The notes beneath the pieces are model-generated. The model saw nothing but the letters and a program-made list of their open reading frames with translations, did no database searches and had not been told where the DNA came from. A stretch of DNA of 62,757 bases from a virus, in the IMG/VR virus record IMGVR_UViG_3300027996_000032, positions 1 to 62,757 of that record; one strand, given 5' to 3'. Positions within the stretch are counted from its first letter, which is position 1. Every line of letters begins with the position of its first letter. The position numbers and the translations under genes are program-made. Shown piece by piece: positions 1-62,757 of this stretch.

Positions 1-83
1 CTCCACAAGTTGGTGTCGTTGTCGTACACGCTCTTGGCGTAGCCCTTGGCCCAAGTCCACGCGAAACGTACATCGTTGGCCAT
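1..83 (-). CDS. Hypothetical protein, partial (N-terminus only)
   Basis: The first 27 codons of a minus-strand gene run off the left edge. Translation from the ATG at 83 begins MANDVRFAWTWAKGYAK and is rich in aromatic and charged residues. The ATG follows directly after the TAA stop of the upstream gene (84-86), so the two are probably co-translated. Too little is present to assign a function. Confidence 0.55.
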   Translation of the reverse strand, partial: MANDVRFAWTWAKGYAKSVYDNDTNLW

Positions 84-614
84 TTACACTCCCAGATCGG
101 CAGCGTCGTTGAACACGTCCGGCATCAGTTTGACGAGCTCGGCGAGCGGGGTTTCCGCCCACGATGCCGGCACGGCCACACCGGCCGCGACAGCGGCCAC
201 CACGCGGCCACCGAGCGGCACGAGGTATGCCCAGCCATCGGCGTCGGGATCGAATGCCGCGCCGCGTCCGGTCTCGTCGTTGTCGGGCACGATGGCGAAG
301 GTGTGGCGCTCCCAGCCCTGCGGGGATGAGCCCGAAGCCGCGAGCACCAGCGGGGCGGTGTCGCCCTGGCACAGCATGGCGCAATCCGCTTTGGCGTCCT
401 TGCGGCGTGGCGACTCGGCGAACGTCACGCGCTCCCAGTCGTCGGGCATGTCGTCAGGTACGACGCTCACCCGCAGGAGTGCGCTCGCTGGCCATCGAAG
501 GATGGAACCCCCCACGTTCGCCGGCGTGTGGCAGTCCACGCCGTCGGAAACGGTACCCCGTTCGTTCACGCAGATCGGAGCCAGATACCACTTTCGACCG
601 CTCCAGATCCCCAT
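84..614 (-). CDS. Hypothetical protein, 176 aa
   Basis: I chose the ATG at 614, read as MGIWSGRKWYLAP. It has a strong Shine-Dalgarno AGGGGAG six bases upstream, and a promoter-like TTGGGT-16-TATGCT lies at 641-668. The longer open frame to 749 would run through that promoter. The protein is soluble-looking, with a Cys-containing N-terminal half (CVNERG, CHTP, CAMLCQ) and an Ala/Val-rich C-terminus. I recognise no family. It is the first of at least two coupled minus-strand genes reading out of the window. Confidence 0.6.
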   Translation of the reverse strand: MGIWSGRKWYLAPICVNERGTVSDGVDCHTPANVGGSILRWPASALLRVSVVPDDMPDDWERVTFAESPRRKDAKADCAMLCQGDTAPLVLAASGSSPQGWERHTFAIVPDNDETGRGAAFDPDADGWAYLVPLGGRVVAAVAAGVAVPASWAETPLAELVKLMPDVFNDAADLGV

Positions 615-640
615 GGCATGCTCCCCTGGGTTGCCGCCCA

Positions 641-668
641 AGCATAACCCGACGCCAGCCCTACCCAA
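641..668 (-). promoter_or_regulatory. Sigma-70-like promoter for the gene starting at 614
   Basis: On the minus strand a -35 TTGGGT (668-663) and -10 TATGCT (646-641) are separated by 16 bases, 27 bases upstream of the ATG at 614. TATGCT recurs as a putative -10 at 5565-5570, which supports it. Confidence 0.4.
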
Positions 669-772
669 CAGCGCCGCGCGCTGATACCCTGGCGACACGG
701 CGAACCGAGGCGTAAGAAAGGAACTGGAAGCACCTCGTGCGCGCCGCATCTACCCATGACGGAGAATGCGCG

Positions 773-1015
773 ATGTCTTCCCCAATCGGTTCCCCAATCG
801 GCCGCTACGTGCGGCTTTACGCCAACCAGTCGCCAAGCATCGGTCAGGTCACGACGGTGCGGGACGGCAAGCTGGGAATCCAGCGGCTCGGCAGCGACAG
901 CACCGCTATCCACTGGCGCGCGCCGCTCACGGTCGAGATTCTTCGGGACTCGAATCCTGCGGTAGTCGCCGCACTCGCCGCGCTCGAGCCCGGCAAGTCG
1001 GGAGGTGAGGCTTGA
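773..1015 (+). CDS. Hypothetical protein, 80 aa
   Basis: A small soluble protein starting MSSPIGSPIGRYVRLYAN. The ATG at 773 has GGAG eight bases upstream; an earlier in-frame ATG at 737 has none. The sequence suggests a beta-rich fold (RYVRLYAN, GKLGIQRL, APLTVEIL). Its stop overlaps the TTG start of the next gene (TTGA), so it is probably translationally coupled to the RdgC-like gene. No family recognised. Confidence 0.6.
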   Translation: MSSPIGSPIGRYVRLYANQSPSIGQVTTVRDGKLGIQRLGSDSTAIHWRAPLTVEILRDSNPAVVAALAALEPGKSGGEA

Positions 1016-2448
1016 GTTTTCCACACACAACCCGGGCACCCATCACCTGGTACGACATCACCGTTGAGCGCGATGGCGTGGAGCCGATCAAGTGGAAGCA
1101 CTGGGCGACATCGCTACAGATGGTGGTGCCCGTGCTGGGCTCCATGCCCGACGTGGACGCCACCGAAACACGAGATGGCTGGTACTTCCTCGACGAGAAG
1201 GCTCCTCTCGTCCTGGATGGCAGATACATCGTGCTGGGGCGACGCTCGCACACGGTGCGGGCGCCCGCTCTGCTTGTTCGGCGCCTCGTGCATGAGCGGT
1301 GCGTGACGTGGCTGGAGGACTACAATTCCAGGAAGCCGCACCCAGGCGACCGACTGGACACCACGCCGGCCGACGAACGGACCATGATCCAGGAGAAGGT
1401 CACCGCCGAGCTGCGCGTCCACGCCCTCCCCTCGGTGGTCGAGACGCCCATGGTGATCGACACCCACCAGTCCCGCATCTACTTCTTCGATTCCGCCAGC
1501 CCAGCCCGTCGAAAGGACGCGATGGACGCCCTGGCGACCCACCTCTGTGAAGAGTTCCGATACACCGGGGTCTCGTTCCATGAGGTGCCGCTGGAGGCTT
1601 GGATTCTGGCCACCCGGCCCGGTGCTGTGTTGCCAGCCAAGATCGGCGCGAAGTTCCTGCGATGGCTCGCACAACACGCACTCCGAGGCGGGTGGTGCGT
1701 CTTCAACCGCCGCGGCAGCGAGGTCGCGCTGCAGCTCACCCTTGACCGGCACGTGACCCTGACCGTTGACGGTGGCCTGATGCACGTCGATGGCCCCGAG
1801 GCCGTGAAGCTGGTGATCGAGGACCTCTTCGACCCCGACACCGACTCGCCCAGCTCGTCCATCGTGAACGCCATCTTCACCCTCGGTGAGGCGGGGCGAG
1901 ATGACGCGAGCTGGTCCGTGAAGCTCACGCGGGACGGCACGATCTCGCGATGCATCGTGAACGCCCCCAGAGAGCCAGGGGACAACGACCGGCTGCCCGA
2001 GAAGACGCTACACCGACTCAGAGACTTCCTCGATGCCTCCGACAACGTCACGGCGCTGTGGAACGCCTTCAATTCTGGCCCCGTCCAGGAGTGGATCGGA
2101 GGCGAGCCGCAGAAGCAGCTGTTTCCCGGGCAGACAGAGGCGCCGCCGACCTGGCGTGAGGAACTGGACGGCGAGGTGGTGAATCCCGACCAGGCCGCGC
2201 TGTTCGAGCCCCAGGAGGAGGAGGAAAGCACACCCACCGACCTACCTACAGACACCAAGGTGCCGTGGGGCGGCATGCCTTGTGGTGAGGTCACGAACGG
2301 GCGCTCTGTCCGGATCGTCATGAGTCACGACGACGAGGGTGTGACGTACGGCCTCAAAAACGGGAAAGAACGCACCGACCCATGGCCCAAGTGGCGTTCA
2401 TGGCTCGGCGCCGACTTCCGCTTCGTGCCCGGGACAGCACCGGCATGA
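1012..2448 (+). CDS. RdgC-like recombination-associated protein
   Basis: A 478-aa protein starting at TTG (1012), with GGGAGGTG upstream and a TTGA overlap with the preceding stop. By eye it follows the RdgC layout: a GRYIVLGRRS strand, then a helical segment, then HALPSVVETPMVIDTHQSR and FFDSASPARRKDAMDAL, which match the RdgC blocks around LLPRAF, the WID strand and the CASAKKAE helix. The middle (KFLRWLAQHALRGG) resembles the FLTWL block of larger RdgC-like proteins. RdgC is a ring-shaped double-stranded DNA-binding protein that limits RecA, and phages often carry relatives. The acidic C-terminus (EPQEEEE) is extra. The assignment is from recall, not alignment; a plain hypothetical protein is the alternative. 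It heads a coupled pair with the methyltransferase. Confidence 0.55.
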   Translation: MSFPHTTRAPITWYDITVERDGVEPIKWKHWATSLQMVVPVLGSMPDVDATETRDGWYFLDEKAPLVLDGRYIVLGRRSHTVRAPALLVRRLVHERCVTWLEDYNSRKPHPGDRLDTTPADERTMIQEKVTAELRVHALPSVVETPMVIDTHQSRIYFFDSASPARRKDAMDALATHLCEEFRYTGVSFHEVPLEAWILATRPGAVLPAKIGAKFLRWLAQHALRGGWCVFNRRGSEVALQLTLDRHVTLTVDGGLMHVDGPEAVKLVIEDLFDPDTDSPSSSIVNAIFTLGEAGRDDASWSVKLTRDGTISRCIVNAPREPGDNDRLPEKTLHRLRDFLDASDNVTALWNAFNSGPVQEWIGGEPQKQLFPGQTEAPPTWREELDGEVVNPDQAALFEPQEEEESTPTDLPTDTKVPWGGMPCGEVTNGRSVRIVMSHDDEGVTYGLKNGKERTDPWPKWRSWLGADFRFVPGTAPA

Positions 2449-3125
2449 GTTCCACGGGACGGGGGCGCGAGCGACAGCCGCGCGACTACTACCCGACACC
2501 TGCCCCTGTGGTGCGGGCATGCCTCGATCTGCTCGACCTCCGCCCCGACCAACACGGGTTGGAGCCGAGCGCCGGCACGGGCGCATGGCTCGGCCCCATG
2601 CTTGACCGTCTTGGGCACGTCGATGCGGTGGAGATCGACCGCAAGAAGTGCAAGGCGCTGCGGGAGCTCCGCGCAGGACATGAGACCCCTGGGTCTGTGA
2701 TCTGCACCGACTTCACCGAACACATGCCGCCCGGTGTCGGCGCCACGGGTATGTACGACTGGATCATCGGCAACCCACCCTTCAGTGTCGCGAGCCAGCA
2801 CGTGCAACACGCTCACTGGCTCCTGAAGCCTGGGGGCCGCCTAGCGTTCCTGCTCGGCTCCGGATGGCTCCACACCGCTGGGCGGCGGTGGCTCCGCGAG
2901 CGCTTCGCCTTGTGGCGCGACTACGGCATAGAGGGCCGCCCGCCCTTCATGCAGGCAGTCCAGGTCGAGGGGACCGATAGCGTGGAATACAGCCTGTTTG
3001 TCTGGCAGCGCGGCTACACCGGCAGCGCACCGAAGCGCTATTTTTCCTGGAAGGACGGCGCCCCGGTTGCGGAGGACAGGGAGAAGATCCGCGCACTCGA
3101 CTGGTCCCACGACAGCGTGAAGTGA
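2445..3125 (+). CDS. DNA N6-adenine methyltransferase
   Basis: A 226-aa class I methyltransferase of the N6-adenine type. Residues 15-19 are YYPTP, motif I is EPSAGTGAW at 40-48 (S-adenosylmethionine pocket), an acidic VEID loop follows at 62-65, and the catalytic NPPF is at 110-113. The start is the ATG at 2445, overlapping the previous stop as ATGA; the longer frame from 2382 would lie inside the RdgC-like gene. It probably modifies adenines in phage DNA, either as protection against host restriction or as a regulatory mark. No target-recognition domain or restriction partner is visible. The window holds a second methyltransferase of this type inside a polyvalent protein (43623-45653). Confidence 0.85.
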   Translation: MSSTGRGRERQPRDYYPTPAPVVRACLDLLDLRPDQHGLEPSAGTGAWLGPMLDRLGHVDAVEIDRKKCKALRELRAGHETPGSVICTDFTEHMPPGVGATGMYDWIIGNPPFSVASQHVQHAHWLLKPGGRLAFLLGSGWLHTAGRRWLRERFALWRDYGIEGRPPFMQAVQVEGTDSVEYSLFVWQRGYTGSAPKRYFSWKDGAPVAEDREKIRALDWSHDSVK

Positions 3126-3173
3126 CACCAGGCGGTGTGTGAAGTGCCACACAGAACGATACCCGCCCTGGTG
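3126..3173. repeat. Inverted repeat after the methyltransferase gene
   Basis: CACCAGGCGG (3126-3135) pairs with CCGCCCTGGTG (3163-3173), with one bulged base, and encloses a smaller GTGTG/CACAC stem. It begins just after the methyltransferase stop. It could be a terminator or RNA-processing stem, but there is no T-run. The rest of 3174-3346 holds no clear gene; a weak TACCAT -10-like element is at 3191-3196. Confidence 0.4.
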
Positions 3174-3346
3174 CCCTCCTTTGGGCGGCGCTACCATGCG
3201 AGGGAATGCATGGAGTTTCAATGTTCGCTCAAGCGGTGATGGCCGACCTCGTGCCTTTTGAACCCCTGACCTGCCCTGACAGCCCGTTTAGCGCTATCTC
3301 TGATGACCCGTCCGCGGTACGTGTGGAGTACGCGGAGGGGGCGCCA

Positions 3347-3736
3347 ATGACCGAGCAGTGGCCTGACATCGTTGAAAGGATCGTGTCTCGTGCCCTCAGT
3401 AGTGTCGAAACACGGCTCAAAACGATCGACAAGACAGCCTCGAACAACGCAGGGGCCATCGCGGGCATTCGTGAGGGGCTCGCCGGTTGGCGTGGCGCCG
3501 ACCTGGGTGGCAAGATCGACAAGCTGGAGTCGAGGCTAGAAGCCGAGGTCGAGAAACGAACCGACGCGCTAGCAGCCGAGGTCGGGGCGCGAACCGAAGC
3601 TCTCAAGACCATGGGCGAGAAAGTGGCGAAGCTCGAAGCCGAGCGCCACCGGGCAATCGGCGCATTCTTCATCTTGTCACTGGTCCCCACCGGCCTGACT
3701 GTCGCGACAGCCCTCGGGTGGTTCACACCCGCCTGA
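3347..3736 (+). CDS. Tail-anchored coiled-coil membrane protein
   Basis: 129 aa from the ATG at 3347, which has GGAGGGGG five bases upstream. The in-frame ATG at 3206 is possible, but its extra 47 residues look non-coding. Residues about 10-105 are helical and heptad-like (KIDKLESRLEAEVEKRTDAL). The C-terminus is a single membrane span (AIGAFFILSLVPTGLTVATA) with only a few residues after it. Such small coiled-coil membrane proteins are often lysis accessories in phages, but nothing specific proves that here. It converges on the minus-strand gene ending at 3738. Confidence 0.6.
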   Translation: MTEQWPDIVERIVSRALSSVETRLKTIDKTASNNAGAIAGIREGLAGWRGADLGGKIDKLESRLEAEVEKRTDALAAEVGARTEALKTMGEKVAKLEAERHRAIGAFFILSLVPTGLTVATALGWFTPA

Positions 3737-3737
3737 G

Positions 3738-4103
3738 CTAGGGCTCGCCAGACATCATGCGGCGCGCGACCTCCGCCATCCCGCCACCGCTCGCAAGGGC
3801 TGCGACCGCATACGCCGCCGTCTTCCAGTCCACGCGCTCCAGAATGCCCGTCGCCAGGGCTACCTTCTGCTCCTCCGCCTTCGTCTCGGCAGCCTGCTCG
3901 CGCTCCACGACCTCGAGCAGGGTCACGACACGTCGCAACACCTCGCCAGTCTCGCCGAGACGCTCGAACAGCACGCGTTCCGGCGTGATGCTGTCCAGGT
4001 GGGCGCGCAGGGCCCCCACCGCGGCGCGCAGTGCGTCCGGAAGCTCCGACTGCTCCAGGAGCCGTACAGCGGCCTCAGCGCGTGCCAGATCTTCGCGGGT
4101 CAC
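3738..4103 (-). CDS. Hypothetical alpha-helical protein, 121 aa
   Basis: The start is GTG at 4103, overlapping the preceding stop as GTGA, a junction used repeatedly in this genome. The protein is almost wholly helical (MTREDLARAEAAVRLLEQ; VLRRVVTLLEVVEREQ) with an Ala-rich segment DWKTAAYAVAALASGGG near the C-terminus that could lie on a membrane. It is the last gene of the minus-strand unit from 4918. No family recognised. It could belong to a lysis or tail-end cassette, by position only. Confidence 0.6.
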   Translation of the reverse strand: MTREDLARAEAAVRLLEQSELPDALRAAVGALRAHLDSITPERVLFERLGETGEVLRRVVTLLEVVEREQAAETKAEEQKVALATGILERVDWKTAAYAVAALASGGGMAEVARRMMSGEP

Positions 4104-4918
4104 CTTCGGGCCGAGACACGCACCGTGCCGACAGCTCCGGCGCCTGTGGCCCACACTAGGGCAGAGGTCCATTCCTGCCAGGCGTTGAAGTGCAGAGCGT
4201 AGCGTCCTGCACCATCAGCGGCGTCGATGTCGAAGCGATACGGGTGCCCGGTCGAGATGCCGGTAGCCGCTGCCAGGTTGTCGGCCAGGTCACAAGGGGA
4301 CCAGTGCCCCGCCGTCGCCACAGCTGGGGCGACGAGACCGCTTTGCCGGCACCAGACGTGCAGGAAGGTCGACGCGTTCCAGGCCGTGACATCGACAATC
4401 AGGCTGCAGTCCTTGTAATCGTACAGATCGACCTTCGTGGTTCGGCTCGCGGCGACATCCATGTTCGTGTTGAAGCCGCCGGTCGCGTCCAGGATCTCGT
4501 ACTCCGTGAGCCGCCGGTTGGTCTCGATGGGCATCACAGGCGCCCAGCCGCCGAACCGGTAGAACAGCGAGGCGCCAGTGGCCACGGAACCGTTCAGGTG
4601 GGTCAAATAGAATCCGATAGACTCGCCATCGGCTGCCGCAATATCGACCTGGGTGTGGTTGCCGTCAATTAGGACCACCCGATCCTCGACGAACCCGCCC
4701 CGCCAGCGCCCCACATGCAAGCGAGCGCTGGTGAGAGTCCCGAGAGCGACCTGGACCCGCAGCGTGGAGTCCTGGTGGACGCGTAGACACTGCAGCTCGG
4801 CGACAGGTGTCGACTGGTCTGCTACGACCTCGGGCACCTTCAGTTGCGCCCACGGACCGCCAACCGCGCCACCGTAGCGATTGAACTGCCTACTCTGGTT
4901 GCCAGATAGCCCGGACAT
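4100..4918 (-). CDS. Hypothetical protein, probable virion (fibre-associated) protein
   Basis: 272 aa with a perfect AGGAGG six bases upstream of the ATG at 4918. The sequence is beta-rich and polar (LYDYKDCSLIVDVTAWNAS, HPYRFDIDAADGAGRYAL), typical of phage surface or fibre proteins, and Gly/Ala-rich near the end. The tail-fibre gene (6969-8915) is nearby on the same strand, so a receptor-binding or decoration role is plausible. No catalytic motif seen. Confidence 0.6.
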   Translation of the reverse strand: MSGLSGNQSRQFNRYGGAVGGPWAQLKVPEVVADQSTPVAELQCLRVHQDSTLRVQVALGTLTSARLHVGRWRGGFVEDRVVLIDGNHTQVDIAAADGESIGFYLTHLNGSVATGASLFYRFGGWAPVMPIETNRRLTEYEILDATGGFNTNMDVAASRTTKVDLYDYKDCSLIVDVTAWNASTFLHVWCRQSGLVAPAVATAGHWSPCDLADNLAAATGISTGHPYRFDIDAADGAGRYALHFNAWQEWTSALVWATGAGAVGTVRVSARR

Positions 4919-4951
4919 CGCGGCCTCCTACTGTGGGCCCATCTTACCCGG

Positions 4952-5356
4952 TCACTTCCGGCTGTGCCCCTTGGCAGCCTTGCGGAGCCCTCGGCGCATG
5001 CGTCGGGCCTTCTTCTTCATGGCCTTTCGATTCCGCGGTGCAAGCCGTTCCATCCACACAACCAGCGTCACGAGCCCGCCCACCACCGCGCGACGCTCCA
5101 CCTCTGGCTGCTGGCGCCAATCGGCGCCGAGCTCGGCGTCGAGGAGCGCCATCATCAGGTCCGTGAGATCCTCGATGCTGACAGCGTCACCCACAAGGTC
5201 GTCATCATCAAGCACTTCCGCGATCAGCTCGAAGATCAGCGACACCATCTGCGCGAGCCAGCTTGGCAGGCCCTGGTCCGCGAACAGTTTCGGCAGCACC
5301 GCCTTCAGCAAGACCTCACCCACAGGGATCAGGCCCTTCAACGCAAGATCAATCAT
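4952..5356 (-). CDS. Hypothetical protein with hydrophobic N-terminus and basic tail
   Basis: 134 aa; ATG at 5356 with GGGAG upstream. Residues 1-50 are hydrophobic (ALKGLIPVGEVLLKAVLPKL, LAQMVSLIFELIAEVL). An acidic middle with a short hydrophobic stretch (GGLVTLVVWMERL) follows, then a strongly basic end rich in Lys and Arg. This resembles small phage membrane-associated proteins, but the spans are short of clear transmembrane helices. It overlaps the upstream small gene by eight bases. Confidence 0.55.
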   Translation of the reverse strand: MIDLALKGLIPVGEVLLKAVLPKLFADQGLPSWLAQMVSLIFELIAEVLDDDDLVGDAVSIEDLTDLMMALLDAELGADWRQQPEVERRAVVGGLVTLVVWMERLAPRNRKAMKKKARRMRRGLRKAAKGHSRK

Positions 5357-5558
5357 AATTCGCTCCCATGTCTGGTAGTCGTACCGAGCCGCTCGCCGTC
5401 ACGCACCAGCACACCATCAGCTCGGAGCGCAGCACGGGCGTGTGGGGAACGCACTTCCTCTCACACCGCCACGACGATCCGGCATGAGCCATCCAGAGAC
5501 CCAGGGCGGCAAGCGCCAGTGAGCCAATGATCCAAGCAGCGTCGACCCGTGTGAACAT
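5349..5558 (-). CDS. Small single-span membrane protein, 69 aa
   Basis: Starts MFTRVDAAWIIGSLALAALG, a clear hydrophobic N-terminal segment (about residues 8-26), followed by a Cys-containing exterior part (WRCERKC, VCWCV). The ATG at 5558 lies only six bases downstream of a TATGCT -10 at 5565-5570, so the transcript may be leaderless. Small membrane proteins like this are often holins or spanin parts, but no diagnostic motif is present. It is co-directional with, and overlaps, the gene at 4952-5356. Confidence 0.5.
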   Translation of the reverse strand: MFTRVDAAWIIGSLALAALGLWMAHAGSSWRCERKCVPHTPVLRSELMVCWCVTASGSVRLPDMGANYD

Positions 5559-5564
5559 GGGGCC

Positions 5565-5592
5565 AGCATACACCACCCCTATGGATTGACGA
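5565..5592 (-). promoter_or_regulatory. Divergent promoter (minus) overlapping the plus promoter
   Basis: Minus strand: -35 TCGTCA (5592-5587), 16-base spacer, -10 TATGCT (5570-5565). Its -35 box lies on top of the -35 of the plus-strand promoter at 5586-5614, so the two directions probably compete for polymerase. Confidence 0.4.
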
Positions 5593-5614
5593 CACGGCGG
5601 CGTGACGGTACTGT
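5586..5614 (+). promoter_or_regulatory. Sigma-70-like promoter for the RuvC-like operon
   Basis: TTGACG at 5586-5591, a 17-base spacer and TACTGT at 5609-5614. Transcription would start near 5621, giving a leader of about 80 bases that contains a 12-bp stem. Confidence 0.6.
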
Positions 5615-5622
5615 CGGGGCCA

Positions 5623-5683
5623 GTGCGGGGCTCTCTCCACTCTCTCTCGGACAGGGTTGGTTCGGCCGCCCAGAGCCCCGCAC
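5623..5683 (+). promoter_or_regulatory. Long-stem hairpin in the 5' leader of the RuvC-like operon
   Basis: GTGCGGGGCTCT (5623-5634) is perfectly complementary to AGAGCCCCGCAC (5672-5683), with a 37-base loop. It starts at the predicted transcript start and ends 18 bases before the ATG, leaving the GAGGTGA Shine-Dalgarno exposed. It may stabilise the mRNA 5' end or bind a regulator. Confidence 0.45.
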
Positions 5684-5701
5684 CCCACATCGAGGTGATC
5701 C

Positions 5702-6487
5702 ATGGGTGTTGTTGGTGTCGATCCATCCGGTCGGTCCACGGGTCTCGCGTACGTGACCCCGACGCTTGTGGAGCTTGTTCCGATCATCATGTACGCGGGG
5801 GATCCAGAGCGCTCGTACCGTGACCGGATCATGCCCGCGCTGGCACGATGGCAGCCGCAAGCCGTCGGCATCGAGAAGACAGCGGGGCGAGCCAGGAAGG
5901 ACACGAACCACGGCCCCCAGGCCGCACTCGCGGAGCCTTTGGGCTACCTGCGCGGCCTGATCGCTCACCCCTATGTGGTGGCCGGCATGCGGCCCATCTA
6001 CCCGGACCCCGGGGAATGGCGGCGCTCCCTACAGGCGCACGCGATGTCGCTTGGGGTGTCGCTCCCCACCCCGAGCCGTCGCTCTCTGCGCGCGAAAGCC
6101 GCGAGCCAGAGCGCGGGAGCATCGAAGCCCGACCGGTTGGAGGCCATCGTAAGGGACCACGAGAGCGGAGGGTATCGGGCCACGTGGGAACGGTGCGGGT
6201 GCGCCTTCACGGCTCCCGACCTGGTGGCCATCATGGACAAGCCCGACGCGTGCCCCTCGTGCGCTGGTGCCCCACCAGTCGACGGCGGCGACATAGCGAA
6301 ACTCGTGCGGGCCGCGTGGAAGTCCTGGGCATGCGAGATCGTGCACCGCCTACACCCGGAGCCCTACAGTCGACTCGTCACCGACGCGCGCAGCCGAGCC
6401 AGGACCGCGAAGGATGACCACCAGCTCTCTGGGGTCTCCGACGCCTGCGAAGCCTTTGGGATCGCCATCCACACGAGGACAGCATGA
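5702..6487 (+). CDS. RuvC-like Holliday-junction resolvase with zinc-binding insert
   Basis: 261 aa; ATG at 5702 with GAGGTGA upstream. It shows the RNase-H-fold resolvase pattern: first catalytic Asp at residue 7 in VVGVDPSGRSTGLAYV, Glu 58 in AVGIEKTAGRA, and a C-terminal acidic site (Asp 247 in GVSDACEAFGIA). Between strands and the last helix there is a CxC...CxxC insert (CGC and CPSC, roughly residues 160-190), probably a zinc ribbon. Such enzymes resolve branched DNA during recombination or before packaging. The next gene overlaps by ATGA, so both are one operon from the 5586 promoter. It is longer than bacterial RuvC (about 170 aa) because of the insert and a basic middle segment. Confidence 0.7.
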   Translation: MGVVGVDPSGRSTGLAYVTPTLVELVPIIMYAGDPERSYRDRIMPALARWQPQAVGIEKTAGRARKDTNHGPQAALAEPLGYLRGLIAHPYVVAGMRPIYPDPGEWRRSLQAHAMSLGVSLPTPSRRSLRAKAASQSAGASKPDRLEAIVRDHESGGYRATWERCGCAFTAPDLVAIMDKPDACPSCAGAPPVDGGDIAKLVRAAWKSWACEIVHRLHPEPYSRLVTDARSRARTAKDDHQLSGVSDACEAFGIAIHTRTA

Positions 6488-6984
6488 GGGACACGTCCAG
6501 GGCGGCACACGAGCGGATCAGGCCGAGCGCCCTCGTGCTGCGTGAGCGAGTCGCCCGTTTCGTGGAAGCTCGAGGCGTTGAGGGCGCGACGGACCAGGAG
6601 GTGCAGATCGGCCTCGCCATGTCGGGCAACACACAACGCCCGCGCCGCTGGGAACTCATGCACGACGGGCGCCTCAAGGACTCCGGGGCCACGAGGACCA
6701 CCCGGAAGGGACGAGCCGCCATCGTGTGGGTGTACGTCCACGACGAGGACGAGCGGACCGAGCTACGGCGCCAACAGGTCCGGGACTACAGCCGAACCGC
6801 TACCGATCTCATCGGCGAGATCGGCGCCTTGAACGAACGCCTCGCTGGATGCGCCTCCGCGCTCCGGCGACTGGGGCCAGAGTGGGCGGCATCCCACATC
6901 GTGGCGTGCCTGGAAGGGCGAGCCGACGTGGGGGACCTAGACGCCACCCAGGGCGACATGTTCGGCGGTCAGTCGAACCGCTGA
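6484..6984 (+). CDS. Winged-helix DNA-binding protein
   Basis: 166 aa, overlapping the resolvase stop as ATGA. Residues about 15-80 look like a winged helix: EGATDQEVQIGLAMSGNTQ, then PRRWELMHDGRLKDSG and a wing-like RTTRKGRAAIVWVYV. The second half is a helical region (IGEIGALNERLAGCASAL). It may be a transcription regulator or a DNA-binding partner of the resolvase. It converges on the tail-fibre gene, overlapping its end by 16 bases. Confidence 0.55.
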   Translation: MRDTSRAAHERIRPSALVLRERVARFVEARGVEGATDQEVQIGLAMSGNTQRPRRWELMHDGRLKDSGATRTTRKGRAAIVWVYVHDEDERTELRRQQVRDYSRTATDLIGEIGALNERLAGCASALRRLGPEWAASHIVACLEGRADVGDLDATQGDMFGGQSNR

Positions 6985-8915
6985 GACGGGGGCAGCCCGA
7001 GCCGCACCGGCATGACTTCGCACCCGTCGACGACATTGACGACTGGCTTTGTGTCGATGAACACGACCCACGGGAACCCCAGCGTGGGGATGATCCGGAT
7101 CCTCTCCGCGGCCGCCACATGCGCCGCGTCCGTGATCCGCAGCCAGCTCTCGTCTCTGTAGATCTCGGTGGGGAACGTAAGCGCCCCCTCGTCATCGCTT
7201 GTCGCCCCGACGAGGATTTGCGCGTAGTGCGACTTGGCAGTATCGGCGCGGCCGTAGACCACCGCGAGGCCACCACCCGGGGCTGCCCACGCACAAACGT
7301 CGTATTTGTCCGCTGTCGCCTGCTCGCCGACCACCGTCCCACCTGCCGTTGACGCGGCGTCTGGAAGGTCCTCGTTCACCGACCTCTTGACTCGGATCTT
7401 CTGCTTGGCCAGCGGGTTGTTCTCGATGAACACCCACCAGATGGTGCCGTCGTCAGTCTGCGCGAGACGCGCCTGGGTGGCCTCGACCGAGGACACAAAG
7501 GCGTCGAGGATCGTGAACCCCGCGTGCGCGTTGGTCGTCCAGGTTGACCCATAGTCATCGCTGTACACGTAGCTGATCCCGTACTGCTGCCCGACTGGCT
7601 GGCTGGCGTCGCCGTACACGGCACCAAGGATCAGCCTCCCACGCCGAGTGAGCAGCAGATCGATACCGAAGAGGAGATCCGCGGCAGCGATGAGTGTGGG
7701 ATCCCAGATCTTCACCTCCGCGCCCCATGTCGCCCCGTTGTCGGTGGACGGTCGCAGATAGGCGATCCCCGCCTTCAGGTAGACACAAACGTGCGTGTTC
7801 CCCGTCGAAGGGGGCACAGCCTCAATGGCGCATGGTCCGTCTGCGCCCGCGCCCTGCACCACCCCTGCCGCAGCCCAGGACCTGGAATCACGAGAGAGTG
7901 TCAGCGCCCGAACCTCGGGTCCACCAGGGCGTCCCGCAACCATCACGGCCCGGACGTTGCTACCGTTCGATGCTGCGGGTGCCCCGTCAATGTCGGTAAC
8001 CGACGACGCTGGCGCCCAGACAGCCTGTCTGTTGAGCTCCGTCGAGAGGTAGTCACCAGCCCCCGCCGAGTGGTGGTTCGTCCGCAGCTCCAGCCACGTC
8101 AGACCCCGCTCCTCGTGTTGCGGCCGCCACCTGTTCGCGTGACGACGGTCGATGATCTGGACCTTCGGAGGCCCGCCCGCATCGTTCCTCTTCGTGTCGC
8201 AGATGATCATGTCGCCAGCTGCCGGCACCCGGGTGCGTGCGACCTCGACCAGGGCGGGCTTGATCCGTTCGTGGATGTCCGGATCTGCGGGTGTCGCAAT
8301 CGAGAAGTCGCCTACCACCGAGAAGGTCAGCCCAGCCTCTGTGTTCCCGAGCGGTGCCGTCCGCATCGTCGCGGTGGTGTCGGTGGCCACCGTGTCGAGT
8401 TCATAGATCCCGTCGTTGCCCAGGGCCGAACCCGTGATCTTGATCCGTGTGCCCTTCTTCATGTCCTGGACGGCATCACTCGTGAAGCCGTGGTATCGCG
8501 TGAACTCGGTCCCGATGCCTGTGATCGACGTGGAACCAACCGTGAAGGTGATGGTTCCACGCTCCTTGTCTTCGCTTCCTCGTCGCAGCACCAGCGTGTA
8601 CCAAGTGTTGTCGTCCGTCAGCGCGAGCTCGATGTCCTGGTAGAGCTGGAGTGCGTACCCATCGCTGTCGATGGCCAGGGCGTGACCCTGCGGACCCACG
8701 GAGACAGTGATCGTGCCATCATCGTTGGCGTCGTGCGCTCGCCACTGCCCCGCCTGCTCGGCGCCGAGGGCGTTGCCCATGACGAGGCCAGTCTTTCGGG
8801 AGTGGGCGAGCCGCTCACGGCGGCGAACCTCCCCGTTCTCAAACTGCCACCACTGCAGCTCGTCCATTCCGACCTTCAGGCCCTTCGCAAAAACCAATCC
8901 TCGGCTCACAGGCAT
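6969..8915 (-). CDS. Tail fibre / sialidase-like receptor-binding protein
   Basis: 648 aa; ATG at 8915 with GAGGTC upstream. The C-terminal half holds at least two Asp-box repeats of sialidase-type beta-propellers (STDNGATWG and YSDDYGSTWTT), while the N-terminal third is beta-rich (TITFTVGSTSITGIGTEFT). I see no clear Arg triad or nucleophile that would prove sialidase activity, so a carbohydrate-binding propeller is the safer reading. It lies downstream of the baseplate genes, where receptor-binding proteins usually sit. Confidence 0.65.
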   Translation of the reverse strand: MPVSRGLVFAKGLKVGMDELQWWQFENGEVRRRERLAHSRKTGLVMGNALGAEQAGQWRAHDANDDGTITVSVGPQGHALAIDSDGYALQLYQDIELALTDDNTWYTLVLRRGSEDKERGTITFTVGSTSITGIGTEFTRYHGFTSDAVQDMKKGTRIKITGSALGNDGIYELDTVATDTTATMRTAPLGNTEAGLTFSVVGDFSIATPADPDIHERIKPALVEVARTRVPAAGDMIICDTKRNDAGGPPKVQIIDRRHANRWRPQHEERGLTWLELRTNHHSAGAGDYLSTELNRQAVWAPASSVTDIDGAPAASNGSNVRAVMVAGRPGGPEVRALTLSRDSRSWAAAGVVQGAGADGPCAIEAVPPSTGNTHVCVYLKAGIAYLRPSTDNGATWGAEVKIWDPTLIAAADLLFGIDLLLTRRGRLILGAVYGDASQPVGQQYGISYVYSDDYGSTWTTNAHAGFTILDAFVSSVEATQARLAQTDDGTIWWVFIENNPLAKQKIRVKRSVNEDLPDAASTAGGTVVGEQATADKYDVCAWAAPGGGLAVVYGRADTAKSHYAQILVGATSDDEGALTFPTEIYRDESWLRITDAAHVAAAERIRIIPTLGFPWVVFIDTKPVVNVVDGCEVMPVRLGLPPSQRFD

Positions 8916-8925
8916 GTCGACCTCA

Positions 8926-9762
8926 TCAGGCTACCGCTAGGGTGCGGCGCAGCACATCGGTGGTGTAGTAGGTGCGGCTGAGGCCGTCGACGACGACCTG
9001 GGTATCGCTTGGCACGAGCTGCACGGTGCGTGTCTCGCGGAAGGTGTCGGCGCCGTTGCGCACAACCACCGTGGAGCCCACGGGGAAGTCGCGGGAATCC
9101 TCGACCGTGAGCAGGGAGCCCAGGGCGTGCGGTGCCGTGGTCGCCCGCAGGTGGGTCGCGACGGCTACCTCGTAGACCATCTCCACCACCGACCTGGGTG
9201 CCAGGTGGCTCGCGATCCAGTCCGCGAGCCGTTGCGCCGTGAAATTAGGAGCCTTGTACGTCTGGAACTCGACGGCGATAGTGAGGAGCGTGCCGGGGAA
9301 GTCGAGCCAGATCGGCGTCACCTCTGGATAGGTGACATCGAGGATCCATTCCCCTGGACGACCAGACGACCACACCACCTGACGGGTGCCGCAGGTGAGC
9401 CGGAGCACCGACAGCTCCAGGCCACGCGTCGAGCCCATGAGCTGCATCGTCGCGGGCAGCCTCCGCAGCCAGAGGCGCAGCTCTTCGTTGAGCTCGCAGC
9501 CACCGTGTGCCAAGCCCCGCTCGATCACGTTCTGGACGAACGCCGGGCGGCGCTGGCGGTCCGTCGTGCGGTGCAGCGTCTCACCCTCGCGGGTGTCGGC
9601 CGTCGCGGTCACACCCTCGGAGATGAAGATCGTCGCGGATGGCGAGACCGTGACCACCGGCTTGTAGAGGGCACCGAGGCCGATCTTGGAGACCGCCTGT
9701 GACACCGTGGGGAAGCCAAGGAGCCCGAGCCCAATCTTTGATACGCGCTCATTGTCGGGCAT
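8926..9762 (-). CDS. Hypothetical tail/baseplate protein, 278 aa
   Basis: ATG at 9762 overlaps the previous stop by one base (TAATG). The N-terminus carries an internal repeat, VSKIGLGLLGFP then VSKIGLGALYKP. The rest is beta-rich (FPVGSTVVVRNGAD, DTQVVVDGLSRTYYTTDVL). It lies between a large tail protein and the fibre, so it may connect fibres to the baseplate. No family recognised. Confidence 0.6.
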   Translation of the reverse strand: MPDNERVSKIGLGLLGFPTVSQAVSKIGLGALYKPVVTVSPSATIFISEGVTATADTREGETLHRTTDRQRRPAFVQNVIERGLAHGGCELNEELRLWLRRLPATMQLMGSTRGLELSVLRLTCGTRQVVWSSGRPGEWILDVTYPEVTPIWLDFPGTLLTIAVEFQTYKAPNFTAQRLADWIASHLAPRSVVEMVYEVAVATHLRATTAPHALGSLLTVEDSRDFPVGSTVVVRNGADTFRETRTVQLVPSDTQVVVDGLSRTYYTTDVLRRTLAVA

Positions 9763-11003
9763 TAGACCCCCTTCACGCGGTAGCCGAACATGTCAACACC
9801 GTTGAGGAATGCCGCGGTCCACTGGCCATCGGTGTCTGGACGCACCGGCCACGGGTGCCCAATCGTCGCGAATGCCACACCGGTCGCGATCTCGGGACTG
9901 TAGTAGACGACCCCCGACACCTTCAGCGCCAGCTGACCCTTGACGAGGGTGGCGCCGGTGTGCTGCACGCGAGCCCGCACCTGGGCAGAGATGATGTTGG
10001 CCAGCGCGACGCCTGTGCTGGAGTAGCGGTCCATCTCGTCGACGACGAGCCCCTCAACATAGTCCGCGTCGCTGGCCGGTGTTTCGTCGACAAGCTGGTA
10101 GTTGTCGATCGAGTCCGCATCGGAGCCCACGAAGTCAATTTGTGCGCTGTCGCCGGTTGGGGCGACCTCGAGGTAGTAGACGGCACCGAGCAAGAGAGAG
10201 CCGGGCTCGAAGCCCGACACGTAGTGAGCGGATGGTGCGTGAGCGTCCGCGGTGGCACCCGCGACATCGGCGATCTGCTCGTTGTCCTGAAACGCGGTAC
10301 CGTCCCAGGTGTGGAGCACGAGGTAGCCCCCCGCCACGTTGTCCGAGTACACCACGGCGGTGGCTCCCGATGTCGCGCCGGTGAGGATGTCCCCAGGCGT
10401 GAACGGACCACCCGCAACGCCGTCATAGGCCAGGGTGATCGAGGATACATAGTAGTCGTCGAAGGTGTTCAGGTCGTTGTTCGCACCGAACCACACCTCG
10501 TCAATGTCGGTTTCGGCGCCTGGTTTCGTGTCGCCGGTCCAGGTCACGTAGGGGGTCGAGTGGTCGCCGTCGACGTAGACGTGCACGAATCCGCTCACGT
10601 CGTGGATGTAGACGTGCACCTCGATGTACGAGATCCCGTTCGGGAGCGACCCCAAGGATGTGGCCTTCAGCACGCCAGGGGCTGCACCTACGCGGATCTC
10701 GACACCACCCGTCGAGTTGATCACGACCTGGCCCAGATCCGCCGCGGTACCAATCCACGACAGCCCGCCAGCAGCCGCGAAGCCTCGATCGTACGCGAAC
10801 CCGATTCGCTTCTCTGGCGACGCCACACCACACGCGTGCGTGATTGTCCCCACGCCGCCGGATGGCCGCCCACGGTAGTCGCCCCCGTCTCCGTTCGGGT
10901 CCTTCCGGCCCGGCCCGTCGACCTGCCAGGCGCCAGCACCCACAAGCCAGCCATCCCATTCGATGGTGCCGCCCTCGAAGCCACCGTAAAAATCCAGTCC
11001 CAT
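9762..11003 (-). CDS. Tail protein with lectin-like N-terminal region
   Basis: 413 aa. I chose the ATG at 11003 (MGLDFYGGFEGG) with GAGGT upstream; the open frame extends further but as antisense of the neighbour. The N-terminal about 200 residues, rich in Gly, Asp and aromatics (DFYGGFEGG, ISYIEVHVYIHDVSGFVHVY, FDDYYVSSITLAYD), look like the concanavalin-type jelly-roll domains of phage tail proteins. The C-terminus ends in a GVDMFGYRVKGV strand. Probably a structural or carbohydrate-contacting tail component. Confidence 0.6.
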   Translation of the reverse strand: MGLDFYGGFEGGTIEWDGWLVGAGAWQVDGPGRKDPNGDGGDYRGRPSGGVGTITHACGVASPEKRIGFAYDRGFAAAGGLSWIGTAADLGQVVINSTGGVEIRVGAAPGVLKATSLGSLPNGISYIEVHVYIHDVSGFVHVYVDGDHSTPYVTWTGDTKPGAETDIDEVWFGANNDLNTFDDYYVSSITLAYDGVAGGPFTPGDILTGATSGATAVVYSDNVAGGYLVLHTWDGTAFQDNEQIADVAGATADAHAPSAHYVSGFEPGSLLLGAVYYLEVAPTGDSAQIDFVGSDADSIDNYQLVDETPASDADYVEGLVVDEMDRYSSTGVALANIISAQVRARVQHTGATLVKGQLALKVSGVVYYSPEIATGVAFATIGHPWPVRPDTDGQWTAAFLNGVDMFGYRVKGV

Positions 11004-11010
11004 CGCTACC

Positions 11011-12312
11011 TCACACAAAGTCCAGAGACGAGTACGGGATCCGATCGACGATCTGCTCGTCAACCACCAAGAAACACCAGGACGGCGCCTGTAGCACCAC
11101 CTCGACGTGATGCACGCGCCACGGGTCCACCTGCCAGCGCTCGCCGAGCTCCACCACCGGGGCCCCGTCCGTGACGCTGGTCGTGAGCACCCACGACCAG
11201 TGTGCACCAGCCACCACCTGGACCAGCTGCGCCACGGCCCACTTCGTGCCGTCAGTCATTCGCATGCCCGGCCCCATCCGCCCCCAGGCGTCCGGGGTGC
11301 TGCTCCGCAGGATCCAGCGCGCCGCGACGTTGTATTCGGGCGCCTCGGTGAACACGGGATTGCTGTACGTGTACTTGGCGCCGGTCTCGGTCCCCACCGC
11401 GGTGAACCGGAGACGCTCACGCACCACCGAGACCGCGGCACCATTGACGAGCACCCAGGGCTCCGGCTCCGCAGTTGGTAGGCGCTCGCCCTCGTAGGTG
11501 GTGCCGGCGGCGTCGTAGGTGCCTGCCATGGTGTCGGACCAAGCAAGTTTCATGCGGTCCTGCGCATCCTGGAAGACGCCGACCAGGGCGCGGAGCACAC
11601 CCTCAGCGTTCCGGGTCCAGCGTGACAGGTGGCGCGCCGGGAACTCCAGCTGTGTCAGGCTCGCCTGCCATTGCGAGGGTACAGCGATCCCGGTCGACCA
11701 CTCGATGGATTCGAAGATCCCACGGGCGCTCAGGGCCACGGACATAGAGCCCCACCCGTGGCCAGCGGAACCCACACGCTGGAACCCCGCCGCGGTGGGC
11801 TCACCAACAGCAGGGGGAGCCTCTTCATACCCGACATCGCCATACTGCTTGTCGTCGACCCACACCTGCCACCGGTCCGTGCCGACCTTCACGAGCTTGT
11901 ACGTCTTCGCGCTGGTCCACGGCCACCCCTCGACCAGCACCCTCAGCGTCGCCAAGGTGCCGGGGTGCACGAGCTCGAGGTTCGCGCCCAGGCGGAGCCC
12001 CATGCTTCGCTCGCCGTCGTCGATCCAGAGCAACAGGGGCGACGCCGCGCCAGTGTGCGAGACGCCACGAAAGCGGCTCTGGATCTCCATCCGCTCCGCC
12101 GCCATTGATTCGGGCTTCTCGACGTTCACGTCGGGGAACGCCTCGATCCAGTGCACGAGACGCTCGACGCCGCTGGTGTCGTTGATATCGAAACCGGTGT
12201 CCACGATCGAGACCGCGCCAGCACCCGCCTTGATCCAGGCCGGGGTCGCGAGATCCGGCAGCACACCATCATCGCTGGTCAGGAACCCGTAGTCTCGGAA
12301 GTCGTCCGCCAT
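11011..12312 (-). CDS. Hypothetical tail-associated structural protein, 433 aa
   Basis: The start is the ATG at 12312, overlapping the baseplate J stop as TGATG. The protein is beta-rich, with many Trp (SQWQASLTQLEF, GTKWAVAQLVQVV, WRVHHVEVVLQAPSW). It sits immediately after baseplate J, where phages encode the tail-fibre connector or gpI-like proteins, but no diagnostic motif is visible. Confidence 0.6.
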   Translation of the reverse strand: MADDFRDYGFLTSDDGVLPDLATPAWIKAGAGAVSIVDTGFDINDTSGVERLVHWIEAFPDVNVEKPESMAAERMEIQSRFRGVSHTGAASPLLLWIDDGERSMGLRLGANLELVHPGTLATLRVLVEGWPWTSAKTYKLVKVGTDRWQVWVDDKQYGDVGYEEAPPAVGEPTAAGFQRVGSAGHGWGSMSVALSARGIFESIEWSTGIAVPSQWQASLTQLEFPARHLSRWTRNAEGVLRALVGVFQDAQDRMKLAWSDTMAGTYDAAGTTYEGERLPTAEPEPWVLVNGAAVSVVRERLRFTAVGTETGAKYTYSNPVFTEAPEYNVAARWILRSSTPDAWGRMGPGMRMTDGTKWAVAQLVQVVAGAHWSWVLTTSVTDGAPVVELGERWQVDPWRVHHVEVVLQAPSWCFLVVDEQIVDRIPYSSLDFV

Positions 12313-13715
12313 CAGAAACTGACCGAGACGACCGTGTTGATCGTCTCACCCGTGACACTGTCTTTCAGACTCAGTCGGGTGAGGCGCGGCAGCGAGTCGG
12401 CCGCCACAGTCACCGGAGCCGCCGGCAGGAATGACGCCGAATCGAGTGTCTGGACCCCCTTTGTCGACCGCGCCAGCGAGAGCAGCAGGGAGTCGTCCAC
12501 GGCGACGCCCGCATCAGCCTTGCGGTAGTCCAGCGCCTGGTGGGTCACCAGTCGGTCAGCCATCAGCGTCAGCACTTGCCTCAGCGTGGCTTGGGGGGTC
12601 AGGGTGATCACGGCCTCCACCTCCACCGATGTCAGCGTGATGTTGGTCACGTCAAGCGTGAGCATGCTTCGTACCCGCGCCTCCACGTACGCCTTCATGG
12701 ATGCGAGCTCGGCAACACCGAACAGCCCGCCGTTGCGGTGAAGCACCTGCACAGCCATGACGCCCACCGATGTCGACACGGCGGGGATCAGCCGCTCGAT
12801 GTCTTCGTCCGATCGCCGCAGCATGGTCTCGATCCAGTCCCGCGTCTCCAGCTTCGCCTCGGCTGGCCCCTGCATCGTTCGCCGCTTCAGCTGTAGATCC
12901 GACTCCTTCGCCTCACCACCACGACCACCCTCGGGATTGATGACCCCGACGAGGCCCGCGATGGGTGTGGTGGGGCGCGTAACGTTCAGCGGTGGCACGT
13001 TGCCCTCTGGTCCCGCCGTTGTCGCCTCGGCCATCACCTTGTCAGCCAGGGCGAGAGCGGTCGACTCACCAGCGAACACAGGGTTCGCGTCGCCCGTGAC
13101 GATGGTCTGGAGCGTCGCGAACTGGACGCCGGCCCGGGTGTCGACGGTCGTGCCCTCGGCGATGGTGATTCGTCGAAGCACCTGCACGTCATCCGCCGTC
13201 AAAACCGGAATGTACGCGTTGGCGAGAGCCGGCACCACAATCTCGTCGAAGCCGTTCGGGCCTGTTGCCACCGAGATCGAGCCGATGGTCGCGACCTCTG
13301 TCACGGTCCCGTCGATGTTCCTGATCCGCAGCGAGTTGCCCGCGATGAACCCGGTGGACAGCTCCACCTCGATGTGGGTCCTCGCGCCGTTGAGCGCCGT
13401 CACGCGCTCCGTGCGGGGCCGGAAGACGAGCGGGAGCTGCGCGGCCTGCTTGCCACGCTGCCGGCGCCCGCGCTCGCGCGCCACCATCACGAGATCATCA
13501 CCCTGGGCCGCCATCACCGTAAAGCGGCGCAGCAGGGCACCATACAGGGCGTAGCCGTTCATGATGGCAAGGGCCGCACACGCGGTCGCGATGCCTCGCA
13601 GGTAGCCAAGGGGCTGGAAGTTCCAGGCGCTCCCGCTCGGTGGTGGAGTCACCACCACGAAGCGGTAGATCCACTGTTCTATCGCTTGCTTTCGCGTCTG
13701 TAGGGGTCCACTCAT
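12312..13715 (-). CDS. Baseplate J-like protein
   Basis: 467 aa with the hallmarks of the phage baseplate J family (P2 gpJ, Mu gp47): a central TTAGPEGNVPP segment followed by TPIAGLVGVINPEGGRGG and ESDLQLKRR, then a strand-helix C-terminal half ending in an ETINTVVSVSF strand. The protein forms the wedge of the contractile baseplate. The ATG at 13715 overlaps the upstream stop (ATGA), so it is coupled to the LysM/gp25-like gene. The length is normal for the family. Confidence 0.85.
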   Translation of the reverse strand: MSGPLQTRKQAIEQWIYRFVVVTPPPSGSAWNFQPLGYLRGIATACAALAIMNGYALYGALLRRFTVMAAQGDDLVMVARERGRRQRGKQAAQLPLVFRPRTERVTALNGARTHIEVELSTGFIAGNSLRIRNIDGTVTEVATIGSISVATGPNGFDEIVVPALANAYIPVLTADDVQVLRRITIAEGTTVDTRAGVQFATLQTIVTGDANPVFAGESTALALADKVMAEATTAGPEGNVPPLNVTRPTTPIAGLVGVINPEGGRGGEAKESDLQLKRRTMQGPAEAKLETRDWIETMLRRSDEDIERLIPAVSTSVGVMAVQVLHRNGGLFGVAELASMKAYVEARVRSMLTLDVTNITLTSVEVEAVITLTPQATLRQVLTLMADRLVTHQALDYRKADAGVAVDDSLLLSLARSTKGVQTLDSASFLPAAPVTVAADSLPRLTRLSLKDSVTGETINTVVSVSF

Positions 13716-15376
13716 GCCGCTTCTCCCACCCTGATCGTCTCGCCGTTGATCGCGGTCACGACGACAGAAAGCGCCAGCGCTGACCCCTCGAATACCACGC
13801 TCACCTGGTCGACAGCGGTGAACCTCCGATCTTGAACGATCGCGCGCTCAAGTTTGGAGGTGATCCACTGTGCTCGCGAGTTCTCCGGCACCTGCTGCAG
13901 CTGCTTCAGGAGCTTTCCCGAATACTGCTCGATCAGCGTTTCCAACGCCTGGATCAACGCAGCCTCACCAGACACCAGGAGGAGCTCGCCCGCGGTGTTG
14001 TCCGGGAATCCCGGCTCCAGGTCCACACCCCACGCGCCCTCGCCGGACTGGTCCCCGTACACGGCGAGGTCGGCGCCAGGGATGGCCCCGTGATGTCGCG
14101 GTGATGGCACCACCAGGACCGTCCCCGACCGCAACGCCTCCTCAGGGAGAAGCCGGCTCATCGCGAGAATCCTGGGCCACGCGACCCCGTGGCGGCGCGA
14201 AATGGATGCCGCGGTGTCGCCATCCGCCACAATGTACGGGCGGGTTCGAGACACGTCGGGCCGTCGCAGGACGGTGGAGCGGTCGGCCTCGGACATGAGG
14301 AACGCCAGATATTCCACCTGCCCCATGCCGAAGAACGCCCCCGCCACCTCCTGCATCCTCGCCGAGTCCACGAGATCCTCTAGCCCCTCGATGGCGTCGA
14401 CGCGCAGCAGTTCGTCGTTGTCGCCCTCGCCCTCCACCTGCGACATCTCCACGGCGCCAGTGTCGGCGGACGGCGCCCCGGTGCCGGAGCGGCCGGCAGA
14501 GGCGATCAGGTCCTCGCCCTCGGTCACCAGGTCGGCGACGCCCTGGAAGAAGTCACCCATGGCCGCGGAGGACGTGGCCGGGGCCGTTCCTGCGCTCATC
14601 AGCGCCCGGACACCATCGACCTGGGCACCCACGGCGGCGATGGTGGCCTCGAGCTGACCGATGGCGATATCGCCAAGGTTCAAGACGCTACCGACCAGCG
14701 CATCCGCCGTGTAGCTCTTGATCACCTCGTTGGCGTCATCCCACACGCTTGCGGCCTTCAGGACACCCTTCAGCACCGACGTGAGCGGTGAGCCGTCGAT
14801 GATGGGTCCTGCCTCGGTGAACTGCAGCGTGTAGTGGATCAGACCCGACGCGCCCCCGCGACGATGGCCTCGCTCCCAGCTGTAGGAATCGATCTGTGCG
14901 CCGAACTCGAAGCCGTGCCAGAAGTCGTAGAAGTTCACCGCGAACACGCTGTTCAGCTCATCGTACGGCGCCAGGATCAGCGGAAGTAGCGGCGTGCCGG
15001 TAAGGATGTTGGTGGCCGCCTTGACATCGGCTTTCGACATCGCGTCTGGTAGCCTGACCACTTCGTTGTAAAACCGCTCGTGGCGCACCTCTCCGGTGCC
15101 GACGTAGAAGAGCAGGCCCGCGGAATCCACGCCCCATGAGCCCTGCATGGAACAGCGACGGAGCGCTCGCGGTGCCTTGGTCTGCAGCGTTCCGAGCGTC
15201 TGTGTCGTCGTGCTCCGTCCCGTGTCGGTGTATCGGATCATCTCGGGCACAATGACGAGCGGGTGAATGCCCACCGTCTGCACGGTCTGGCTTCCGCTGT
15301 CCGGGTCGGTCGTGATCATCACGACCTCGAACAAAAACAGGTTGTTGTTGTTGTTCGCGTTCGAGCCGGCTGGCAT
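13712..15376 (-). CDS. Baseplate protein with LysM domain and gp25-like C-terminus
   Basis: 554 aa; ATG at 15376 with GGGAG upstream. Three parts are visible: residues 1-200 are beta-rich (FEVVMITTDPDSG, AVNFYDFWHGFEFGAQIDSY) and resemble tail-fitting proteins; residues about 375-430 form a LysM module (YIVADGDTAASISRRHGVAW, then SGTVLVVPSP); the last about 90 residues (LETLIEQYSGKLLKQLQQ, RAIVQDRRFTAVDQVSVVF) resemble gp25/wedge proteins. In other phages the LysM peptidoglycan-binding module and the wedge protein are often separate genes. Next to baseplate J, it is probably a baseplate hub-wedge component that contacts peptidoglycan. Confidence 0.65.
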   Translation of the reverse strand: MPAGSNANNNNNLFLFEVVMITTDPDSGSQTVQTVGIHPLVIVPEMIRYTDTGRSTTTQTLGTLQTKAPRALRRCSMQGSWGVDSAGLLFYVGTGEVRHERFYNEVVRLPDAMSKADVKAATNILTGTPLLPLILAPYDELNSVFAVNFYDFWHGFEFGAQIDSYSWERGHRRGGASGLIHYTLQFTEAGPIIDGSPLTSVLKGVLKAASVWDDANEVIKSYTADALVGSVLNLGDIAIGQLEATIAAVGAQVDGVRALMSAGTAPATSSAAMGDFFQGVADLVTEGEDLIASAGRSGTGAPSADTGAVEMSQVEGEGDNDELLRVDAIEGLEDLVDSARMQEVAGAFFGMGQVEYLAFLMSEADRSTVLRRPDVSRTRPYIVADGDTAASISRRHGVAWPRILAMSRLLPEEALRSGTVLVVPSPRHHGAIPGADLAVYGDQSGEGAWGVDLEPGFPDNTAGELLLVSGEAALIQALETLIEQYSGKLLKQLQQVPENSRAQWITSKLERAIVQDRRFTAVDQVSVVFEGSALALSVVVTAINGETIRVGEAA

Positions 15377-15396
15377 TTACGGCTCCCTGGCTGGGG

Positions 15397-15636
15397 TCAG
15401 TCTAACGGACACGGGATCACGAAGCTGATCACCGGCAGCGAGGGGAGCGCGGGCAGGATTATGGTCGGGATGGGTAGCGCCGGGATGGGAATCGGCGGAA
15501 GCGCGCACTGCCCCTCACCAAGGGGGCACGGGATCACGAAGCTGATCACCGGCAGCGAGGGGAGCGCGGGCAGGATTATGGTCGGGATGGGTAGCGCCGG
15601 GATGGGAATCGGCGGAAGCGCGCAACGGGTCGCCAT
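15397..15636 (-). CDS. Proline-isoleucine tandem-repeat protein of the baseplate locus
   Basis: 79 aa made of two near-identical 39-residue units, each starting CALPPIPIPALPIPTIILP and ending VISFVIPCPL. The protein has almost no charged residues. The ATG at 15636 is one base after the stop of the spike gene. The location between the spike (15638-16567) and the LysM protein suggests a virion role, perhaps a spike-tip or membrane-contacting element. No known fold recognised. The DNA repeat is listed separately. Confidence 0.6.
   Translation of the reverse strand: MATRCALPPIPIPALPIPTIILPALPSLPVISFVIPCPLGEGQCALPPIPIPALPIPTIILPALPSLPVISFVIPCPLD
15410..15624. repeat. Two direct repeats of 98 bp, period 117 bp
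   Basis: Positions 15410-15507 and 15527-15624 are identical, separated by 19 bases, giving a 117-bp period (39 codons). They encode the two halves of the proline-isoleucine protein. Identity includes every third codon position, so the duplication is recent or under conversion. Confidence 0.95.
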
Positions 15637-15637
15637 C

Positions 15638-16567
15638 TCACATCCCCTTGATGACCTTGCTCATGTAGATGTTCGCCGCCGGTGGCACCACCAGCTTCAC
15701 GGTGAAGCCGGGCGATGCTCCCCCAGCAAGCGCCCACAATGCGTCGAGTTCAACGGCTAGATCGGTGAGGAACCCCGACGTGAGGAGGTACGGCTCCGTG
15801 GCAGGACCAGACCCATCGGTGAAACTGACGCCCGAGCCGACGAGCTCCACGACCTTCGCCATCGCCTGGATGATGTCCTTTCGGATCTGAATCAGCTCGC
15901 CCGTCTTCCGGTACCAGGAGAGATCCCCGCTCGCCGAATCGAGTTGGAACCCGTCGCCCTTGCTGGTGGCTACCGAGATCGTCTCCGTCGACATCCGCAG
16001 GACCGTGCCCCGTGATGTCCGGAACTCCACCGTGGGATCGTCGAAGTCGGAAATTGCCACGAAGGTACGGGGCCCGATCTCGTCCCCCGACTTCACCATG
16101 AGCCGCAGACTCGCGTCGTCGTCGTGGGAGAGCTCCCATTCGATCAGACCCTTTGGCTTCCCCTCTTCGTCGAGCGGCTCGATGCGACCCGCCAGCCGGT
16201 TCGGACTCGCACCATCGGCCTCGTGGTTGTAGGGCAGGAAGTCGTGGGGCGCGACCCTCCGGATCCCGCCCTCCACCAGCGGGCGCTTCGAGTCGCCGTC
16301 GATGAACTGGATCGTCACGTTGTCGCCCTGGACGAGGATCTCGCCCCCGACCTTCGACAGTTCGCGAGGCCGCGGCAGCTTCACTAGCCCTTCGTTGGCG
16401 TGGCCGAAGCTACCAGTGCGGATCGACACGTTCTTGATCGGCCAGGTCGCCCCCAGGTGAGAGGACAACCGCACCGTGCCGTCTGCGGTCCGGTAGAACC
16501 AACCCCACGTGGTGGCTGGGTTGCCTCGCACCGTCGAGCGCTTGCGCCTCGGGATCGTTGGGTCCAC
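15638..16567 (-). CDS. Baseplate spike protein, gpV-like
   Basis: 309 aa; GTG start at 16567 with GGAGG upstream. An OB-fold-like segment (GGEILVQGDNVTIQFIDGD, with KRPLVEGGIRRV following) is typical of gpV/gp45 spike proteins of contractile tails. Beta-helix-like strands follow (TVEFRTSRGTVLRMSTETI, GDGFQLDSASGDLSWYRK). The spike is the membrane-piercing trimer under the tube. Its neighbours are the hub (16580-18085) and baseplate proteins, which supports the call. Confidence 0.75.
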   Translation of the reverse strand: MDPTIPRRKRSTVRGNPATTWGWFYRTADGTVRLSSHLGATWPIKNVSIRTGSFGHANEGLVKLPRPRELSKVGGEILVQGDNVTIQFIDGDSKRPLVEGGIRRVAPHDFLPYNHEADGASPNRLAGRIEPLDEEGKPKGLIEWELSHDDDASLRLMVKSGDEIGPRTFVAISDFDDPTVEFRTSRGTVLRMSTETISVATSKGDGFQLDSASGDLSWYRKTGELIQIRKDIIQAMAKVVELVGSGVSFTDGSGPATEPYLLTSGFLTDLAVELDALWALAGGASPGFTVKLVVPPAANIYMSKVIKGM

Positions 16568-16579
16568 CTCGTTCCTCCT

Positions 16580-18085
16580 TCATACCGACGCGTAGTGGTC
16601 TGGGCTCTCGCTTGGAGCATCATCCGAGATCGCCGTCAGCACCTCGTCGATCATGCTCTCGTTGTACCCGCGAATCAGGCGGAGTGTGCACGTGTAGGGT
16701 TCACCGAACCGCCAGGCCCAGGTGATCTCTGGACAGTAGAACTGCAAGCCGATCTCGGTGCCGCGTGCTGGGATGATCCAGGGCAAGAGGAAGGGGTCGC
16801 CGGGACGGTAGCGGTCGCGCCCCGCCACCACCACCGAGCCCTCCTCGAACCATGGTTGCGCCCAGTGCCAGTTGAAGAGCCGGTTCCTGAACTCGTGCAC
16901 CTGGGTTCGGATCTGGCTGAAGTCGGCATCGCCATCGATCTCGGTCTGGAGGTCACCAGCAAGGAGCGAGAGCGATGCATGGTACTTCCGGACGCCGAAC
17001 CGCTTCGCGGCGTAGGTGTCGATCAGCGGGAACGACAGGCCCTTGCGCTCCCCCAGCTCCGAACCCACCAGGCTCGTCGAGCTCGTCACGAGATAGAACG
17101 ACATCGCGGTGTCATCACCACGACCGAGGTTCTCGGTCAGCACATCCTCGCGAAGCAGTTCGTGGTATTCGAGATCGTCGATCAACGTCCGGAGCTCCTC
17201 CCGAGAGGTGCCCGTCTCTTCGTCCACGGGAGCACGTTCCAGGACCTTGGAATCGAACGGCTTGGGGCGCACGATCAGGTGCATGTCCGGCACGCCGGAG
17301 TCGGACGGCAAGAAGTCGATCCAGGCTTCGTAGAAGTCCGGGTCGATCACGCTCATCAGAAAGCCCCAGATCGTGCCCTGGTACATCCCCAGCGAATCGC
17401 TGTACACGCGGCCGTCGTTCCACGTCGTCACAGACTTGGAGGTGTCGATGTACGAGGCCGGTCGGCCGTCCCCGCCAAGGACGGACTGGAGGAGCTCGAT
17501 TTGCATGCTCGGCGCGTACTGAAGCACCCAGTCGATCGCGTCCTGAACCCCCTGGGCCTTGAATGGCACCACGTCGTCATCCTTGGAGCTGACGGCGGCG
17601 ACATACCAGGTCACCAGCGGGTTGTTCTCGCCCAGCGCGGCCTCGATCGACAGCTTGAACTTGCTCCCGTCTGGGTCGTCCTCACCAGCCACGTAGGCGT
17701 GTGCCACGGCATCCTGGGCCAGGGTCTGGCCTACGTCCTTGCATTCCAGGCGCAGGCTGGTGAGCTGCTGGCCCCCGCTGTAGTTGGACACCCGCCTGAT
17801 CCGCTTGATCAGGCCCATCGTGATCCCGCCCTCCTCGTCGACCCCCAGCGTGATCACATCGTTGGGCTCAAGAGCACGGTACAGCTGTGCGACGGTGCGC
17901 AGGTCCGCCGGTGTCTGCGTGTCCACAGCGGTCCGCGGAAGGATCTCCACCCAGAAGTCGCCCCCGGGTCCGTCGACCGAGCGTGATGCACTGAAGGCCA
18001 CAATGTCGGTGGACACGTTCACGCGGTCCAAAGGGTCGCCCGTCGGGAACACGTAGCAGATCGGCCGCGGTGCCTGGATGGTCAC
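16580..18085 (-). CDS. Tail hub protein (gpD/gp27-like)
   Basis: 501 aa; GTG start at 18085 overlapping the tape-measure stop (GTGA). Beta-rich regions alternate with helices: VAFSASRSVDGPGGDFWVEI, then NYSGGQQLTSLRLECKDVG, a long middle, and at the end YRPGDPFLLPWIIPARGTE followed by TCTLRLIRGYNES. This matches the general plan of hub proteins that join tube to spike, and the gene lies between tape measure and spike. Assignment rests on position and overall plan, not on a strict motif. Confidence 0.6.
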   Translation of the reverse strand: MTIQAPRPICYVFPTGDPLDRVNVSTDIVAFSASRSVDGPGGDFWVEILPRTAVDTQTPADLRTVAQLYRALEPNDVITLGVDEEGGITMGLIKRIRRVSNYSGGQQLTSLRLECKDVGQTLAQDAVAHAYVAGEDDPDGSKFKLSIEAALGENNPLVTWYVAAVSSKDDDVVPFKAQGVQDAIDWVLQYAPSMQIELLQSVLGGDGRPASYIDTSKSVTTWNDGRVYSDSLGMYQGTIWGFLMSVIDPDFYEAWIDFLPSDSGVPDMHLIVRPKPFDSKVLERAPVDEETGTSREELRTLIDDLEYHELLREDVLTENLGRGDDTAMSFYLVTSSTSLVGSELGERKGLSFPLIDTYAAKRFGVRKYHASLSLLAGDLQTEIDGDADFSQIRTQVHEFRNRLFNWHWAQPWFEEGSVVVAGRDRYRPGDPFLLPWIIPARGTEIGLQFYCPEITWAWRFGEPYTCTLRLIRGYNESMIDEVLTAISDDAPSESPDHYASV

Positions 18086-20025
18086 GGGCCGCCCCCGAAG
18101 TCCACGCCCTCGACAGGCTCACCACGAGAGTCTGTCGTTACACCCGCCTCGCGCGTGTAGGTGGTGCTCGTCTTGTTCCCCATACCCAGTTGGTCTAGGC
18201 GTGCCTGCGTTCGCGCCTGAGCCCCACTGTCAAACGGGCTGCGATACAGGTCAGCGACAGCTCGCGCCCCCCTCTTCGTCGCCCCCGCCATTTCAGGCGA
18301 CTCGGACATCTGTTTCATCCACCCACTCGCGTCGCGCATGAACCCGCTGGCCTCGGTGAAGAAGGCGCCAATGTCGATGTCGGCCAGGTTGCTCGTGGCT
18401 CCAGCCAGGTTCATCAGCGTCCCCTGCAGGTCGACGATGACCTGTGATGTCACCCCGCCCACCGCAAGCTGCATCTGCTCGGTCTTGACCTTGTTGATCT
18501 CGCCACGCCCGATGTGCTTCCTACCCTCCGCTGCGAACTGGCCCACCTTGAACTCGCCTTCCAGGCCGTACGCCATCTGTTCCTCGGAAAGGAACCCCTC
18601 GGCAGCGGAGCCACGCAGCCCGATGGACTGCATGAAGCGTTGCCGGCGCTTGATGGCCGTTTCGTCCATGCTGACGCCGCCAAACTGGCCAGCGATCTCG
18701 TCAAGCTCCGCCATCCCTTCCGGGGTGTTGAATTTCTTGACCATCGCCGCCAAAGCGTGCGCGGGGATCCCGCTCTTCTCCAGGGCGGCGAACTGCATGT
18801 TCTCGCCCAACCCTTGCGCCTGAAACCCCTTGAACAGCATCTGTAGGTTTCGGGGATCGTTCACCCCGGCCTCGAGGCGCTCCCGGACATCCATATAGGA
18901 CATCTTGTTGCTCTTGGTGCCGTACCCCATCTGCTGCATCAGGTAGTACTCCATGGGCCCACCCTGGGTGAGCATGCCGTGCACCTGATCCGTGAACTTG
19001 TCGCCGCGGCGCCCCTTGCCCCGCTCGTCGTCGGCACCAAACACGGCGCGCCCGATCCCCATCACGTCGAGCGCCTGAAGAGGGTCCATCCGTCCCGTGG
19101 CGTCGAACATCTTGTCTGCCCGACCCGCAAGCACCCCCATGTGTTCGCCGAACCGCCCGCGCTCCATGCCCTGAGAGATGGCCTCACCGAAGACCTGCGC
19201 AAGCGTGTCAGTAGACAGCGCCCCACCACCACGAGTCAGCTGCTGGATACCGCCGAGCTGGCCAGCGGCCCCCGTGGGGTCGAGGCCGAACGTCTTCGCG
19301 AAGCCGGTGTATTCGCGCAGGTCGCGGCGAGCGACCTTGTTCACCTGGGCACCGAGGGCGCCCGCGATGCCGGCCGACTCGCTCGCGGTCTGCCCGAACT
19401 CGCCCAGAAAATAGTTCGCGTCATCGCCAGCGCCACGAAGCGTCCGCCGCAGCTTGGTCAGGATGGTGTCGACCTCCATGTACTTTTGTGCGGAGGTCAG
19501 GAAGAAGCCCTCGATGGAGCTCCCCAGGGCCATACCCACGGCTGTGGATGCCGTGTTGGAGGCGAAGCCGCGAGCTCGCCCAGCCATGCGGCCCATTGTG
19601 CCGCCACCCCCACCCCGAGAAGGGGCGGACTCCATGCGCTGGATGCGCAGCTGCGCCTCGCGCATGCTCAGCTGGTGCATGGCCTGTCGACGCGCCTCGG
19701 CCTGCTCCGCCACACGCAGGCGGCGCTCAGCGTTAGCGCCGCTCACCCCTCGACCAGGCGCCGACGGGATAGCCGCCGCCCCAGGCACCGGGCTCGGTGC
19801 AGGAGGCACGTGTGATGCACCTGGCCCCCCAGCTCCACCAGCCGGAGGGGGTGGCGCCGGTGTCGGTGGTGGGGCGCCCGTCTGCGCGCCCCCGCTGCTC
19901 CCGCCTTGGGCCGTCTGCACGTCACGCATGGCAGAAGCCACGTCGCGCAGGATCTGGATGTACTCGCGCCCAGCGGCCACATCCGCCTGCAGCCGCAGCT
20001 TTAGGGTGCTTTCCTGGTCGCTCAT
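18082..20025 (-). CDS. Tail tape measure protein
   Basis: 647 aa, overlapping the chaperone frame as ATGA. The N-terminus is helical, followed by a Pro/Gly/Ala-rich linker (about residues 40-95). The central region has a Gly/Ala-rich hydrophobic segment (TASTAVGMALGSSIEGFFL) and long helices with many Gln and Met residues. At about 1.5 angstrom per residue it would set a tail of roughly 100 nm. It lies directly downstream of the frameshifted chaperone pair, the standard position. Confidence 0.75.
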   Translation of the reverse strand: MSDQESTLKLRLQADVAAGREYIQILRDVASAMRDVQTAQGGSSGGAQTGAPPPTPAPPPPAGGAGGPGASHVPPAPSPVPGAAAIPSAPGRGVSGANAERRLRVAEQAEARRQAMHQLSMREAQLRIQRMESAPSRGGGGGTMGRMAGRARGFASNTASTAVGMALGSSIEGFFLTSAQKYMEVDTILTKLRRTLRGAGDDANYFLGEFGQTASESAGIAGALGAQVNKVARRDLREYTGFAKTFGLDPTGAAGQLGGIQQLTRGGGALSTDTLAQVFGEAISQGMERGRFGEHMGVLAGRADKMFDATGRMDPLQALDVMGIGRAVFGADDERGKGRRGDKFTDQVHGMLTQGGPMEYYLMQQMGYGTKSNKMSYMDVRERLEAGVNDPRNLQMLFKGFQAQGLGENMQFAALEKSGIPAHALAAMVKKFNTPEGMAELDEIAGQFGGVSMDETAIKRRQRFMQSIGLRGSAAEGFLSEEQMAYGLEGEFKVGQFAAEGRKHIGRGEINKVKTEQMQLAVGGVTSQVIVDLQGTLMNLAGATSNLADIDIGAFFTEASGFMRDASGWMKQMSESPEMAGATKRGARAVADLYRSPFDSGAQARTQARLDQLGMGNKTSTTYTREAGVTTDSRGEPVEGVDFGGGP

Positions 20026-20962
20026 GGGAAGCCCCGCATACTAAGGGAGATGGTTCTGGGTGGAATGTCCTCCCTCTTTCTACCCTGTGCGCGCTCCAGC
20101 GCCGCCTTCACAATCGGCTGCTCCAGCGCCGCCTGCTTCCTGGCCTGGTAGCTTTCCAGCGCGTCGGCATCATGGACCGAGACAGGATCGGGGTGTGCGG
20201 AGCCCCGGACCTGCGCCTGGTAGCTGGCCCGCTCTAGCAGGTCCGCGATGATCATCTCGTCGGTAGCGTCCAGATACCTGGGGTCCGTCGGCGCGAAGTT
20301 GTAGATCATGCGCCACATCGTTCGTGGTTCCATGGACGACCGCCAGGCGCTGATCACAGCGGGGTGTGCGTTGCTGGCTGGTGGCTCTACGCCCCCCGAG
20401 CGATTCAGGGCTCGGAGGGCTGCGTTTTTCCCGTGACCACCTCCACCATGGCCTCGAACATCGCGCCCTGAATGGCCCAGAACACCGGATCTGGGACAGA
20501 ACGCTCGGCCAGGTCCTCCCAACCCTTCGGGACATCGACCACCCGAAGGGGCCAGCGCGCAATGAAGTTGATCCCGCTGAGGAGCTCTTCGAGCGACCTG
20601 CACTGCGCCGCTTCGCTGCTCTCGTCTGCGATGGATGCTTTGCCGAGGGCTACTTCGTAGGCCGTGACCACCGCCTCGTCCGCGCCCTCGTGAGGGGGCT
20701 TGATCTCCCCCTCTTCCTCGTATTTGGTCCGGAGCTTCCGGCGCTGCTGCATGATCGCGGTCTCGATGTCGCACCACGCCGCGAGCCCACCCGCGAGGTC
20801 GTGACACCGCCGCGTGACGACGATCTCGTCGCGTCGGGTCAGCGAGGCCCGAAGCGTGAACCTCGCGGCCTCGGCCTCCTCCGTGGTCGTGTTGCCATCT
20901 GGAGCCAGCCACCGCTTCCGGTTCGGCGAAAGCCGAACCGTGAACGTCACGTCTTGGATCAT
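20022..20962 (-). CDS. Tail assembly chaperone, frameshifted long form (G-T type)
   Basis: This is the extended product made when ribosomes reading the short chaperone slip back one base at GGGAAAA (20432-20426). After the shared first 179 residues the -1 frame continues NAALRALNRSGGVEPP and ends SLSMRGFP at 20022, giving about 313 aa. The -1 frame has no stop between the slip site and 20022. The tail part also has an internal ATG at 20333, but without a good ribosome site. As in lambda gpG/gpGT, the long form is expected to bind the tape measure, whose gene starts at 20025. Confidence 0.7.
20405..20962 (-). CDS. Tail assembly chaperone, short form (G type)
   Basis: 185 aa; ATG at 20962 with GAGGAGGG upstream. 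It starts with a strand (MIQDVTFTVRLSPNRKRW) and continues as a mixed helical protein to SEP at the TGA (20405-20407). Its gene lies between tail tube and tape measure, the invariant location of tail chaperones. The slippery heptamer near its 3' end makes part of the protein into the long form. Confidence 0.7.
   Translation of the reverse strand: MIQDVTFTVRLSPNRKRWLAPDGNTTTEEAEAARFTLRASLTRRDEIVVTRRCHDLAGGLAAWCDIETAIMQQRRKLRTKYEEEGEIKPPHEGADEAVVTAYEVALGKASIADESSEAAQCRSLEELLSGINFIARWPLRVVDVPKGWEDLAERSVPDPVFWAIQGAMFEAMVEVVTGKTQPSEP
20426..20432 (-). promoter_or_regulatory. Programmed -1 ribosomal frameshift site GGGAAAA
   Basis: On the minus strand the zero-frame codons are ACG GGA AAA ACG, so the heptamer reads G GGA AAA, the same class as lambda's GGGAAAG. 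A -1 slip joins the 185-aa frame to the overlapping frame that ends at 20022. Confidence 0.7.
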
Positions 20963-20988
20963 CCTCGTCCCTCCTCGTTAGTTTCTTG

Positions 20989-21468
20989 CTACCCGCCAGC
21001 CTGCAGCGACCAGTTCTTGCCGTTGATGCCCTCAGTACCCATGAACGACATGTCCATGGTTCGGGCACCACGCGCGCCGTGCGCCTTGTTGAGGCGCTGC
21101 AGCACGCAGCCCGTGACAACATCCATGACCTCGCCAGCGTTCGGCCAGTTCGGCCCAATCTGGCACACCACGGTGTACGACTTCCCCAAGAAGTTCGTCA
21201 GGTCCGGCAGCTTGTCCCCCCATTCCGGTGTCCAGAAGGCGTTCAGGTTCACCGAGACGTTGCCGCGACCCTGCACGATGGAGGACACGATTTCGTTCCC
21301 CGCCTCTTCGATCGGCACGGCCTCGAGGTCGTACGAGACGTTGGCGCCCGTGACGGCCCCGCTCACCTCGTTGCCTGGATCGTTCTCGTCGATGAGCACC
21401 ACCTCAAGCTCTGCACCTGCGTGCTTGCTGGTGTAGCCGGGCGAAGCCTCTAGAGTCGCGTATGCCAT
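20989..21468 (-). CDS. Tail tube protein
   Basis: 159 aa; ATG at 21468 with GGAG six bases upstream. Compact beta-rich protein (ELEVVLIDENDPGNEVSG, ANVSYDLEAVPIEEAGN, RGNVSVNLNAFWTPEW) ending in a C-terminal strand region, matching phage tube proteins in size and character. It lies between sheath and chaperone genes as in other myoviruses. No sequence motif is decisive. Confidence 0.7.
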   Translation of the reverse strand: MAYATLEASPGYTSKHAGAELEVVLIDENDPGNEVSGAVTGANVSYDLEAVPIEEAGNEIVSSIVQGRGNVSVNLNAFWTPEWGDKLPDLTNFLGKSYTVVCQIGPNWPNAGEVMDVVTGCVLQRLNKAHGARGARTMDMSFMGTEGINGKNWSLQAGG

Positions 21469-21480
21469 AGGTAGCTCCGA

Positions 21481-23256
21481 TCAGGCGAGAATGGTGTTTT
21501 CGACAGTGATGTAGTCTGCCGTTGTCGGGAACCTGTAGCGCTGCGCCACATCGTACCCAGTAGCGCCCGCGTTGAGGACGGTGGAGTCGATCTTCCATGA
21601 CCCCTTCACGATGTACCCGCGCGGCTCCAGGCTCTTCTTCACCCTCGCCCTCAAGACCGCGGCCACCGATGTCGGCGTCACCTGTGAGGCGCCAATCTGC
21701 AGGGCATCGAGGTCGCCCTGGAAGGTGCGCTCCACGAAGTCAGCCAAGATACGTTGCATCGTGAACGGCGTGTCTCGTGTGACCGTGTTCCACGCCACCG
21801 AGTTCGCCTGGAGCGTGTTCAAGCCCTGCGAGATCTTGTAGCGGATTCCGTCCGCCGAGATCGAGAGACGGTAGGTGCAGACGCCAAACTTGTGCAGGGT
21901 CGTCAGGTCGCCGCTGTTGCGTTCGTCCCAGATGACCTCAAGATCCGAGTACAGGAACCCGTCGTTCGTGAGGTTGTGACCGACGCCACCGCCAACCGCG
22001 CGACCGAACACAGCGGGAGCGAAAGAGAGGTTCGCGCCCAGCTTGTCGTACCCGCCGGCACAAAGCACGAAGTTCTGGCAGTTCAGAGCCGCAGCCCTGA
22101 ACTCTGGTGCGGTGTCGTTGCCAGCACCGACCACCACGTCGCCCCACCCCGCCCCGGCGAAGAAGTAGACCGGGTTGCCCTCTCCGCGCTTCGCGATGCT
22201 CCAGTCGCGCAGCGTCCCGTGGACTGTGGAGCTTTCGTCCGTGCACAAGAACGCGTAGGGCAGCACTTGGTACTTGAGCCCGAACGCATCGTATGCGCTG
22301 GCATCCAGTAGCGTCACGATGGCCGTGTAGTCGGCCGCAATCGGTGCAGGGCTGATCCCCTTCACCACCGCGCCCCAGGCCGCGATCTCTATCAGCGGCG
22401 TCGAGGCCACCAGGGCATCCACCGTGGCGGGGTTCGTGAAGGTCGCCGCGGCGGTCGCCTTCAGGTGCGTGCTGGCGCTGCTGTTGAACCAGTCGATTTG
22501 CGACTGCGCATCAGCGAGCGCAACCGATGTCTCCTTGCGAGCATCGTCGTATTCGAGGGCGCAGCCGTAGAGTGCGGTGGTGAGCACGGAGCCGATTGTG
22601 GTGGTGAGGTCAATCCACGACCGCACCTGCCCCACGGCATCGAGGTCGGTACCATGGGCCGCCACCACCTTCGTGAAGACCGCCGTATTGTTGTCCGCGA
22701 ACGAGAGCGTCATGCCGTCCCGGACCCAACTCACATCACGGACATAGAGCCGCTTGTCCGTCGCCCCCGCGTTCGCTGTCAGCAGAGAATGGTACTTGAG
22801 CGGCGTCACCTCGATGGTGGTACCGCCCGTGACCTTGACCTTGATCAGGTTGCCCGGTGCTCCAAACAGCTTCGGGTACAGCTTGTATTCATTCACACCG
22901 CCGCCGCCGGAGGTGACAATCACCGAGCCCCGGGTGAGTGCGGACATGCTCACGCAATACGCATTGGGCAGCCCGTGACGCCATGAGTGCTTGGTCGCGG
23001 TGGCCATGTCCGAATCGGGCCCGTAGTAGTCCGCCGCTGCCGAGCTCGTGCCGCGGTACACGAAGGGGCTGATCGGGCTCTCGTTGGCCTCCAGGAGAGA
23101 ATCCACGTTGTAAGGCGTCCCCTTGACCGCGGAGGACAAGATCACGGGGATCAGGAAGTCAGGGAGGGGACCAGGCCCATCCCTGCTCACGCGGGTCGTC
23201 TGGTAGACGCCGGGGATGTAGTGGGTCTTTCCGTCAGAGTCTTGGACAAAGGGCAT
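21481..23256 (-). CDS. Tail sheath protein
   Basis: 591 aa; I chose the ATG at 23256 (MPFVQDSDGKTHYIPGVYQT) with GGAGG six bases upstream. The N-terminal YIPGVYQT motif is typical of sheath proteins, which start with a handle that runs to the next subunit. The C-terminal domain (TPFTMQRILADFVERTFQ, then ARVKKSLEPRGYIVKGSWK) also fits. The sheath contracts to drive the tube into the cell. It is the clearest sign that this is a myovirus. Confidence 0.8.
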   Translation of the reverse strand: MPFVQDSDGKTHYIPGVYQTTRVSRDGPGPLPDFLIPVILSSAVKGTPYNVDSLLEANESPISPFVYRGTSSAAADYYGPDSDMATATKHSWRHGLPNAYCVSMSALTRGSVIVTSGGGGVNEYKLYPKLFGAPGNLIKVKVTGGTTIEVTPLKYHSLLTANAGATDKRLYVRDVSWVRDGMTLSFADNNTAVFTKVVAAHGTDLDAVGQVRSWIDLTTTIGSVLTTALYGCALEYDDARKETSVALADAQSQIDWFNSSASTHLKATAAATFTNPATVDALVASTPLIEIAAWGAVVKGISPAPIAADYTAIVTLLDASAYDAFGLKYQVLPYAFLCTDESSTVHGTLRDWSIAKRGEGNPVYFFAGAGWGDVVVGAGNDTAPEFRAAALNCQNFVLCAGGYDKLGANLSFAPAVFGRAVGGGVGHNLTNDGFLYSDLEVIWDERNSGDLTTLHKFGVCTYRLSISADGIRYKISQGLNTLQANSVAWNTVTRDTPFTMQRILADFVERTFQGDLDALQIGASQVTPTSVAAVLRARVKKSLEPRGYIVKGSWKIDSTVLNAGATGYDVAQRYRFPTTADYITVENTILA

Positions 23257-23257
23257 G

Positions 23258-23527
23258 TTACGCCTCCAGCTCGGCGACGAGCGCCATGAACGCCTCGGGA
23301 TCACGAAGACGACGGCGGTCTGCAGCCGACCACCTCACCGCCACTTTGGCCAGGGCCGCCCACTTCGACGCCGGCAGCTTCTGCTCACCGATGAAGCCTT
23401 CCAAGCTCAGAAGCTCACGGCTCGCGGCTCGGTGCTCCGCATCATCAGGCAGCGCAGCGAAGTACTGCGACCTGGTGGTGTCAGATCCCGACGATCGGCG
23501 TTTCGAGCGTGTAGAAGTGGGGGACAT
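23258..23527 (-). CDS. Hypothetical small helical protein between sheath and tail-completion genes
   Basis: About 89 aa, with a convincing C-terminal half (EGFIGEQKLPASKWAALAKV, RRLRDPEAFMALVAELEA). The start is uncertain: ATG at 23527 and 23545 both lack a ribosome site and overlap the previous gene. A non-standard start near 23480 is possible. The stop TAA is one base before the sheath ATG. No family recognised. Confidence 0.45.
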   Translation of the reverse strand: MSPTSTRSKRRSSGSDTTRSQYFAALPDDAEHRAASRELLSLEGFIGEQKLPASKWAALAKVAVRWSAADRRRLRDPEAFMALVAELEA

Positions 23528-24176
23528 CACGTCGCGTGGTGGCATATCGAGTCCATCTTAGCGTGGCAGTCAGGATCGGCACATAGCCGGTGTCGGGGTA
23601 GAGCTGACGATCGGGCGTGACGCCACCGTCTGCAAGAGACATCTCCAGGATGCCCGCGGGGGCCAGCTGGCCCTTCGAGCCGAAGACTATCTGAGTGATC
23701 ATGGAATGAAGCAGGATGGACGAGACCGGGGCGCGAGTCCACGAGCCGATCTGAATCCGTGTTGTCCACTCGTTGCCCTGCACGGTGTGCTGGTGGACCC
23801 GACGCACGCCGCCCTCATAGACGAACTCACCCTGTTTGGTCTGCACGTCCCCCATCACGGCGGAACCGGCGTCTTCCACGCCCTGCGCGTTCATGATCGA
23901 GACGTACGGGAGCACCGCGGCATCCCACGGGTACCCGATATCGATCTTCACGTGCTCCGGTGTCGTGGGGTCGAACCACCGCCCGAACTGGTCCAGCGCA
24001 TCGGTGAGCCACTCGTCGTCTTCCCCGACGCCGTACAGCTCCATCACCCGCGTCGCGAGCTGCCGCTGCTGCTCCTCGTCCTGCTCGAGCTCCAGGAACC
24101 CACGCTTCAGCGCGGCCCGCACGGCGAACTCGGGGACGTGGAGGCCAGCGGCGCCTCTTGGTAGGTTCACGGTCAC
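23481..24176 (-). CDS. Hypothetical tail-completion protein, 231 aa
   Basis: GTG start at 24176 overlapping the preceding stop (GTGA). A helical N-terminal third rich in Glu and Gln (ELEQDEEQQRQLATRVMELY) precedes a beta-rich remainder (WTTRIQIGSWTRAPVSSILL; YPDTGYVPILTATLRWTRY). It is located between a gp10-like minor protein and the sheath, where head-tail completion and tail terminator proteins are found. Function inferred from position only. Confidence 0.55.
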   Translation of the reverse strand: MTVNLPRGAAGLHVPEFAVRAALKRGFLELEQDEEQQRQLATRVMELYGVGEDDEWLTDALDQFGRWFDPTTPEHVKIDIGYPWDAAVLPYVSIMNAQGVEDAGSAVMGDVQTKQGEFVYEGGVRRVHQHTVQGNEWTTRIQIGSWTRAPVSSILLHSMITQIVFGSKGQLAPAGILEMSLADGGVTPDRQLYPDTGYVPILTATLRWTRYATTRRDVPHFYTLETPIVGI

Positions 24177-25150
24177 GAGAGGGTTCCCATCACGGCCTCA
24201 ACCACCAGCGCCCGAAGGTCCTCGTCGCGAGGTAGTTCGCGCGCGACACGCCGTGCAATGCCGTATCCCGACTGCGCCGGGATGTTCCAGCCCACACTGT
24301 CAGGCGTGATGGTGCGGATCGTCATGTACTCCGTGTGTCGAGGCGCTCCCGTCTTCATGAGCCCCTCAAACTTCGAGGACTTCCACGCCGGGTTGAAGAG
24401 CTTCCCATCCGCGCCACGACCAACGAAGCGCGCGCTGCGCCGCTCCACGTGCGTCGCCTCGGAACCCATGCCAGCCACCACACCAGGGGCGACCTCACCA
24501 CGCCGCATGCGTGGCTTCCCCTTGCCGGACCAGTGGTAGCGATCCGCCGCGATGAACTTGCCCGCACCGTCGTGCTGGCGTCCCGCGTTTTCTCGTAGTC
24601 GTCGCGACTGGCGAGCAGCGCGGCGAGACACGGAACGGGGCATCATGCGTTTGTGGGTCGCGATGGTGGTACCGCCATCCTCCCGTTGCTTGCCGGTCTG
24701 GTAGACCGAGTGGCCGAACGGGATGTTCAGGTATGGCCGACCCTTCTTCGTGCGCTTGATGCTCCCGCCAGGTTTGCCCCAGTTGATGTGTGATGGCAGG
24801 TGGAACGCGACGTGCCCGTCCTCGACGATGGCGGCATGTTTGGCCGTGTTCGTGACCGCGACCACCACCTCGTAGAGGGCGCCGCTGTCGGCGTCGTCTG
24901 CTCGCTCGCTCACGATCTCCACGCGCCCCTCGGACTGGAGGCCGGAGACGTACCCGCCACCAGACTCAAACCCGAGCGCTACGGCCGTCTCGACCCAAGC
25001 CGTCTGGATGAAGAGACCTGCAGCCAGGGCCGCACGCCTGAGCGCACTCCCGATGTGGTCCAGCTCCAGGGATGGTAGCGAGCCCTCCAGGTCGACGTGG
25101 AGCTGCACGAAGACCGGCGACATCGGGGATGGGTTGCGGGGGATGCTCAT
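24173..25150 (-). CDS. Hypothetical minor structural protein (HK97 gp10-like position)
   Basis: 325 aa, ATG at 25150 overlapping the upstream stop. The N-terminal half has hydrophobic helices (ALRRAALAAGLFIQTAWVET) and beta segments; a central basic stretch (SRRAARQSRRLREN) suggests nucleic-acid or capsid contacts. The C-terminus (NIPAQSGYGIARRVARELP) resembles minor tail/neck proteins. By position it is a neck or tail-completion protein. Confidence 0.5.
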   Translation of the reverse strand: MSIPRNPSPMSPVFVQLHVDLEGSLPSLELDHIGSALRRAALAAGLFIQTAWVETAVALGFESGGGYVSGLQSEGRVEIVSERADDADSGALYEVVVAVTNTAKHAAIVEDGHVAFHLPSHINWGKPGGSIKRTKKGRPYLNIPFGHSVYQTGKQREDGGTTIATHKRMMPRSVSRRAARQSRRLRENAGRQHDGAGKFIAADRYHWSGKGKPRMRRGEVAPGVVAGMGSEATHVERRSARFVGRGADGKLFNPAWKSSKFEGLMKTGAPRHTEYMTIRTITPDSVGWNIPAQSGYGIARRVARELPRDEDLRALVVEAVMGTLS

Positions 25151-25944
25151 GTCCGCACGTCCGGGTCGCCCCAGCGGTCCAGTCGCTCCGCCGTGGTCTG
25201 GTACGGCATCGCTGTGCTGTGCTCGACGCGGACCACAGGCGCGGCATCACCGAGCATGTACGCGGCGGGCGCACGGTACCTCACCGCGTAGCCGCGACCG
25301 TGCTCGGGCCCGAACCCATCCTTCCAGTTGATCCGGCGGTCCTCCAGGTAGTAGGTGGACGGGTCAGCCACGAGAGACCGGCTGGTTCGACCTTGCGCCT
25401 CCTGGAAGACGACGGCCTCGATCTCCGTGATGTCGGAGTACAGGAGGTATTCCAGGCCGCTCGGCACGCCGCCCGCTGCGGGCTTGTCGACCACCCGGCG
25501 GTTCGCCGTGTACGGCTGCTCTCGCAGGTCGGATGGGTTGATCTCCTCCTTCTCGCGCCGGAACACCTGCAGCACCACGTGTATCTCCTTCTCGGGCAGG
25601 AGCATGTCACCACGCGTCGGGACGATCCCGGTGGGGAAGGTGCACTGTGCCGTACCAGCCCAGTGACGCCCCGCCATGGTCTCGGTCTGCTTTGCCCGCC
25701 GCGAGCTGACGAGCACCATGGTCGGCTCCCGCATCTGCTCGGGATAGAAGTACCCGATGCCCTTGCACGTCGTGCAGCCGACGCGAGCCTCAGCGCGCCC
25801 GTTGGGTCGGCACGGGCACAACATCGCCCTCCGGAGCTCGGCGCCGATCCCATGGGTCTCGATCTGCTCGTTCAGCTCCACCGGGTCGAAGTGCAGCGCC
25901 GGCCCAAGCTGTGAGAGCCGGCGGAGCTGGTCGAAACCGTTCAA
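25147..25944 (-). CDS. Hypothetical neck protein with zinc-binding cysteines
   Basis: 265 aa from a TTG start at 25944 (MNGFDQLRRLSQLGPAL) that overlaps the previous stop as TTGA, the junction also used at 1012. The longer frame to 26286 is antisense-like. Residues about 36-62 carry CPC...CTTCKG, a likely zinc knuckle. The C-terminal part is beta-rich (YYLEDRRINWKDGF, GYAVRYRAPAAYML). It follows the connector-like gene in the head-to-tail region. Function unknown. Confidence 0.55.
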   Translation of the reverse strand: MNGFDQLRRLSQLGPALHFDPVELNEQIETHGIGAELRRAMLCPCRPNGRAEARVGCTTCKGIGYFYPEQMREPTMVLVSSRRAKQTETMAGRHWAGTAQCTFPTGIVPTRGDMLLPEKEIHVVLQVFRREKEEINPSDLREQPYTANRRVVDKPAAGGVPSGLEYLLYSDITEIEAVVFQEAQGRTSRSLVADPSTYYLEDRRINWKDGFGPEHGRGYAVRYRAPAAYMLGDAAPVVRVEHSTAMPYQTTAERLDRWGDPDVRT

Positions 25945-26867
25945 TAGCTGTACATCTTGAGACGGATCCCTCGCTTCGAGGAGCGCAACGCCTCCCAGTC
26001 GATCAGCTCCATCAGGGCCTTGAATTGGTCCAGGAGCGACTGATAGATGTTCGGGGGCAGGCTGATCGAGCGTGACAGGCCGTCGAAGCTCACGCTGGTA
26101 GACTGGACGCCAAATGTGTTCAGTGCTGAATCCATCCCGAAGATGGCCATGGCCGCGACCATCGACACCCAGTGCCCAAGCACCAGCTCCACCTCGCCAG
26201 GACGCCCCTCCTGCGTGGTCGGGCCCGTCGTGTAGTCGACGGCCCAGAAGCGGGGCACCGGCGACCTGTGGTGCCGTAGCGTCCACCAGATCCCGTAGTT
26301 CCCGCTCGACGCCTCAATCGCAAGCGACTGGAGCTGCACCGGGATGATGTGGGAGATCCCCTGTCGCCCCCACTGGAGCTGCAGCATGCTCGGATCGTCG
26401 CCGTCGATCTCCCAAACAAGCTGCTCGTAGAAGTACGCCCGCACCCGCTGGATGCTGAGCGTGCCCGTCGGAAGATCGATCCGATACCACTGTTCGTTTT
26501 CGCCGAGCGTGTAGGGGAGCCTTGGCGCGACGGCATCGTAGTGCTGCCCCAGGACGAGCCCAGGGTCCACCGGGTCGGCCTTCCACCTGGTCGTGGCCAT
26601 GGGCACGCCGAGCTTCATCTGGAGCATCGAGAGCGCGACCCGTAGGTGGTAGCCGATCACGTCGTTCGGCAGCTGGTCCAGCGCCTCCTGTGCTCCCGCC
26701 GCGGCGCCACTGGCAACCTGCGATGCCGTGAAGCCCGCGGGGATGGCACCCGTCAGCCGTTGCCCACGGAGGAGGCCCCACGCGTAGTTCTTCCGCCACC
26801 GCTCCGGATCGATCAAGTCGATCACGGGAACGCTCAATCCCATGCTCTGGTACGAGGGCTGAGACAC
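25941..26867 (-). CDS. Hypothetical head-tail connector-region protein, 308 aa
   Basis: ATG at 26867 preceded by AGGAGG. Mixed helix and strand protein with several aromatic motifs (NEQWYRIDLPTGTLSIQRV; SSGNYGIWWTLRHHRSPV) and a C-terminal helix ending LKMYSY. It lies between a decoration-like protein and neck proteins. I recognise no family; a connector or neck role is inferred from gene order. Confidence 0.5.
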   Translation of the reverse strand: MSQPSYQSMGLSVPVIDLIDPERWRKNYAWGLLRGQRLTGAIPAGFTASQVASGAAAGAQEALDQLPNDVIGYHLRVALSMLQMKLGVPMATTRWKADPVDPGLVLGQHYDAVAPRLPYTLGENEQWYRIDLPTGTLSIQRVRAYFYEQLVWEIDGDDPSMLQLQWGRQGISHIIPVQLQSLAIEASSGNYGIWWTLRHHRSPVPRFWAVDYTTGPTTQEGRPGEVELVLGHWVSMVAAMAIFGMDSALNTFGVQSTSVSFDGLSRSISLPPNIYQSLLDQFKALMELIDWEALRSSKRGIRLKMYSY

Positions 26868-26881
26868 GCGGCCTCCTAAAG

Positions 26882-26911
26882 TCGGGCCGCGTGGCTGCTC
26901 CCGCGGCCCGA
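26882..26911 (-). terminator. GC-rich hairpin, probable weak terminator or processing site
   Basis: A perfect 10-bp stem, TCGGGCCGCG (26882-26891) with CGCGGCCCGA (26902-26911), has a 10-base loop. On the minus-strand transcript it is followed by CTTTAGGAGG, so only three U residues follow. It lies between two structural genes and may set their relative expression. Confidence 0.5.
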
Positions 26912-26921
26912 GCGGTTCAGA

Positions 26922-27425
26922 TCAGAGGCGTTGGCACCAAAGGGTAGCCTGCGGGCCGACCATCGCGCCGACGCCAGTGGTCCCCTTGATGTAGACCTCG
27001 GAGTTGTAGGGCACCTCATCAGACCCGACTTCCGGCGCAACGCGCACAGGAACGGTCAAGCCAGCCTTCACGCTCTCGGCAGCATCCAGGATGGACGCCG
27101 CTGCAGCGGTCGGGGTGTCGACCCAGATGTCTACGGTGCCTGTTGCAGCCGCACACGTCTCGCACGCCACATCGGCGGCGAAGATCTGCACCGGGAATGG
27201 AGTCTTCACGCCAACAGAACGCAGCGTGTTGTTGTTCGGGGACGTGAAGATCCCGAACTGAAGCGCCATGAAGGACGCGGGGAATGCATGCATGTGCGCA
27301 TGCGGCGCGTACTCCAGCGTCGCCTCGGACCGGCGAAGCCGCCCGTAGCTGCTGTTGTCGTCAGCGTCCACGCCTGCTCGGACGTTGAACGCGCCCACAA
27401 TGCTCGTATTGGTGATCTCTGCCAT
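26922..27425 (-). CDS. Hypothetical head decoration-like protein, 167 aa
   Basis: Short beta-rich protein (NTSIVGAFNVRAGVDADDN, QFGIFTSPNNNTLRSVG, TGTVDIWVDTPTAAAAS) with a CETC pair, located just downstream of the capsid protein region. Size and composition fit head decoration or vertex proteins, but no family is recognised. Confidence 0.5.
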   Translation of the reverse strand: MAEITNTSIVGAFNVRAGVDADDNSSYGRLRRSEATLEYAPHAHMHAFPASFMALQFGIFTSPNNNTLRSVGVKTPFPVQIFAADVACETCAAATGTVDIWVDTPTAAAASILDAAESVKAGLTVPVRVAPEVGSDEVPYNSEVYIKGTTGVGAMVGPQATLWCQRL

Positions 27426-27464
27426 GATGTCCTCTGGTTTGTGGGCGCCGCCCGCCGCGACTAC

Positions 27465-28325
27465 CTAGCGTAGCCGGGTCGCGAGCGCCGCATACTCGTA
27501 CTTGCCGATACTGGGCAGCTTGTGCTTCTTCAAGTGATACCGAGCCTGCCCAAAGGACGGGTTCGTGCCAGACTTCGCGTCGCGCAGCTCCTGGAGAATA
27601 ACGACGGCGGCGTCGCACTCCTCCGGTGTACCGTACTCCGCCAGCCAGTGACTCAGCGGGCGCCCGTCGAACAGCGGCTCGGGGGGGCCAGGTTCGGGTT
27701 CGGGCTCGGGCTCGGGCTCCGCCGCCGTCTCGGAGCTCGAGGGGGGCGGCGCCGCCGGTAGTGGCTCCCCCGGCTCTGGCGGAACCTCGTCCTTGATCTT
27801 CGGGGCGACATCCGGGTGCCGCCAACCCTGAAGCGCGGCCGGACTCCATCCAGCAATCTCCCAGGGCCATCGCGTGCTGGCGAGTTCCGCCCACCCAGGG
27901 GGAGGCACAACCAGCGAGAGCTGCGCAGCCGTGAGGGTGGTCGTGGCACTGAAGCCGCCACCTGGGCCCGGATCGCCGTTCGTTCCGGCACCCTTCAGAT
28001 CCTCCTCGCGCCACCCGTTCGACAACGCTTGAAGGACGACCGCAGATCGCCCCCCGTCGTCGGTTGGAGCAACCGGGTGCGGGGTCGACACCACCACCGT
28101 CGTCTTCATGACATCGGCCGAAGCCTTCTCCACGAAGAACGCGGGGTTGTGACGGGTGGCCGCTAGGATCGCGGTCCCCGTCTCCGTGGTATCGTCGAGA
28201 GCAGCGAAGTGCACATAACGGCCTTCCGCTGCACACCACTCCCGCTCGAACCACACCAGCGCCCCGGCCAGGTAGATACCCAGCCGGGGTTGAGGCGTTG
28301 GCTTCACGATTCGGATTCGCACCAC
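27465..28325 (-). CDS. Hypothetical protein with Glu-Pro repeat linker
   Basis: 286 aa; GTG start at 28325 with GGAGAGG upstream. The N-terminal about 110 residues are globular; a Pro-rich stretch then leads into EPEPEPEPEPGPPEP (about residue 205), and a C-terminal helical domain (about 60 residues: HWLAEYGTPEECDAAVVI, GQARYHLKKHKLPSIGKYEY) looks like a small nucleic-acid-binding or interaction module. The Glu-Pro linker probably separates the two domains. It sits just downstream of the capsid gene, so a head-associated role is plausible. Confidence 0.55.
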   Translation of the reverse strand: MVRIRIVKPTPQPRLGIYLAGALVWFEREWCAAEGRYVHFAALDDTTETGTAILAATRHNPAFFVEKASADVMKTTVVVSTPHPVAPTDDGGRSAVVLQALSNGWREEDLKGAGTNGDPGPGGGFSATTTLTAAQLSLVVPPPGWAELASTRWPWEIAGWSPAALQGWRHPDVAPKIKDEVPPEPGEPLPAAPPPSSSETAAEPEPEPEPEPGPPEPLFDGRPLSHWLAEYGTPEECDAAVVILQELRDAKSGTNPSFGQARYHLKKHKLPSIGKYEYAALATRLR

Positions 28326-28341
28326 GTTTCACCTCTCCAGA

Positions 28342-29865
28342 CTAGAGCCGGCCGATGTTCCGGAACGCGACCTGTTGCCACGGGTTCCGGCACTCTGCAG
28401 CGTACGCACTGTAGAGCAGCGGACGATCAAGGGTCGCCAGGACAGGCGCCAGCTGCATCTCACCCATCTGCGGGCCCAGATGGGCCACCGCACAGGTATT
28501 CCTATTCGGCATGTCGTTCTGTGTGAGGAACGACGCGGACTGTGCCACGGAGTCGAAGTAGGCCGTCGGGTTCGGCGCCAGAAGCGCCTTGCTCGCACGG
28601 CTGTGCAGGTTCAGGCCGAACGCCCACCCCGTGTTGGGACGCTGCGCGTTGAGGTCGTAGATCACGACCGCACCGCCGCCGCCGCTGTTGGCCGCCTCCT
28701 GGATGAACCACGCGCTGGTGAGCCCGCCGTCATCCGTGGAAACGCCCCGGTACAGGCGGAAGCTGTCCGCGATGGAGGTGCCGGGGGTCACGGTGATCGC
28801 GACCTCCTGGCCCGCCGCGACGGTGTGGTAGGTCGCCGGAGTGGCGGGCGAGCGTACGCCGAGACCCTCCTTCTCGTTCACGACCTCAGTGAGCACGTAG
28901 TACACGGTGCCAGCGCTGGCGGCGTCCCAGATGGACACACGACCACCACCAGGTGCACCAATCACCACACCCGTGACGGTGGGCAGCGTGGTCGGGGCTC
29001 CCTCCTCCTGGGCCGCGGTGTACTGCGGATGCGAGTACATGGCGCTGAGGGTGTTGTCGGTCACGAACCGGGTCACGCCACCCTGGGTCTGCAGACCGGC
29101 GATGTTCGAGCCCAGGTGGTACGGACGAGCACCGAGCGGGAAGTTCAGGCGGTTGGCACCGTCCATTGACTTCTCAAAATCTCCACGGGTGAGGGGATCC
29201 ATGAACAGACACGTGAAGCGCCCGTAGACCTGGATTCCCCGCGACACGCGGTCGCGCACGGTGTCGGGGGTCAGGGGCAGCCCCAACATGTCGATGACGT
29301 GCGACGCACCCAGGGGGCTCGTCAGCACGGTGCCATCGGTGCCTTCTCGGATCTGCTGCAGCAGACCACGGGCCTTCAGCGACGCATTGCCGAGTCGCGT
29401 GGTCGTGGTGTCCATGAAGTAGACGTTCCGAGCCTTCTTCTGCAGCACGTTGCGACGGAGCGCGACGCGTTCGAAGTTCTGGGCACCCGTCATGCCCTCC
29501 CACTTCTGGGTCTCTTCCAGGCCCGCGAGCAGGAAGGTGGGACCGACCTCGCCCATGAGCCGGATGTTGACCACAAAGCGCTGGCTGGAGAAGTTGGTCT
29601 CGCCAGGCAGGGCCCGTTCCCCGAAGTGGCCGGTGCCCTTGGACACACCGTATCCGGTCATGTTCGTGTACTCATGAGCGACCGACTTGGCCGGAACGCT
29701 CGGGAGATACTTCAGAATCGCCAGCTCCTCTGCGTCGGTTTCCCGCCACAGGAGGTTGTGCGCCTCGATCTCAAGGTCCTCAGGGACCACCGCTGCGATG
29801 TTCCCCGAATGGACCGCCTTTTCGAGGGCGTTCAGCATCAGGCCCTGCTGTTTTGCCGTGAGCAT
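28342..29865 (-). CDS. Major capsid protein
   Basis: 507 aa; ATG at 29865 with AGGAG upstream. The features of an HK97-fold capsid protein are present: a helical N-arm (LTAKQQGLMLNALEKAVHSG), a beta-rich P-domain and A-domain strands, an acidic hinge (KWEGMTGAQNFERVALRRNV) and a C-terminal region (CRNPWQQVAFRNIGRL). About residues 285-400 contain a Gly/Thr/Val-rich insertion (TVTGVVIGAPGGGRVSIWD) that may be an added surface domain. It directly follows the scaffold and protease genes. Confidence 0.8.
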   Translation of the reverse strand: MLTAKQQGLMLNALEKAVHSGNIAAVVPEDLEIEAHNLLWRETDAEELAILKYLPSVPAKSVAHEYTNMTGYGVSKGTGHFGERALPGETNFSSQRFVVNIRLMGEVGPTFLLAGLEETQKWEGMTGAQNFERVALRRNVLQKKARNVYFMDTTTTRLGNASLKARGLLQQIREGTDGTVLTSPLGASHVIDMLGLPLTPDTVRDRVSRGIQVYGRFTCLFMDPLTRGDFEKSMDGANRLNFPLGARPYHLGSNIAGLQTQGGVTRFVTDNTLSAMYSHPQYTAAQEEGAPTTLPTVTGVVIGAPGGGRVSIWDAASAGTVYYVLTEVVNEKEGLGVRSPATPATYHTVAAGQEVAITVTPGTSIADSFRLYRGVSTDDGGLTSAWFIQEAANSGGGGAVVIYDLNAQRPNTGWAFGLNLHSRASKALLAPNPTAYFDSVAQSASFLTQNDMPNRNTCAVAHLGPQMGEMQLAPVLATLDRPLLYSAYAAECRNPWQQVAFRNIGRL

Positions 29866-29944
29866 TTCGTTCTCCTGGTTGCCCCCGACATGCGTAGGGC
29901 GAGGTTTCGTGTGGGCCTTGACCCGGTAGAGAGAGCAGAGCGGG

Positions 29945-30622
29945 CTAGGCGGCCGCAGCCTGGACGGCCGTCAGGATCTTGGTGTTCTCCGCCTCGTCAT
30001 CCGAGAAGGTGCCGGTCGCCTTCCACCTGGCCAACTGGTTGGAGCCGATCACACCCTCGCCGCTCGCCTTGGCGAGCTGGATCATGGTCAGGCCGTGGAA
30101 GTCACCGCCCACACCCCGACCCTTGCCCACGCTCTTCCGGAGCTTGCGGACGCCCGCCAGGTTGGCCTGCGCGACGCTCGACACACCACCTGTGCTCTCG
30201 CGCAGGAAGGTGTCGATGCCAGCCACACCCTTGGTCAGGGGGCCCAGCACCTTGGCCAGCGCCGCCGACTGGCGGATGGTGAGCGTGGTCAGCTGCGCGA
30301 TCTTCGCGTCCTGAGCCGCGACGGCCTTGCGGAGCTCGGTCACGTCACCACCGACCTGCTCGATGAACTCGGACACGTCGATGTACTCGTCGCCCTTCCC
30401 GAGCGTCTCCAGGTCGGCATAGCCGGGATCTCCCTCCTCGCCTTCCTCCTCGGTGTCCTCGCCTTCGCCCTCCTCGCCCTCTTCCAGGTCTTCGGGGCCG
30501 CCCTTCGCGAGACGTACGAGATCCGAGATGCCGTCAGCCATGCCCTTCAGCATCGACGTGATTGCCGACTCGCCACCAGCGAGTGCGGCGGCGTCTGCCA
30601 GCTCTTCCAGTTCATTGGGCAT
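29945..30622 (-). CDS. Scaffold-like capsid assembly protein
   Basis: 225 aa; ATG at 30622 with GGAGG six bases upstream, overlapping the protease gene by 11 bases. Very acidic N-terminal segment (DLEEGEEGEGEDTEEEGEEG) followed by helical and coiled regions (ELRKAVAAQDAKIAQLTTL), typical of scaffolding proteins. It precedes the capsid gene and follows the protease, the usual order, so it probably builds the prohead and is then cleaved. Confidence 0.7.
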   Translation of the reverse strand: MPNELEELADAAALAGGESAITSMLKGMADGISDLVRLAKGGPEDLEEGEEGEGEDTEEEGEEGDPGYADLETLGKGDEYIDVSEFIEQVGGDVTELRKAVAAQDAKIAQLTTLTIRQSAALAKVLGPLTKGVAGIDTFLRESTGGVSSVAQANLAGVRKLRKSVGKGRGVGGDFHGLTMIQLAKASGEGVIGSNQLARWKATGTFSDDEAENTKILTAVQAAAA

Positions 30623-31607
30623 GATCTGCCTCCTTGTTCTTCCGGCTCGCCATGAGCTGACGCAGCCACTGTTTCGCGATAGCTTCGGTCACACCATATT
30701 TCTTCATGATGCGACCGACGACTTCCTTCACCCGGGTCGAACTCGTGTTCTGCGGGTCCTGGTCCTGGCCCTCCAGGTCCTCCGGCACGTGCGCGCCTGT
30801 GGCAGCGGCTGTGCCGTACTGGCTCGCACCGGACGCGTCCGCCTTGGCGAGACGAATCCCCTCGCATGCACCAGGTGGGCACGTGCAGCGTCCGCACTCG
30901 GGGACGCCCACCATGCGACGGCGCTGCGACTTGGTGAGGATCTCCAGCGGCGAGGTGCCCTTCTCCATCACGTCCAGCGTCGCGTCCGGGTTCTTCGGGA
31001 GCTCGCAGACCGCAGCCGCCGACACCTGCGCAAAGATGATGCGTTTCCCGCATGGGCTGAGCGCCATCAGACCGTGAGCTGACAGACCGAGCCCCCGAGG
31101 TGTGCCCTTCAGCAGGTGGGCGAGGCTCCAAAAATGGTCAGCTCGTGCGAACTCGTGTTCGGTTGGGCGCCGGGCCGAACCCTTCGCGTTGGTGAGACCA
31201 TCCCAACTCGCCGGGCTGTCGCGGTCGAAGAGTCGACCCGCGGTCCAGAAGCCGACCTTCCCGTGAGCCTTCGCCAACTTCGTGGTGGCATCATGGAACT
31301 CGAGGCCACCAGCCACCGGAAGACCCACAGCCACAGATTCGTTGTGGGTGTCGTTCCAGACTCCGCCCTTCTCGTACTTCGACCAATCGATCAGGCCGAG
31401 CTGTGACGCCACATCGGCACGATGGCCGTCGCGATCGATTGTCGGCACCACCCCACCCTGGGGGCCAATCTTGCCGTACGTCATCAGCCACCCACCCATC
31501 GGGCGGGTGTGGCGACTCCTCGCGCCCACGGACTTCGCGAGCGACCGCAAGGGCAGCACGCTACCGAAGATCGTGAAGTGCTCGATAGTGGCGTCAGGTA
31601 TGACCAT
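30612..31607 (-). CDS. Prohead serine protease with Cys-rich C-terminus
   Basis: 331 aa from the ATG at 31607 (MVIPDATIEHFTIFG); the longer frame to 31904 runs through a promoter and hairpin and is not used. A likely active-site pattern is NDTHNESVAVG (His) followed by RGLGLSAHG (Ser), as in HK97-type prohead proteases. The C-terminal third has a CGRCTCPPGAC cluster and a basic helix. It cleaves scaffold and capsid proteins during maturation. It is the first gene of the capsid unit (protease, scaffold, capsid). Confidence 0.65.
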   Translation of the reverse strand: MVIPDATIEHFTIFGSVLPLRSLAKSVGARSRHTRPMGGWLMTYGKIGPQGGVVPTIDRDGHRADVASQLGLIDWSKYEKGGVWNDTHNESVAVGLPVAGGLEFHDATTKLAKAHGKVGFWTAGRLFDRDSPASWDGLTNAKGSARRPTEHEFARADHFWSLAHLLKGTPRGLGLSAHGLMALSPCGKRIIFAQVSAAAVCELPKNPDATLDVMEKGTSPLEILTKSQRRRMVGVPECGRCTCPPGACEGIRLAKADASGASQYGTAAATGAHVPEDLEGQDQDPQNTSSTRVKEVVGRIMKKYGVTEAIAKQWLRQLMASRKNKEADHAQ

Positions 31608-31612
31608 ATGCC

Positions 31613-31662
31613 CCACAAAAGGAAAGCGCGGCCGACTCCCAAAAGAAGGAGCGGGCCGCGCT
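31613..31662 (-). terminator. Intrinsic terminator / attenuator in the protease leader
   Basis: AGCGCGGCC (on the minus strand from 31662) pairs with GGCCGCGCT ending at 31625, with an inner CTCC/GGAG stem. It is followed by TTTCCTTTT before the protease ATG at 31607. It lies downstream of the promoter at 31696-31724, so it may attenuate rather than fully stop transcription. Confidence 0.65.
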
Positions 31663-31695
31663 GGACCGTGGGCCGTGGCGATGTCGTACGCTCCT

Positions 31696-31724
31696 ACCCT
31701 ACCGATCCGGCGGTGATCCGTCAA
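31696..31724 (-). promoter_or_regulatory. Sigma-70-like promoter for the capsid module
   Basis: Minus strand: -35 TTGACG (31724-31719), 17-base spacer, -10 TAGGGT (31701-31696). The start would be near 31690, so the leader begins about 30 bases before the terminator-like hairpin and 83 bases before the protease ATG. Confidence 0.5.
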
Positions 31725-31974
31725 CGCGACGGCGGCGAACCACTGCGCGGCGCCGCTTCCGTCCCCCCTCCTCGTCGCTAGCCTCCTCGGCCTCCTGGAC
31801 GGCCAGCCAAGGGACCCGAACAGCGCTTCGACACCTCGGGCACCGGGCCACGAACTGCCCGCCGACGAGACGCAAGATCCGAGCCCGTAGCGTCCACTCC
31901 CCACCTCGATGGGCCCACAGGTCCTCGCCGCACTGGCAGCGGGCCCTCAGCTCGGATGGCTCAGTCGTCCCCAT
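31699..31974 (-). CDS. Com-like zinc-ribbon protein, 91 aa
   Basis: Starts MGTTEPSELRARCQCGEDLW (ATG at 31974, 14 bases inside the previous gene). The first 55 residues form a zinc ribbon: CQCGEDLW, then about 30 residues, then ARCPRCRSAVRVPW. This is the layout of the phage Mu Com family, whose small Zn protein activates translation of a downstream gene. The C-terminus is very basic (GGRKRRRAVVRRRRV). The stop codon overlaps the -10 of the promoter for the protease. The Com analogy is from memory and the target is unknown. Confidence 0.55.
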   Translation of the reverse strand: MGTTEPSELRARCQCGEDLWAHRGGEWTLRARILRLVGGQFVARCPRCRSAVRVPWLAVQEAEEASDEEGGRKRRRAVVRRRRVDGSPPDR

Positions 31975-32215
31975 TGCTGCTCGCCACGAAGCGGTCCAGG
32001 CGCCCACGCTCATCGTGAAGGACTCGCAAGCGGCGAGCAGCGAAGGGGCCGCCGCCATGATCCACAGCTACATGCTGCTCTACCGTGTGGATGGTGTCCG
32101 GCATGCTGTCGAGCTGCCTCGTGGCACGCTTCGCCAGCTGAGCACGCGCCGCCTTCACCTCGCGGCGCTGGTGCTCGATCTTCGCGGCCGCAGCCACCAG
32201 CTTGTCCCGGCTCAA
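31961..32215 (-). CDS. Hypothetical small basic protein, 84 aa
   Basis: TTG start at 32215, overlapping the previous stop as TTGA; an ATG at 32236 is the alternative. Helical and basic at the N-terminus (SRDKLVAAAAKIEHQRREVK), ending in VASSNGDD. Located downstream of the giant helicase in a run of coupled small genes. No family recognised. Confidence 0.5.
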   Translation of the reverse strand: MSRDKLVAAAAKIEHQRREVKAARAQLAKRATRQLDSMPDTIHTVEQHVAVDHGGGPFAARRLRVLHDERGRLDRFVASSNGDD

Positions 32216-32589
32216 AGCACGAGCTCGTAGCCGCACGTCTCGGCGCGATCCCGCATCTCCTCGGCACGAGCGGGGTTGGGCTCCTCCGCCGCGGCCCGAA
32301 GCAGCTGGAAGGCTTGGGCCGCACGCTTGTGCTTCGAGCTACCCCAGCGCACAGACTGGTCGTGGCGTCGCCCAGCACGCCGCACCCGTACATGCGACGG
32401 TCGAGTCGTGTCGTCACGCTCCACGAATATGGCGCCGTGATGAAGGGAGCGGTCGATCTTCGTGGCGTCGATCCACTCCTCTGTGCCGCCCGGCCACTGC
32501 ATCAGGACGCGAGAAGAACCAAGGCTCTTCACGGTGCCGTCAGGTTGGAGGATCCCGCCGCCTGTCATGCCCTTTTCGCTCGTCCCCAT
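32212..32589 (-). CDS. Hypothetical protein, 125 aa
   Basis: ATG at 32589 (MGTSEKGMTGGGILQPDG) with GGAGG upstream. A beta-rich first half (SSRVLMQWPGGTEEWIDATK) is followed by a helical second half (KHKRAAQAFQLLRAAAEE). It directly follows the giant helicase gene and is probably part of that operon. Function unknown. Confidence 0.55.
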   Translation of the reverse strand: MGTSEKGMTGGGILQPDGTVKSLGSSRVLMQWPGGTEEWIDATKIDRSLHHGAIFVERDDTTRPSHVRVRRAGRRHDQSVRWGSSKHKRAAQAFQLLRAAAEEPNPARAEEMRDRAETCGYELVL

Positions 32590-32618
32590 CGTTCCGCCTC
32601 CGTGCATCAGGTCCTAGC

Positions 32619-35600
32619 CTACTTCGCCGCGTACGCCATCTCTGGCGGGAGTTCCCTGTGCCCCGTGCGCTCCCGCTGCGCCGCGGCGTAGTGGCCGGCG
32701 ATCCCGTGCTCCTCCAGTGACACCGGAGTCTCGTGCGCCTCGGCCAGCGTCTTCTTTCGACGGAGCCTTCGGAGCGCGCGACGGTCGAAATCGGTATCGG
32801 TGTGCCAGTTGTGGATGTCCACGTCCCCATGCTGCCCCTGGCGGAAGGCCCGCCCGCTGCGCTGGGCGTGCGCCTTTTGCGTCATCGGGAGATCGTAGTG
32901 GTGCACAGCCTTCGCGCGTTGCGCGTTCACGCCGGCCTCCATGGCGCGGGTCGCGACGATCACGTCATGCGATGGATCGCCGCCCCCCTCCGGCTGAAAG
33001 CCCCGCATCACCTTGTCTCTGGCCTTGACGTTCATGCCGCCGTGGTAGGTCGCGGATCGAACCCCGCGCTTCGAGAGCGAGTCGTGGATCATCCGCAGCT
33101 CGGCGAGCGAGTCGGTGAACACGATCGTGGGCTTCCCCTTCTGCTTCGAGCCACCGCGATCGAGGTACTCGCCGTTCTTCACGTCGTGCGCGATCACGTC
33201 AGCCATGGTCTTCAGCTTGTGGTTGATCTCCTCCGGCGCCTGGTTGATGGCTCGCCGCATGGCCATCTCGCGCATGGTCCCCACCGCCTTGGCCTTCCCT
33301 TTCGCCAGCTCTTCGTGGTCGGCCTCTGGCGTGGTGTCGAAACCCTTCGGGCTCAGCTCCTTGACCGCCTCCACATCCACCTTTCCGACGCTCTTGCCCT
33401 TCCGCACGCGCTCGTAGAGGGCATCGACACGATCCACCAGCTTCTTCTGCTCCGGATGGAGCTCCAAGGGGCCGCCCGACGCGACCTTCTTGCCGTCCTC
33501 GATCTTTGGGTTGGCCGAATCGTGGCGTTCCACGCCCTCGGGGTCGATCCTCGAGGTGAACGTGAGGTGCGACAACTCCCGGCGCAGCGCGTCAGGGTTG
33601 TGCCCGCTGCCGCCGAATGACGACATGAAGTCACGACGACCCCCGTACCTGTCGGGCGCCAGGTCGGCGGCCGTGCTCCACGCCTCCGACGGGTCATTCT
33701 TGACCGGTGTGGCGGAGCCCCGAACGTAATGGGTCGTGTTGGAGGGGTGGCTTGCCGCGGTCATGACAAGAGACAGCATGCTGGGCTTCGCGCCCTCGCG
33801 CTGCACCGTCATGTGTGCCTCGTCGTTGTACGTGAAGTGAGCCGGCACGCCATGCGCCTCCCGCGCGTCGCGGTACCAGCCCGCCCTCTCCTGGACCGTG
33901 GAGCTCCGCAGCTTCTTTCGCATCTCGTCGTGCGACACGTTCGCGTGGTCCGCCATCATGCGCAGCGCGGTGTCGCGGAACGCGGCGTGCGTGAAGACGC
34001 GCATGTGCGTGTCGCCCTTCAGGATCCCCATCCGGTCAGCGTGGCCTTTCCCCTCGCTGGTCTTCCACGAGTGTTTTCCGGGCTCCGTGTACCGCAACAT
34101 CTCGTTGCCGAACTGGCGCTGAACCGAGGTCGGCACCAGGAACAGCCCGTGTTTCGTCGCGCCTTTCCCGTGCTGGCCCGTGAACATCCCGATCGTCGTC
34201 AGCGACTTGCCGAAGCCGGTGCCGCCGGTGAGCTGCATTCGACCGCCGTTCGCGTCGAGCATCTTCGCGGCGCGTTGCTGGTCGGCGCGGTGTCCGTCCA
34301 TGTTGAGGCCCTTCACCAGGTCCACACCGCCCTGCCGGGGGTCGAACTGTTGCCCGACGTGACCCATGAGAGACTCGATCTGGCCCTCCGCGCGACGCCC
34401 AAGCGACACCCGCTGCCCGAGCGATGGTGTCGCGATCTCCTCCGCGGATCTGGGCTCCATCTTCACCTCTCCGGACGGCTTCGGGGGCCCACCAAACATG
34501 CCGCCACCACCGAACATGCCACCCTGCGCGGTAGCCCTCGCGCGGTCCTCCTCCCGGCTCTTGGTCTCCTTGGCGAGCAGGGCCCCCTCGCCACCCATGC
34601 CGCTGTACTGCTTCGTGTCGGCGTGGCGCTCCTGGACCTCCTGCATCCTCGTGCGGCGCGCCTCGCGGTACGCGGCATGCTCCTTGGGGTTCGCGGTGGC
34701 GAAGACGTGGTTCTCGCGGTTGTGCACATCCGAGACCGTCCGCCGCAGCGTCTTGCCTGTGGTCTGCCCGTGGTGGTGAGCGAAGCGTGCCGCGAAGTCG
34801 CCGCGTAGCTCGTCCTGGAGCGCGCGCTGAGCGTTCTCGAGGCCGCCGTGCATGGACACGTACAGGCCCCATGGCGTATCTGCACCGGCCGCCCGCTGCT
34901 CGAATCGAGCGTTCTTCGCCTCCCACATCTTGGGAGCCAGGTAGCTGTCCACGTGCTGGGGTAGGATGCGCGGCGCGTACTCGTGTGCTTTCGGGGAGCC
35001 GAGAGCATCGATCGCGTGCGGGTCCTCCCCTCGTCGCCTCGCCTCCGCGGATCCCATCTCGGTTCTCGCCGCCCTCACCACCTTGTCAGCACTCAGCCAT
35101 GGTGCCTTTTCGTGTGCGGCGTCGATCGCCTTCACCTGCTCGTCCGTGAGATCTGGGTGCCGCGTCGACTCCGGAGCATCACCACGAAGTCGCCGGTGGA
35201 GCTCCCGGCCCTCCGATGGGTACCGACCAGCGAGCGCCATAGCATCGCGCTTCCAGTCGCCGTATTCCTTCGACTCCGTCTGAGGCCCGAAGAACGACAT
35301 GGTTCCACCGAACTGCTTCGGCTCCTTCCCGAGCTTCTCCAGCTCCTCGTTGAAGATCCCCTTGTAACTGCGCTCGTCAGCGATGCCCTGGCGCTCGTAG
35401 AAGTGATCGATCAGGGCTTGGCGGTCCTCTGGCTTCAGCTGACTCGGCGGCGTGAACCCGACCTTCAGGAGGGGTCGCTCAGCGAGCGTGCGGAACAGCG
35501 CCTCGTGGGTCTCTGGCGAGTCGGTGTCGATGCTCTGCCGGTGTGCGGCATCAGTCTCGCCCTTCCCAGTGGCACCCAGGTGCTCACCGACAAGGCTGTC

Positions 35601-38321
35601 GAAGTGCTCCGCGAACTCGTCGGATGGCCGCACGTTCCCCTCGGCGTCGCGGATCGGGATGGCCTTCCGCATGGATGCCAGAAACGGCTTGATCTTGTCG
35701 CCTACCTGGTTCGTCACCGAGGGGGACATCAGATCGGCCTGGATGTCCTCGGGGCGCTCGCCGTCCGCCACCCGTGCCCCGACGTGGGAGCGCAGGGCCG
35801 CGTCCATGTCATCACCGGACAGATCGAGCGGCGCGAAGTGCCGAGGCGCATCGGGCAGGTCCCGGTTGAACGTGGTGCTTGCCCTCCGCTTGATCCCCTC
35901 TGGTAGCCAGCCCTTCTCGTCGCGGTCGCCACGCTTGATCGCCTCCACCTCTTTCCGGCGTTCCAGCACGTCCGCCGACTCGCGGTGCACGAGCTTCTCC
36001 CAAGAAGCTTGGGGCACCGTCACCTGCTTGCCTTCCAGGTCCACCGAGTAGTCGGAAGACGTGAGGCCCGCGGCGTGGAGCCATTGCAGCTGAGTGTTCA
36101 GGTCCGACCCCTCGCGAAGGGGCAGCGTCATCTTGTCGGGCAGGGGGGTGCGGTACGCCTGCGCCAGCGTCGCGGTAGCCTCCAGGCTGCCAAGGGCCGC
36201 CCCCACGGCCGTCTGCGCGTCGTCAAGGTCGGCATCGTAGGCGCCAAGGTGCGCCGCGGCGTCCTCGATGCTCCCCACATCTTCGACGGACCGCTGCAGG
36301 CCGGGCACCGCCGACTCCACTTGCTGCAGCGCCTTCACCGATCGGGTCTTCACCTGCTCGACGTGGTGGCTCTCCAGGGCGCCGAGCACCGTGGCGTCGT
36401 CGTGCCCGTCGGATGACATGGCCCAGCGGGTCAGGAGCGCCGCATTCCCGACACCCACAGCATCCACCGTGAGCCTGTCCAGATACCTCTGCTTCGAGAT
36501 CCCGAGCGAGACATCGGCGAGCGCCGAGTAGTGCCCATCGGCCAGGGCGGTCGCGTGAGCCCCACGCTTCTCGTCTGCGACCCCCAGGAGCTGCCGCGTG
36601 AGCTGCGTCCTCACCGCATCCTCGATGTCTTGGCTGACCTTCTCGGGTGGTGGCCCCACCTTCAACTCGACCGCGCGGCGTGAGGCATCATAGTCGCCCG
36701 ATTCCGCGGCCTTCACCATGGCCTTGAACTCCTTCTGTGCGGCCCGTAGGGCGTCTTTCGACTCCATCAGGTCGCGGAACTCGTGCAGCTCCGCCTCGCG
36801 CAGGGGGACCCGAGACGAGTCGGTCAGGCCCAATTTCTTGGCGTACTCCGAGGCGTCCTTGGTGATCCCCGCCATCAGTTCGCCGTAGGCTAGAGCCGCC
36901 ATCGCTTTGTTGCCCTCGCCTTCCGCCTCCAACCCGGCGAACTTGTCGGCCTGCGCTCGCTTCACCTCTGCGCGCCTCACCTGGCGCCCCGCCTCCCGCT
37001 TCAGGGCATCGGCGTGGTCCTCCGGGTCTCCTTCGAGACCGAGCCGCTCCATGGCTTCCGCCACCGCGGCCTTCCTGCCCTCGTCGAGATCCCCACCACC
37101 GGCGGCGTCAGACAGCGCCGCGGCGGTGTCCATGGCCACCAGGGATTGGCGCTCGGCCTCGTGTGACGCGAGATCGATAGACTCGGGGCGGTCACGGCCC
37201 CCAGCAGCCTCCAAGTCCTTCGCCAGCTGGTCATGGTCGACCAGCTCCAACTGCTTGGCGGCGTGCTCTGTTGCTGCGGCACCCACCTCGCTGGCTGCCG
37301 ATGGTGTCCGGCTCCGACGCGCGGCACGCTCCCCCGCTCGCTCGGTCTCCTCCTGGGCCTGCAGCTCGAGCTCGGCACGCGCCATGTGCACGACATCGCC
37401 GTGAACCGGGTCTTCACCCTCGACGGAATCACGCACGATCTCCGCGTCCACGGCTTCCATGGCCTTCCCAGCCACGATCTTCTCGTGGTGCTCGCGCAGC
37501 CGCTTGTTGGCCTGTGACAGCTGCCGGCGGTGGTGGCGAGACCGGATGATGTTGCGAGCCCCATCGCTCGGCACCTTCGCGAGGTCGGATTCCGGCAGGT
37601 CGTCCTCGACGCCCCCGAGCTTCTCGCGCACCGTCTCAATGAACTTGCGCTCGGCGTCGACCTTCGCGTCTTTCGCCTCCTTGACGGTCTTGTCTTCCTG
37701 CTCGTTCTCCTCGTCGGATTGCCCCTCGCGGCGCTCTTTGGTCGTGGCGTCTTTCTTCTTCTTCCGCTCCGCCGACTTCTTCGCCCACTTCTTCCGGTTC
37801 TCTGGCGTGTCCTTGGCGACCCCTTTGAGGCGGGCGTGGGTCATCTTGCCGCCAGCCCCACCGATGATCCGGTGCGTGCCGTCCGGGTTCGGGCGGATCA
37901 GGACAGGAACCCCCTTCTCGCCGTCGCCGTTCGGGTGCACCGTGATCCAGCGCTCACCCTCCTTCAGAGCCCGGCCCTTCCGCAGCAGGCGCCCACCAGC
38001 CTGGACGAGCCGCACCACAGGCAGCCGCAGCTTGGACACCTTCGCGGATTCCGAGACGCGATACCGGCCGTGCTGCACCTTGTGCATCTTGCCGTCGGCA
38101 TCCACGACCTGGATGCCGTGCTCGCCGCGCGTGTGCTCGACACCGACGCGATCGTCGGTGTCGCCATCACCGCGCCAGTGCACTCGGGGCGAGTCGTGCC
38201 ATGCGAGCGAGGTGTGCCGCTGCTCCCACGGCACCCGCACCCGGTACGCCTGCCCGGAACGTGTGCATGTGAGACTCACGATCGCGTGGTCTGAACTCCG
38301 CTGACAACGCTCGAACCGCAT
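32619..38321 (-). CDS. Giant polyvalent protein with SF2 helicase domain, about 1900 aa
   Basis: I chose the ATG at 38321 (MRFERCQRSSDHAI) with GGAGG upstream; a GTG at 38333 is possible. Regions: an N-terminal GEHGIQVVDADGKMHKVQHG motif; a GERWITVHPNGDGEKG segment as in polyvalent proteins; a long charged coiled-coil middle (about 160-900); and a C-terminal superfamily-2 helicase. The helicase has Walker A GGTGFGKSLTT near residue 1370, a Walker B variant YNDEAH near 1500, GSATP near 1535, and the motif V/VI stretch ATRAMEAGVN...QRSGRAFRQGQ near 1790-1825. Phage polyvalent proteins of this size (for example P1 DarB) travel in the capsid and act on the injected DNA. Injection is an inference here. 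Confidence 0.8.
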   Translation of the reverse strand: MRFERCQRSSDHAIVSLTCTRSGQAYRVRVPWEQRHTSLAWHDSPRVHWRGDGDTDDRVGVEHTRGEHGIQVVDADGKMHKVQHGRYRVSESAKVSKLRLPVVRLVQAGGRLLRKGRALKEGERWITVHPNGDGEKGVPVLIRPNPDGTHRIIGGAGGKMTHARLKGVAKDTPENRKKWAKKSAERKKKKDATTKERREGQSDEENEQEDKTVKEAKDAKVDAERKFIETVREKLGGVEDDLPESDLAKVPSDGARNIIRSRHHRRQLSQANKRLREHHEKIVAGKAMEAVDAEIVRDSVEGEDPVHGDVVHMARAELELQAQEETERAGERAARRSRTPSAASEVGAAATEHAAKQLELVDHDQLAKDLEAAGGRDRPESIDLASHEAERQSLVAMDTAAALSDAAGGGDLDEGRKAAVAEAMERLGLEGDPEDHADALKREAGRQVRRAEVKRAQADKFAGLEAEGEGNKAMAALAYGELMAGITKDASEYAKKLGLTDSSRVPLREAELHEFRDLMESKDALRAAQKEFKAMVKAAESGDYDASRRAVELKVGPPPEKVSQDIEDAVRTQLTRQLLGVADEKRGAHATALADGHYSALADVSLGISKQRYLDRLTVDAVGVGNAALLTRWAMSSDGHDDATVLGALESHHVEQVKTRSVKALQQVESAVPGLQRSVEDVGSIEDAAAHLGAYDADLDDAQTAVGAALGSLEATATLAQAYRTPLPDKMTLPLREGSDLNTQLQWLHAAGLTSSDYSVDLEGKQVTVPQASWEKLVHRESADVLERRKEVEAIKRGDRDEKGWLPEGIKRRASTTFNRDLPDAPRHFAPLDLSGDDMDAALRSHVGARVADGERPEDIQADLMSPSVTNQVGDKIKPFLASMRKAIPIRDAEGNVRPSDEFAEHFDSLVGEHLGATGKGETDAAHRQSIDTDSPETHEALFRTLAERPLLKVGFTPPSQLKPEDRQALIDHFYERQGIADERSYKGIFNEELEKLGKEPKQFGGTMSFFGPQTESKEYGDWKRDAMALAGRYPSEGRELHRRLRGDAPESTRHPDLTDEQVKAIDAAHEKAPWLSADKVVRAARTEMGSAEARRRGEDPHAIDALGSPKAHEYAPRILPQHVDSYLAPKMWEAKNARFEQRAAGADTPWGLYVSMHGGLENAQRALQDELRGDFAARFAHHHGQTTGKTLRRTVSDVHNRENHVFATANPKEHAAYREARRTRMQEVQERHADTKQYSGMGGEGALLAKETKSREEDRARATAQGGMFGGGGMFGGPPKPSGEVKMEPRSAEEIATPSLGQRVSLGRRAEGQIESLMGHVGQQFDPRQGGVDLVKGLNMDGHRADQQRAAKMLDANGGRMQLTGGTGFGKSLTTIGMFTGQHGKGATKHGLFLVPTSVQRQFGNEMLRYTEPGKHSWKTSEGKGHADRMGILKGDTHMRVFTHAAFRDTALRMMADHANVSHDEMRKKLRSSTVQERAGWYRDAREAHGVPAHFTYNDEAHMTVQREGAKPSMLSLVMTAASHPSNTTHYVRGSATPVKNDPSEAWSTAADLAPDRYGGRRDFMSSFGGSGHNPDALRRELSHLTFTSRIDPEGVERHDSANPKIEDGKKVASGGPLELHPEQKKLVDRVDALYERVRKGKSVGKVDVEAVKELSPKGFDTTPEADHEELAKGKAKAVGTMREMAMRRAINQAPEEINHKLKTMADVIAHDVKNGEYLDRGGSKQKGKPTIVFTDSLAELRMIHDSLSKRGVRSATYHGGMNVKARDKVMRGFQPEGGGDPSHDVIVATRAMEAGVNAQRAKAVHHYDLPMTQKAHAQRSGRAFRQGQHGDVDIHNWHTDTDFDRRALRRLRRKKTLAEAHETPVSLEEHGIAGHYAAAQRERTGHRELPPEMAYAAK

Positions 38322-38326
38322 GGCGC

Positions 38327-38340
38327 CTCCCACGTGGGAG
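38327..38340. repeat. Perfect 14-bp palindrome over the helicase ribosome site
   Basis: CTCCCACGTGGGAG at 38327-38340 is fully self-complementary and covers the GTG/GGGAGG region just upstream of the helicase ATG. It could be an operator for a dimeric regulator. As RNA it could only form a tight hairpin. Confidence 0.5.
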
Positions 38341-38344
38341 TACC

Positions 38345-38533
38345 CTACCCGAGAGCTCCAAGCAGCGAGACAGGACCCAGCCGGTCGGCGACGAGAGGCT
38401 CACCCTTGACACCGGCTTGCGCCAGGCAGGGATCACACACCGGTTGCCTGTTGTCCATGCTGGCCACGCGCGTCGCCGTCTGCACCATCTTGCTCACGTC
38501 CTTCTGACCACACTTCACACAATCGTGCTTCAC
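38345..38533 (-). CDS. Small zinc-ribbon protein, 62 aa
   Basis: GTG start at 38533 with a perfect AGGAGGTG upstream. Begins MKHDCVKCGQKDVSKM and has a second pair in QPVCDPCLAQ, i.e. CxxC...CxxC, a classic zinc ribbon. Located just upstream of the helicase gene on the same strand. It could be a DNA- or RNA-binding accessory of that operon; no named family. Confidence 0.65.
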   Translation of the reverse strand: MKHDCVKCGQKDVSKMVQTATRVASMDNRQPVCDPCLAQAGVKGEPLVADRLGPVSLLGALG

Positions 38534-38569
38534 CTTGCACCTCCTTGTGGACCGAATCCTACAGGCGGG

Positions 38570-38728
38570 TCACGCCTCCGCGACAGCATGGTTGAGGATA
38601 CCGAAGAAGAAGCACTCGCAGCAAAACATGTCTCGTCCGCTGGCTTGTGTGGGGGTTCTCTCGCCTACGCGCGCGGCGCCTGGACACGTGCAGACTTTCG
38701 CATGTCGGCGCTGTGGTGGCTTGCCCAT
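38570..38728 (-). CDS. Small Cys-rich protein, 52 aa
   Basis: An open frame from the ATG at 38728 to TGA at 38570 translates to MGKPPQRRHAKVCTCPG, then a middle segment, then MFCCECFFFGILNHAVAEA. The CTCPG and CCEC pairs suggest a zinc-binding knuckle like its neighbour at 38345. No strong ribosome site; the start is 10 bases after the previous stop. Without it this segment would be unexplained. Confidence 0.45.
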   Translation of the reverse strand: MGKPPQRRHAKVCTCPGAARVGERTPTQASGRDMFCCECFFFGILNHAVAEA

Positions 38729-38737
38729 CGGGCCACA

Positions 38738-39022
38738 TCAAGATCGCTCATCCGCTCCTTGAGCCAGTCGCGCCTTTAGATCTATGGCCACATAGCGCTG
38801 CTCGAACGTGCCATCGGCCATCCACTTCGCGCGCCACCACCCTCTTCGTAGGGCGCTTGCCCGTGTTTCGCACTGATTGGGCACGCCCGAAAAGACATGC
38901 TTCGTGCCGCATGGTCGCTCCACGTCGAAGCGCCAGGGGTACGGGTGCCATGAGGGCATCCCGTCCGGAACAAACGCGCGAACATGGTGGCCGTGGTACG
39001 TCTTCACCGTTTCCGTGGTCAT
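38738..39022 (-). CDS. Hypothetical protein, 94 aa
   Basis: ATG at 39022 overlaps the stop of the small lipoprotein gene as ATGA; a weak GAGGAG lies 12 bases upstream. The sequence is soluble with many aromatics (HGHHVRAFVPDGMPSWHPYP) and a helical C-terminus. No family recognised. Confidence 0.6.
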   Translation of the reverse strand: MTTETVKTYHGHHVRAFVPDGMPSWHPYPWRFDVERPCGTKHVFSGVPNQCETRASALRRGWWRAKWMADGTFEQRYVAIDLKARLAQGADERS

Positions 39023-39177
39023 CGCGCCAACTCCTCGGGCCAGTCGCCCGTGTCTCCGGTCTCTGGTGGCACCTCACAGGTCCAGGTCACGATCCGGCGC
39101 CCTGGCTCCAACCCCGAAGGGGTGCAGCCAACGGTGGCCAGGAGGAGGACGGCAACGAACAGTGCGCGTTCAATCAC
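39019..39177 (-). CDS. Small lipoprotein, 52 aa
   Basis: GTG start at 39177 within an 8-base overlap with the previous gene, and a TGA that overlaps the next ATG, so it fits exactly between two real genes. It translates to MIERALFVAVLLLATVGC then TPSGLEPG: a signal peptide with a lipobox-like end and an acylatable Cys at residue 18, followed by about 34 soluble residues. It could act at the envelope, for example as a spanin-type lipoprotein or superinfection factor; nothing decides this. Confidence 0.6.
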   Translation of the reverse strand: MIERALFVAVLLLATVGCTPSGLEPGRRIVTWTCEVPPETGDTGDWPEELAR

Positions 39178-39559
39178 GAGGCCCCCCAAAGCGGCGAAGG
39201 AGATCCCTTTCCAGCTCGCTCGCCGTATCGGGAGTGAGGGCGCCGGCGTTCACCATCTTCTGCAAGAGGAGCACCGCGTCGACGGCCTCGTCTTCGTCTT
39301 TAACCACCACCAACTCTACCTGATCCATCAGGTCGGCCGGTATGATCGGGAAGAAACTCGCATCACGGCACGCCATGTTGAGCACGTGCGCCATCTCCTC
39401 AAGGTCCTGACTGCTGATCCCAGCACGAGGCACGATAACCACAGGGCTGTGAGCGCTGCCCCCGTAGCAGAACTTGACGATCGAACGGTTCAACTCCGCC
39501 CATTCGCTTTTGACGTAGCCGGGAGAGCCCACAGCCTTCGTCCACAAGCACGTCACCAT
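39170..39559 (-). CDS. Hypothetical protein, 129 aa
   Basis: Starts MVTCLWTKAVGSPGYVKSEW and continues as a mixed strand/helix protein (VVIVPRAGISSQDLEEMAHV, MDQVELVVVKDEDEAVDAVL). It is co-directional and coupled with the lipoprotein gene. No family recognised. Confidence 0.6.
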   Translation of the reverse strand: MVTCLWTKAVGSPGYVKSEWAELNRSIVKFCYGGSAHSPVVIVPRAGISSQDLEEMAHVLNMACRDASFFPIIPADLMDQVELVVVKDEDEAVDAVLLLQKMVNAGALTPDTASELERDLLRRFGGPRD

Positions 39560-39574
39560 CGCTTCACCTCGTTG

Positions 39575-39805
39575 CTATTTGTCCCAGAACACTCGGCCCG
39601 GCAGCTGCACTGTCGGGTTGCCTTCTTCCCACGTGACCCAGAACCCGGCCTTCGACAGCGCGAAGCACCGTCCGAAGTGCTCCGCAGACGGGTCGCCACC
39701 ATGCGTTTCGTGGTCCTCGATGCGCTCGCACACCACCTCATAGGTCCGCACCACGCCGATCTCGGCAGGGGACCAACGCGGCCAACATGATCCTGTGAGG
39801 ATCAT
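39575..39805 (-). CDS. Hypothetical protein, up to 76 aa (start uncertain)
   Basis: The C-terminal part is convincing (HFGRCFALSKAGFWVTWEEG, then VQLPGRVFWDK). The ATG at 39805 lies inside the right arm of a perfect hairpin; a GTG near 39754 is an alternative that would start just after the hairpin. If the ATG is used, the ribosome site must be within the stem. No family recognised. Confidence 0.45.
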   Translation of the reverse strand: MILTGSCWPRWSPAEIGVVRTYEVVCERIEDHETHGGDPSAEHFGRCFALSKAGFWVTWEEGNPTVQLPGRVFWDK

Positions 39806-39935
39806 GTTGGCTCAGCGCCCCCGGTTTCTTCGGCTCGACTTCTGGCGACGCTTCCACACCGGCCGAGTCACGAACGGCACAGGTCGTCGCGATGCCACAG
39901 GTGGTTGGCGGCGGTAGTTGCGGGGTGATGATCAC
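39738..39935 (-). CDS. Hypothetical protein, 65 aa (low confidence)
   Basis: GTG at 39935 overlaps the previous stop as GTGA, the coupling pattern used elsewhere here. The translation MIITPQLPPPTTCGIATTC looks less protein-like than its neighbours, and the frame passes through the hairpin at 39781-39811. In another frame the same stretch encodes a basic end VWKRRQKSSRRNRGR stopping at 39812, similar to the protein at 62386. I cannot decide which frame is used. Confidence 0.3.
   Translation of the reverse strand: MIITPQLPPPTTCGIATTCAVRDSAGVEASPEVEPKKPGALSQHDPHRIMLAALVPCRDRRGADL
39781..39811. repeat. Perfect 13-bp inverted repeat (hairpin)
   Basis: GCCAACATGATCC (39781-39793) and GGATCATGTTGGC (39799-39811) are fully complementary around a 5-base loop. 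There is no T-run, so a DNA operator or RNA structural element is likelier than a terminator. Confidence 0.85.
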
Positions 39936-40294
39936 GACACCTCGCCGAGCTCGTCACCCACCCACCGCATGCTCTGTACCGTGACGGGTCCACCATCCAG
40001 TCGTTCCGCGGCACGCACCTCGACGAGAGGCGCTTGCATGCGGGCCACGACACGGTTGTTGCTCACCACCTCGACCGTCCAGTCGCGACGCCCGACCGAC
40101 CTGGCCCACGGCTCGCCGTCCGGGGGCTCGATGTACGCGCGCCGACAGCACTCGATGCTCGGCCACCGCAGAACAAGGACGCCGTCGTCGATGTACCGTC
40201 CATCATCCACCAGCACGACACGAGCCCGACCCACCCACGCGGGACCACCTGGTGGCCCGTAGGTGATGGCGCAGCCCTCGAAGCGCGTGATCAT
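39932..40294 (-). CDS. Hypothetical protein, 120 aa
   Basis: ATG at 40294 (MITRFEGCAITYGPPGG) with GCGAGGG upstream. Beta-rich in the first half (ARVVLVDDGRYIDDGVLVLR, then RRDWTVEVVSNNRVVARMQA), ending GDELGEVS. No family recognised. The start overlaps the small gene before it (ATGA). Confidence 0.6.
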   Translation of the reverse strand: MITRFEGCAITYGPPGGPAWVGRARVVLVDDGRYIDDGVLVLRWPSIECCRRAYIEPPDGEPWARSVGRRDWTVEVVSNNRVVARMQAPLVEVRAAERLDGGPVTVQSMRWVGDELGEVS

Positions 40295-40413
40295 CCCTCG
40301 CCCCCTGGCGCTGGTTCCCACCCATCAGGCCATGCAACCACCCGGGCCTCCCTCACGAGGTCGTCGGGGTTGTCGTCGTACAGCGTGACGCTGCCGTCTG
40401 AGTACAGCCACAT
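40291..40413 (-). CDS. Small hypothetical protein, 40 aa
   Basis: A short frame from the ATG at 40413 to a TGA that overlaps the next ATG (ATGA), translating to MWLYSDGSVTLYDDNPDDLV then REARVVAWPDGWEPAP. Acidic and ordered-looking. No good ribosome site; upstream codons CYCC in the same frame suggest a possible longer origin, but TAG ends it at 40444-40446. Confidence 0.45.
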   Translation of the reverse strand: MWLYSDGSVTLYDDNPDDLVREARVVAWPDGWEPAPGGEG

Positions 40414-40443
40414 GCAACAGTAACACGGCGAGACGGGTGGAGG

Positions 40444-43400
40444 CTACGATGCCCGGCGTTTCACAACGAGGCGAGGACGGCGGCGGCGGGCTGCTGCGCG
40501 TAGCGCCTTGGCCAGCACATCGGTGCGCTGCATGGCCTTCACGAGATCCCCAACGGCCTCGTGGATGTGCGCGCGCTCGGCATCCTGCGGGTAGGGCTGC
40601 TCGGTGCGGGTCGGGTCCTTCATCCGGGTACCGTAGACAAGGTAGGTGCTCTGCCTCTTCTGCTTGTGGAGCGTGTCTTCCACGTATGACTCGAAGGCGC
40701 GAGCGAACATCTCGTGCGGCGTCGCCCAGTACCCCTTTCCGAGTGCTTCGGCGTGCTGTAGGTACGTGGTCTTGTTCGCGGTAGGTAGTGCCTTGATCTT
40801 GGCGTTGAACGTCTTCACTTCTTCGTTGTATGCGTCCGACGCGGCGCTCCTTTCCTTCCCCTTCAGGCGCGCAGCCTTCGACCTGACCAACCGCAGGCGT
40901 TGTCGCTCCGCGTTCAGGTCTGTATCCGCGGCTGCTCGCTCCTTCCGAAGCTCGGCCTGGCGCTCTGGTGTCGGGGTCGTGATCCGATGCATCACCTCGC
41001 GGAACGCTCTCGACACATCTGGGTGCAGCTTGTCCGCTGACGACCTGGCGGACACGAACGGCGCGCTTGCCTTCTGTCCTGGCCGCCCTGGCGTCATGGC
41101 GGAAGGATCATCCACGAGCTGGTGGTCGAAGAAGTGCGCCCATTCGTGGGCGAGACTGCCCGCACCTTTGGTGTGGGTGAGGTTGATCACCTGCGTGTCG
41201 GGCTCGTAGTGAGCCGCCGCGGCCCCCCCTTGCTTGCCGCCACGAGCGCCGATCGTGATGGCCAACACACCACCGTGAGATATCTGCCTCGGGTGCATCC
41301 CGAGGACATCCGCCAGGTCGGTCAGGGCCTCGTGAGAGCGTGCAAGGTGCTCGTCACGGCTGGCCTGGTCCACCCAATCGCCCCAGCGGACAGCGCGCAG
41401 CCCAAACAGATCGGTGAGCTTTTCGCCGGACGGGTTCGACACGTCGACCTTTGGCCCCCCAACACGACGGTTCTCGGTGGTGGCTCGGGTCCATTTGGTG
41501 CCCTTGCGCCGCGTCTTCTTCTTCGAGTCGAGCATGGACGACCAATCGTCCTCTTTCTCGATCTTCCTTGCATGGTAGCGGTCCTTTTCCCAGAACGCAG
41601 AGTTCGCGGTCCGCTCGGTTCTGGCTCGGTGGTCGGCACCGTTGATCACGCTGGCCAGGCGTCGGGCTGACCGGCGTCCACGCCGGTCAAAGCCAGCCTC
41701 ACCGCTGAGCGCGTCCATGTAGCGATACCAGACGTTCTCGGACTTCGGGATCGGCTTGGTGAGACGGTAGCCGCCGCCGCCCCGCACCACCTCCGACGAG
41801 TACCCGGCCGCCTTCAGCATCCCGAACGAGATCTGTTCGCGACGGTCGAGGGCGTCGATCTTCACGTTGAGTCGCTTCACCTCGTCCCAGTCCGGCACGG
41901 CCTTTGTTCTTTCAGCCTTGAGGGCCTGGAGCTGCTTCAGCTCCGCTCGTGTGTTCAGGTTGATCTGCGTGTAGCCGCCACCGCTCGGAGCACCCTTGTG
42001 CTCCTTCACCTCGGCCCACAGCTCTTGTGCCGAGAGGGTCTTTTCCTCGACCATGTGGCCGCTCGCCATGAGCTTCCAGTCCCGAACGAATGAGATCACC
42101 TTCTCCATGGTGTCGCACGCCGCGAGTTCCTTCTGCAGCCAGGTGGCGCCGGCCACGTAGTCGCGGCGATAGTCGGCGCCATCCTTCGGACCCACAGCCA
42201 CAGCCGCCAGGAGCTTCTTCTTGAGCCATGCGGCACCAGGTGTCGCTCCCGAATCCCTCTCCTCCTCGGCGCTGAACTTCTCGAACACGTTCTTCTTGAG
42301 TGCGTGCTTTCTTGCTGTCTTGGCGCCACGCGATTCGAGCTCGCCAATGTTCGCCTCGTTGATGCGCGTTTTGGCCCTCCACTCGTCTTTTCGGTCGCCT
42401 GGCACGTAGACGCCCACATCCACGTGGTCGCCGGCCTTCGCGGGTGTCCGCGACCGCTTCGGCGACTTCTTGGGGGCTGGCGCCAGTTGACCGTCCGGCG
42501 TCACAGCTGGCGCCAAAGCGGCGGAGCCTGTGGCCGGCTTCGGCTTCTTCGCCTCCGCTGCCTTCAGCTCAAGCTCGTAGCGCATCCCAACCATGGCGGG
42601 GCCGACCGACATCTTCGGGCGCCTGCCTCTCTTGTCCGGCATGTAGCCCGGGAGATACTCACCATCGCCGCCCGACAGGGCCGCCCACAACCCGGACGCC
42701 CTGCGAAGGGCCTCGCGGCCATCGTCTGCGACCTGGCCCGTGCTACCCATGCTCGCGGCATGGATGAGCAGCAAGCGCTCGATCTCACTGAGGTGCTCCT
42801 CCTCGGACTTTGGTCCCTCGGAAGTTTCCGCCGCACCCTCGGAAGTTTCCGCCGCACTTTCGGGGTCGACCTCGCCCCGCTTCTTCTTCGCCTTGTCGCG
42901 AAACTCGGCCGCGGCATCCTTGTCGCCGCGCTTCTCGGCCATGTCACCGTGCAGATCGAGGTAGGCCGCCGCCGTCTTCTTCCGCCCGATGTCGTCCTCG
43001 GACAGCTTCGACCCCTGCGCCTCGGGTGCCGGCTCTGGCGTAGGTTCGGGTGCCGGCTCTGGTGCTGGTGTGGGCTCCACAGCCGCCGGAGTCACGGCCG
43101 GCTGCTCGGGCTCGGGCTCCACCACCTGGTGGCCCTTGGCGGTGCGCTCCCCCTCCGTCACCTGAGCCACACCCGTCTTGGTACGACGCAGATGGCGCTT
43201 CACTTTGTAGCGCTGCCCCGCACCTTCGCGTCGCTTGTGCTTCTCGGCTCGCTTCGCGGCGCGCCGGTTGAGCTCCGTTTGCACCACACCGTGGTCGGCG
43301 TGGTTGGGCCCCACCTTCTCCTGGTGGGCTCGCAGCTCTTCGGCGCGCATGCGGAAGACGGAGCGACCAGTCAGCGGTGGCTGTGGCGGCGGCTTCTCGG

Positions 43401-43569
43401 GCTGCAGTGTCGTCGCTGGCTTCTCTGGCGCCCTGGTCGGCGGCGCCTCCTTCTTCTTCGGCTTCCGGCGAGCCTTCGCCTTCTTCTTCTGTGCGGGTGT
43501 CGGGGCACCGAACATGCTCAACTGGGCTTTGAGCAGCTGCAGCCTGGCCGCGACGACGTAACGGCGCAT
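40444..43569 (-). CDS. Polyvalent protein with zincin metallopeptidase domain, 1041 aa
   Basis: Begins MRRYVVAARLQLLKAQLSMF, then Pro/Lys-rich linkers, an FRMRAEELRAHQEKVG block, then YKVKRHLRRTKTGV (about residue 122). The C-terminal third has an FGLRAVRWGDWVD block (polyvalent LPD1-like), RGGKQGGAAAAHYEP, and the zincin site GAGSLAHEWAHFFDH near residue 810 (HExxH), followed by WATPHEMFARAFESYVE near residue 950, a probable third-ligand region. Such peptidase modules occur in phage polyvalent proteins thought to enter the cell with DNA, perhaps to remove packaging or host proteins. Substrate unknown. It probably shares an operon with the methyltransferase and topoisomerase genes upstream. 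Confidence 0.75.
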   Translation of the reverse strand: MRRYVVAARLQLLKAQLSMFGAPTPAQKKKAKARRKPKKKEAPPTRAPEKPATTLQPEKPPPQPPLTGRSVFRMRAEELRAHQEKVGPNHADHGVVQTELNRRAAKRAEKHKRREGAGQRYKVKRHLRRTKTGVAQVTEGERTAKGHQVVEPEPEQPAVTPAAVEPTPAPEPAPEPTPEPAPEAQGSKLSEDDIGRKKTAAAYLDLHGDMAEKRGDKDAAAEFRDKAKKKRGEVDPESAAETSEGAAETSEGPKSEEEHLSEIERLLLIHAASMGSTGQVADDGREALRRASGLWAALSGGDGEYLPGYMPDKRGRRPKMSVGPAMVGMRYELELKAAEAKKPKPATGSAALAPAVTPDGQLAPAPKKSPKRSRTPAKAGDHVDVGVYVPGDRKDEWRAKTRINEANIGELESRGAKTARKHALKKNVFEKFSAEEERDSGATPGAAWLKKKLLAAVAVGPKDGADYRRDYVAGATWLQKELAACDTMEKVISFVRDWKLMASGHMVEEKTLSAQELWAEVKEHKGAPSGGGYTQINLNTRAELKQLQALKAERTKAVPDWDEVKRLNVKIDALDRREQISFGMLKAAGYSSEVVRGGGGYRLTKPIPKSENVWYRYMDALSGEAGFDRRGRRSARRLASVINGADHRARTERTANSAFWEKDRYHARKIEKEDDWSSMLDSKKKTRRKGTKWTRATTENRRVGGPKVDVSNPSGEKLTDLFGLRAVRWGDWVDQASRDEHLARSHEALTDLADVLGMHPRQISHGGVLAITIGARGGKQGGAAAAHYEPDTQVINLTHTKGAGSLAHEWAHFFDHQLVDDPSAMTPGRPGQKASAPFVSARSSADKLHPDVSRAFREVMHRITTPTPERQAELRKERAAADTDLNAERQRLRLVRSKAARLKGKERSAASDAYNEEVKTFNAKIKALPTANKTTYLQHAEALGKGYWATPHEMFARAFESYVEDTLHKQKRQSTYLVYGTRMKDPTRTEQPYPQDAERAHIHEAVGDLVKAMQRTDVLAKALRAAARRRRPRLVVKRRAS

Positions 43570-43622
43570 CTCTAGCCCCCTATTCGATACCGGACGGATA
43601 GCGCACGCCGCGGCGCGACGCT

Positions 43623-45653
43623 CTATGCCGCTCGCATGTTCTCACGGCACCGACGAACAACGGGCCTTGCTTTCCACGCCTTGGACAACGGCAGCCCATC
43701 CGGCTTGTCGAGCACGATCCGAATCGCCCGCACGCCGGTGCCGGACCTCCGCCACGCCTTGGGGTCGATCATGCGGTCGCTCTCTCCACGATGCTCGGAC
43801 ACAAAGCGCTGAAACGCCTGGTGAGCCTTTGAGCTGTTGTGCATCGCACCAGCGCCCACGATGGCCACCAGCCGCCCGCCTGGCTTCAGGTTGGTGTGGA
43901 ACGCCTGGAGTACGTGGGCCATGTCCTGACCCTTCTCGAAGGGCGGGTTCATCACCACACGATCGAACCGCCGCGACACCCCCAGCCCGTCCGCCTGCAC
44001 GTTCTGGTAGCCCTTCTCACCCAGTACCTTCCGGAGGGTCGGCGAGATCTCCGCCACGTGGATCTCGGCGTGGGCTGGCAGCATGTCGGCAATGCCACCA
44101 GTGCCGGCCGACGGCTCCAGCACGGACATCCCGGGCTGGATGTCCGCTGACTCCACCATCAGCGCCGCCTCGGGGTAGGGCGTCGGGAAGTAGCCGGCGA
44201 TCATCTTGTGGGCGGGATCCTTCCACCGCTTCGCCTCGAGCTCCTCGGCGTAGGCCATGCGGTCGTCGGCGTTGTCGGTGCGCGAGCGGTCCGGAGCCGG
44301 CCACCGCTCCACCTTCACCCGCTTGCCTGGCTCGGTCCGCTCCAGGAAGGAGCGCGTTCGCTCGACCACGCCATCGTAGTCGCTCGCTGTCTTCCATCCG
44401 ATCTCGTGCTTCGCGGTCCACGTCTTCGCGGACGCCCACCCGGGATCGCGCTTGGTGATCTTCTTGAAGGCCAGCTCAGCGGCGCGCAGCTTCGCGGCGT
44501 CGGCATGGCTCGGCATTCGGATGTGGTCGGCACCAGAGCTGCCTCGGATGGCGTACTTGGAGCGCATGCGTCCGATCAGGCGATTGTATGCGCCGATCGC
44601 CTTCTCCACCTTCTTCTCGTCGAGCCCCCGCCGCTTGTCGCTGTATGAGGTGTCGGCTGTCCGCAGGTAGGTGGTGGTGTCACGGTGCCCCATCGACACC
44701 CGCTCGCGCCTCTCCGTGGCTCGGTCCTGTGCCGCGACGGCGTTCATGGCCGCGGACTTCGCCTCAGGGCTACTCACCACCCGCTCCTCGAAGCGCGTGG
44801 GGCGATACCCCTGATCGATAGCCTCGGCGAACTGCTGCAGCCGCTGGCCCCACAGCACCTTGGCGCCGGCAGACGCCCGACGGTGCGCGCCCTCGCTCGC
44901 TCGCTTGTGCGTGTTCTCGGTGCCGTAGAATGTCGCGGATTCGGTGTTCCGCTCCACCAGGGCGGCGCCCCGCTTCCGGATCTTCGCCGCGAGCTTCGTG
45001 GCCTCCGCATCACCAAGCCGCTGCTCGTGTAGCGGCTCCTGGGTTTCCCTGGCGTGGTGCTCCTGGGCCTTCCGTACCGCCTTCTTGCGCGCCTGGGCTT
45101 CCGTCTTCGCCCCACCGTAGTGCTCGCCGTGCACCCCCTTCGGGGTCCGCATCGTGTCGCGGTGCACCATCGTTGCGTAGGCGTCCGGCAGGCCCGCGCG
45201 GCGCGTCGCCGACAACGCAGCCCGAGCAGACTTCGCCTGAGCGCCGGTCTGGTCGTTGCGGCCAGCCCTGGACATCTTGCGCTTCGCCACGGCATCCGAG
45301 ATGTCTGGCCCAGATGGCGCGCGCACCACCGCCCTCTGCCCGAGCTTCTTCGCCTTCTTCTCGGAACGTCGGCGCGTGCGACGCTCGATCTCCGCCTGCA
45401 GAACGTTGTGGTCGGGGTGGTCTTCCCCCACCTTGCGCTGGTGCGCCACCATGGCGGCACGCCCCATGCGGAACGCGTCCGAAGAGGTCAGCGTGGCCGC
45501 GGTCTTCCGGGTCGAGTGATGCTCTGGCACCGACACCACACCCGCCTTCGTCCGTCGCAGGTGCGCCTTGACCTTGACCTTCTGTGTGGGGGCGCCAAAT
45601 AGGCTCATCTGCGACTTGAGCATCGCGACGAGACCACGCCACTCCCCCATCAT
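43623..45653 (-). CDS. Polyvalent protein with N6-adenine methyltransferase domain, 676 aa
   Basis: ATG at 45653 overlaps the previous stop (ATGATG). N-terminus: LKSQMSLFGAPTQK, then VKVKAHLRRTKAGVVSVPEH and an FRMGRAAMVAHQRKVG block. The middle is basic and helical. The C-terminal domain is an adenine methyltransferase: GYFPTPYPEAA, motif I VLEPSAGTGGIAD near residue 510, catalytic VMNPPFEKGQD near residue 567. If it is injected it could methylate incoming DNA before host restriction acts, as proposed for other phage polyvalent methylases. It is related in motif layout to the methyltransferase at 2445-3125 but much larger. Confidence 0.8.
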   Translation of the reverse strand: MMGEWRGLVAMLKSQMSLFGAPTQKVKVKAHLRRTKAGVVSVPEHHSTRKTAATLTSSDAFRMGRAAMVAHQRKVGEDHPDHNVLQAEIERRTRRRSEKKAKKLGQRAVVRAPSGPDISDAVAKRKMSRAGRNDQTGAQAKSARAALSATRRAGLPDAYATMVHRDTMRTPKGVHGEHYGGAKTEAQARKKAVRKAQEHHARETQEPLHEQRLGDAEATKLAAKIRKRGAALVERNTESATFYGTENTHKRASEGAHRRASAGAKVLWGQRLQQFAEAIDQGYRPTRFEERVVSSPEAKSAAMNAVAAQDRATERRERVSMGHRDTTTYLRTADTSYSDKRRGLDEKKVEKAIGAYNRLIGRMRSKYAIRGSSGADHIRMPSHADAAKLRAAELAFKKITKRDPGWASAKTWTAKHEIGWKTASDYDGVVERTRSFLERTEPGKRVKVERWPAPDRSRTDNADDRMAYAEELEAKRWKDPAHKMIAGYFPTPYPEAALMVESADIQPGMSVLEPSAGTGGIADMLPAHAEIHVAEISPTLRKVLGEKGYQNVQADGLGVSRRFDRVVMNPPFEKGQDMAHVLQAFHTNLKPGGRLVAIVGAGAMHNSSKAHQAFQRFVSEHRGESDRMIDPKAWRRSGTGVRAIRIVLDKPDGLPLSKAWKARPVVRRCRENMRAA

Positions 45654-47737
45654 TGGAGGCCACGCGTGCGACGGATTCGCTCCATGACGCTCATCAGAGA
45701 GCGTTCGCTCTTCGAGCGCTCCCCGTAGGGCGGCACCACCTCGGGACCATCACCCTTCGCGAGCTTGCGGTACTCCTCGCTTCGGGAGTCCTCGCCGTCT
45801 TTGCGCGTGAACTCCTCGACAATGATCGGATCTATGTACTTGTCAAGAGCGGTCGTCACCGTCAGCTCCCATTCTTTGTTGGGTGGATGCTCGGCCTTCG
45901 GCAGGACCTTGTGCGCAGTCCTCCCGAGTTCCGCCTGATACCGCTTCCGGTCCGCGGTCCCATGGAAGCCCGCCACGTCGGCACCGAAGAGGGCGCCGCC
46001 GTGCTTCTCAACCAGCATTCTATCAGCCTTCTCGTCCGTTTTCACGAAGTGAGAGCGGCTCTTGCCGACCTTGTGCCCGAGCGCTTCCGCAGCCACTGTC
46101 GCGGCCGCTGTGACCCGATCCCCAACCTTCTGCGGGGCACCAGCCTTCGCGAGAGCATCCATCTCGGCAACGAAGATCCGGTTCGCGTGGAAGGTCCGGA
46201 AGTCCTTGATCGTCCCCCCCGTGTGCGAACGCACGTACGTGTTGAGACGGCTGGCGCTCCCCTCGAAGACGCGGGCATCGGGTGGGGGCCCGAGCAGCGG
46301 GGCGATGACCTTGGCGAGCGCAGCATCCTCCACGCTCTTCACGTGTGGCACTGACGCCTTCCCAACGTACGTCAGGATGACCCGATCACCATCGACGCTC
46401 ACCTGTCCTCGCGTGAGGGTCGTCACACCCCTTACATCGAGCTTCGCAGACTTCTCGTTGCCGGCACGGATCAGGGTGCTGTCCACGAGCACAGCCATCG
46501 CCGCAAGATGCGAGCCCCTGGCGAGGTCGGCGATGAACGTCTGGCGCGCACTGTCCAGCGACAGCCCAAACGCGTACATCTTCGCGAACTTCTTCGCGGC
46601 CTGGGCCTTGAGAAAGTCCTCGTGGTAGCCGTAGGTTTTGCGGCTGGTGGTGGGCGACACCCAGCGCAGGCTCCAGTTGTCGGAGGCTCCGCCGCGGGTC
46701 GCGGCGACGCCGACCGGTGGGTACTTGTCCAGGCCGGGCATGTCCGCCCGTAGCTTCGCGGCTGCAGCTTTGGCGTCGGCAATAGGTTGATTCGGCGCGA
46801 CCTTCCGTGTGGCTTGGTGTTGGGGCACCGACACCACGCCCGTCTTCGTGCGGCGAAGGTGGCGCTTCACCGTGACCTTCTGCTCGCCGAACAGCCCGGC
46901 CTGCGCCTTCCGCAGCTCCTTGGGGAGTGCAGCCCACACCCGGTCCGGCTTGTCGAGCCGCTTCGAGCGCGACGACCGCTTGCGCAGGTACGCGGCGAGC
47001 TCGGCGACAGGCCATGCTGTGAGGCCACCATCGAAGCCTGGTTTCGTGTACTGCTTCAGATACGCTCGTCTCGCCGCCGCCGCGGTCCGGTAGCCCAGCA
47101 TGACCTTGTCTTCGTCGAAGACCTGGGTGCCCGGAACCTTCTGGTGCACGACGTAGGCGGTAGGTGCTGATCCATCCTCCCCGACGTAGACATCCACTGG
47201 ATCACCATCGACACCGAGAGTCCGACAGAACTCGCCGTAGTGCGCATGCATCTTGATGATCCATTTCTTCCCGTCTGGATCAAACCCCGTGCGCGTCGAA
47301 CCCTTGCGGTTCTCGACCTTGATCTCGAGCCCCTGGAAGTCGATCACCCCCACGAAGGGGTACTCGCGGCGGTTCGGTTTCGGTGGTGGGCCCACCACCA
47401 CCGCCGATTCAGCGAGCGCCCGCAGCCGCTTTGCCTCCGCGGTGGGTCCGCTGCCCTTCGTCAGCTTGGTGCGACGCAGGCGACGCGCGACGTAGCGCTG
47501 CGAAGGCCGCACGCCCTTCTCCATTTTGCGGAACAGCCCCTCATACGGGACGCCGCCGGTCTTGAATGTGCGCACCAGTTCTGCCGTCTGCGCCCTGGCT
47601 TTCCGGAGACTCGTCACGAGCATGTGGTAGGGCAGCGGGAGCCCTGTACCCTCGATGGTGAGGACACCGACCCGACGCGGCCCACGCCGCCCCCATGCGA
47701 AGGTGAGACCACCGGCTGTCCATGTCGTCGCGACCAT
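45650..47737 (-). CDS. Polyvalent protein: inorganic-pyrophosphatase-like plus topoisomerase IB domains, 695 aa
   Basis: ATG at 47737 with GGAGG upstream. Residues about 125-250 form an inorganic-pyrophosphatase-like module (DFQGLEIKVENRKGSTRTGF; GVDGDPVDVYVGEDGSAP; FDEDKVMLGY) known from polyvalent proteins. The KVTVKRHLRRTKTGVVSVP signature follows near residue 300. The C-terminal half is a topoisomerase IB: VLVDSTLIRAGNEKSAK, GVTTLTRGQVSVDGD, TIKDFRTFHANRIF, and the likely catalytic Tyr in TTALDKYIDPIIVEEF near residue 633. It lies first in a four-gene polyvalent unit with a -10-like TAGAAT upstream. It may relax or resolve supercoils in newly delivered DNA. Confidence 0.75.
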   Translation of the reverse strand: MVATTWTAGGLTFAWGRRGPRRVGVLTIEGTGLPLPYHMLVTSLRKARAQTAELVRTFKTGGVPYEGLFRKMEKGVRPSQRYVARRLRRTKLTKGSGPTAEAKRLRALAESAVVVGPPPKPNRREYPFVGVIDFQGLEIKVENRKGSTRTGFDPDGKKWIIKMHAHYGEFCRTLGVDGDPVDVYVGEDGSAPTAYVVHQKVPGTQVFDEDKVMLGYRTAAAARRAYLKQYTKPGFDGGLTAWPVAELAAYLRKRSSRSKRLDKPDRVWAALPKELRKAQAGLFGEQKVTVKRHLRRTKTGVVSVPQHQATRKVAPNQPIADAKAAAAKLRADMPGLDKYPPVGVAATRGGASDNWSLRWVSPTTSRKTYGYHEDFLKAQAAKKFAKMYAFGLSLDSARQTFIADLARGSHLAAMAVLVDSTLIRAGNEKSAKLDVRGVTTLTRGQVSVDGDRVILTYVGKASVPHVKSVEDAALAKVIAPLLGPPPDARVFEGSASRLNTYVRSHTGGTIKDFRTFHANRIFVAEMDALAKAGAPQKVGDRVTAAATVAAEALGHKVGKSRSHFVKTDEKADRMLVEKHGGALFGADVAGFHGTADRKRYQAELGRTAHKVLPKAEHPPNKEWELTVTTALDKYIDPIIVEEFTRKDGEDSRSEEYRKLAKGDGPEVVPPYGERSKSERSLMSVMERIRRTRGLQ

Positions 47738-47764
47738 TTGGGCCTCCGTCGTTCAGCTGCCGGG

Positions 47765-47770
47765 ATTCTA
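47765..47770 (-). promoter_or_regulatory. -10-like box for the polyvalent operon
   Basis: TAGAAT on the minus strand (47770-47765), five of six matches to consensus, 28 bases upstream of the ATG at 47737. The -35 region is poor (CGCGTC), so the promoter is tentative. Confidence 0.35.
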
Positions 47771-47785
47771 ACGTGCGGCGCACCC

Positions 47786-47814
47786 TTGACGCGTGCGGCC
47801 ATCGCGTGCAGGAT
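47786..47814 (+). promoter_or_regulatory. Possible promoter for the tRNA island
   Basis: TTGACG at 47786-47791, 17-base spacer, CAGGAT at 47809-47814. The -10 is weak. A second perfect -35, TTGACA at 47838-47843, has no recognisable -10. Either could drive the plus-strand tRNA genes from 47901. Apart from these and the minus-strand box, I see nothing else in 47738-47900. Confidence 0.3.
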
Positions 47815-47900
47815 CCCCTCATGTACAACCGCACCCATTGACAGCACGACCCCGCACGGCGGGGACGAGAGCCATCAGGCGGCCCGGCTTGTGCATATCC

Positions 47901-47975
47901 ACCCACGTAGTTCAGTTGGCAGAACACCCGGTGTAATGAACCGGGAGGTCGAGGGTTCGATCCCCTCCGCGGGTA
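47901..47975 (+). tRNA. tRNA-like gene with nine-base anticodon loop (candidate anticodon AAT)
   Basis: A clear cloverleaf: acceptor ACCCACG/CGCGGGT (one mismatch), D-arm GTTC/GAAC, anticodon stem CCCGG/CCGGG, T-arm GAGGG-TTCGATC-CCCTC, discriminator A, no encoded CCA. The anticodon loop is TGTAATGAA, nine bases instead of seven. A T-A pair at the base of the loop would leave a seven-base loop GTAATGA with anticodon AAT (Ile-type) preceded by U33. All other segments have standard lengths, so the extra two bases are confined to this loop. Confidence 0.65.
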
Positions 47976-47978
47976 TTG

Positions 47979-48051
47979 GGGCGAGTAGCTCAGCGGTAGA
48001 GCGTCGGGCCTTCGGGTCCGGAGGTGGCTGGGTCAGCACCAGCCTCGCCCA
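47979..48051 (+). tRNA. tRNA-like gene with nine-base anticodon loop and atypical T-loop
   Basis: Three bases after the previous gene. Acceptor GGGCGAG/CTCGCCC, D-arm GCTC/GAGC, T-arm GCTGG/CCAGC with an unusual T-loop GTCAGCA. The anticodon arm is TCGGG/CCGGA (one mismatch) with a nine-base loop CCTTCGGGT; the central triplet would be TCG after a U. The same arm can fold instead as a 7-bp stem (one bulge, one G-U pair) closed by a C(UUCG)G tetraloop, so it may not be a decoding tRNA. No encoded CCA. Confidence 0.5.
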
Positions 48052-48072
48052 TACCCTTTCCAGAGGTGAGCG

Positions 48073-48369
48073 ATGAAGCTCTATCTGATCGTGAAGACCG
48101 CCCTGGGGGCAGGTCTTCGGTGTGCGCAGGCCATCCACGCCTTCCGCGCCTTCGTTGGCGAGTACCCGCACATTGAGACGTTCTGGCACCTCGAGCACAA
48201 CAACATCGTGGTGCTGCGCCACGAGGATCCCGAGTCGCTCGCCGCGTTGCTCCGGATGCATGGCCTCCGCTTATCCCTCTTCCGGGAACCCGACCTCGAC
48301 AACGAAGTCACGGCGCTGTGCGTCGAGCCCGCCGGCGCCCGCTACCTGTCGACACTTCCCCTCGCGTGA
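48073..48369 (+). CDS. Pth2-like peptidyl-tRNA hydrolase
   Basis: 98 aa; ATG at 48073 with AGAGGTGA upstream. It looks like the Pth2 family: an N-terminal strand MKLYLIVKTALGAG followed by LRCAQAIHAFRAF, a central NNIVVLRHEDPESLAALLRM, and LFREPDLDNEVTALCVEP with a C-terminal LSTLPLA. It is slightly shorter than cellular Pth2 (about 115 aa). Pth2 releases peptides from stalled or dropped-off peptidyl-tRNA. Its place between tRNA genes on the same strand supports a tRNA-related role. Confidence 0.6.
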   Translation: MKLYLIVKTALGAGLRCAQAIHAFRAFVGEYPHIETFWHLEHNNIVVLRHEDPESLAALLRMHGLRLSLFREPDLDNEVTALCVEPAGARYLSTLPLA

Positions 48370-48397
48370 CGACCACAAGGCTATCTTCCCCATGGTG

Positions 48398-48472
48398 GGG
48401 CCTGTAGCTCAGTGGTAGAGCACTCGTCTGATAAGTGAAAGGTCGGCCGTTCGAACCGGCCCAGGCCCACCA
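48398..48472 (+). tRNA. tRNA-Ile (GAT), CCA encoded
   Basis: Full cloverleaf: acceptor GGGCCTG/CAGGCCC, D-arm GCTC/GAGC, anticodon loop CTGATAA (anticodon GAT), T-arm GGCCG-TTCGAAC-CGGCC, discriminator A and an encoded CCA (48470-48472). The anticodon stem CTCGT/GTGAA is weak (two G-U pairs and one mismatch), unusual for a functional tRNA. Confidence 0.85.
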
Positions 48473-48792
48473 CCTCGAAAGGGCTGTCCGATCTTGCGCC
48501 GACTGGCGTCAATCGTGCGGACGGTGGGACTACCCCGGGAGGCGACAAGCCACCGTCGCTGTGGATCCCCGTTGAGGGCCCAGGCCAGCGGGCGGCTGGT
48601 GTCGGGAACAACCTCCGCGGGATGATCACGCAGCCGGGACCATGGAGAGCTAACGAGACACCTCGATCGGCTGTGCCAAACTGCCATTGGATGACCCAGC
48701 GTCCATAGGCGTCGTTGCAGCGTCCGGAGAGGGTGGCGAGTGCTCCGTGCTGGACCCGCGACGATCGGATAGGGTCCGACAGAGCTGGCTGG
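48473..48792 (+). other. About 320 bases without a gene between tRNA-Ile and the repeat-like element
   Basis: No convincing reading frame on either strand; the minus frame ending FERPTFHL is the antisense of the tRNA. The sequence is GC-rich with several short inverted repeats. The end of the stretch, with the bases just after it (48787-48815), resembles the 3' end of the second tRNA-like gene (48026-48059). I see no RNase P, tmRNA or SRP signature. It could be an uncharacterised RNA. Confidence 0.5.
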
Positions 48793-48828
48793 GCCAGCAC
48801 CGCCCATCCCCTTTGCGGGGATTGAAAC
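48793..48828 (+). other. Solitary CRISPR-repeat-like element
   Basis: ATCCCC-TTTGC-GGGGAT (48806-48822) forms the short stem seen in many CRISPR repeats and is followed in register by TGAAAC, giving the ATTGAAAC 3' end (48821-48828) that forms the crRNA 5' handle in several type I and III systems. There is one copy only; about 29 bases later a terminator begins. No cas gene is in the window. Confidence 0.4.
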
Positions 48829-48857
48829 GCGACGCGCGCAGTTATCTGCACGCTTAA

Positions 48858-48889
48858 ACAGGCCAGAGGGTTCAAACCCTCTGGCCTGT
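48858..48889. terminator. Bidirectional terminator-like hairpin
   Basis: ACAGGCCAGAGGG (48858-48870) pairs perfectly with CCCTCTGGCCTGT (48877-48889) around a 6-base loop TTCAAA. It sits between the plus-strand tRNA island and the converging minus-strand gene at 48900, as expected for a shared terminator. T-runs are short on both sides. The GGGTTCAAACCC core mimics a T-arm, but the loop is one base short. Confidence 0.65.
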
Positions 48890-48899
48890 TGCGCTGGTG

Positions 48900-49069
48900 C
48901 TACCTGTCGACGCGTGACGAACCGAACTCCACACTCACCGACTCCACCTTGAACGACAACATGGGGTGCGTCTCGATCATCGCCTTGATGCGCTCCTCCG
49001 CCCGTAGTTCTCGTATTCCGGGTAGCCCTGAAACCTCACCGTCGCTGCGAGTTGCTTTGGTTCTTCCAC
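48900..49069 (-). CDS. Small hypothetical protein, probably interrupted by a -1 frameshift
   Basis: A GTG at 49069 has the same ribosome context (GGAGGAACGAGGTGGA) as the spike gene start. Its frame reads MEEPKQLAATVRFQGYPEYE then NYG and ends soon after. The frame -1 to it continues as AEERIKAMIETHPMLSFKVE to TAG at 48900 and looks like the natural rest of the protein. Joined, they make about 56 aa. Either a programmed slip near TAC GGG, or an indel. An unshifted frame from the ATG at 49088 is also open but starts less plausibly. Confidence 0.45.
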
Positions 49070-49106
49070 CTCGTTCCTCCTGCGCCATGTCACCACACCA
49101 TAACCG

Positions 49107-49967
49107 CTAGGGCTGGTGGTGGTCATCGAACGGGTCGGAGCGCTTCACAGCATCCAGGTGCCCACCAAAGTCGTCGTGTGACTCCATGCTCTTGGGGACG
49201 ACCCCATACCTGCCGTGAGCCTTTCGCGTGGTGGCGTCCACATCGTCGAGCTCGACGCCAGACTTGAAGGCCGCGCGCTCGGCGTGTCTCTCCGCCTGCT
49301 GCTTCGTCTTCGGGCGCCCCAGCTCGGCGACCTCTTTGGACCATCGCCGCGTGGCGTGGTGCCCCCTGACACCATCCATGCCGGCGCCGAGGTGGTCCTT
49401 CAGGTATTCCTCCACGTGGTCGGCCTCGACGGCCCGTGGTGAGCCGTCGTGCCCCGCCCCTTCGAAGACCTGCCCCACCTCGCGACCTTCGAGCGCCGCC
49501 CGAAGCCATGCCGCAAGGCGGGCGTCCTCGACTTCGTGGTGGGGCTGCGACGCCGCACGCACCGACACCTTGGTGCCGTCCACCTTGATCTCGTTGGCCG
49601 TGATGTGGTGGATGTGGCGGCCCGCATACTGGGTGAGCAGCGCACATGCAGCGCGCGCAGCTATGGGGCTCGTCGCGCCGAGGCGTAGATCTCGGTACGC
49701 ATGGGCGCGGAACTTCGGGATCTCCGCGTGGTGCCTCCGGAGCTCCGCGAACCCCGCACCCGCGTCGCTGTGTTCCTTCGCCTTCGCTCGCCCCTCGTCG
49801 TGAGAGGGCCCACCGCTTCCGGAGTGCTCGACGTAGTGCCCGTGATGGACGCGATGGGTCGCGCCCTCGTCGTCCTGGACTGTGACACCGTGGCGGCCTG
49901 GCTTGTGGACCAGCCGCCCGGTGTGTGGTTTCCCCGTCTGCGGGTGTCGGAACTGGACCCGCTTCAC
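49107..49967 (-). CDS. Topoisomerase IB-like polyvalent protein, 286 aa
   Basis: GTG start at 49967 with GGGGGCG upstream. The N-terminus (KPGRHGVTVQDDEGATHRVH then HGHYVEH) matches a motif near the N-terminus of the giant helicase. The middle follows the topoisomerase-IB catalytic layout in weak form: AACALLTQYAGRHIHHITAN, IKVDGTKVSVRAAS, VEEYLKDHLGAGMDGVRGHH then ATRRWSKEVAEL. A Tyr in KAHGRYGVVPKS near the end is the only candidate nucleophile. It may be an inactive or diverged relative. Located just outside the tRNA island, in the minus direction. Confidence 0.5.
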   Translation of the reverse strand: MKRVQFRHPQTGKPHTGRLVHKPGRHGVTVQDDEGATHRVHHGHYVEHSGSGGPSHDEGRAKAKEHSDAGAGFAELRRHHAEIPKFRAHAYRDLRLGATSPIAARAACALLTQYAGRHIHHITANEIKVDGTKVSVRAASQPHHEVEDARLAAWLRAALEGREVGQVFEGAGHDGSPRAVEADHVEEYLKDHLGAGMDGVRGHHATRRWSKEVAELGRPKTKQQAERHAERAAFKSGVELDDVDATTRKAHGRYGVVPKSMESHDDFGGHLDAVKRSDPFDDHHQP

Positions 49968-49988
49968 GGTCGCCCCCTAATCAGCTAA

Positions 49989-50597
49989 TCAGTCGAAGGT
50001 GATGGCCGCGACGGCCGCGGGTCCACCCTTCAGCCCGCCAGTGGTCCCCACGGGGTAGATCGCCAGGTACAGCGTCGCGCCAGAACCAGACGCGACATCC
50101 GTGGCGCTGATCACCGCGGCACCAGCGGCGTCCGTGGTGAAGAGCAAGGTAGGCTTCGCCGTGGCGGACACCTCGGCGCCAGCGCCGGTCTCTGCGAGGG
50201 TGAAGGCGCCCACCAGGCTGTCAAGCATGTTGGCGTCGTAGAGCTTCGCCACGTACTGCGCCGCCTGCGCGGGTCCCGCGATGGTGACGGCGATCACGTC
50301 CGCGGCCTCGACGCCCACGGTGAGCGTGAGCGGCGTCGCGAGCTCGTCCAGGGCAGCGGCGACCGTGGCACCCACAAGGGATGCGTTCGCGTCCTGGTAC
50401 CCAATCAGCGCCGCTCCAGCGCCAGCTGCAGCGCTACCGAGCTGCACGATGTCTGTGATCAGGCCGTTGATGGTGGTTCCGAGCGACAGGGTTCGGACAT
50501 CGCTGCTCACGGCGCCGCCGACGGGGGATCCCGAGAGCTTCCCGTCGAGCCAGTCGATCAGCCGAGCCGTGAGCGCTGTGGTGGTAGTGAATGGCAT
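49989..50597 (-). CDS. Hypothetical decoration-like protein, 202 aa
   Basis: ATG at 50597 with GGAGGGG upstream. Ala/Gly/Thr-rich with long apolar strands and helices (TTINGLITDIVQLGSAAAGA; PLTLTVGVEAADVIAVTIAG; SGSGATLYLAIYPVGTTGG). Composition resembles head decoration or capsid-surface proteins. Its downstream neighbour is the topoisomerase-like gene. No family recognised. Confidence 0.5.
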   Translation of the reverse strand: MPFTTTTALTARLIDWLDGKLSGSPVGGAVSSDVRTLSLGTTINGLITDIVQLGSAAAGAGAALIGYQDANASLVGATVAAALDELATPLTLTVGVEAADVIAVTIAGPAQAAQYVAKLYDANMLDSLVGAFTLAETGAGAEVSATAKPTLLFTTDAAGAAVISATDVASGSGATLYLAIYPVGTTGGLKGGPAAVAAITFD

Positions 50598-50621
50598 GAT
50601 ACCCCTCCGCCTTTGCGCCTA

Positions 50622-51011
50622 TTACGCCGGCTTTTCGATGATGTAGACCTTCAGCTTGGACGGCGTGACGCCGTTGCCCGTCAGCAACACGGACGTGCTG
50701 GCGACCTTCTTTGTGGAGACGTGGCCCCACACCTCGAGCTTCCGGATGTCCGTCAGGAGCGTTTCGCCCCCGGCGAGCCGGAGACTGAACTCGTTGTCTT
50801 CGGAGACGATGAGGAGACCGATCGCGTTGGTGAACGTGACCGCGAGGTCGGTGTCACCGGACAGCAGGTAGATGGATGCTACCGAATGAGCGGTGTAGCC
50901 GGAAAGGACAAGACCACCGGTGAGGCGGTCCGTGTCGAGGCTTTCGGAGGCTTTGTTGCCGGCGTCATCGAGGAAGTCCACGATGCCGCGATTGCTGGCT
51001 GACTTGCTCAC
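50622..51011 (-). CDS. Hypothetical decoration-like protein, 129 aa
   Basis: GTG start at 51011 (MSKSASNRGIVDFLDDAGNK) with GGAGG four bases upstream. Beta-rich, threonine-containing protein (RLTGGLVLSGYTAHSVASIY, DTDLAVTFTNAIGLLIVSE), ending TPSKLKVYIIEKPA. It is the first gene after the divergent region at 51012-51254, driven by an extended -10. Probably a virion protein; no family recognised. Confidence 0.5.
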   Translation of the reverse strand: MSKSASNRGIVDFLDDAGNKASESLDTDRLTGGLVLSGYTAHSVASIYLLSGDTDLAVTFTNAIGLLIVSEDNEFSLRLAGGETLLTDIRKLEVWGHVSTKKVASTSVLLTGNGVTPSKLKVYIIEKPA

Positions 51012-51068
51012 CCGGGCCTCCGTCCGCCGTTCGGCGCATGATCCGCGCATCCGGGGCGATCCGTGTAA

Positions 51069-51077
51069 CGTATAGCA
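51069..51077 (-). promoter_or_regulatory. Extended -10 promoter for the gene starting at 51011
   Basis: TGCTATACG on the minus strand (51077-51069) combines the TGn extension with a TATACG -10, about 58 bases upstream of the GTG at 51011. The rest of the 51012-51254 gap holds only the plus-strand counterpart below. Confidence 0.4.
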
Positions 51078-51239
51078 GGTGCGTCGCCGTGTGACTACGC
51101 GCAGCGCCGAGCGTGGTAGCCTCTGGATGGCGCCGGGTGGCGAACTGTCAGCCCCCGTCGCTCGTCGCCTCGGGTCGGTAAGCGTCCGGTGCGCGCCGTC
51201 CGTCTATCCCACGGGCGGCGCGCTGACCGGGTGGTGCGA

Positions 51240-51248
51240 TGCTACGAT
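51240..51248 (+). promoter_or_regulatory. Extended -10 promoter, possibly leaderless transcript
   Basis: TGCTACGAT at 51240-51248 ends six bases before the ATG at 51255. A start at the usual distance would fall at or next to the ATG, so the mRNA would be leaderless. Confidence 0.4.
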
Positions 51249-51254
51249 CCCGGT

Positions 51255-51545
51255 ATGCCAGACGACCCACGCACCCCCAAACCGCCTCAGCAGAAGCGCG
51301 GTGGTGGCGTTGGCACAGGCGCCTTCACCATGGTGCTCGACCACCTCAAAGAGGATCGGAACAGGGACGCCGAACAGCAGGCCGCTACGATCCTCGCGAT
51401 GGAGCGCTCGCACCGCGCACTGATCTACGTCATCGGCGGTCTTGTCGTCGTTCTCGCCATCCTCGTCGCCGGCGTCGTTGGTGTTGGCGTCACCGGGAAG
51501 GTTCCAGGTCTCGGCGAGATCGAGGTCGTGCAGCCGCAGCCGTGA
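51255..51545 (+). CDS. Small single-span membrane protein, 96 aa
   Basis: From the ATG at 51255 (MPDDPRTPKPPQQKRGGGVG) with a soluble, basic N-terminus, one clear transmembrane helix (ALIYVIGGLVVVLAILVAGV, about residues 56-78) and a short polar tail. It is alone on the plus strand between minus-strand structural genes, with its own extended -10. A holin-like role is possible because the endolysin lies 1.5 kb away, but the topology is not diagnostic. Confidence 0.55.
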   Translation: MPDDPRTPKPPQQKRGGGVGTGAFTMVLDHLKEDRNRDAEQQAATILAMERSHRALIYVIGGLVVVLAILVAGVVGVGVTGKVPGLGEIEVVQPQP

Positions 51546-52700
51546 CTACCGCAGCCGGCCACCGTCCGCCTTCACTCTTTCCGCGAGACTTCGAGCGCCA
51601 CGCTTGATCCGCTCGATGTACAGGATCGCCGCCCCTTCTGTGCAATTCGGGTGAACGGGCCCAATGACCGGCCCCCACTGTGCCGCGGGGAGACGGAAGT
51701 TTGCGCCCGCGCGCTCCCTCGCTTCCAGGGTGGACACCCTGTAGAGGTGCGGATCCGTGTTCGGGCCCCAAATCCGCTTGCAATGCTTGCATGCGGTACG
51801 AGCCACCAGCTTGTACACCCTTGGGTCCTTCCCGAGACCCAACTGGATGGCTTGCTCCTTCAGCCGGACCCAGGCGCCCTGAGCGTGGGCGTTCACCAAC
51901 TCGGTGCGCGCAACCCGGGTCATGTTGTTGACCAGGGCTGTGCCCTTCGCGGCCTCCTTGAGTTCCCGCCCCAGGGCTGCCACAGAGAGGCGACCCCGGT
52001 ATCCGGCCTCGATGGTGCTCCGCATGGCGGCGAGTTCGTCACCAGACAGCGCGCGGTCCGCCTCGGCCACCACCCGCCACGCCTCACCCGTCCACTCGTG
52101 AGCGGGGCGCCGCATGTAGATCGCGGCGCGGCGTCGGATGTACCGCACCGCCGCCTCGTCCTTTGGCGTCCACGGTCCCGCCACCCCATCCTTCACCAGT
52201 CGCGCGAGCGTCTTCGTCGACTTCGGCCGCTCTGGTGGCGACGCGAGCGTCTCAAGCTGGCGCCCGATGCGGTAGGAGACCTCAATCCATGAGGTGTCGG
52301 ACAACTCCGGGGAGATCAGCCCCGCGGTTTCCAGCCTCCTACGCTGGTGCTCGGCACCCGCGGGACGAGCGAACCGGATCAGCATGGCAAGGGAATGATC
52401 CTCAAGGAGCGCCATCAGGACCCGCTCGCGCGCCTCCGTCAGCGGGAACAACTGCCCCCGGCCGTGCAGGTCGGTCACCTGGGCAATGAGCTTGTCTCCC
52501 CAGCGCGCCCAGTCCTTCCGAGCCAGGCGGATCAGCTGGAACAGCTCCGGCAGCCGGGGATCGTCACCCTCGCCGTCGTCGTGGACGTGAGCCTTGAGCA
52601 TCGAGGTCAGCCCAAGGTGGGCCGCCAGGCCGTGCAGGAGCGCCGGGTAGTCGGACCGCTCCACACCATCCAGGCGCAGGCCCACGTCGAGAGAGCTCAT
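51546..52700 (-). CDS. MuF-like head morphogenesis protein
   Basis: 384 aa; ATG at 52700 overlapping the previous stop. The C-terminal third is the MuF/SPP1 gp7 type: TRVARTELVNAHAQGAWV, then TACKHCKRIWG and IGPVHPNCTEG, with Cys and His that probably bind zinc. These minor head proteins sit near the portal and assist assembly or DNA ejection. The gene follows the portal with two genes between (endolysin and a small zinc protein). Confidence 0.75.
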   Translation of the reverse strand: MSSLDVGLRLDGVERSDYPALLHGLAAHLGLTSMLKAHVHDDGEGDDPRLPELFQLIRLARKDWARWGDKLIAQVTDLHGRGQLFPLTEARERVLMALLEDHSLAMLIRFARPAGAEHQRRRLETAGLISPELSDTSWIEVSYRIGRQLETLASPPERPKSTKTLARLVKDGVAGPWTPKDEAAVRYIRRRAAIYMRRPAHEWTGEAWRVVAEADRALSGDELAAMRSTIEAGYRGRLSVAALGRELKEAAKGTALVNNMTRVARTELVNAHAQGAWVRLKEQAIQLGLGKDPRVYKLVARTACKHCKRIWGPNTDPHLYRVSTLEARERAGANFRLPAAQWGPVIGPVHPNCTEGAAILYIERIKRGARSLAERVKADGGRLR

Positions 52701-53107
52701 GCCTCACCGTCCACCAGTGCCGCGAGCTCGGGGCCCACATCGAGGTCGTGAAGACTGCCAGCGTGGGTACTCACCAGCTGCGCCAGGAGGTCCCCCGGCG
52801 TCATGTCTTCGCTCGCCGCCACCTCCAGGAACGCCTCTGGTGAGCAGCTCCGACACGCGGGGGGGGCATCGATCATCGGTTCCATGCGGGTTCTGCATCG
52901 CATGCAGAGGGCGACGGGCACGGGCCCCTCCACTCGGCCGAGCCGATTTAGCCAGGTGTGATCCATAGGTTGGTAGCCGTCAACTCGTCGACGGATCGCG
53001 CGGCGAGCCCCCGTCGTCGTGTGCTCCTGGTAGGCCCACACCGAGGTGCTGTGGTGTGTTTTCCATCCGAACCCGAGGTGCCGCAGCGCTCTTTGTAGCC
53101 ACATCAT
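52697..53107 (-). CDS. Hypothetical protein with zinc-binding cysteines, 136 aa
   Basis: ATG at 53107 (ATGATG) overlaps the endolysin stop. A basic N-terminal half with aromatics (WLQRALRHLGFGWKTHHSTS) precedes LCMRCRTRMEPMIDAPPACR then SC, a CxxC...CxxC pattern, and an acidic C-terminus (HDLDVGPELAALVDGEA). No family recognised. Sits between endolysin and MuF-like genes. Confidence 0.6.
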   Translation of the reverse strand: MMWLQRALRHLGFGWKTHHSTSVWAYQEHTTTGARRAIRRRVDGYQPMDHTWLNRLGRVEGPVPVALCMRCRTRMEPMIDAPPACRSCSPEAFLEVAASEDMTPGDLLAQLVSTHAGSLHDLDVGPELAALVDGEA

Positions 53108-53979
53108 GCGTCCCACCAAAGAATGAAACCAAGGATGTCCGTCAGATCTCGCTCCCTCACGGCCACCATGTTCGACACGTTGGCGTCCACGCTCGACACC
53201 TTGCCCGGCTTCGCCGAGTACAGCGTCACCGCGACATGCCCCGCCCAGTGTCCGGCAGGTACTTCGCCTGGATCATCGGAACCCGACAGCCCGCGACGCA
53301 TGATCAACAGCGAGCCAGGCGGCACCACCTGGTCTGTGGTGGCGATCACCTCGTCGACGGAGAGGAACACGCCGCGCTCCAGCGCCCACTCATACGCCTG
53401 TTTCGCGCCACCGAGCCACACGCCGAGCGGTGTGGCTGCCCACACGCCCCGGTCCGTGGCGTCAACGACACGATGACCACCGCAGCCGCGGCGAACCCAG
53501 TGAGAGGCCGCCATGCCGCACCAAGGGAGGCCACCACCGGCCCCGATCTGCCAGTACTCGCGGTAACCGTCGACGAGGTGGGCGATCTCGGGTCCCAGGT
53601 TGCTGTCCCCGGCCTCCCGAGCCCCCAGGTCGTCCAGGCCGGCGAATGCCGTGGCAGCCGCGCAGTCCGGCAGCTCGACGCCATGCGAGATCGCCCAGTG
53701 CTCGAGGCCGTCATCCACGAGCGCCATCCACTGAGAGCGCCCCTCCTCCACGACCGCCGCAGGAGGCACCGCCCGCCCCTCGACCAGGAGGGCGTCCCAC
53801 GTCCGTGGGCCGACGATGCCGTCAGCTCCCAGTCCAGCCTGCATCTGGAACGTGACCACCGCGCGACGGGTGCCGCCACCGAAGACACCGTCGACGCCGA
53901 CGGGTAGGCCATGCACCGCGAGGCGCTCCTGAGCGTACGTCACCGCACTTCCGCTGCTGCCTTGTCTGATCGTCTTCAA
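53104..53979 (-). CDS. Endolysin: peptidoglycan-binding plus cysteine-peptidase domain
   Basis: 291 aa. Residues 1-65 are a PG_binding_1 module (GSSGSAVTYAQERLAVHGLP; GVFGGGTRRAVVTFQ; DGIVGPRTWDALL). The catalytic domain has Cys 154 in GLPWCGMAASHWV, His 248 in GHWAGHVAVTLYS and a following DANVSN, consistent with CHAP/NlpC-like murein peptidases or amidases. The two-domain layout is common in phage lysins. It is placed in the packaging region, not beside a recognisable holin or spanin. No signal peptide is seen. Confidence 0.75.
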   Translation of the reverse strand: MKTIRQGSSGSAVTYAQERLAVHGLPVGVDGVFGGGTRRAVVTFQMQAGLGADGIVGPRTWDALLVEGRAVPPAAVVEEGRSQWMALVDDGLEHWAISHGVELPDCAAATAFAGLDDLGAREAGDSNLGPEIAHLVDGYREYWQIGAGGGLPWCGMAASHWVRRGCGGHRVVDATDRGVWAATPLGVWLGGAKQAYEWALERGVFLSVDEVIATTDQVVPPGSLLIMRRGLSGSDDPGEVPAGHWAGHVAVTLYSAKPGKVSSVDANVSNMVAVRERDLTDILGFILWWDA

Positions 53980-53980
53980 T

Positions 53981-56023
53981 TCACCCCTCCTCGTGGACGC
54001 GCACCACGGTCACCCGAGCCGCCTTCTGCATCGGTTGGCCTGGCTGCCCAGGCATGCCCGGTGGGGGTCCACCAGGAGCCCCAGGCGGGCCACCAGGCTG
54101 GGGCTGCGGGGGTTGGCCGGGTGGTTGCTCACCGAAGGGACCGGGAGGCGCACCTGGACCACCGAAGCCGTCGCCGTCCTCCTCCTGGCCGTCATCCATC
54201 GCCTGTTGCTGCAGCATGCCGATTGCGGTCTGGTTCAGAATGTTGTTGTACGGGTTTGCTCGGTACTTCTTGAGCATCTCCAGCTTCTTCTCGGTCTTCT
54301 TCTTCTTCTTGTCCTTCTTCTTGTCCTCAGGCGACGCCTCGGGCTCCTGCCCCTGCCCCTGGGGATCCTCCTGCCCCTCCTGGTCGTCGGGCTCCTCCTG
54401 GTCGTCGTCGGCGTTCTGGGGGAACCCCTCCCCCTCGCCCTTCTCCATCGCCTGGGGTGGCCCTTCCTCGTCGTCGTCGTCGTCGTCGCTCATCATGTCG
54501 CGACGCTCCAGTTCCTCAAGGGCCCGAAGGTCGGCGGGCTCGATCCAGAACCCCAAGGGGGTCAATCCCTCCAGCAGGCGCACCTCGTTGGGTGTGCGGC
54601 GCGACCTGGTCTCGATCTCCGCGACCTCCGCATCCTCGCGGCCGTTCACGTCGCCGTACTCCCACACCAGGCGCAGATCTGGATGGATCCGCGCCAGCAT
54701 GGGATCGAAGATCGAGTCGGTCAGGTGGCCCACATCAGCCTGTAGGCCCTCCGCCTTGGCCAGCGAGATCTCCATCTCCCGGTTCGGAGCGTTCAGCGTG
54801 GGACCGGCGCCACCGCTCCAGGGCTTCGCGTTGATGACGCTGGGATCCATCCTGTAGTGCGAGCACATGAGCGACACGATCAGGGAAAAGTAACCCTCGA
54901 ACCCCATCTCGGTGACGGGGGGCTTGAGGTCGATCTTCGTGATCGTGCCGTCCTGTGGGAGCGGCATGATCGGCGGCTGGTGAGCGCGTCGGACACCCTG
55001 CGACGCCTGGCGCAGCAGGTCCACGAAGGCGTCGAGATCCTGATCGTGGACGTTGCCGGTGATCCCGAGGATGAAATCGGACATCATGCCGCGCGTGAAG
55101 AGTGAGCTGTTGTACGTCCAGGTGTTGAGCCCGGCAAGCAGCGTTTCCGCGCTGTATTCCACATGGCTCGGCTGGTACGCGGCGTGTCGCACGTCCGTGG
55201 TCGTGTAGCGCTGCCCCATGATCAGGCGGCCGGGACGGAAGACCCCCTCCATCACGCCCTCACGCACCAGGACATACTCGGCGGTGCGGATGTCGTGACC
55301 CACATCAGCCGCGATCATCTCCAGGCACTCCTCGTCGGTGATGCCCGCATAGCCTTCGTCGAACCCAGGATGATCCGCGATCCATCGTTCGAGGTAGAAG
55401 AGAGTGGGCCACACCAGCGCCCCGTCCACGGGGCGCCAGCCCACGACGTAGTGCGGATCGTAGTCGCTATACAGCAGCTCCACACACGGCCGGTTGATGG
55501 TGAGAAACTCCTCTTCGAGCTGCACAAGGGCCGCTCGGAACGTCGTGCAATACCGTGCGGACGGCTTCGCGATCTGGCGAGCGCCGGTCGCGATCAGGCG
55601 CTCGAACCCCTCCGGCGGCGTGGCGTCCGCCTCCTCGTGGTCCTTGTGCACCACCCGCCAGCCCACCGAGCCTTTCTTGCCGCGGTAGGGACGACACAGC
55701 CTCGCGACCTGGTGCTGCCGCGCGGCGTGGATGGCGCTCGTGATCACGCTCTCGCGACGGATGCGGCGGAGCACGTCCAGGGGGAGCTCGCTCTGGCCAG
55801 TCGACTTGTCGATCCCCATGCCGCCGCCGTCTCGGTGCACGTACCGGGCGGTCGAGGGCATGCGCGGCTTCGTGGCCTCCCGAATGGAGCGATCCCGCAT
55901 GGTCCGGATCACGTCAGGCGGCACGTAGACGCCACCCTCGACGCTCTGGCGCAACCCCGCACCGAGCAACGTTTGCACGGGGCTCTGCTTCAGCATGGGC
56001 ACCTGGCCCGCTCTACCTGCCAT
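53981..56023 (-). CDS. Portal protein
   Basis: 680 aa; it begins MAGRAGQVPMLKQSPVQTLL and has the long mixed fold of phage portals (VCIATTI-like core not diagnostic; NRPCVELLYSDYDPHYVVGW, SLIVSLMCSHYRMDPSVINA, then GGAGPTLNAPNREMEISLAK). The last 180 residues are low-complexity: poly-acidic (MSDDDDDDEEG), acidic-Gln, Lys-rich, then Pro/Gly/Gln-rich. Portals form the 12-mer ring through which DNA passes. Order terminase-portal-MuF supports it. The long disordered tail is unusual. Confidence 0.75.
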   Translation of the reverse strand: MAGRAGQVPMLKQSPVQTLLGAGLRQSVEGGVYVPPDVIRTMRDRSIREATKPRMPSTARYVHRDGGGMGIDKSTGQSELPLDVLRRIRRESVITSAIHAARQHQVARLCRPYRGKKGSVGWRVVHKDHEEADATPPEGFERLIATGARQIAKPSARYCTTFRAALVQLEEEFLTINRPCVELLYSDYDPHYVVGWRPVDGALVWPTLFYLERWIADHPGFDEGYAGITDEECLEMIAADVGHDIRTAEYVLVREGVMEGVFRPGRLIMGQRYTTTDVRHAAYQPSHVEYSAETLLAGLNTWTYNSSLFTRGMMSDFILGITGNVHDQDLDAFVDLLRQASQGVRRAHQPPIMPLPQDGTITKIDLKPPVTEMGFEGYFSLIVSLMCSHYRMDPSVINAKPWSGGAGPTLNAPNREMEISLAKAEGLQADVGHLTDSIFDPMLARIHPDLRLVWEYGDVNGREDAEVAEIETRSRRTPNEVRLLEGLTPLGFWIEPADLRALEELERRDMMSDDDDDDEEGPPQAMEKGEGEGFPQNADDDQEEPDDQEGQEDPQGQGQEPEASPEDKKKDKKKKKTEKKLEMLKKYRANPYNNILNQTAIGMLQQQAMDDGQEEDGDGFGGPGAPPGPFGEQPPGQPPQPQPGGPPGAPGGPPPGMPGQPGQPMQKAARVTVVRVHEEG

Positions 56024-56426
56024 GTCGACCCCTATGCTTCAGATCGTCTCGGACCCTCATCTCTACCGCCCAGGTAGCCCCACACGCCGGACACGTCCGG
56101 CGGAACGGCAACCGGAGGTGCCCCAACTGCTGCTCGATGCCGCGTGCGAGCATCATGCAACACCGGCGTCCCTGCAGGATCTCAAGGCCCGAAGCCGTGC
56201 GGCTCTCACCTCGATACGCGTTCTGCTGCAGCCACGCACTCGGGCGTCGCTTGCCTCCACCGGGGTCGCCCAGGTGTTCGATGATCTCGGCGATCGGCGC
56301 CAGCCTGTCCTCCACGAGCACCATGGTGGGTGCGGCCCGGGATGGCAGCCCGGAGAACTGGCCGGCGCTCTCCTCCTCGTCGAAGATGGCGCGCCGCATC
56401 GCGAGACGGGCAGAATCAGAGAGCAT
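56013..56426 (-). CDS. Hypothetical protein with zinc-binding cysteines, 137 aa
   Basis: ATG at 56426 with GAGGT upstream, overlapping the portal start by 11 bases. A helical N-terminal half (LSDSARLAMRRAIFDEEES; VEDRLAPIAEIIEHLG) is followed by a CC pair and a C-terminal CPACGATWAVEMRVRDD, consistent with half a zinc ribbon. Located between terminase and portal. No family recognised. Confidence 0.55.
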   Translation of the reverse strand: MLSDSARLAMRRAIFDEEESAGQFSGLPSRAAPTMVLVEDRLAPIAEIIEHLGDPGGGKRRPSAWLQQNAYRGESRTASGLEILQGRRCCMMLARGIEQQLGHLRLPFRRTCPACGATWAVEMRVRDDLKHRGRHGR

Positions 56427-56435
56427 CGGGACACC

Positions 56436-58307
56436 TCATGGAGCGCGCGAGAGCGCGACATCAGCGTACAGGTTCGCGTGGGCAAAGTCCGCCTGACCGA
56501 GGTGAGAAGCACGGATCGTGTAGATCCCCATGCGCTTCGCCGCATCGTTGACGTAGTGGCGATTGAAGAGGACGGCCCGTTGGTGCGGGAAATAGATGTC
56601 CCTGCACACCGCCACGGCACCCATGCTGCCGGCGGAGAGGTTCGGGCGCAGCGTCGGCTTGCCGTCCACGACGGGCAGCTGCTGGATCAACGTCCGTGGA
56701 TTCGGCACCTCGTTGTGGCGGTTGACCCATCTCTTCAGAGACCAGTCGAGGGCCTTCGTTCTGGAGATCGTGACGATGAACGGGAACTTCGCCTCTCCAT
56801 CCCGTTGGTCGGCTGGGGCTTTCTTGCGGTCCTTCCAGCTGATCATGGACGAGCTTTCCGCCTCAGTGTAGTAGGCGAGCCAAACCCGACCCTCGAACGC
56901 CTGCGCGAACGAGAGCACGGCATCCCACTCTGGCTGCGCGTCGAGCACGGCGAACCGGACATCGTACTCGACCATGAGCGAGCCCAGGCGCTTCCACTGG
57001 TCCGCTGGCTTGCCTCCCCGGTAGTGCACGACCTCGACGTGCACGGTCTGGAACTTCCCGGACTTCGCCCGCCTCTTGATCACGGCGAGGCCGTACCCCT
57101 TCTGCACGTCGTACCCGAGGGCGCAGTTGGACATGTTGCGGCGCCGCCACGTCTCCGACTGGTGAGCGGGCCAGTCGATCTGTTCATCCACGCACGCCAT
57201 CAGGTGCTGTCGCTGTACCGGCCTGGCGTCGGGGTTCACGAAGGGTCGACCCAACATGTCGTTGTACAGGACCTGTAGATCCGCGTTCGGGTGGTTCCAT
57301 TCGTACAGCGCCCTCGCGGCGCTGTAGGTCCACAGCGTCAGTTGTGACATCTGGTAGCCGTGAGCGTAGACACCCGGGTTGTGCGGCTCCCACCACCCTT
57401 CCAGCGGGTTCGGGATCACGTTGCCGCAGGTCGGGCACTGGAAGACGGCCGGCGGGTACTTCTCGCGATGCCCGTCGGGCCACATCTTGCGTCCCGCGCG
57501 GTCGAAAGTCGCCTGAACCTTGCGAAGCAAGGCAGGTGTCGCCGACTTGAGATCGAGGGTGCACTTCGGGAACGTTTCGGCAAGCACGACGCCATCAGCA
57601 CAGCCGCCGCAGTCCGTGTGCCAGTGACGCTGGTCCGTGGCGTTGAACTCCGCGTTGATGTCCTGGTCCGGATGCCGCGCCGTCGACACCTTGACCTTCT
57701 TCGGTCTGGCCTGGGCACTGATCCGCTTCTCCGCGAGCAGCACGTCCGAGGCTTCCATGCGACGGAGTTCGTCGAAGTAGATCGCCGCCATCGGCAACCC
57801 CTCTGTCGCGGTGGTGCCGCGGGTCGAGAGGAAGAACAGGACCGAGGGCCCGAGCGTACGAGTCAACACCTGGTCAGTACCCTTCTCCTTGGCATAGTTG
57901 CGACCCATCCAGCCACCGAGCTCGGGGCTCGACCTCACGAACGGCTTGAAACGCTGCTCACTGAACGCCTTGGGCAGGTGATAGTCGGGGAAGTAGTACC
58001 CGAACATGCCGCCCCAGTTCCGTACGGCCTCGCGGAGCATGTGGGACATCACGAAGACGCTCTTGCCCACCTGCGCCGAGCACTGCAGCACGATGTCGTC
58101 GCAGTCGTCCTCATAGATGTCGACCCATTGCGCGTACCGGTCCCAATCGAAGGGCTCGCCGCGGATGGTGAGCCCGTACGAGTCCACGAACTCCTTCACC
58201 GAGTCGTGGTGCTTCAGCGAAGCCGGTCGTTGCCCGCCCCCCACATCCCATTGCTGGAAGAAGCCAGGCGCGACCATGGACTCCACGGAGCCTCGGCGCC
58301 GCGCCAC
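56436..58307 (-). CDS. Terminase large subunit (GpA-like)
   Basis: 623 aa. Walker A is CSAQVGKS at residues 76-83 after YEDDCDDIVLQ; Walker B is AAIYFDELRRME at 174-185. Then comes a zinc-like CGGCADG / CPTCGNVIP region, and a C-terminal nuclease-like part (YDVQKGYGLAVIKRR, FAVLDAQPEWD). This is the GpA family layout: an ATPase motor that pumps DNA plus a headful or site-specific nuclease. It is coupled to the small subunit upstream. A 49-bp stretch around Walker B is nearly repeated at 62077-62128. Confidence 0.85.
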   Translation of the reverse strand: MARRRGSVESMVAPGFFQQWDVGGGQRPASLKHHDSVKEFVDSYGLTIRGEPFDWDRYAQWVDIYEDDCDDIVLQCSAQVGKSVFVMSHMLREAVRNWGGMFGYYFPDYHLPKAFSEQRFKPFVRSSPELGGWMGRNYAKEKGTDQVLTRTLGPSVLFFLSTRGTTATEGLPMAAIYFDELRRMEASDVLLAEKRISAQARPKKVKVSTARHPDQDINAEFNATDQRHWHTDCGGCADGVVLAETFPKCTLDLKSATPALLRKVQATFDRAGRKMWPDGHREKYPPAVFQCPTCGNVIPNPLEGWWEPHNPGVYAHGYQMSQLTLWTYSAARALYEWNHPNADLQVLYNDMLGRPFVNPDARPVQRQHLMACVDEQIDWPAHQSETWRRRNMSNCALGYDVQKGYGLAVIKRRAKSGKFQTVHVEVVHYRGGKPADQWKRLGSLMVEYDVRFAVLDAQPEWDAVLSFAQAFEGRVWLAYYTEAESSSMISWKDRKKAPADQRDGEAKFPFIVTISRTKALDWSLKRWVNRHNEVPNPRTLIQQLPVVDGKPTLRPNLSAGSMGAVAVCRDIYFPHQRAVLFNRHYVNDAAKRMGIYTIRASHLGQADFAHANLYADVALSRAP

Positions 58308-59006
58308 CTACTCGCCCGCGGCGGCGATCTGTGCAGCCACGGCCGCAAAGGACGCCTGAAGGTCGCGGATGATCTCGTCTCGAAGCCTCGGGTGGCTGCG
58401 TAGCCTGCGCTCAAGTGTGCCTCGGATCAGGTCTGCGAGCCGCGCCATGAAGGGGGCAGCCCCAGCCATGAGCAACTCCCCAGCCTTTGAGCGCTGGTGA
58501 GCCGCGTTGACCACCGAGGCATGCGCCCGCACCGTGGAATGGATGCCACGAAGCTCGGACATCCAGGCACGCCAGATGTCCACCGCCGACGGCTCTGGTC
58601 CCTGGTCACCGCCACCGTCCGATATCCGGGCGTCTCGGATCTGCTCCGCGAGCGCCCAGACCCGATCCACGTCGGGCTCCAGCGGGGTCTGCGCCATCAC
58701 CAGGGCCGAGAGGGCGACGGGCTTCCTCACCTCCAGGAGGTCGGGATCCGCCTCGAGCTCCGCGAGCCGGATGCGACCCTCGGCCGAGAGCGCCTGGAAG
58801 TGCGCGGAATACCGACCCGACACCACCTGCGGTCGGATGTCACGACCCGGCAGGCGTCCGCCGTGCTGGCGACACCGTTCGCCACCCTCGACGGGTTGGT
58901 TCCGGCACTCGCCCCCGGCCCTTGTCTTTGCGCCGCACGGGGGGCGCTTCACACCTCTGCGACGACGCTTCGCACGCCTGTTCCTGTCGGCGGCCTTACG
59001 AGTCAC
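58308..59006 (-). CDS. Probable terminase small subunit with HNH-like zinc knuckle
   Basis: 232 aa with a very basic N-terminus followed by CGAKTRAGGECRNQPV then CRQHGGRLPG, the short zinc-binding block often found at the N-terminus of phage small terminases and HNH-related proteins. The rest is helical (AEGRIRLAELEADPDLLEVR; RDEIIRDLQASFAAVAAQI). It directly precedes the large subunit. DNA recognition for packaging is inferred from position and composition. Confidence 0.6.
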   Translation of the reverse strand: MTRKAADRNRRAKRRRRGVKRPPCGAKTRAGGECRNQPVEGGERCRQHGGRLPGRDIRPQVVSGRYSAHFQALSAEGRIRLAELEADPDLLEVRKPVALSALVMAQTPLEPDVDRVWALAEQIRDARISDGGGDQGPEPSAVDIWRAWMSELRGIHSTVRAHASVVNAAHQRSKAGELLMAGAAPFMARLADLIRGTLERRLRSHPRLRDEIIRDLQASFAAVAAQIAAAGE

Positions 59007-59289
59007 GATACCGAGAATGCCAACCGGGCTCCACGCCTCGAAGAGGCACGGAGCGATAGCCGCCGGCCCACTTCTCTAGGCGGCACTCGGCCACCAGGGC
59101 ACGGATGATCCCCGCCTTCGTGTCCTCGCGTGCCTTGACGCCCAGCACCAGCATCGGCGAGCGCCCGTGTGGGTCCTTGGTCGCGAGCCACTCGTCGATC
59201 GTCTTGGTGCTGAGCGGCGGCTCGCGCTCCACGATCTCGCGAAGCATGATGACCGCGGCCTTCACGACACCCTGTTGCGTGCTTCCCAT
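58996..59289 (-). CDS. Hypothetical helix-turn-helix-like protein, 97 aa
   Basis: ATG at 59289 overlapping the previous stop (TGATG). MGSTQQGVVKAAVIMLREIV precedes PLSTKTIDEWLATKDPHGRS, which reads like a helix-turn-helix, and a C-terminal YRSVPLRGVEP. Upstream of the small terminase. DNA binding is plausible, for example a packaging-site recognition or regulatory role; not proven. Confidence 0.5.
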   Translation of the reverse strand: MGSTQQGVVKAAVIMLREIVEREPPLSTKTIDEWLATKDPHGRSPMLVLGVKAREDTKAGIIRALVAECRLEKWAGGYRSVPLRGVEPGWHSRYRDS

Positions 59290-60341
59290 CACTTTGTGGA
59301 GGACGAGATGCTGAGGCCAACCGGGGCGGCGCTGGCTCGCGTTGTGGTTGTTGCGAACGCGTAGAGCTTCCCGTCCTCGCCCTCCTCCACCCGAAAGCCC
59401 TCGCCGGCGAGGGCCGCCACGGCGGATCGGGACCAAGTTGGTCCTCCTGGGCCGCAACCTTTACCCTCGATGGCAATCGTGGCGGTCATCAGGGTGTCCT
59501 CCACCAGGGTGGCGCGAGGCGCCGCCTCCTGACCAGTCGCGTCGTGAAGCGCCGACAGCACCTGATCCGGCGAAGCCTCGACATCCATTCCTTCCCCCAA
59601 CACTGAGCGTATCGCCTCCCGCGTGAACCCGTCGCGCTTCCCCGTCATCAGTACCCGGACACCGCGAAGGGCGAGGTGCGCTTGAAGAGACAATTCCATC
59701 GGGTTGTCGGCCCTTGATCCAGCGTAGGTACCCGCAAGCGTGCACCCAGCTCGGCAGACGTTCGCGTTGTTCATGGGCTCCGGCACCCACCCATGCAACA
59801 GATTCTCGTAGGGGGCGAGGGCACCGAGGAAGACGAACTCGCCAGACTCCGGCGCGTGAAGGTATGGTTCTCGCGTGACGATACCGAACTCCAGGGCGCG
59901 CCGCCTGAGCCCGTCGTACGCCCCTTGCGTCGCGCACATCGCCGCGGAATCGAGCACGACGCAGGCGCCCCACTGCCGGAACCCTTCGTTCGGTGGCGGA
60001 AAGAACGCGGGCACCATGGGACGGGTCGAGAAGTCGACACCACCACGCGCCCACTGTCCCGCAAGCTCCTCCACCCGGTTCTCGTGCTGGCGAGCGTGCG
60101 CAGCCACACACATCTCCGTCCCCAAGGCCGCACCGAGCAGACGGAGAGGACCATGCCCGGCCGCGCGCTCCGCGACATCCCATGCCGACAGGGCCACGAT
60201 GAACCCTGGCTGTAGGCGCATGCCGTAGTTGTCGACCTCCGCCAGGTTGTGAGCCTTGATCACCTCCCCCGCTCGACGCAGGAGTCGGTCATTCGACCAC
60301 GCGCACTTCAGGCCGCGCACGACCTCCAATCTTCCGATCAT
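59289..60341 (-). CDS. Hypothetical protein, 350 aa
   Basis: Starts MIGRLEVVRGLKCAWSNDRL. Mixed fold with repeated aromatic-rich segments (GFIVALSAWDVAERAAGH, RREPYLHA-like region TREPYLHAPESGEFVFLGAL) and a C-terminal basic-polar tail ending LSISSSTK. The end may be disordered. No family recognised. It is the first large gene upstream of the terminase genes and adjoins another hypothetical gene with an almost zero gap. Confidence 0.6.
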   Translation of the reverse strand: MIGRLEVVRGLKCAWSNDRLLRRAGEVIKAHNLAEVDNYGMRLQPGFIVALSAWDVAERAAGHGPLRLLGAALGTEMCVAAHARQHENRVEELAGQWARGGVDFSTRPMVPAFFPPPNEGFRQWGACVVLDSAAMCATQGAYDGLRRRALEFGIVTREPYLHAPESGEFVFLGALAPYENLLHGWVPEPMNNANVCRAGCTLAGTYAGSRADNPMELSLQAHLALRGVRVLMTGKRDGFTREAIRSVLGEGMDVEASPDQVLSALHDATGQEAAPRATLVEDTLMTATIAIEGKGCGPGGPTWSRSAVAALAGEGFRVEEGEDGKLYAFATTTTRASAAPVGLSISSSTK

Positions 60342-61028
60342 TCAGAACTCCTCGTTGTGGGCCGCCAAGCGGTCCCACCAATCGCCTGTGGGGATGTGGT
60401 ACTTGTACTTTCCGCGACCTGGTGTCGAATCCAGGTCCTCCGGGTGTTGCATGTGCGGCGACAACCACACACGTGCCGCGGGCGTCGCCACCTCAAGGTG
60501 AGACACCCGAAGGATAGGATTCGCGCCATAGAGCGCCTGGTGGAGCACAGAGGCCGCACACCCGATGCGCCACCGCAGGGCCGAAATCAACGCCCAGTAG
60601 CCGTGTGTGGGATTGTCGCGCACCATGCGCACCACATCCTCGCGACTCATGGCGGACACGTCTGCGTGTTCGCCAAACGCGAACGGGATCAGGTCCTCGT
60701 CCATCGCCTCGACCAGGCCACGGATCGAGAGCGTGTCACCTGGCACGCCGGAGTCTACACACCAATCGCCCAGGTCCAGAACGCCGTGTTCGTGTTCGAG
60801 GTGGTGCGTCCAGAACGATCTTGGATCCCGCGAATGGGTGAACACGGAAGACCCCGCCACCGCGCCCGCAAGCGGCGGGGGGGCCATGGTCTCGGCGAGC
60901 ATCACCCGCTTCACCTCACCGAGGTTATTTCGGTGAAACCCAACATACCGAGTCAGCGACGCCCGCACAGTGTCGCTGTCGAATCGCTCTGTCAGCTCCA
61001 CACACAAGAAACCGGTCAAGCCCTTCAC
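60342..61028 (-). CDS. Hypothetical protein, 228 aa
   Basis: ATG at 61028 overlapping the previous stop (ATGA). Helical and polar with His-rich segments (SFWTHHLEHEHGVLDLGDW) and conserved-looking WCVDSG, YWALISALRWRIGCA blocks. Ends WWDRLAAHNEEF. No family recognised. Transcribed with the next gene (zero gap). Confidence 0.6.
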   Translation of the reverse strand: MKGLTGFLCVELTERFDSDTVRASLTRYVGFHRNNLGEVKRVMLAETMAPPPLAGAVAGSSVFTHSRDPRSFWTHHLEHEHGVLDLGDWCVDSGVPGDTLSIRGLVEAMDEDLIPFAFGEHADVSAMSREDVVRMVRDNPTHGYWALISALRWRIGCAASVLHQALYGANPILRVSHLEVATPAARVWLSPHMQHPEDLDSTPGRGKYKYHIPTGDWWDRLAAHNEEF

Positions 61029-61324
61029 GCCAACCCCTTCGCCATCGCTTCTCCCAACATGGTCACCTCTCGCAGCGCTCCGTCGAGGTGCTCGCGCAAC
61101 TCGGTGCGCCTGCCCTCATGTGGTGCCCGCTCCAGGCATGCCGGGCACCAGTCGACGGGATCCGGCCGCCCCTCGTCGTCGAGGCACGTAATGGCGCGCC
61201 CCTCCGACCTGGCGCCACAGGCGCGGTTCAAGCGGTGCCGCTCGTCATCCAGCCATCGCAGCCCTGTCGACAGGGAGCCGAGCCGCATCAGGACCTCCCG
61301 CAACTCGCTGGGTGTGTCACCCAT
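61025..61324 (-). CDS. Hypothetical protein with zinc-binding cysteines, 99 aa
   Basis: ATG at 61324 (MGDTPSELREVLMRLGSLST); the longer frame to 61543 runs through a small membrane gene. A helical N-terminus is followed by NRACGARSEGRAITCLDDEG and PVDWCPACLERAPHEG, i.e. CGA...C and CPAC, a probable zinc site. Ends MLGEAMAKGLA. No family recognised. Confidence 0.55.
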   Translation of the reverse strand: MGDTPSELREVLMRLGSLSTGLRWLDDERHRLNRACGARSEGRAITCLDDEGRPDPVDWCPACLERAPHEGRRTELREHLDGALREVTMLGEAMAKGLA

Positions 61325-61460
61325 GAGACACCCGCGTAAGGGCGGCCCACCAGGCGCGCAGCAGAGCGGCGGGCGAGCGGTCCCCAAAGACAAGGGCGAT
61401 GGAGGAAAGGCCCCACACAAAGGTAAGAACCAGAACCACAGCCATGACAGCACTCGACAT
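61317..61460 (-). CDS. Small membrane protein, 47 aa
   Basis: Too short for common gene finders but well supported: ATG at 61460 with GAGGAG upstream, TGA overlapping the next gene. It translates to MSSAVMAVVLVLTFVWGLSS then IALVFGDRSPAALLRAWW, one transmembrane helix with a short basic tail. A holin-type or envelope-modulating role is possible; nothing specific. Confidence 0.6.
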   Translation of the reverse strand: MSSAVMAVVLVLTFVWGLSSIALVFGDRSPAALLRAWWAALTRVSHG

Positions 61461-61490
61461 TCTCTTCTCCTCGGTTCACCGGGTCGGATT

Positions 61491-61727
61491 CTACCCCGAA
61501 TCGCCCGTGTCGTCAACGCATGGCGCATAGTAGGGCACGCCAAGGATCGCGTCGTAGAACGCCGTGCGGAACGCCTCCAGGTCCTCCACGGAAGGGTAAG
61601 GGCCAGCGAAAGGAAGGCGGTAGACGCTTCGATAGGGCCCCCGCTCGACCAGCACCGCGACCGGCCCAGGTATGAGCTTGACCGCCGGTGCTGCGAACAG
61701 AGAGCGAATGAAGTCTCTGCGCCTCAT
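61491..61727 (-). CDS. Hypothetical protein with twin-arginine-like start, 78 aa
   Basis: ATG at 61727 (MRRRDFIRSLFAAPAVKLIP) overlaps the previous stop as ATGA; the longer frame to 61901 lies in the neighbour. RRRDFI followed by a mildly hydrophobic stretch resembles a Tat signal start, but the hydrophobic region is short. The rest has many aromatics (RSVYRLPFAGPYPS; FYDAILGVPYYAPC). No family recognised. Confidence 0.5.
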   Translation of the reverse strand: MRRRDFIRSLFAAPAVKLIPGPVAVLVERGPYRSVYRLPFAGPYPSVEDLEAFRTAFYDAILGVPYYAPCVDDTGDSG

Positions 61728-61924
61728 GCCTCGCCGTCCCCCGATGAATGCCGCCTCGTGGCCCGTTGGCACGGGGGCGGCCAGAGATCTAGAGACCGGA
61801 GCGCAACTCCAAGCAGCTCCCTCACGGCGCCGCTGCGGGACAGGCCCTGCGCGCTGGCGACCTGGTTTACAGCCGCCAGCATCTGCGTCGACATACGGCA
61901 CTGTACGGTCAGCGTTTTTCGCAT
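61724..61924 (-). CDS. Ribbon-helix-helix DNA-binding protein, 66 aa
   Basis: Starts MRKTLTVQCRMSTQMLAAVN and reads as a classic Arc/MetJ-type ribbon-helix-helix: an N-terminal strand (KTLTVQCRM), helix A (TQMLAAVNQVASAQG), turn, helix B (SRSGAVRELLGVALR). Such dimers bind operators, often for early-gene control in phages. The C-terminal tail is basic. Its neighbours are small coupled genes. Target unknown. Confidence 0.65.
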   Translation of the reverse strand: MRKTLTVQCRMSTQMLAAVNQVASAQGLSRSGAVRELLGVALRSLDLWPPPCQRATRRHSSGDGEA

Positions 61925-61954
61925 TCTTCCATCCTCGGTTCTCGCATCGTTTTG

Positions 61955-62389
61955 CTAGCGACCGGAGCGCATCACGCGCACGGCCTCCTCGTAGATCTTG
62001 CGCTCCGACCAGTTGGGTTTGTGCCTCTCCAGATGTTTCTCGATAGCGACCGCGATGTCCTCCCGGTCATGAACAAGCTTCCATGCGCCGGAGCTCGTCG
62101 TCGAAGTAGATCGCCGCCATCGGCAACCGAGTTTCCGGGCCATAAGAGCCATCACCGTTACGGCCGCCACAGAGGCCGCATCATAGCCGATCTCCAGCCC
62201 CCGCTGAAAGTCGCTTACTCCTGCTCTTTCGCTCACATGGTCGGCTTTGCGCTCCCCGATTATACCGGTTGCCTCGTGTAGCGCGTCATGCTCATGGGCC
62301 ATCACCTGATCCAACTCGCGCATGTCGAACGGAAGCCCGCACACCTTGCAGTCCATGATGTGGGTGGTGTCGGTGCTCGAACCTGTCAT
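61955..62389 (-). CDS. Hypothetical protein carrying an out-of-frame terminase fragment, 144 aa
   Basis: ATG at 62389 (MTGSSTDTTHIMDCKVCGLP) overlaps the previous stop (ATGA). The N-terminus has one CxxC plus HxHxxxH (MAHEHDALHE), suggesting a zinc finger. The C-terminus is helical and charged (DREDIAVAIEKHLERHKPNW). About residues 88-104 come from a 52-bp stretch (62077-62128) that is nearly identical to the terminase Walker B region but translated in another frame. Possibly an insertion into this gene. No family recognised. Confidence 0.5.
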   Translation of the reverse strand: MTGSSTDTTHIMDCKVCGLPFDMRELDQVMAHEHDALHEATGIIGERKADHVSERAGVSDFQRGLEIGYDAASVAAVTVMALMARKLGCRWRRSTSTTSSGAWKLVHDREDIAVAIEKHLERHKPNWSERKIYEEAVRVMRSGR

Positions 62390-62571
62390 CGCTTGCTCCT
62401 GTTCCTTCGCTTCGACTTCTGGCTGCGCTTTCGGGCCTTCTTCTTCTTCCCAGGCGCCTTCTTCCGCCACACCCTGGTGTTGAGCCGCCGGATGCTGGGG
62501 GGCAGACTCGTCGCGGTCGCTGCCGTTACCGCCATCAGAACGAGGCCGAACGTGGTGGCGTCAGTCACCAT
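62386..62571 (-). CDS. Small protein with hydrophobic N-terminus and basic tail, 61 aa
   Basis: ATG at 62571 (MVTDATTFGLVLMAVTAATA), with an alternative ATG at 62580. One hydrophobic helix at the start, then a strongly basic C-terminus ending RSQKSKRRNRSKR. A very similar basic ending occurs at 39812-39860 in another frame. Membrane-anchored nucleic-acid binding is possible. No family recognised. Confidence 0.5.
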   Translation of the reverse strand: MVTDATTFGLVLMAVTAATATSLPPSIRRLNTRVWRKKAPGKKKKARKRSQKSKRRNRSKR

Positions 62572-62757
62572 GGCACCCATCCCGCCGCATCTGCTCGGCC
62601 GGGGCGCTCCGGGCCATCACAGGGACCACCCTCACCCCCTCGATCCAAGCCGCTCGACCAGCAGCCGTCACGTGGATGCCCCGAGCGACGCCGCCACCAC
62701 CGAACCAGCCAGCATCCATCATCCTCCGCACCCTCGCCTGTACGCCGGGGCGCGTGA
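62561..62757 (-). CDS. Hypothetical protein, C-terminal fragment
   Basis: A reading frame enters from the right edge and ends at TGA (62563-62561), overlapping the next gene's start. Visible sequence includes TRPGVQARVRRMMDAGWFGG and IEGVRVVPVMARSAPAEQMR. The start is outside the window. Function unknown. Confidence 0.5.
   Translation of the reverse strand, partial: TRPGVQARVRRMMDAGWFGGGGVARGIHVTAAGRAAWIEGVRVVPVMARSAPAEQMRRDGCHGD

What the first reader, a model, noticed from the sequence alone, without database searches (positions are those of the whole stretch)
40444..47737. A shared signature, (V)K(R/A)HLRRTK(T/A)GV, links three different polyvalent proteins
The metallopeptidase (YKVKRHLRRTKTGV), the methyltransferase (VKVKAHLRRTKAGVVSVPEH) and the pyrophosphatase/topoisomerase fusion (KVTVKRHLRRTKTGVVSVP) carry almost the same block, each near an LFG or MFG element (SLFGAP, SMFGAP, GLFGEQ). 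Their enzymatic domains are unrelated, so the block has a common role. A tag for loading into the prohead or for ejection with DNA would fit.
Basis: partly seen in the sequence, partly recalled or inferred. Interest (0 to 1): 0.75.

Follow-up and report, generated by a model that had tools for sequence, protein, structure and literature searches.

The report
Shared tag on phage-injected enzymes
Several unrelated enzymes of an uncultured contractile-tailed phage carry the same short tag, which also recurs in other phages at protein starts or between domains, usually right behind a likely cutting site for the enzyme that matures the virus head; it looks like a mark for loading these proteins into the virus particle and trimming them there, before they are injected into a bacterium.

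Summary
Three adjacent proteins with unrelated enzyme domains (zincin/LPD1, methyltransferase, InPase+TopoIB) share VK[RA]HLRRTK[TA]GV. An HMM built only from other phages ranks exactly these three first among 1081 window frames. Of 37 copies tabulated, none lies inside a Pfam domain. Seven of 50 InPase-bearing viral contigs carry it, in 2-9 copies each. In 30 of 34 copies outside the window, hxK[A/S] (h = L/I/M/F/V) lies within 12 residues upstream (null 5.7%); the window proteins carry LLKA, MLKS and LRKA. hxK[A/S] is also highly enriched in the head-maturation protease and scaffold of cultured relatives (5-7 sites each, about 0.7 expected) and recurs at one homologous position near the capsid-protein N-terminus. 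Best reading: hxK|[A/S] is the maturation-protease site, playing the part of T4's [L/I]xE|, and the motif is a small basic beta module left at the start of each packaged unit. A Yersinia phage protein starting MLKAQIKGYMRRDGVYVKPH is annotated as particle-associated. The LFG element is a separate, narrower feature (QxxLFG, resembling a sliding-clamp-binding motif).

The parts
40444..43569 (-). P1, 1041 aa: N-terminal tag region, zincin (AHEWAHFFDH) and LPD1
43525..43536 (-). P1 LLKA, predicted maturation-protease site
43507..43524 (-). P1 QLSMFG
43171..43200 (-). P1 copy of the motif, KRHLRRTKTG
43198..43536 (-). P1 region homologous to P2 11-111
43623..45653 (-). P2, 676 aa: N-terminal tag region and methyltransferase
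45612..45623 (-). P2 MLKS, predicted maturation-protease site
45594..45611 (-). P2 QMSLFG
45540..45569 (-). P2 copy of the motif, KAHLRRTKAG; modelled as a small beta module
45321..45623 (-). P2 region homologous to P1 12-124 (includes FRM..AHQ.KVG..H.DH..LQ.E..RR)
45650..47737 (-). P3, 695 aa: InPase - tag - topoisomerase IB
46904..46915 (-). P3 LRKA before the internal tag, predicted maturation-protease site
46886..46903 (-). P3 QAGLFG
46838..46867 (-). P3 copy of the motif, KRHLRRTKTG, 39 aa after InPase
47465..47476 (-). RRTK of a partial copy in P3 (YVARRLRRTKLTKGSG)
34509..34526 (-). QGGMFG in the SNF2-type helicase (32619-38333), fourth protein with QxxLFG
30612..31607 (-). head-maturation protease, assigned by alignment to annotated proteases and by gene order; 4 hxK[A/S] sites against 0.8 expected; no Pfam or PHROG match
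29945..30622 (-). scaffold-like acidic protein, 3 hxK[A/S] sites against 0.6 expected
29815..29826 (-). LEKA near the major capsid protein N-terminus, homologous to LQKALQASNYQTD of PHB04
28342..29865 (-). major capsid protein (PHROG 752)
51546..52700 (-). MuF-like minor head protein with MLKA at aa 34; call made by eye and gene order, no family match
53981..56023 (-). portal protein; MQKA close to its C-terminus

Best explanation
The block is one part of a composite head-cargo module: (i) a short stretch ending in hxK|[A/S] (h = L/I/M/F/V; LLK|A in P1, MLK|S in P2, LRK|A in P3), proposed to be cut by the head-maturation protease; (ii) in the window lineage a QxxLFG element; (iii) a ~25-residue basic beta module VKxHxRRTKxGxVxxV, which would become the N-terminal part of each matured unit. 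Inferred sequence of events: late in infection the proteins are recruited to the prohead core, the protease cuts hxK|[A/S] in scaffold, capsid protein, portal and cargo, and the trimmed enzymes stay with the packaged DNA and are ejected with it. Several copies in one polyvalent protein would then mark the borders at which a polyprotein is cut. Shown here: the shared module, its phage distribution, its position outside Pfam domains, its link to hxK[A/S], and the enrichment of hxK[A/S] in protease and scaffold with a conserved site in the capsid protein. Inferred: the cleavage, which part of the module does the loading, DNA binding, and ejection.
For: Motif in independent phages: 7 of 50 InPase contigs with 2-9 copies each, located in polyvalent proteins; 0 of 37 copies inside a Pfam domain although Pfam covers 26% of those ORFs; in five records, window included, a copy lies 12-39 aa after InPase. 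hxK[A/S] within 12 aa upstream in 30 of 34 copies against 5.7% for random 12-mers from the same ORFs. hxK[A/S] in protease and scaffold: 15 vs 1.8 in the G029 fusion, where it is the strongest of 120 patterns tried; 5 vs 0.8 and 7 vs 0.75 in PHB04, 6 vs 0.9 and 6 vs 0.66 in Dolphis; 6 and 6 in ST4, 6 and 7 in Touem01, 6 and 6 in fHe-Yen8-01. One homologous site near the capsid-protein N-terminus in all seven phages aligned. Site within the first 40 aa: 10 of 12 PHB04 head-block proteins vs 4 of 28 others; 19 of 21 vs 9 of 78 in three more phages, where the head set was chosen by me. Equivalent N-termini in cultured phages: PHB04 methyltransferase MIILLTK|AQLALFDTPVHVGAHVRKDGTVVKPHIR, PHB04 HD protein VIVFLK|AQVAGYTRQDGTVVSPYYR, ST4 NUDIX MDLMK|AHVKGYSRKDGTYVPPHERK. 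fHe-Yen8-01 gp131 (MLKAQIKGYMRRDGVYVKPH) and gp129 are annotated particle-associated. Precedents: T4 gp21 cuts after [L/I]xE and internal proteins have 10-19-residue targeting propeptides (PMC9026906); 30 N-terminal residues of P1 DarB suffice for packaging a reporter (PMC9024508).
Against: No cleavage or virion data for the window phage. hxK[A/S] is short, was noticed in these data before being tested, and is not significantly enriched in window P1, P2 or SNF2. In the window the site is 14 or more residues from the motif, and ~100 in P1. L047 copies and L049's SNF2 copy have no upstream site. The window protease has no family match. The particle-associated label in fHe-Yen8-01 also covers TerL and small methyltransferases, and I saw the label, not the spectra. 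P1 DarB, whose N-terminal packaging signal is proven, does not show the motif.
Confidence: 0.6

Rival explanations
1. The module is chiefly a DNA-binding beta ribbon that holds cargo on packaged or incoming DNA, with no part in targeting or processing.
For: Strongly basic; AlphaFold model of four short strands, mean pLDDT 90-96 over residues 21-40; HU/IHF DNA-binding proteins recur among structural matches in both libraries.
Against: No structural match is significant (best PDB E 1.7, best viral E 0.09). Does not explain the upstream hxK[A/S]. Could be true together with the best explanation.
Confidence: 0.2
2. QxxLFG is a sliding-clamp (DnaN) binding motif that brings the injected enzymes to replication forks, and the basic block is an accessory.
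For: QLSMF, QMSLF, QAGLF and PHB04 QLALF resemble the clamp consensus QL[S/D]LF (from memory, not tested); in the window it occurs only in four polyvalent proteins.
Against: The clades with the clearest motif copies have no QxxLF before them, so it cannot explain the shared block. Binding was not tested.
Confidence: 0.1
3. The hxK[A/S] sites are cut by the polyvalent proteins' own zincin peptidase, not by the head-maturation protease.
For: Polyvalent proteins are proposed to be processed by their own metallopeptidases (PMC5512222); P1 of the window has HEWAH and LPD1.
Against: The sites are densest in the maturation protease and scaffold and recur in the capsid protein, which is expected for the head protease.
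Confidence: 0.1
4. The block is a mobile inter-domain linker spread by recombination, without a specific function.
For: Copies lie between domains and P1-P3 show local duplication.
Against: Conserved residues and upstream site across phages with divergent proteins; found at extreme N-termini of single-domain proteins.
Confidence: 0.05

Closest known systems
T4 internal-protein capsid targeting sequence and gp21 site [L/I]xE|
   Same: Short N-terminal segment ending in hydrophobic-x-charged|small, on proteins packaged in the head and ejected
   Different: Predicted P1 residue is Lys, not Glu; followed by a conserved beta module; also internal copies in polyvalent proteins
Phage P1 DarB N-terminal packaging signal (PMC9024508)
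   Same: N-terminal signal of a large polyvalent protein loaded into the head
   Different: No common sequence was found among Dar proteins, and DarB lacks this motif
SPN3US gp245 / phiKZ gp175 prohead proteases (A-x-E|, [S/A]-x-E|)
   Same: One short consensus across capsid, portal and ejected proteins; propeptides with repeated sites
   Different: Glu at P1; much larger phages
Polyvalent proteins (Iyer et al. 2017, PMC5512222)
   Same: Same domain repertoire (InPase, LPD1, helicase/methylase, ParB, ART) and predicted injection
   Different: Term searches of that paper (clamp, signal peptide, linker, basic residues, packaging) turned up no shared packaging tag and no prohead-protease processing of cargo; the paper was not read in full

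Membership tests
Capsid targeting sequence (T4/P1 type) | Located at the protein N-terminus | tested here: inconclusive
   N-terminal in P2 and many relatives; internal in P3 and in multi-copy polyvalents
Capsid targeting sequence (T4/P1 type) | Sufficient to load a foreign protein into the head | not testable with these tools
   needs a packaging experiment
Capsid targeting sequence (T4/P1 type) | Ends in a prohead-protease site | tested here: inconclusive
   Sequence and enrichment fit hxK|[A/S]; cleavage not shown
Polyvalent proteins | Disparate enzyme domains in one polypeptide, in phage late/head gene context | tested here: met
   InPase+TopoIB in P3; LPD1 with zincin in P1; genes lie between portal and capsid genes
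Polyvalent proteins | Carried in the virion | not tested
   no proteomics for this phage; a relative is annotated so
Sliding-clamp-binding motif | QL[S/D]LF-like pentapeptide | tested here: inconclusive
   QLSMF, QMSLF, QAGLF present; consensus from memory
Sliding-clamp-binding motif | Binds DnaN | not testable with these tools
   needs a binding assay
HU/IHF DNA-binding arm | Significant structural match | tested here: not met
   HU/IHF recur but best PDB E is 1.7

The most novel reading that the evidence does not exclude
Polyvalent proteins of this phage group are head-borne polyproteins: the maturation protease cuts them at repeated hxK|[A/S] borders inside the prohead, so that each ejected unit starts with the same basic beta module, a common in-capsid tag used by enzymes of unrelated function.
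Probability: 0.4. Interest if true: 0.85.

Novelty: new variant of a known kind. Interest (0 to 1): 0.7.

Why it matters
It would let head-packaged, injected proteins be read off phage genomes by sequence, predict where large polyvalent proteins are cut, and offer a recognisable shared packaging signal where none could be generalised in phage P1. It is testable in cultured Pseudomonas putida phages such as Dolphis.

Tried and rejected
Single-protein searches of IMG/VR with P3 and with the 89-aa P2 tag region found no relatives; a DNA-pattern scan did. Many pattern hits there are a short frame VKCHTRRTKGG and were set aside; L023-type hits (VKTHTRRTKIGVSIVKAHTR) are a different 194-aa ORF and were not counted as polyvalent copies. 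The stricter pattern gave one hit in the cellular genome collection, in a frame I judged spurious. InPase, methyltransferase and zincin relatives among cultured phages first fetched (Rb1, Vibrio FGH, Epa33, Tunturi_5, uncultured phage LR745208, Shewanella Y11) showed no convincing motif copy. P1 DarB has none. No Pfam or PDB family matched the motif. Lys103|Ser104 cleavage in HK97 is from memory and could not be confirmed in the library; if true, Lys at P1 is not unprecedented.
Full report
1. Observation. The window is a 62,757-base IMG/VR virus record, a contractile-tail-type phage by its PHROG matches (major head protein, portal, large terminase, baseplate). Three adjacent minus-strand genes, P3 (45650-47737), P2 (43623-45653) and P1 (40444-43569), carry VK[RA]HLRRTK[TA]GV at the stated places. 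Their enzyme domains differ: InPase and topoisomerase IB in P3, methyltransferase in P2, LPD1 and a HEWAH zincin in P1. A profile made only from other phages ranks precisely these three first among 1081 window frames. P1 and P2 share more than the block: ~110 aligned N-terminal residues, E 2e-16.

2. Distribution. A degenerate DNA scan of IMG/VR and InPase-based recruitment gave loci in which the motif recurs as VKxHxRRTKxGKxVxVxEHxDSR. In a search of 50 InPase contigs, 7 have it, with 2-9 copies each. The ORFs bearing it encode InPase, TopoIB, SNF2, ParB, SAM lyase, ART, RadC, LPD1, PARP-like and HD domains. None of 37 tabulated copies is inside a Pfam domain; nine are within 50 residues of the frame start; in five records, window included, a copy follows InPase by 12-39 residues. 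The motif ORFs follow portal and minor-head genes in L019 and L044 by PHROG match, and similar minor-head ORFs precede them in L050 and L051 (by eye).

3. The upstream site. In 30 of 34 non-window copies hxK[A/S] lies within 12 residues upstream, against 5.7% for random 12-mers of the same ORFs. The window proteins have LLKA, MLKS and LRKA further upstream. In contig G029 the head-maturation protease (PHROG 1028), which runs on into a long acidic region, has 15 such sites against 1.8 expected, the strongest of 120 patterns tried. In cultured relatives found through the capsid protein the protease has 5-6 and the next gene, taken as the scaffold, 6-7 sites against about 0.7 (PHB04, Dolphis; ST4, Touem01, fHe-Yen8-01). 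Alignment places one site at a homologous position near the capsid-protein N-terminus in all seven phages, window included (LEK|AVHSGN). The window ORF 30612-31607 has no family match but aligns with the annotated proteases at about 20% identity and has four sites against 0.8. Within the first 40 residues the site is in 10 of 12 PHB04 head-block proteins versus 4 of 28 others, and in 19 of 21 versus 9 of 78 in three further phages; in the latter set I chose which genes count as head genes, so its P value should not be taken at face value.

4. Cultured equivalents. PHB04's methyltransferase polyvalent starts MIILLTKAQLALFDTPVHVGAHVRKDGTVVKPHIR, its HD protein VIVFLKAQVAGYTRQDGTVVSPYYR, ST4's NUDIX protein MDLMKAHVKGYSRKDGTYVPPHERK. 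fHe-Yen8-01 gp131 starts MLKAQIKGYMRRDGVYVKPHD and, like the ART polyvalent gp129, is annotated particle-associated. That label also covers terminase and small methyltransferases, and no paper on this phage was found.

5. Structure. AlphaFold on 25 aligned copies gives four short strands with high confidence over residues 21-40. HU/IHF proteins recur among structural matches in both libraries, but none is significant, so DNA binding is a lead only.

6. Mechanism. T4 gp21 cuts after [L/I]xE and T4 internal proteins are targeted by 10-19-residue propeptides (PMC9026906); SPN3US gp245 cuts after AxE with preference for Ser next (PMC10052503); P1 DarB's 30 N-terminal residues load a reporter (PMC9024508). 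The same architecture with Lys at P1 fits the data here. I therefore read the block as part of a head-cargo module: processing site plus a basic beta module retained on the cargo. Cleavage, loading and ejection remain inferred.

7. LFG. QxxLF occurs four times in 14,989 window residues, all in polyvalent proteins including the SNF2 helicase, and in PHB04's methyltransferase. It resembles a sliding-clamp-binding motif (from memory) and is absent before the motif in the other clades, so it is a separate, narrower feature.

Limits. hxK[A/S] was found in these data before being tested; it is short; window P1, P2 and SNF2 are not enriched for it as whole proteins.

Noticed in passing
window 46046-46048 (P3 F564): The topoisomerase IB domain has Phe (SHFV) where four related phage enzymes have Tyr, the expected catalytic residue (KDYI, SKYI, TNYI, KSYI); it may not be able to cleave DNA.
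   Followed up: partly
window 30612-31607 and 28342-29865; L166-L171: The protease C-terminal tail resembles the capsid-protein N-arm after the predicted site (PHB04 LSKALEAGYATD..QSLD vs LQKALQASNYQTD..QSLD; window GAHVPEDLEG vs AAVVPEDLEIE).
   Followed up: partly
L015 1237-2586, L050 15227-16525, L164 5712-6959, L159 13883-14854: Similar proteins next to the polyvalent genes; one matches a sigma-factor PHROG and one weakly Sigma70_r4; three start with motif-like VRxHxRxGKPV variants. Possibly packaged sigma factors.
   Followed up: partly
PDB 9b41_L: A solved phage portal (gp19) carries an InPase-like domain matching P3 (E 2e-12), so InPase is part of a virion in at least one phage.
   Followed up: no
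L011: A 6.3-kb IMG/VR contig (IMGVR_UViG_3300028045_001443) matches the window terminase at 100% over 344 residues.
   Followed up: no
window 47901-48472: Three predicted tRNA genes (+ strand), one with an undetermined anticodon, just upstream of P3.
   Followed up: no
window 2382-3125 (+): A methyltransferase ORF matching PHROG DNA methyltransferase families at the other end of the window.
   Followed up: no
L013, L014, L016 and other pattern hits: A conserved 21-28-codon frame ending VKCHTRRTKGG recurs in many viral contigs of 39-47% GC; nature unknown.
   Followed up: no
L047 1827-2591 and 7430-8479 (Bacteroides phage BS162P1): Two small proteins begin with the motif, about 5 kb from a stand-alone topoisomerase IB gene.
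   Followed up: partly
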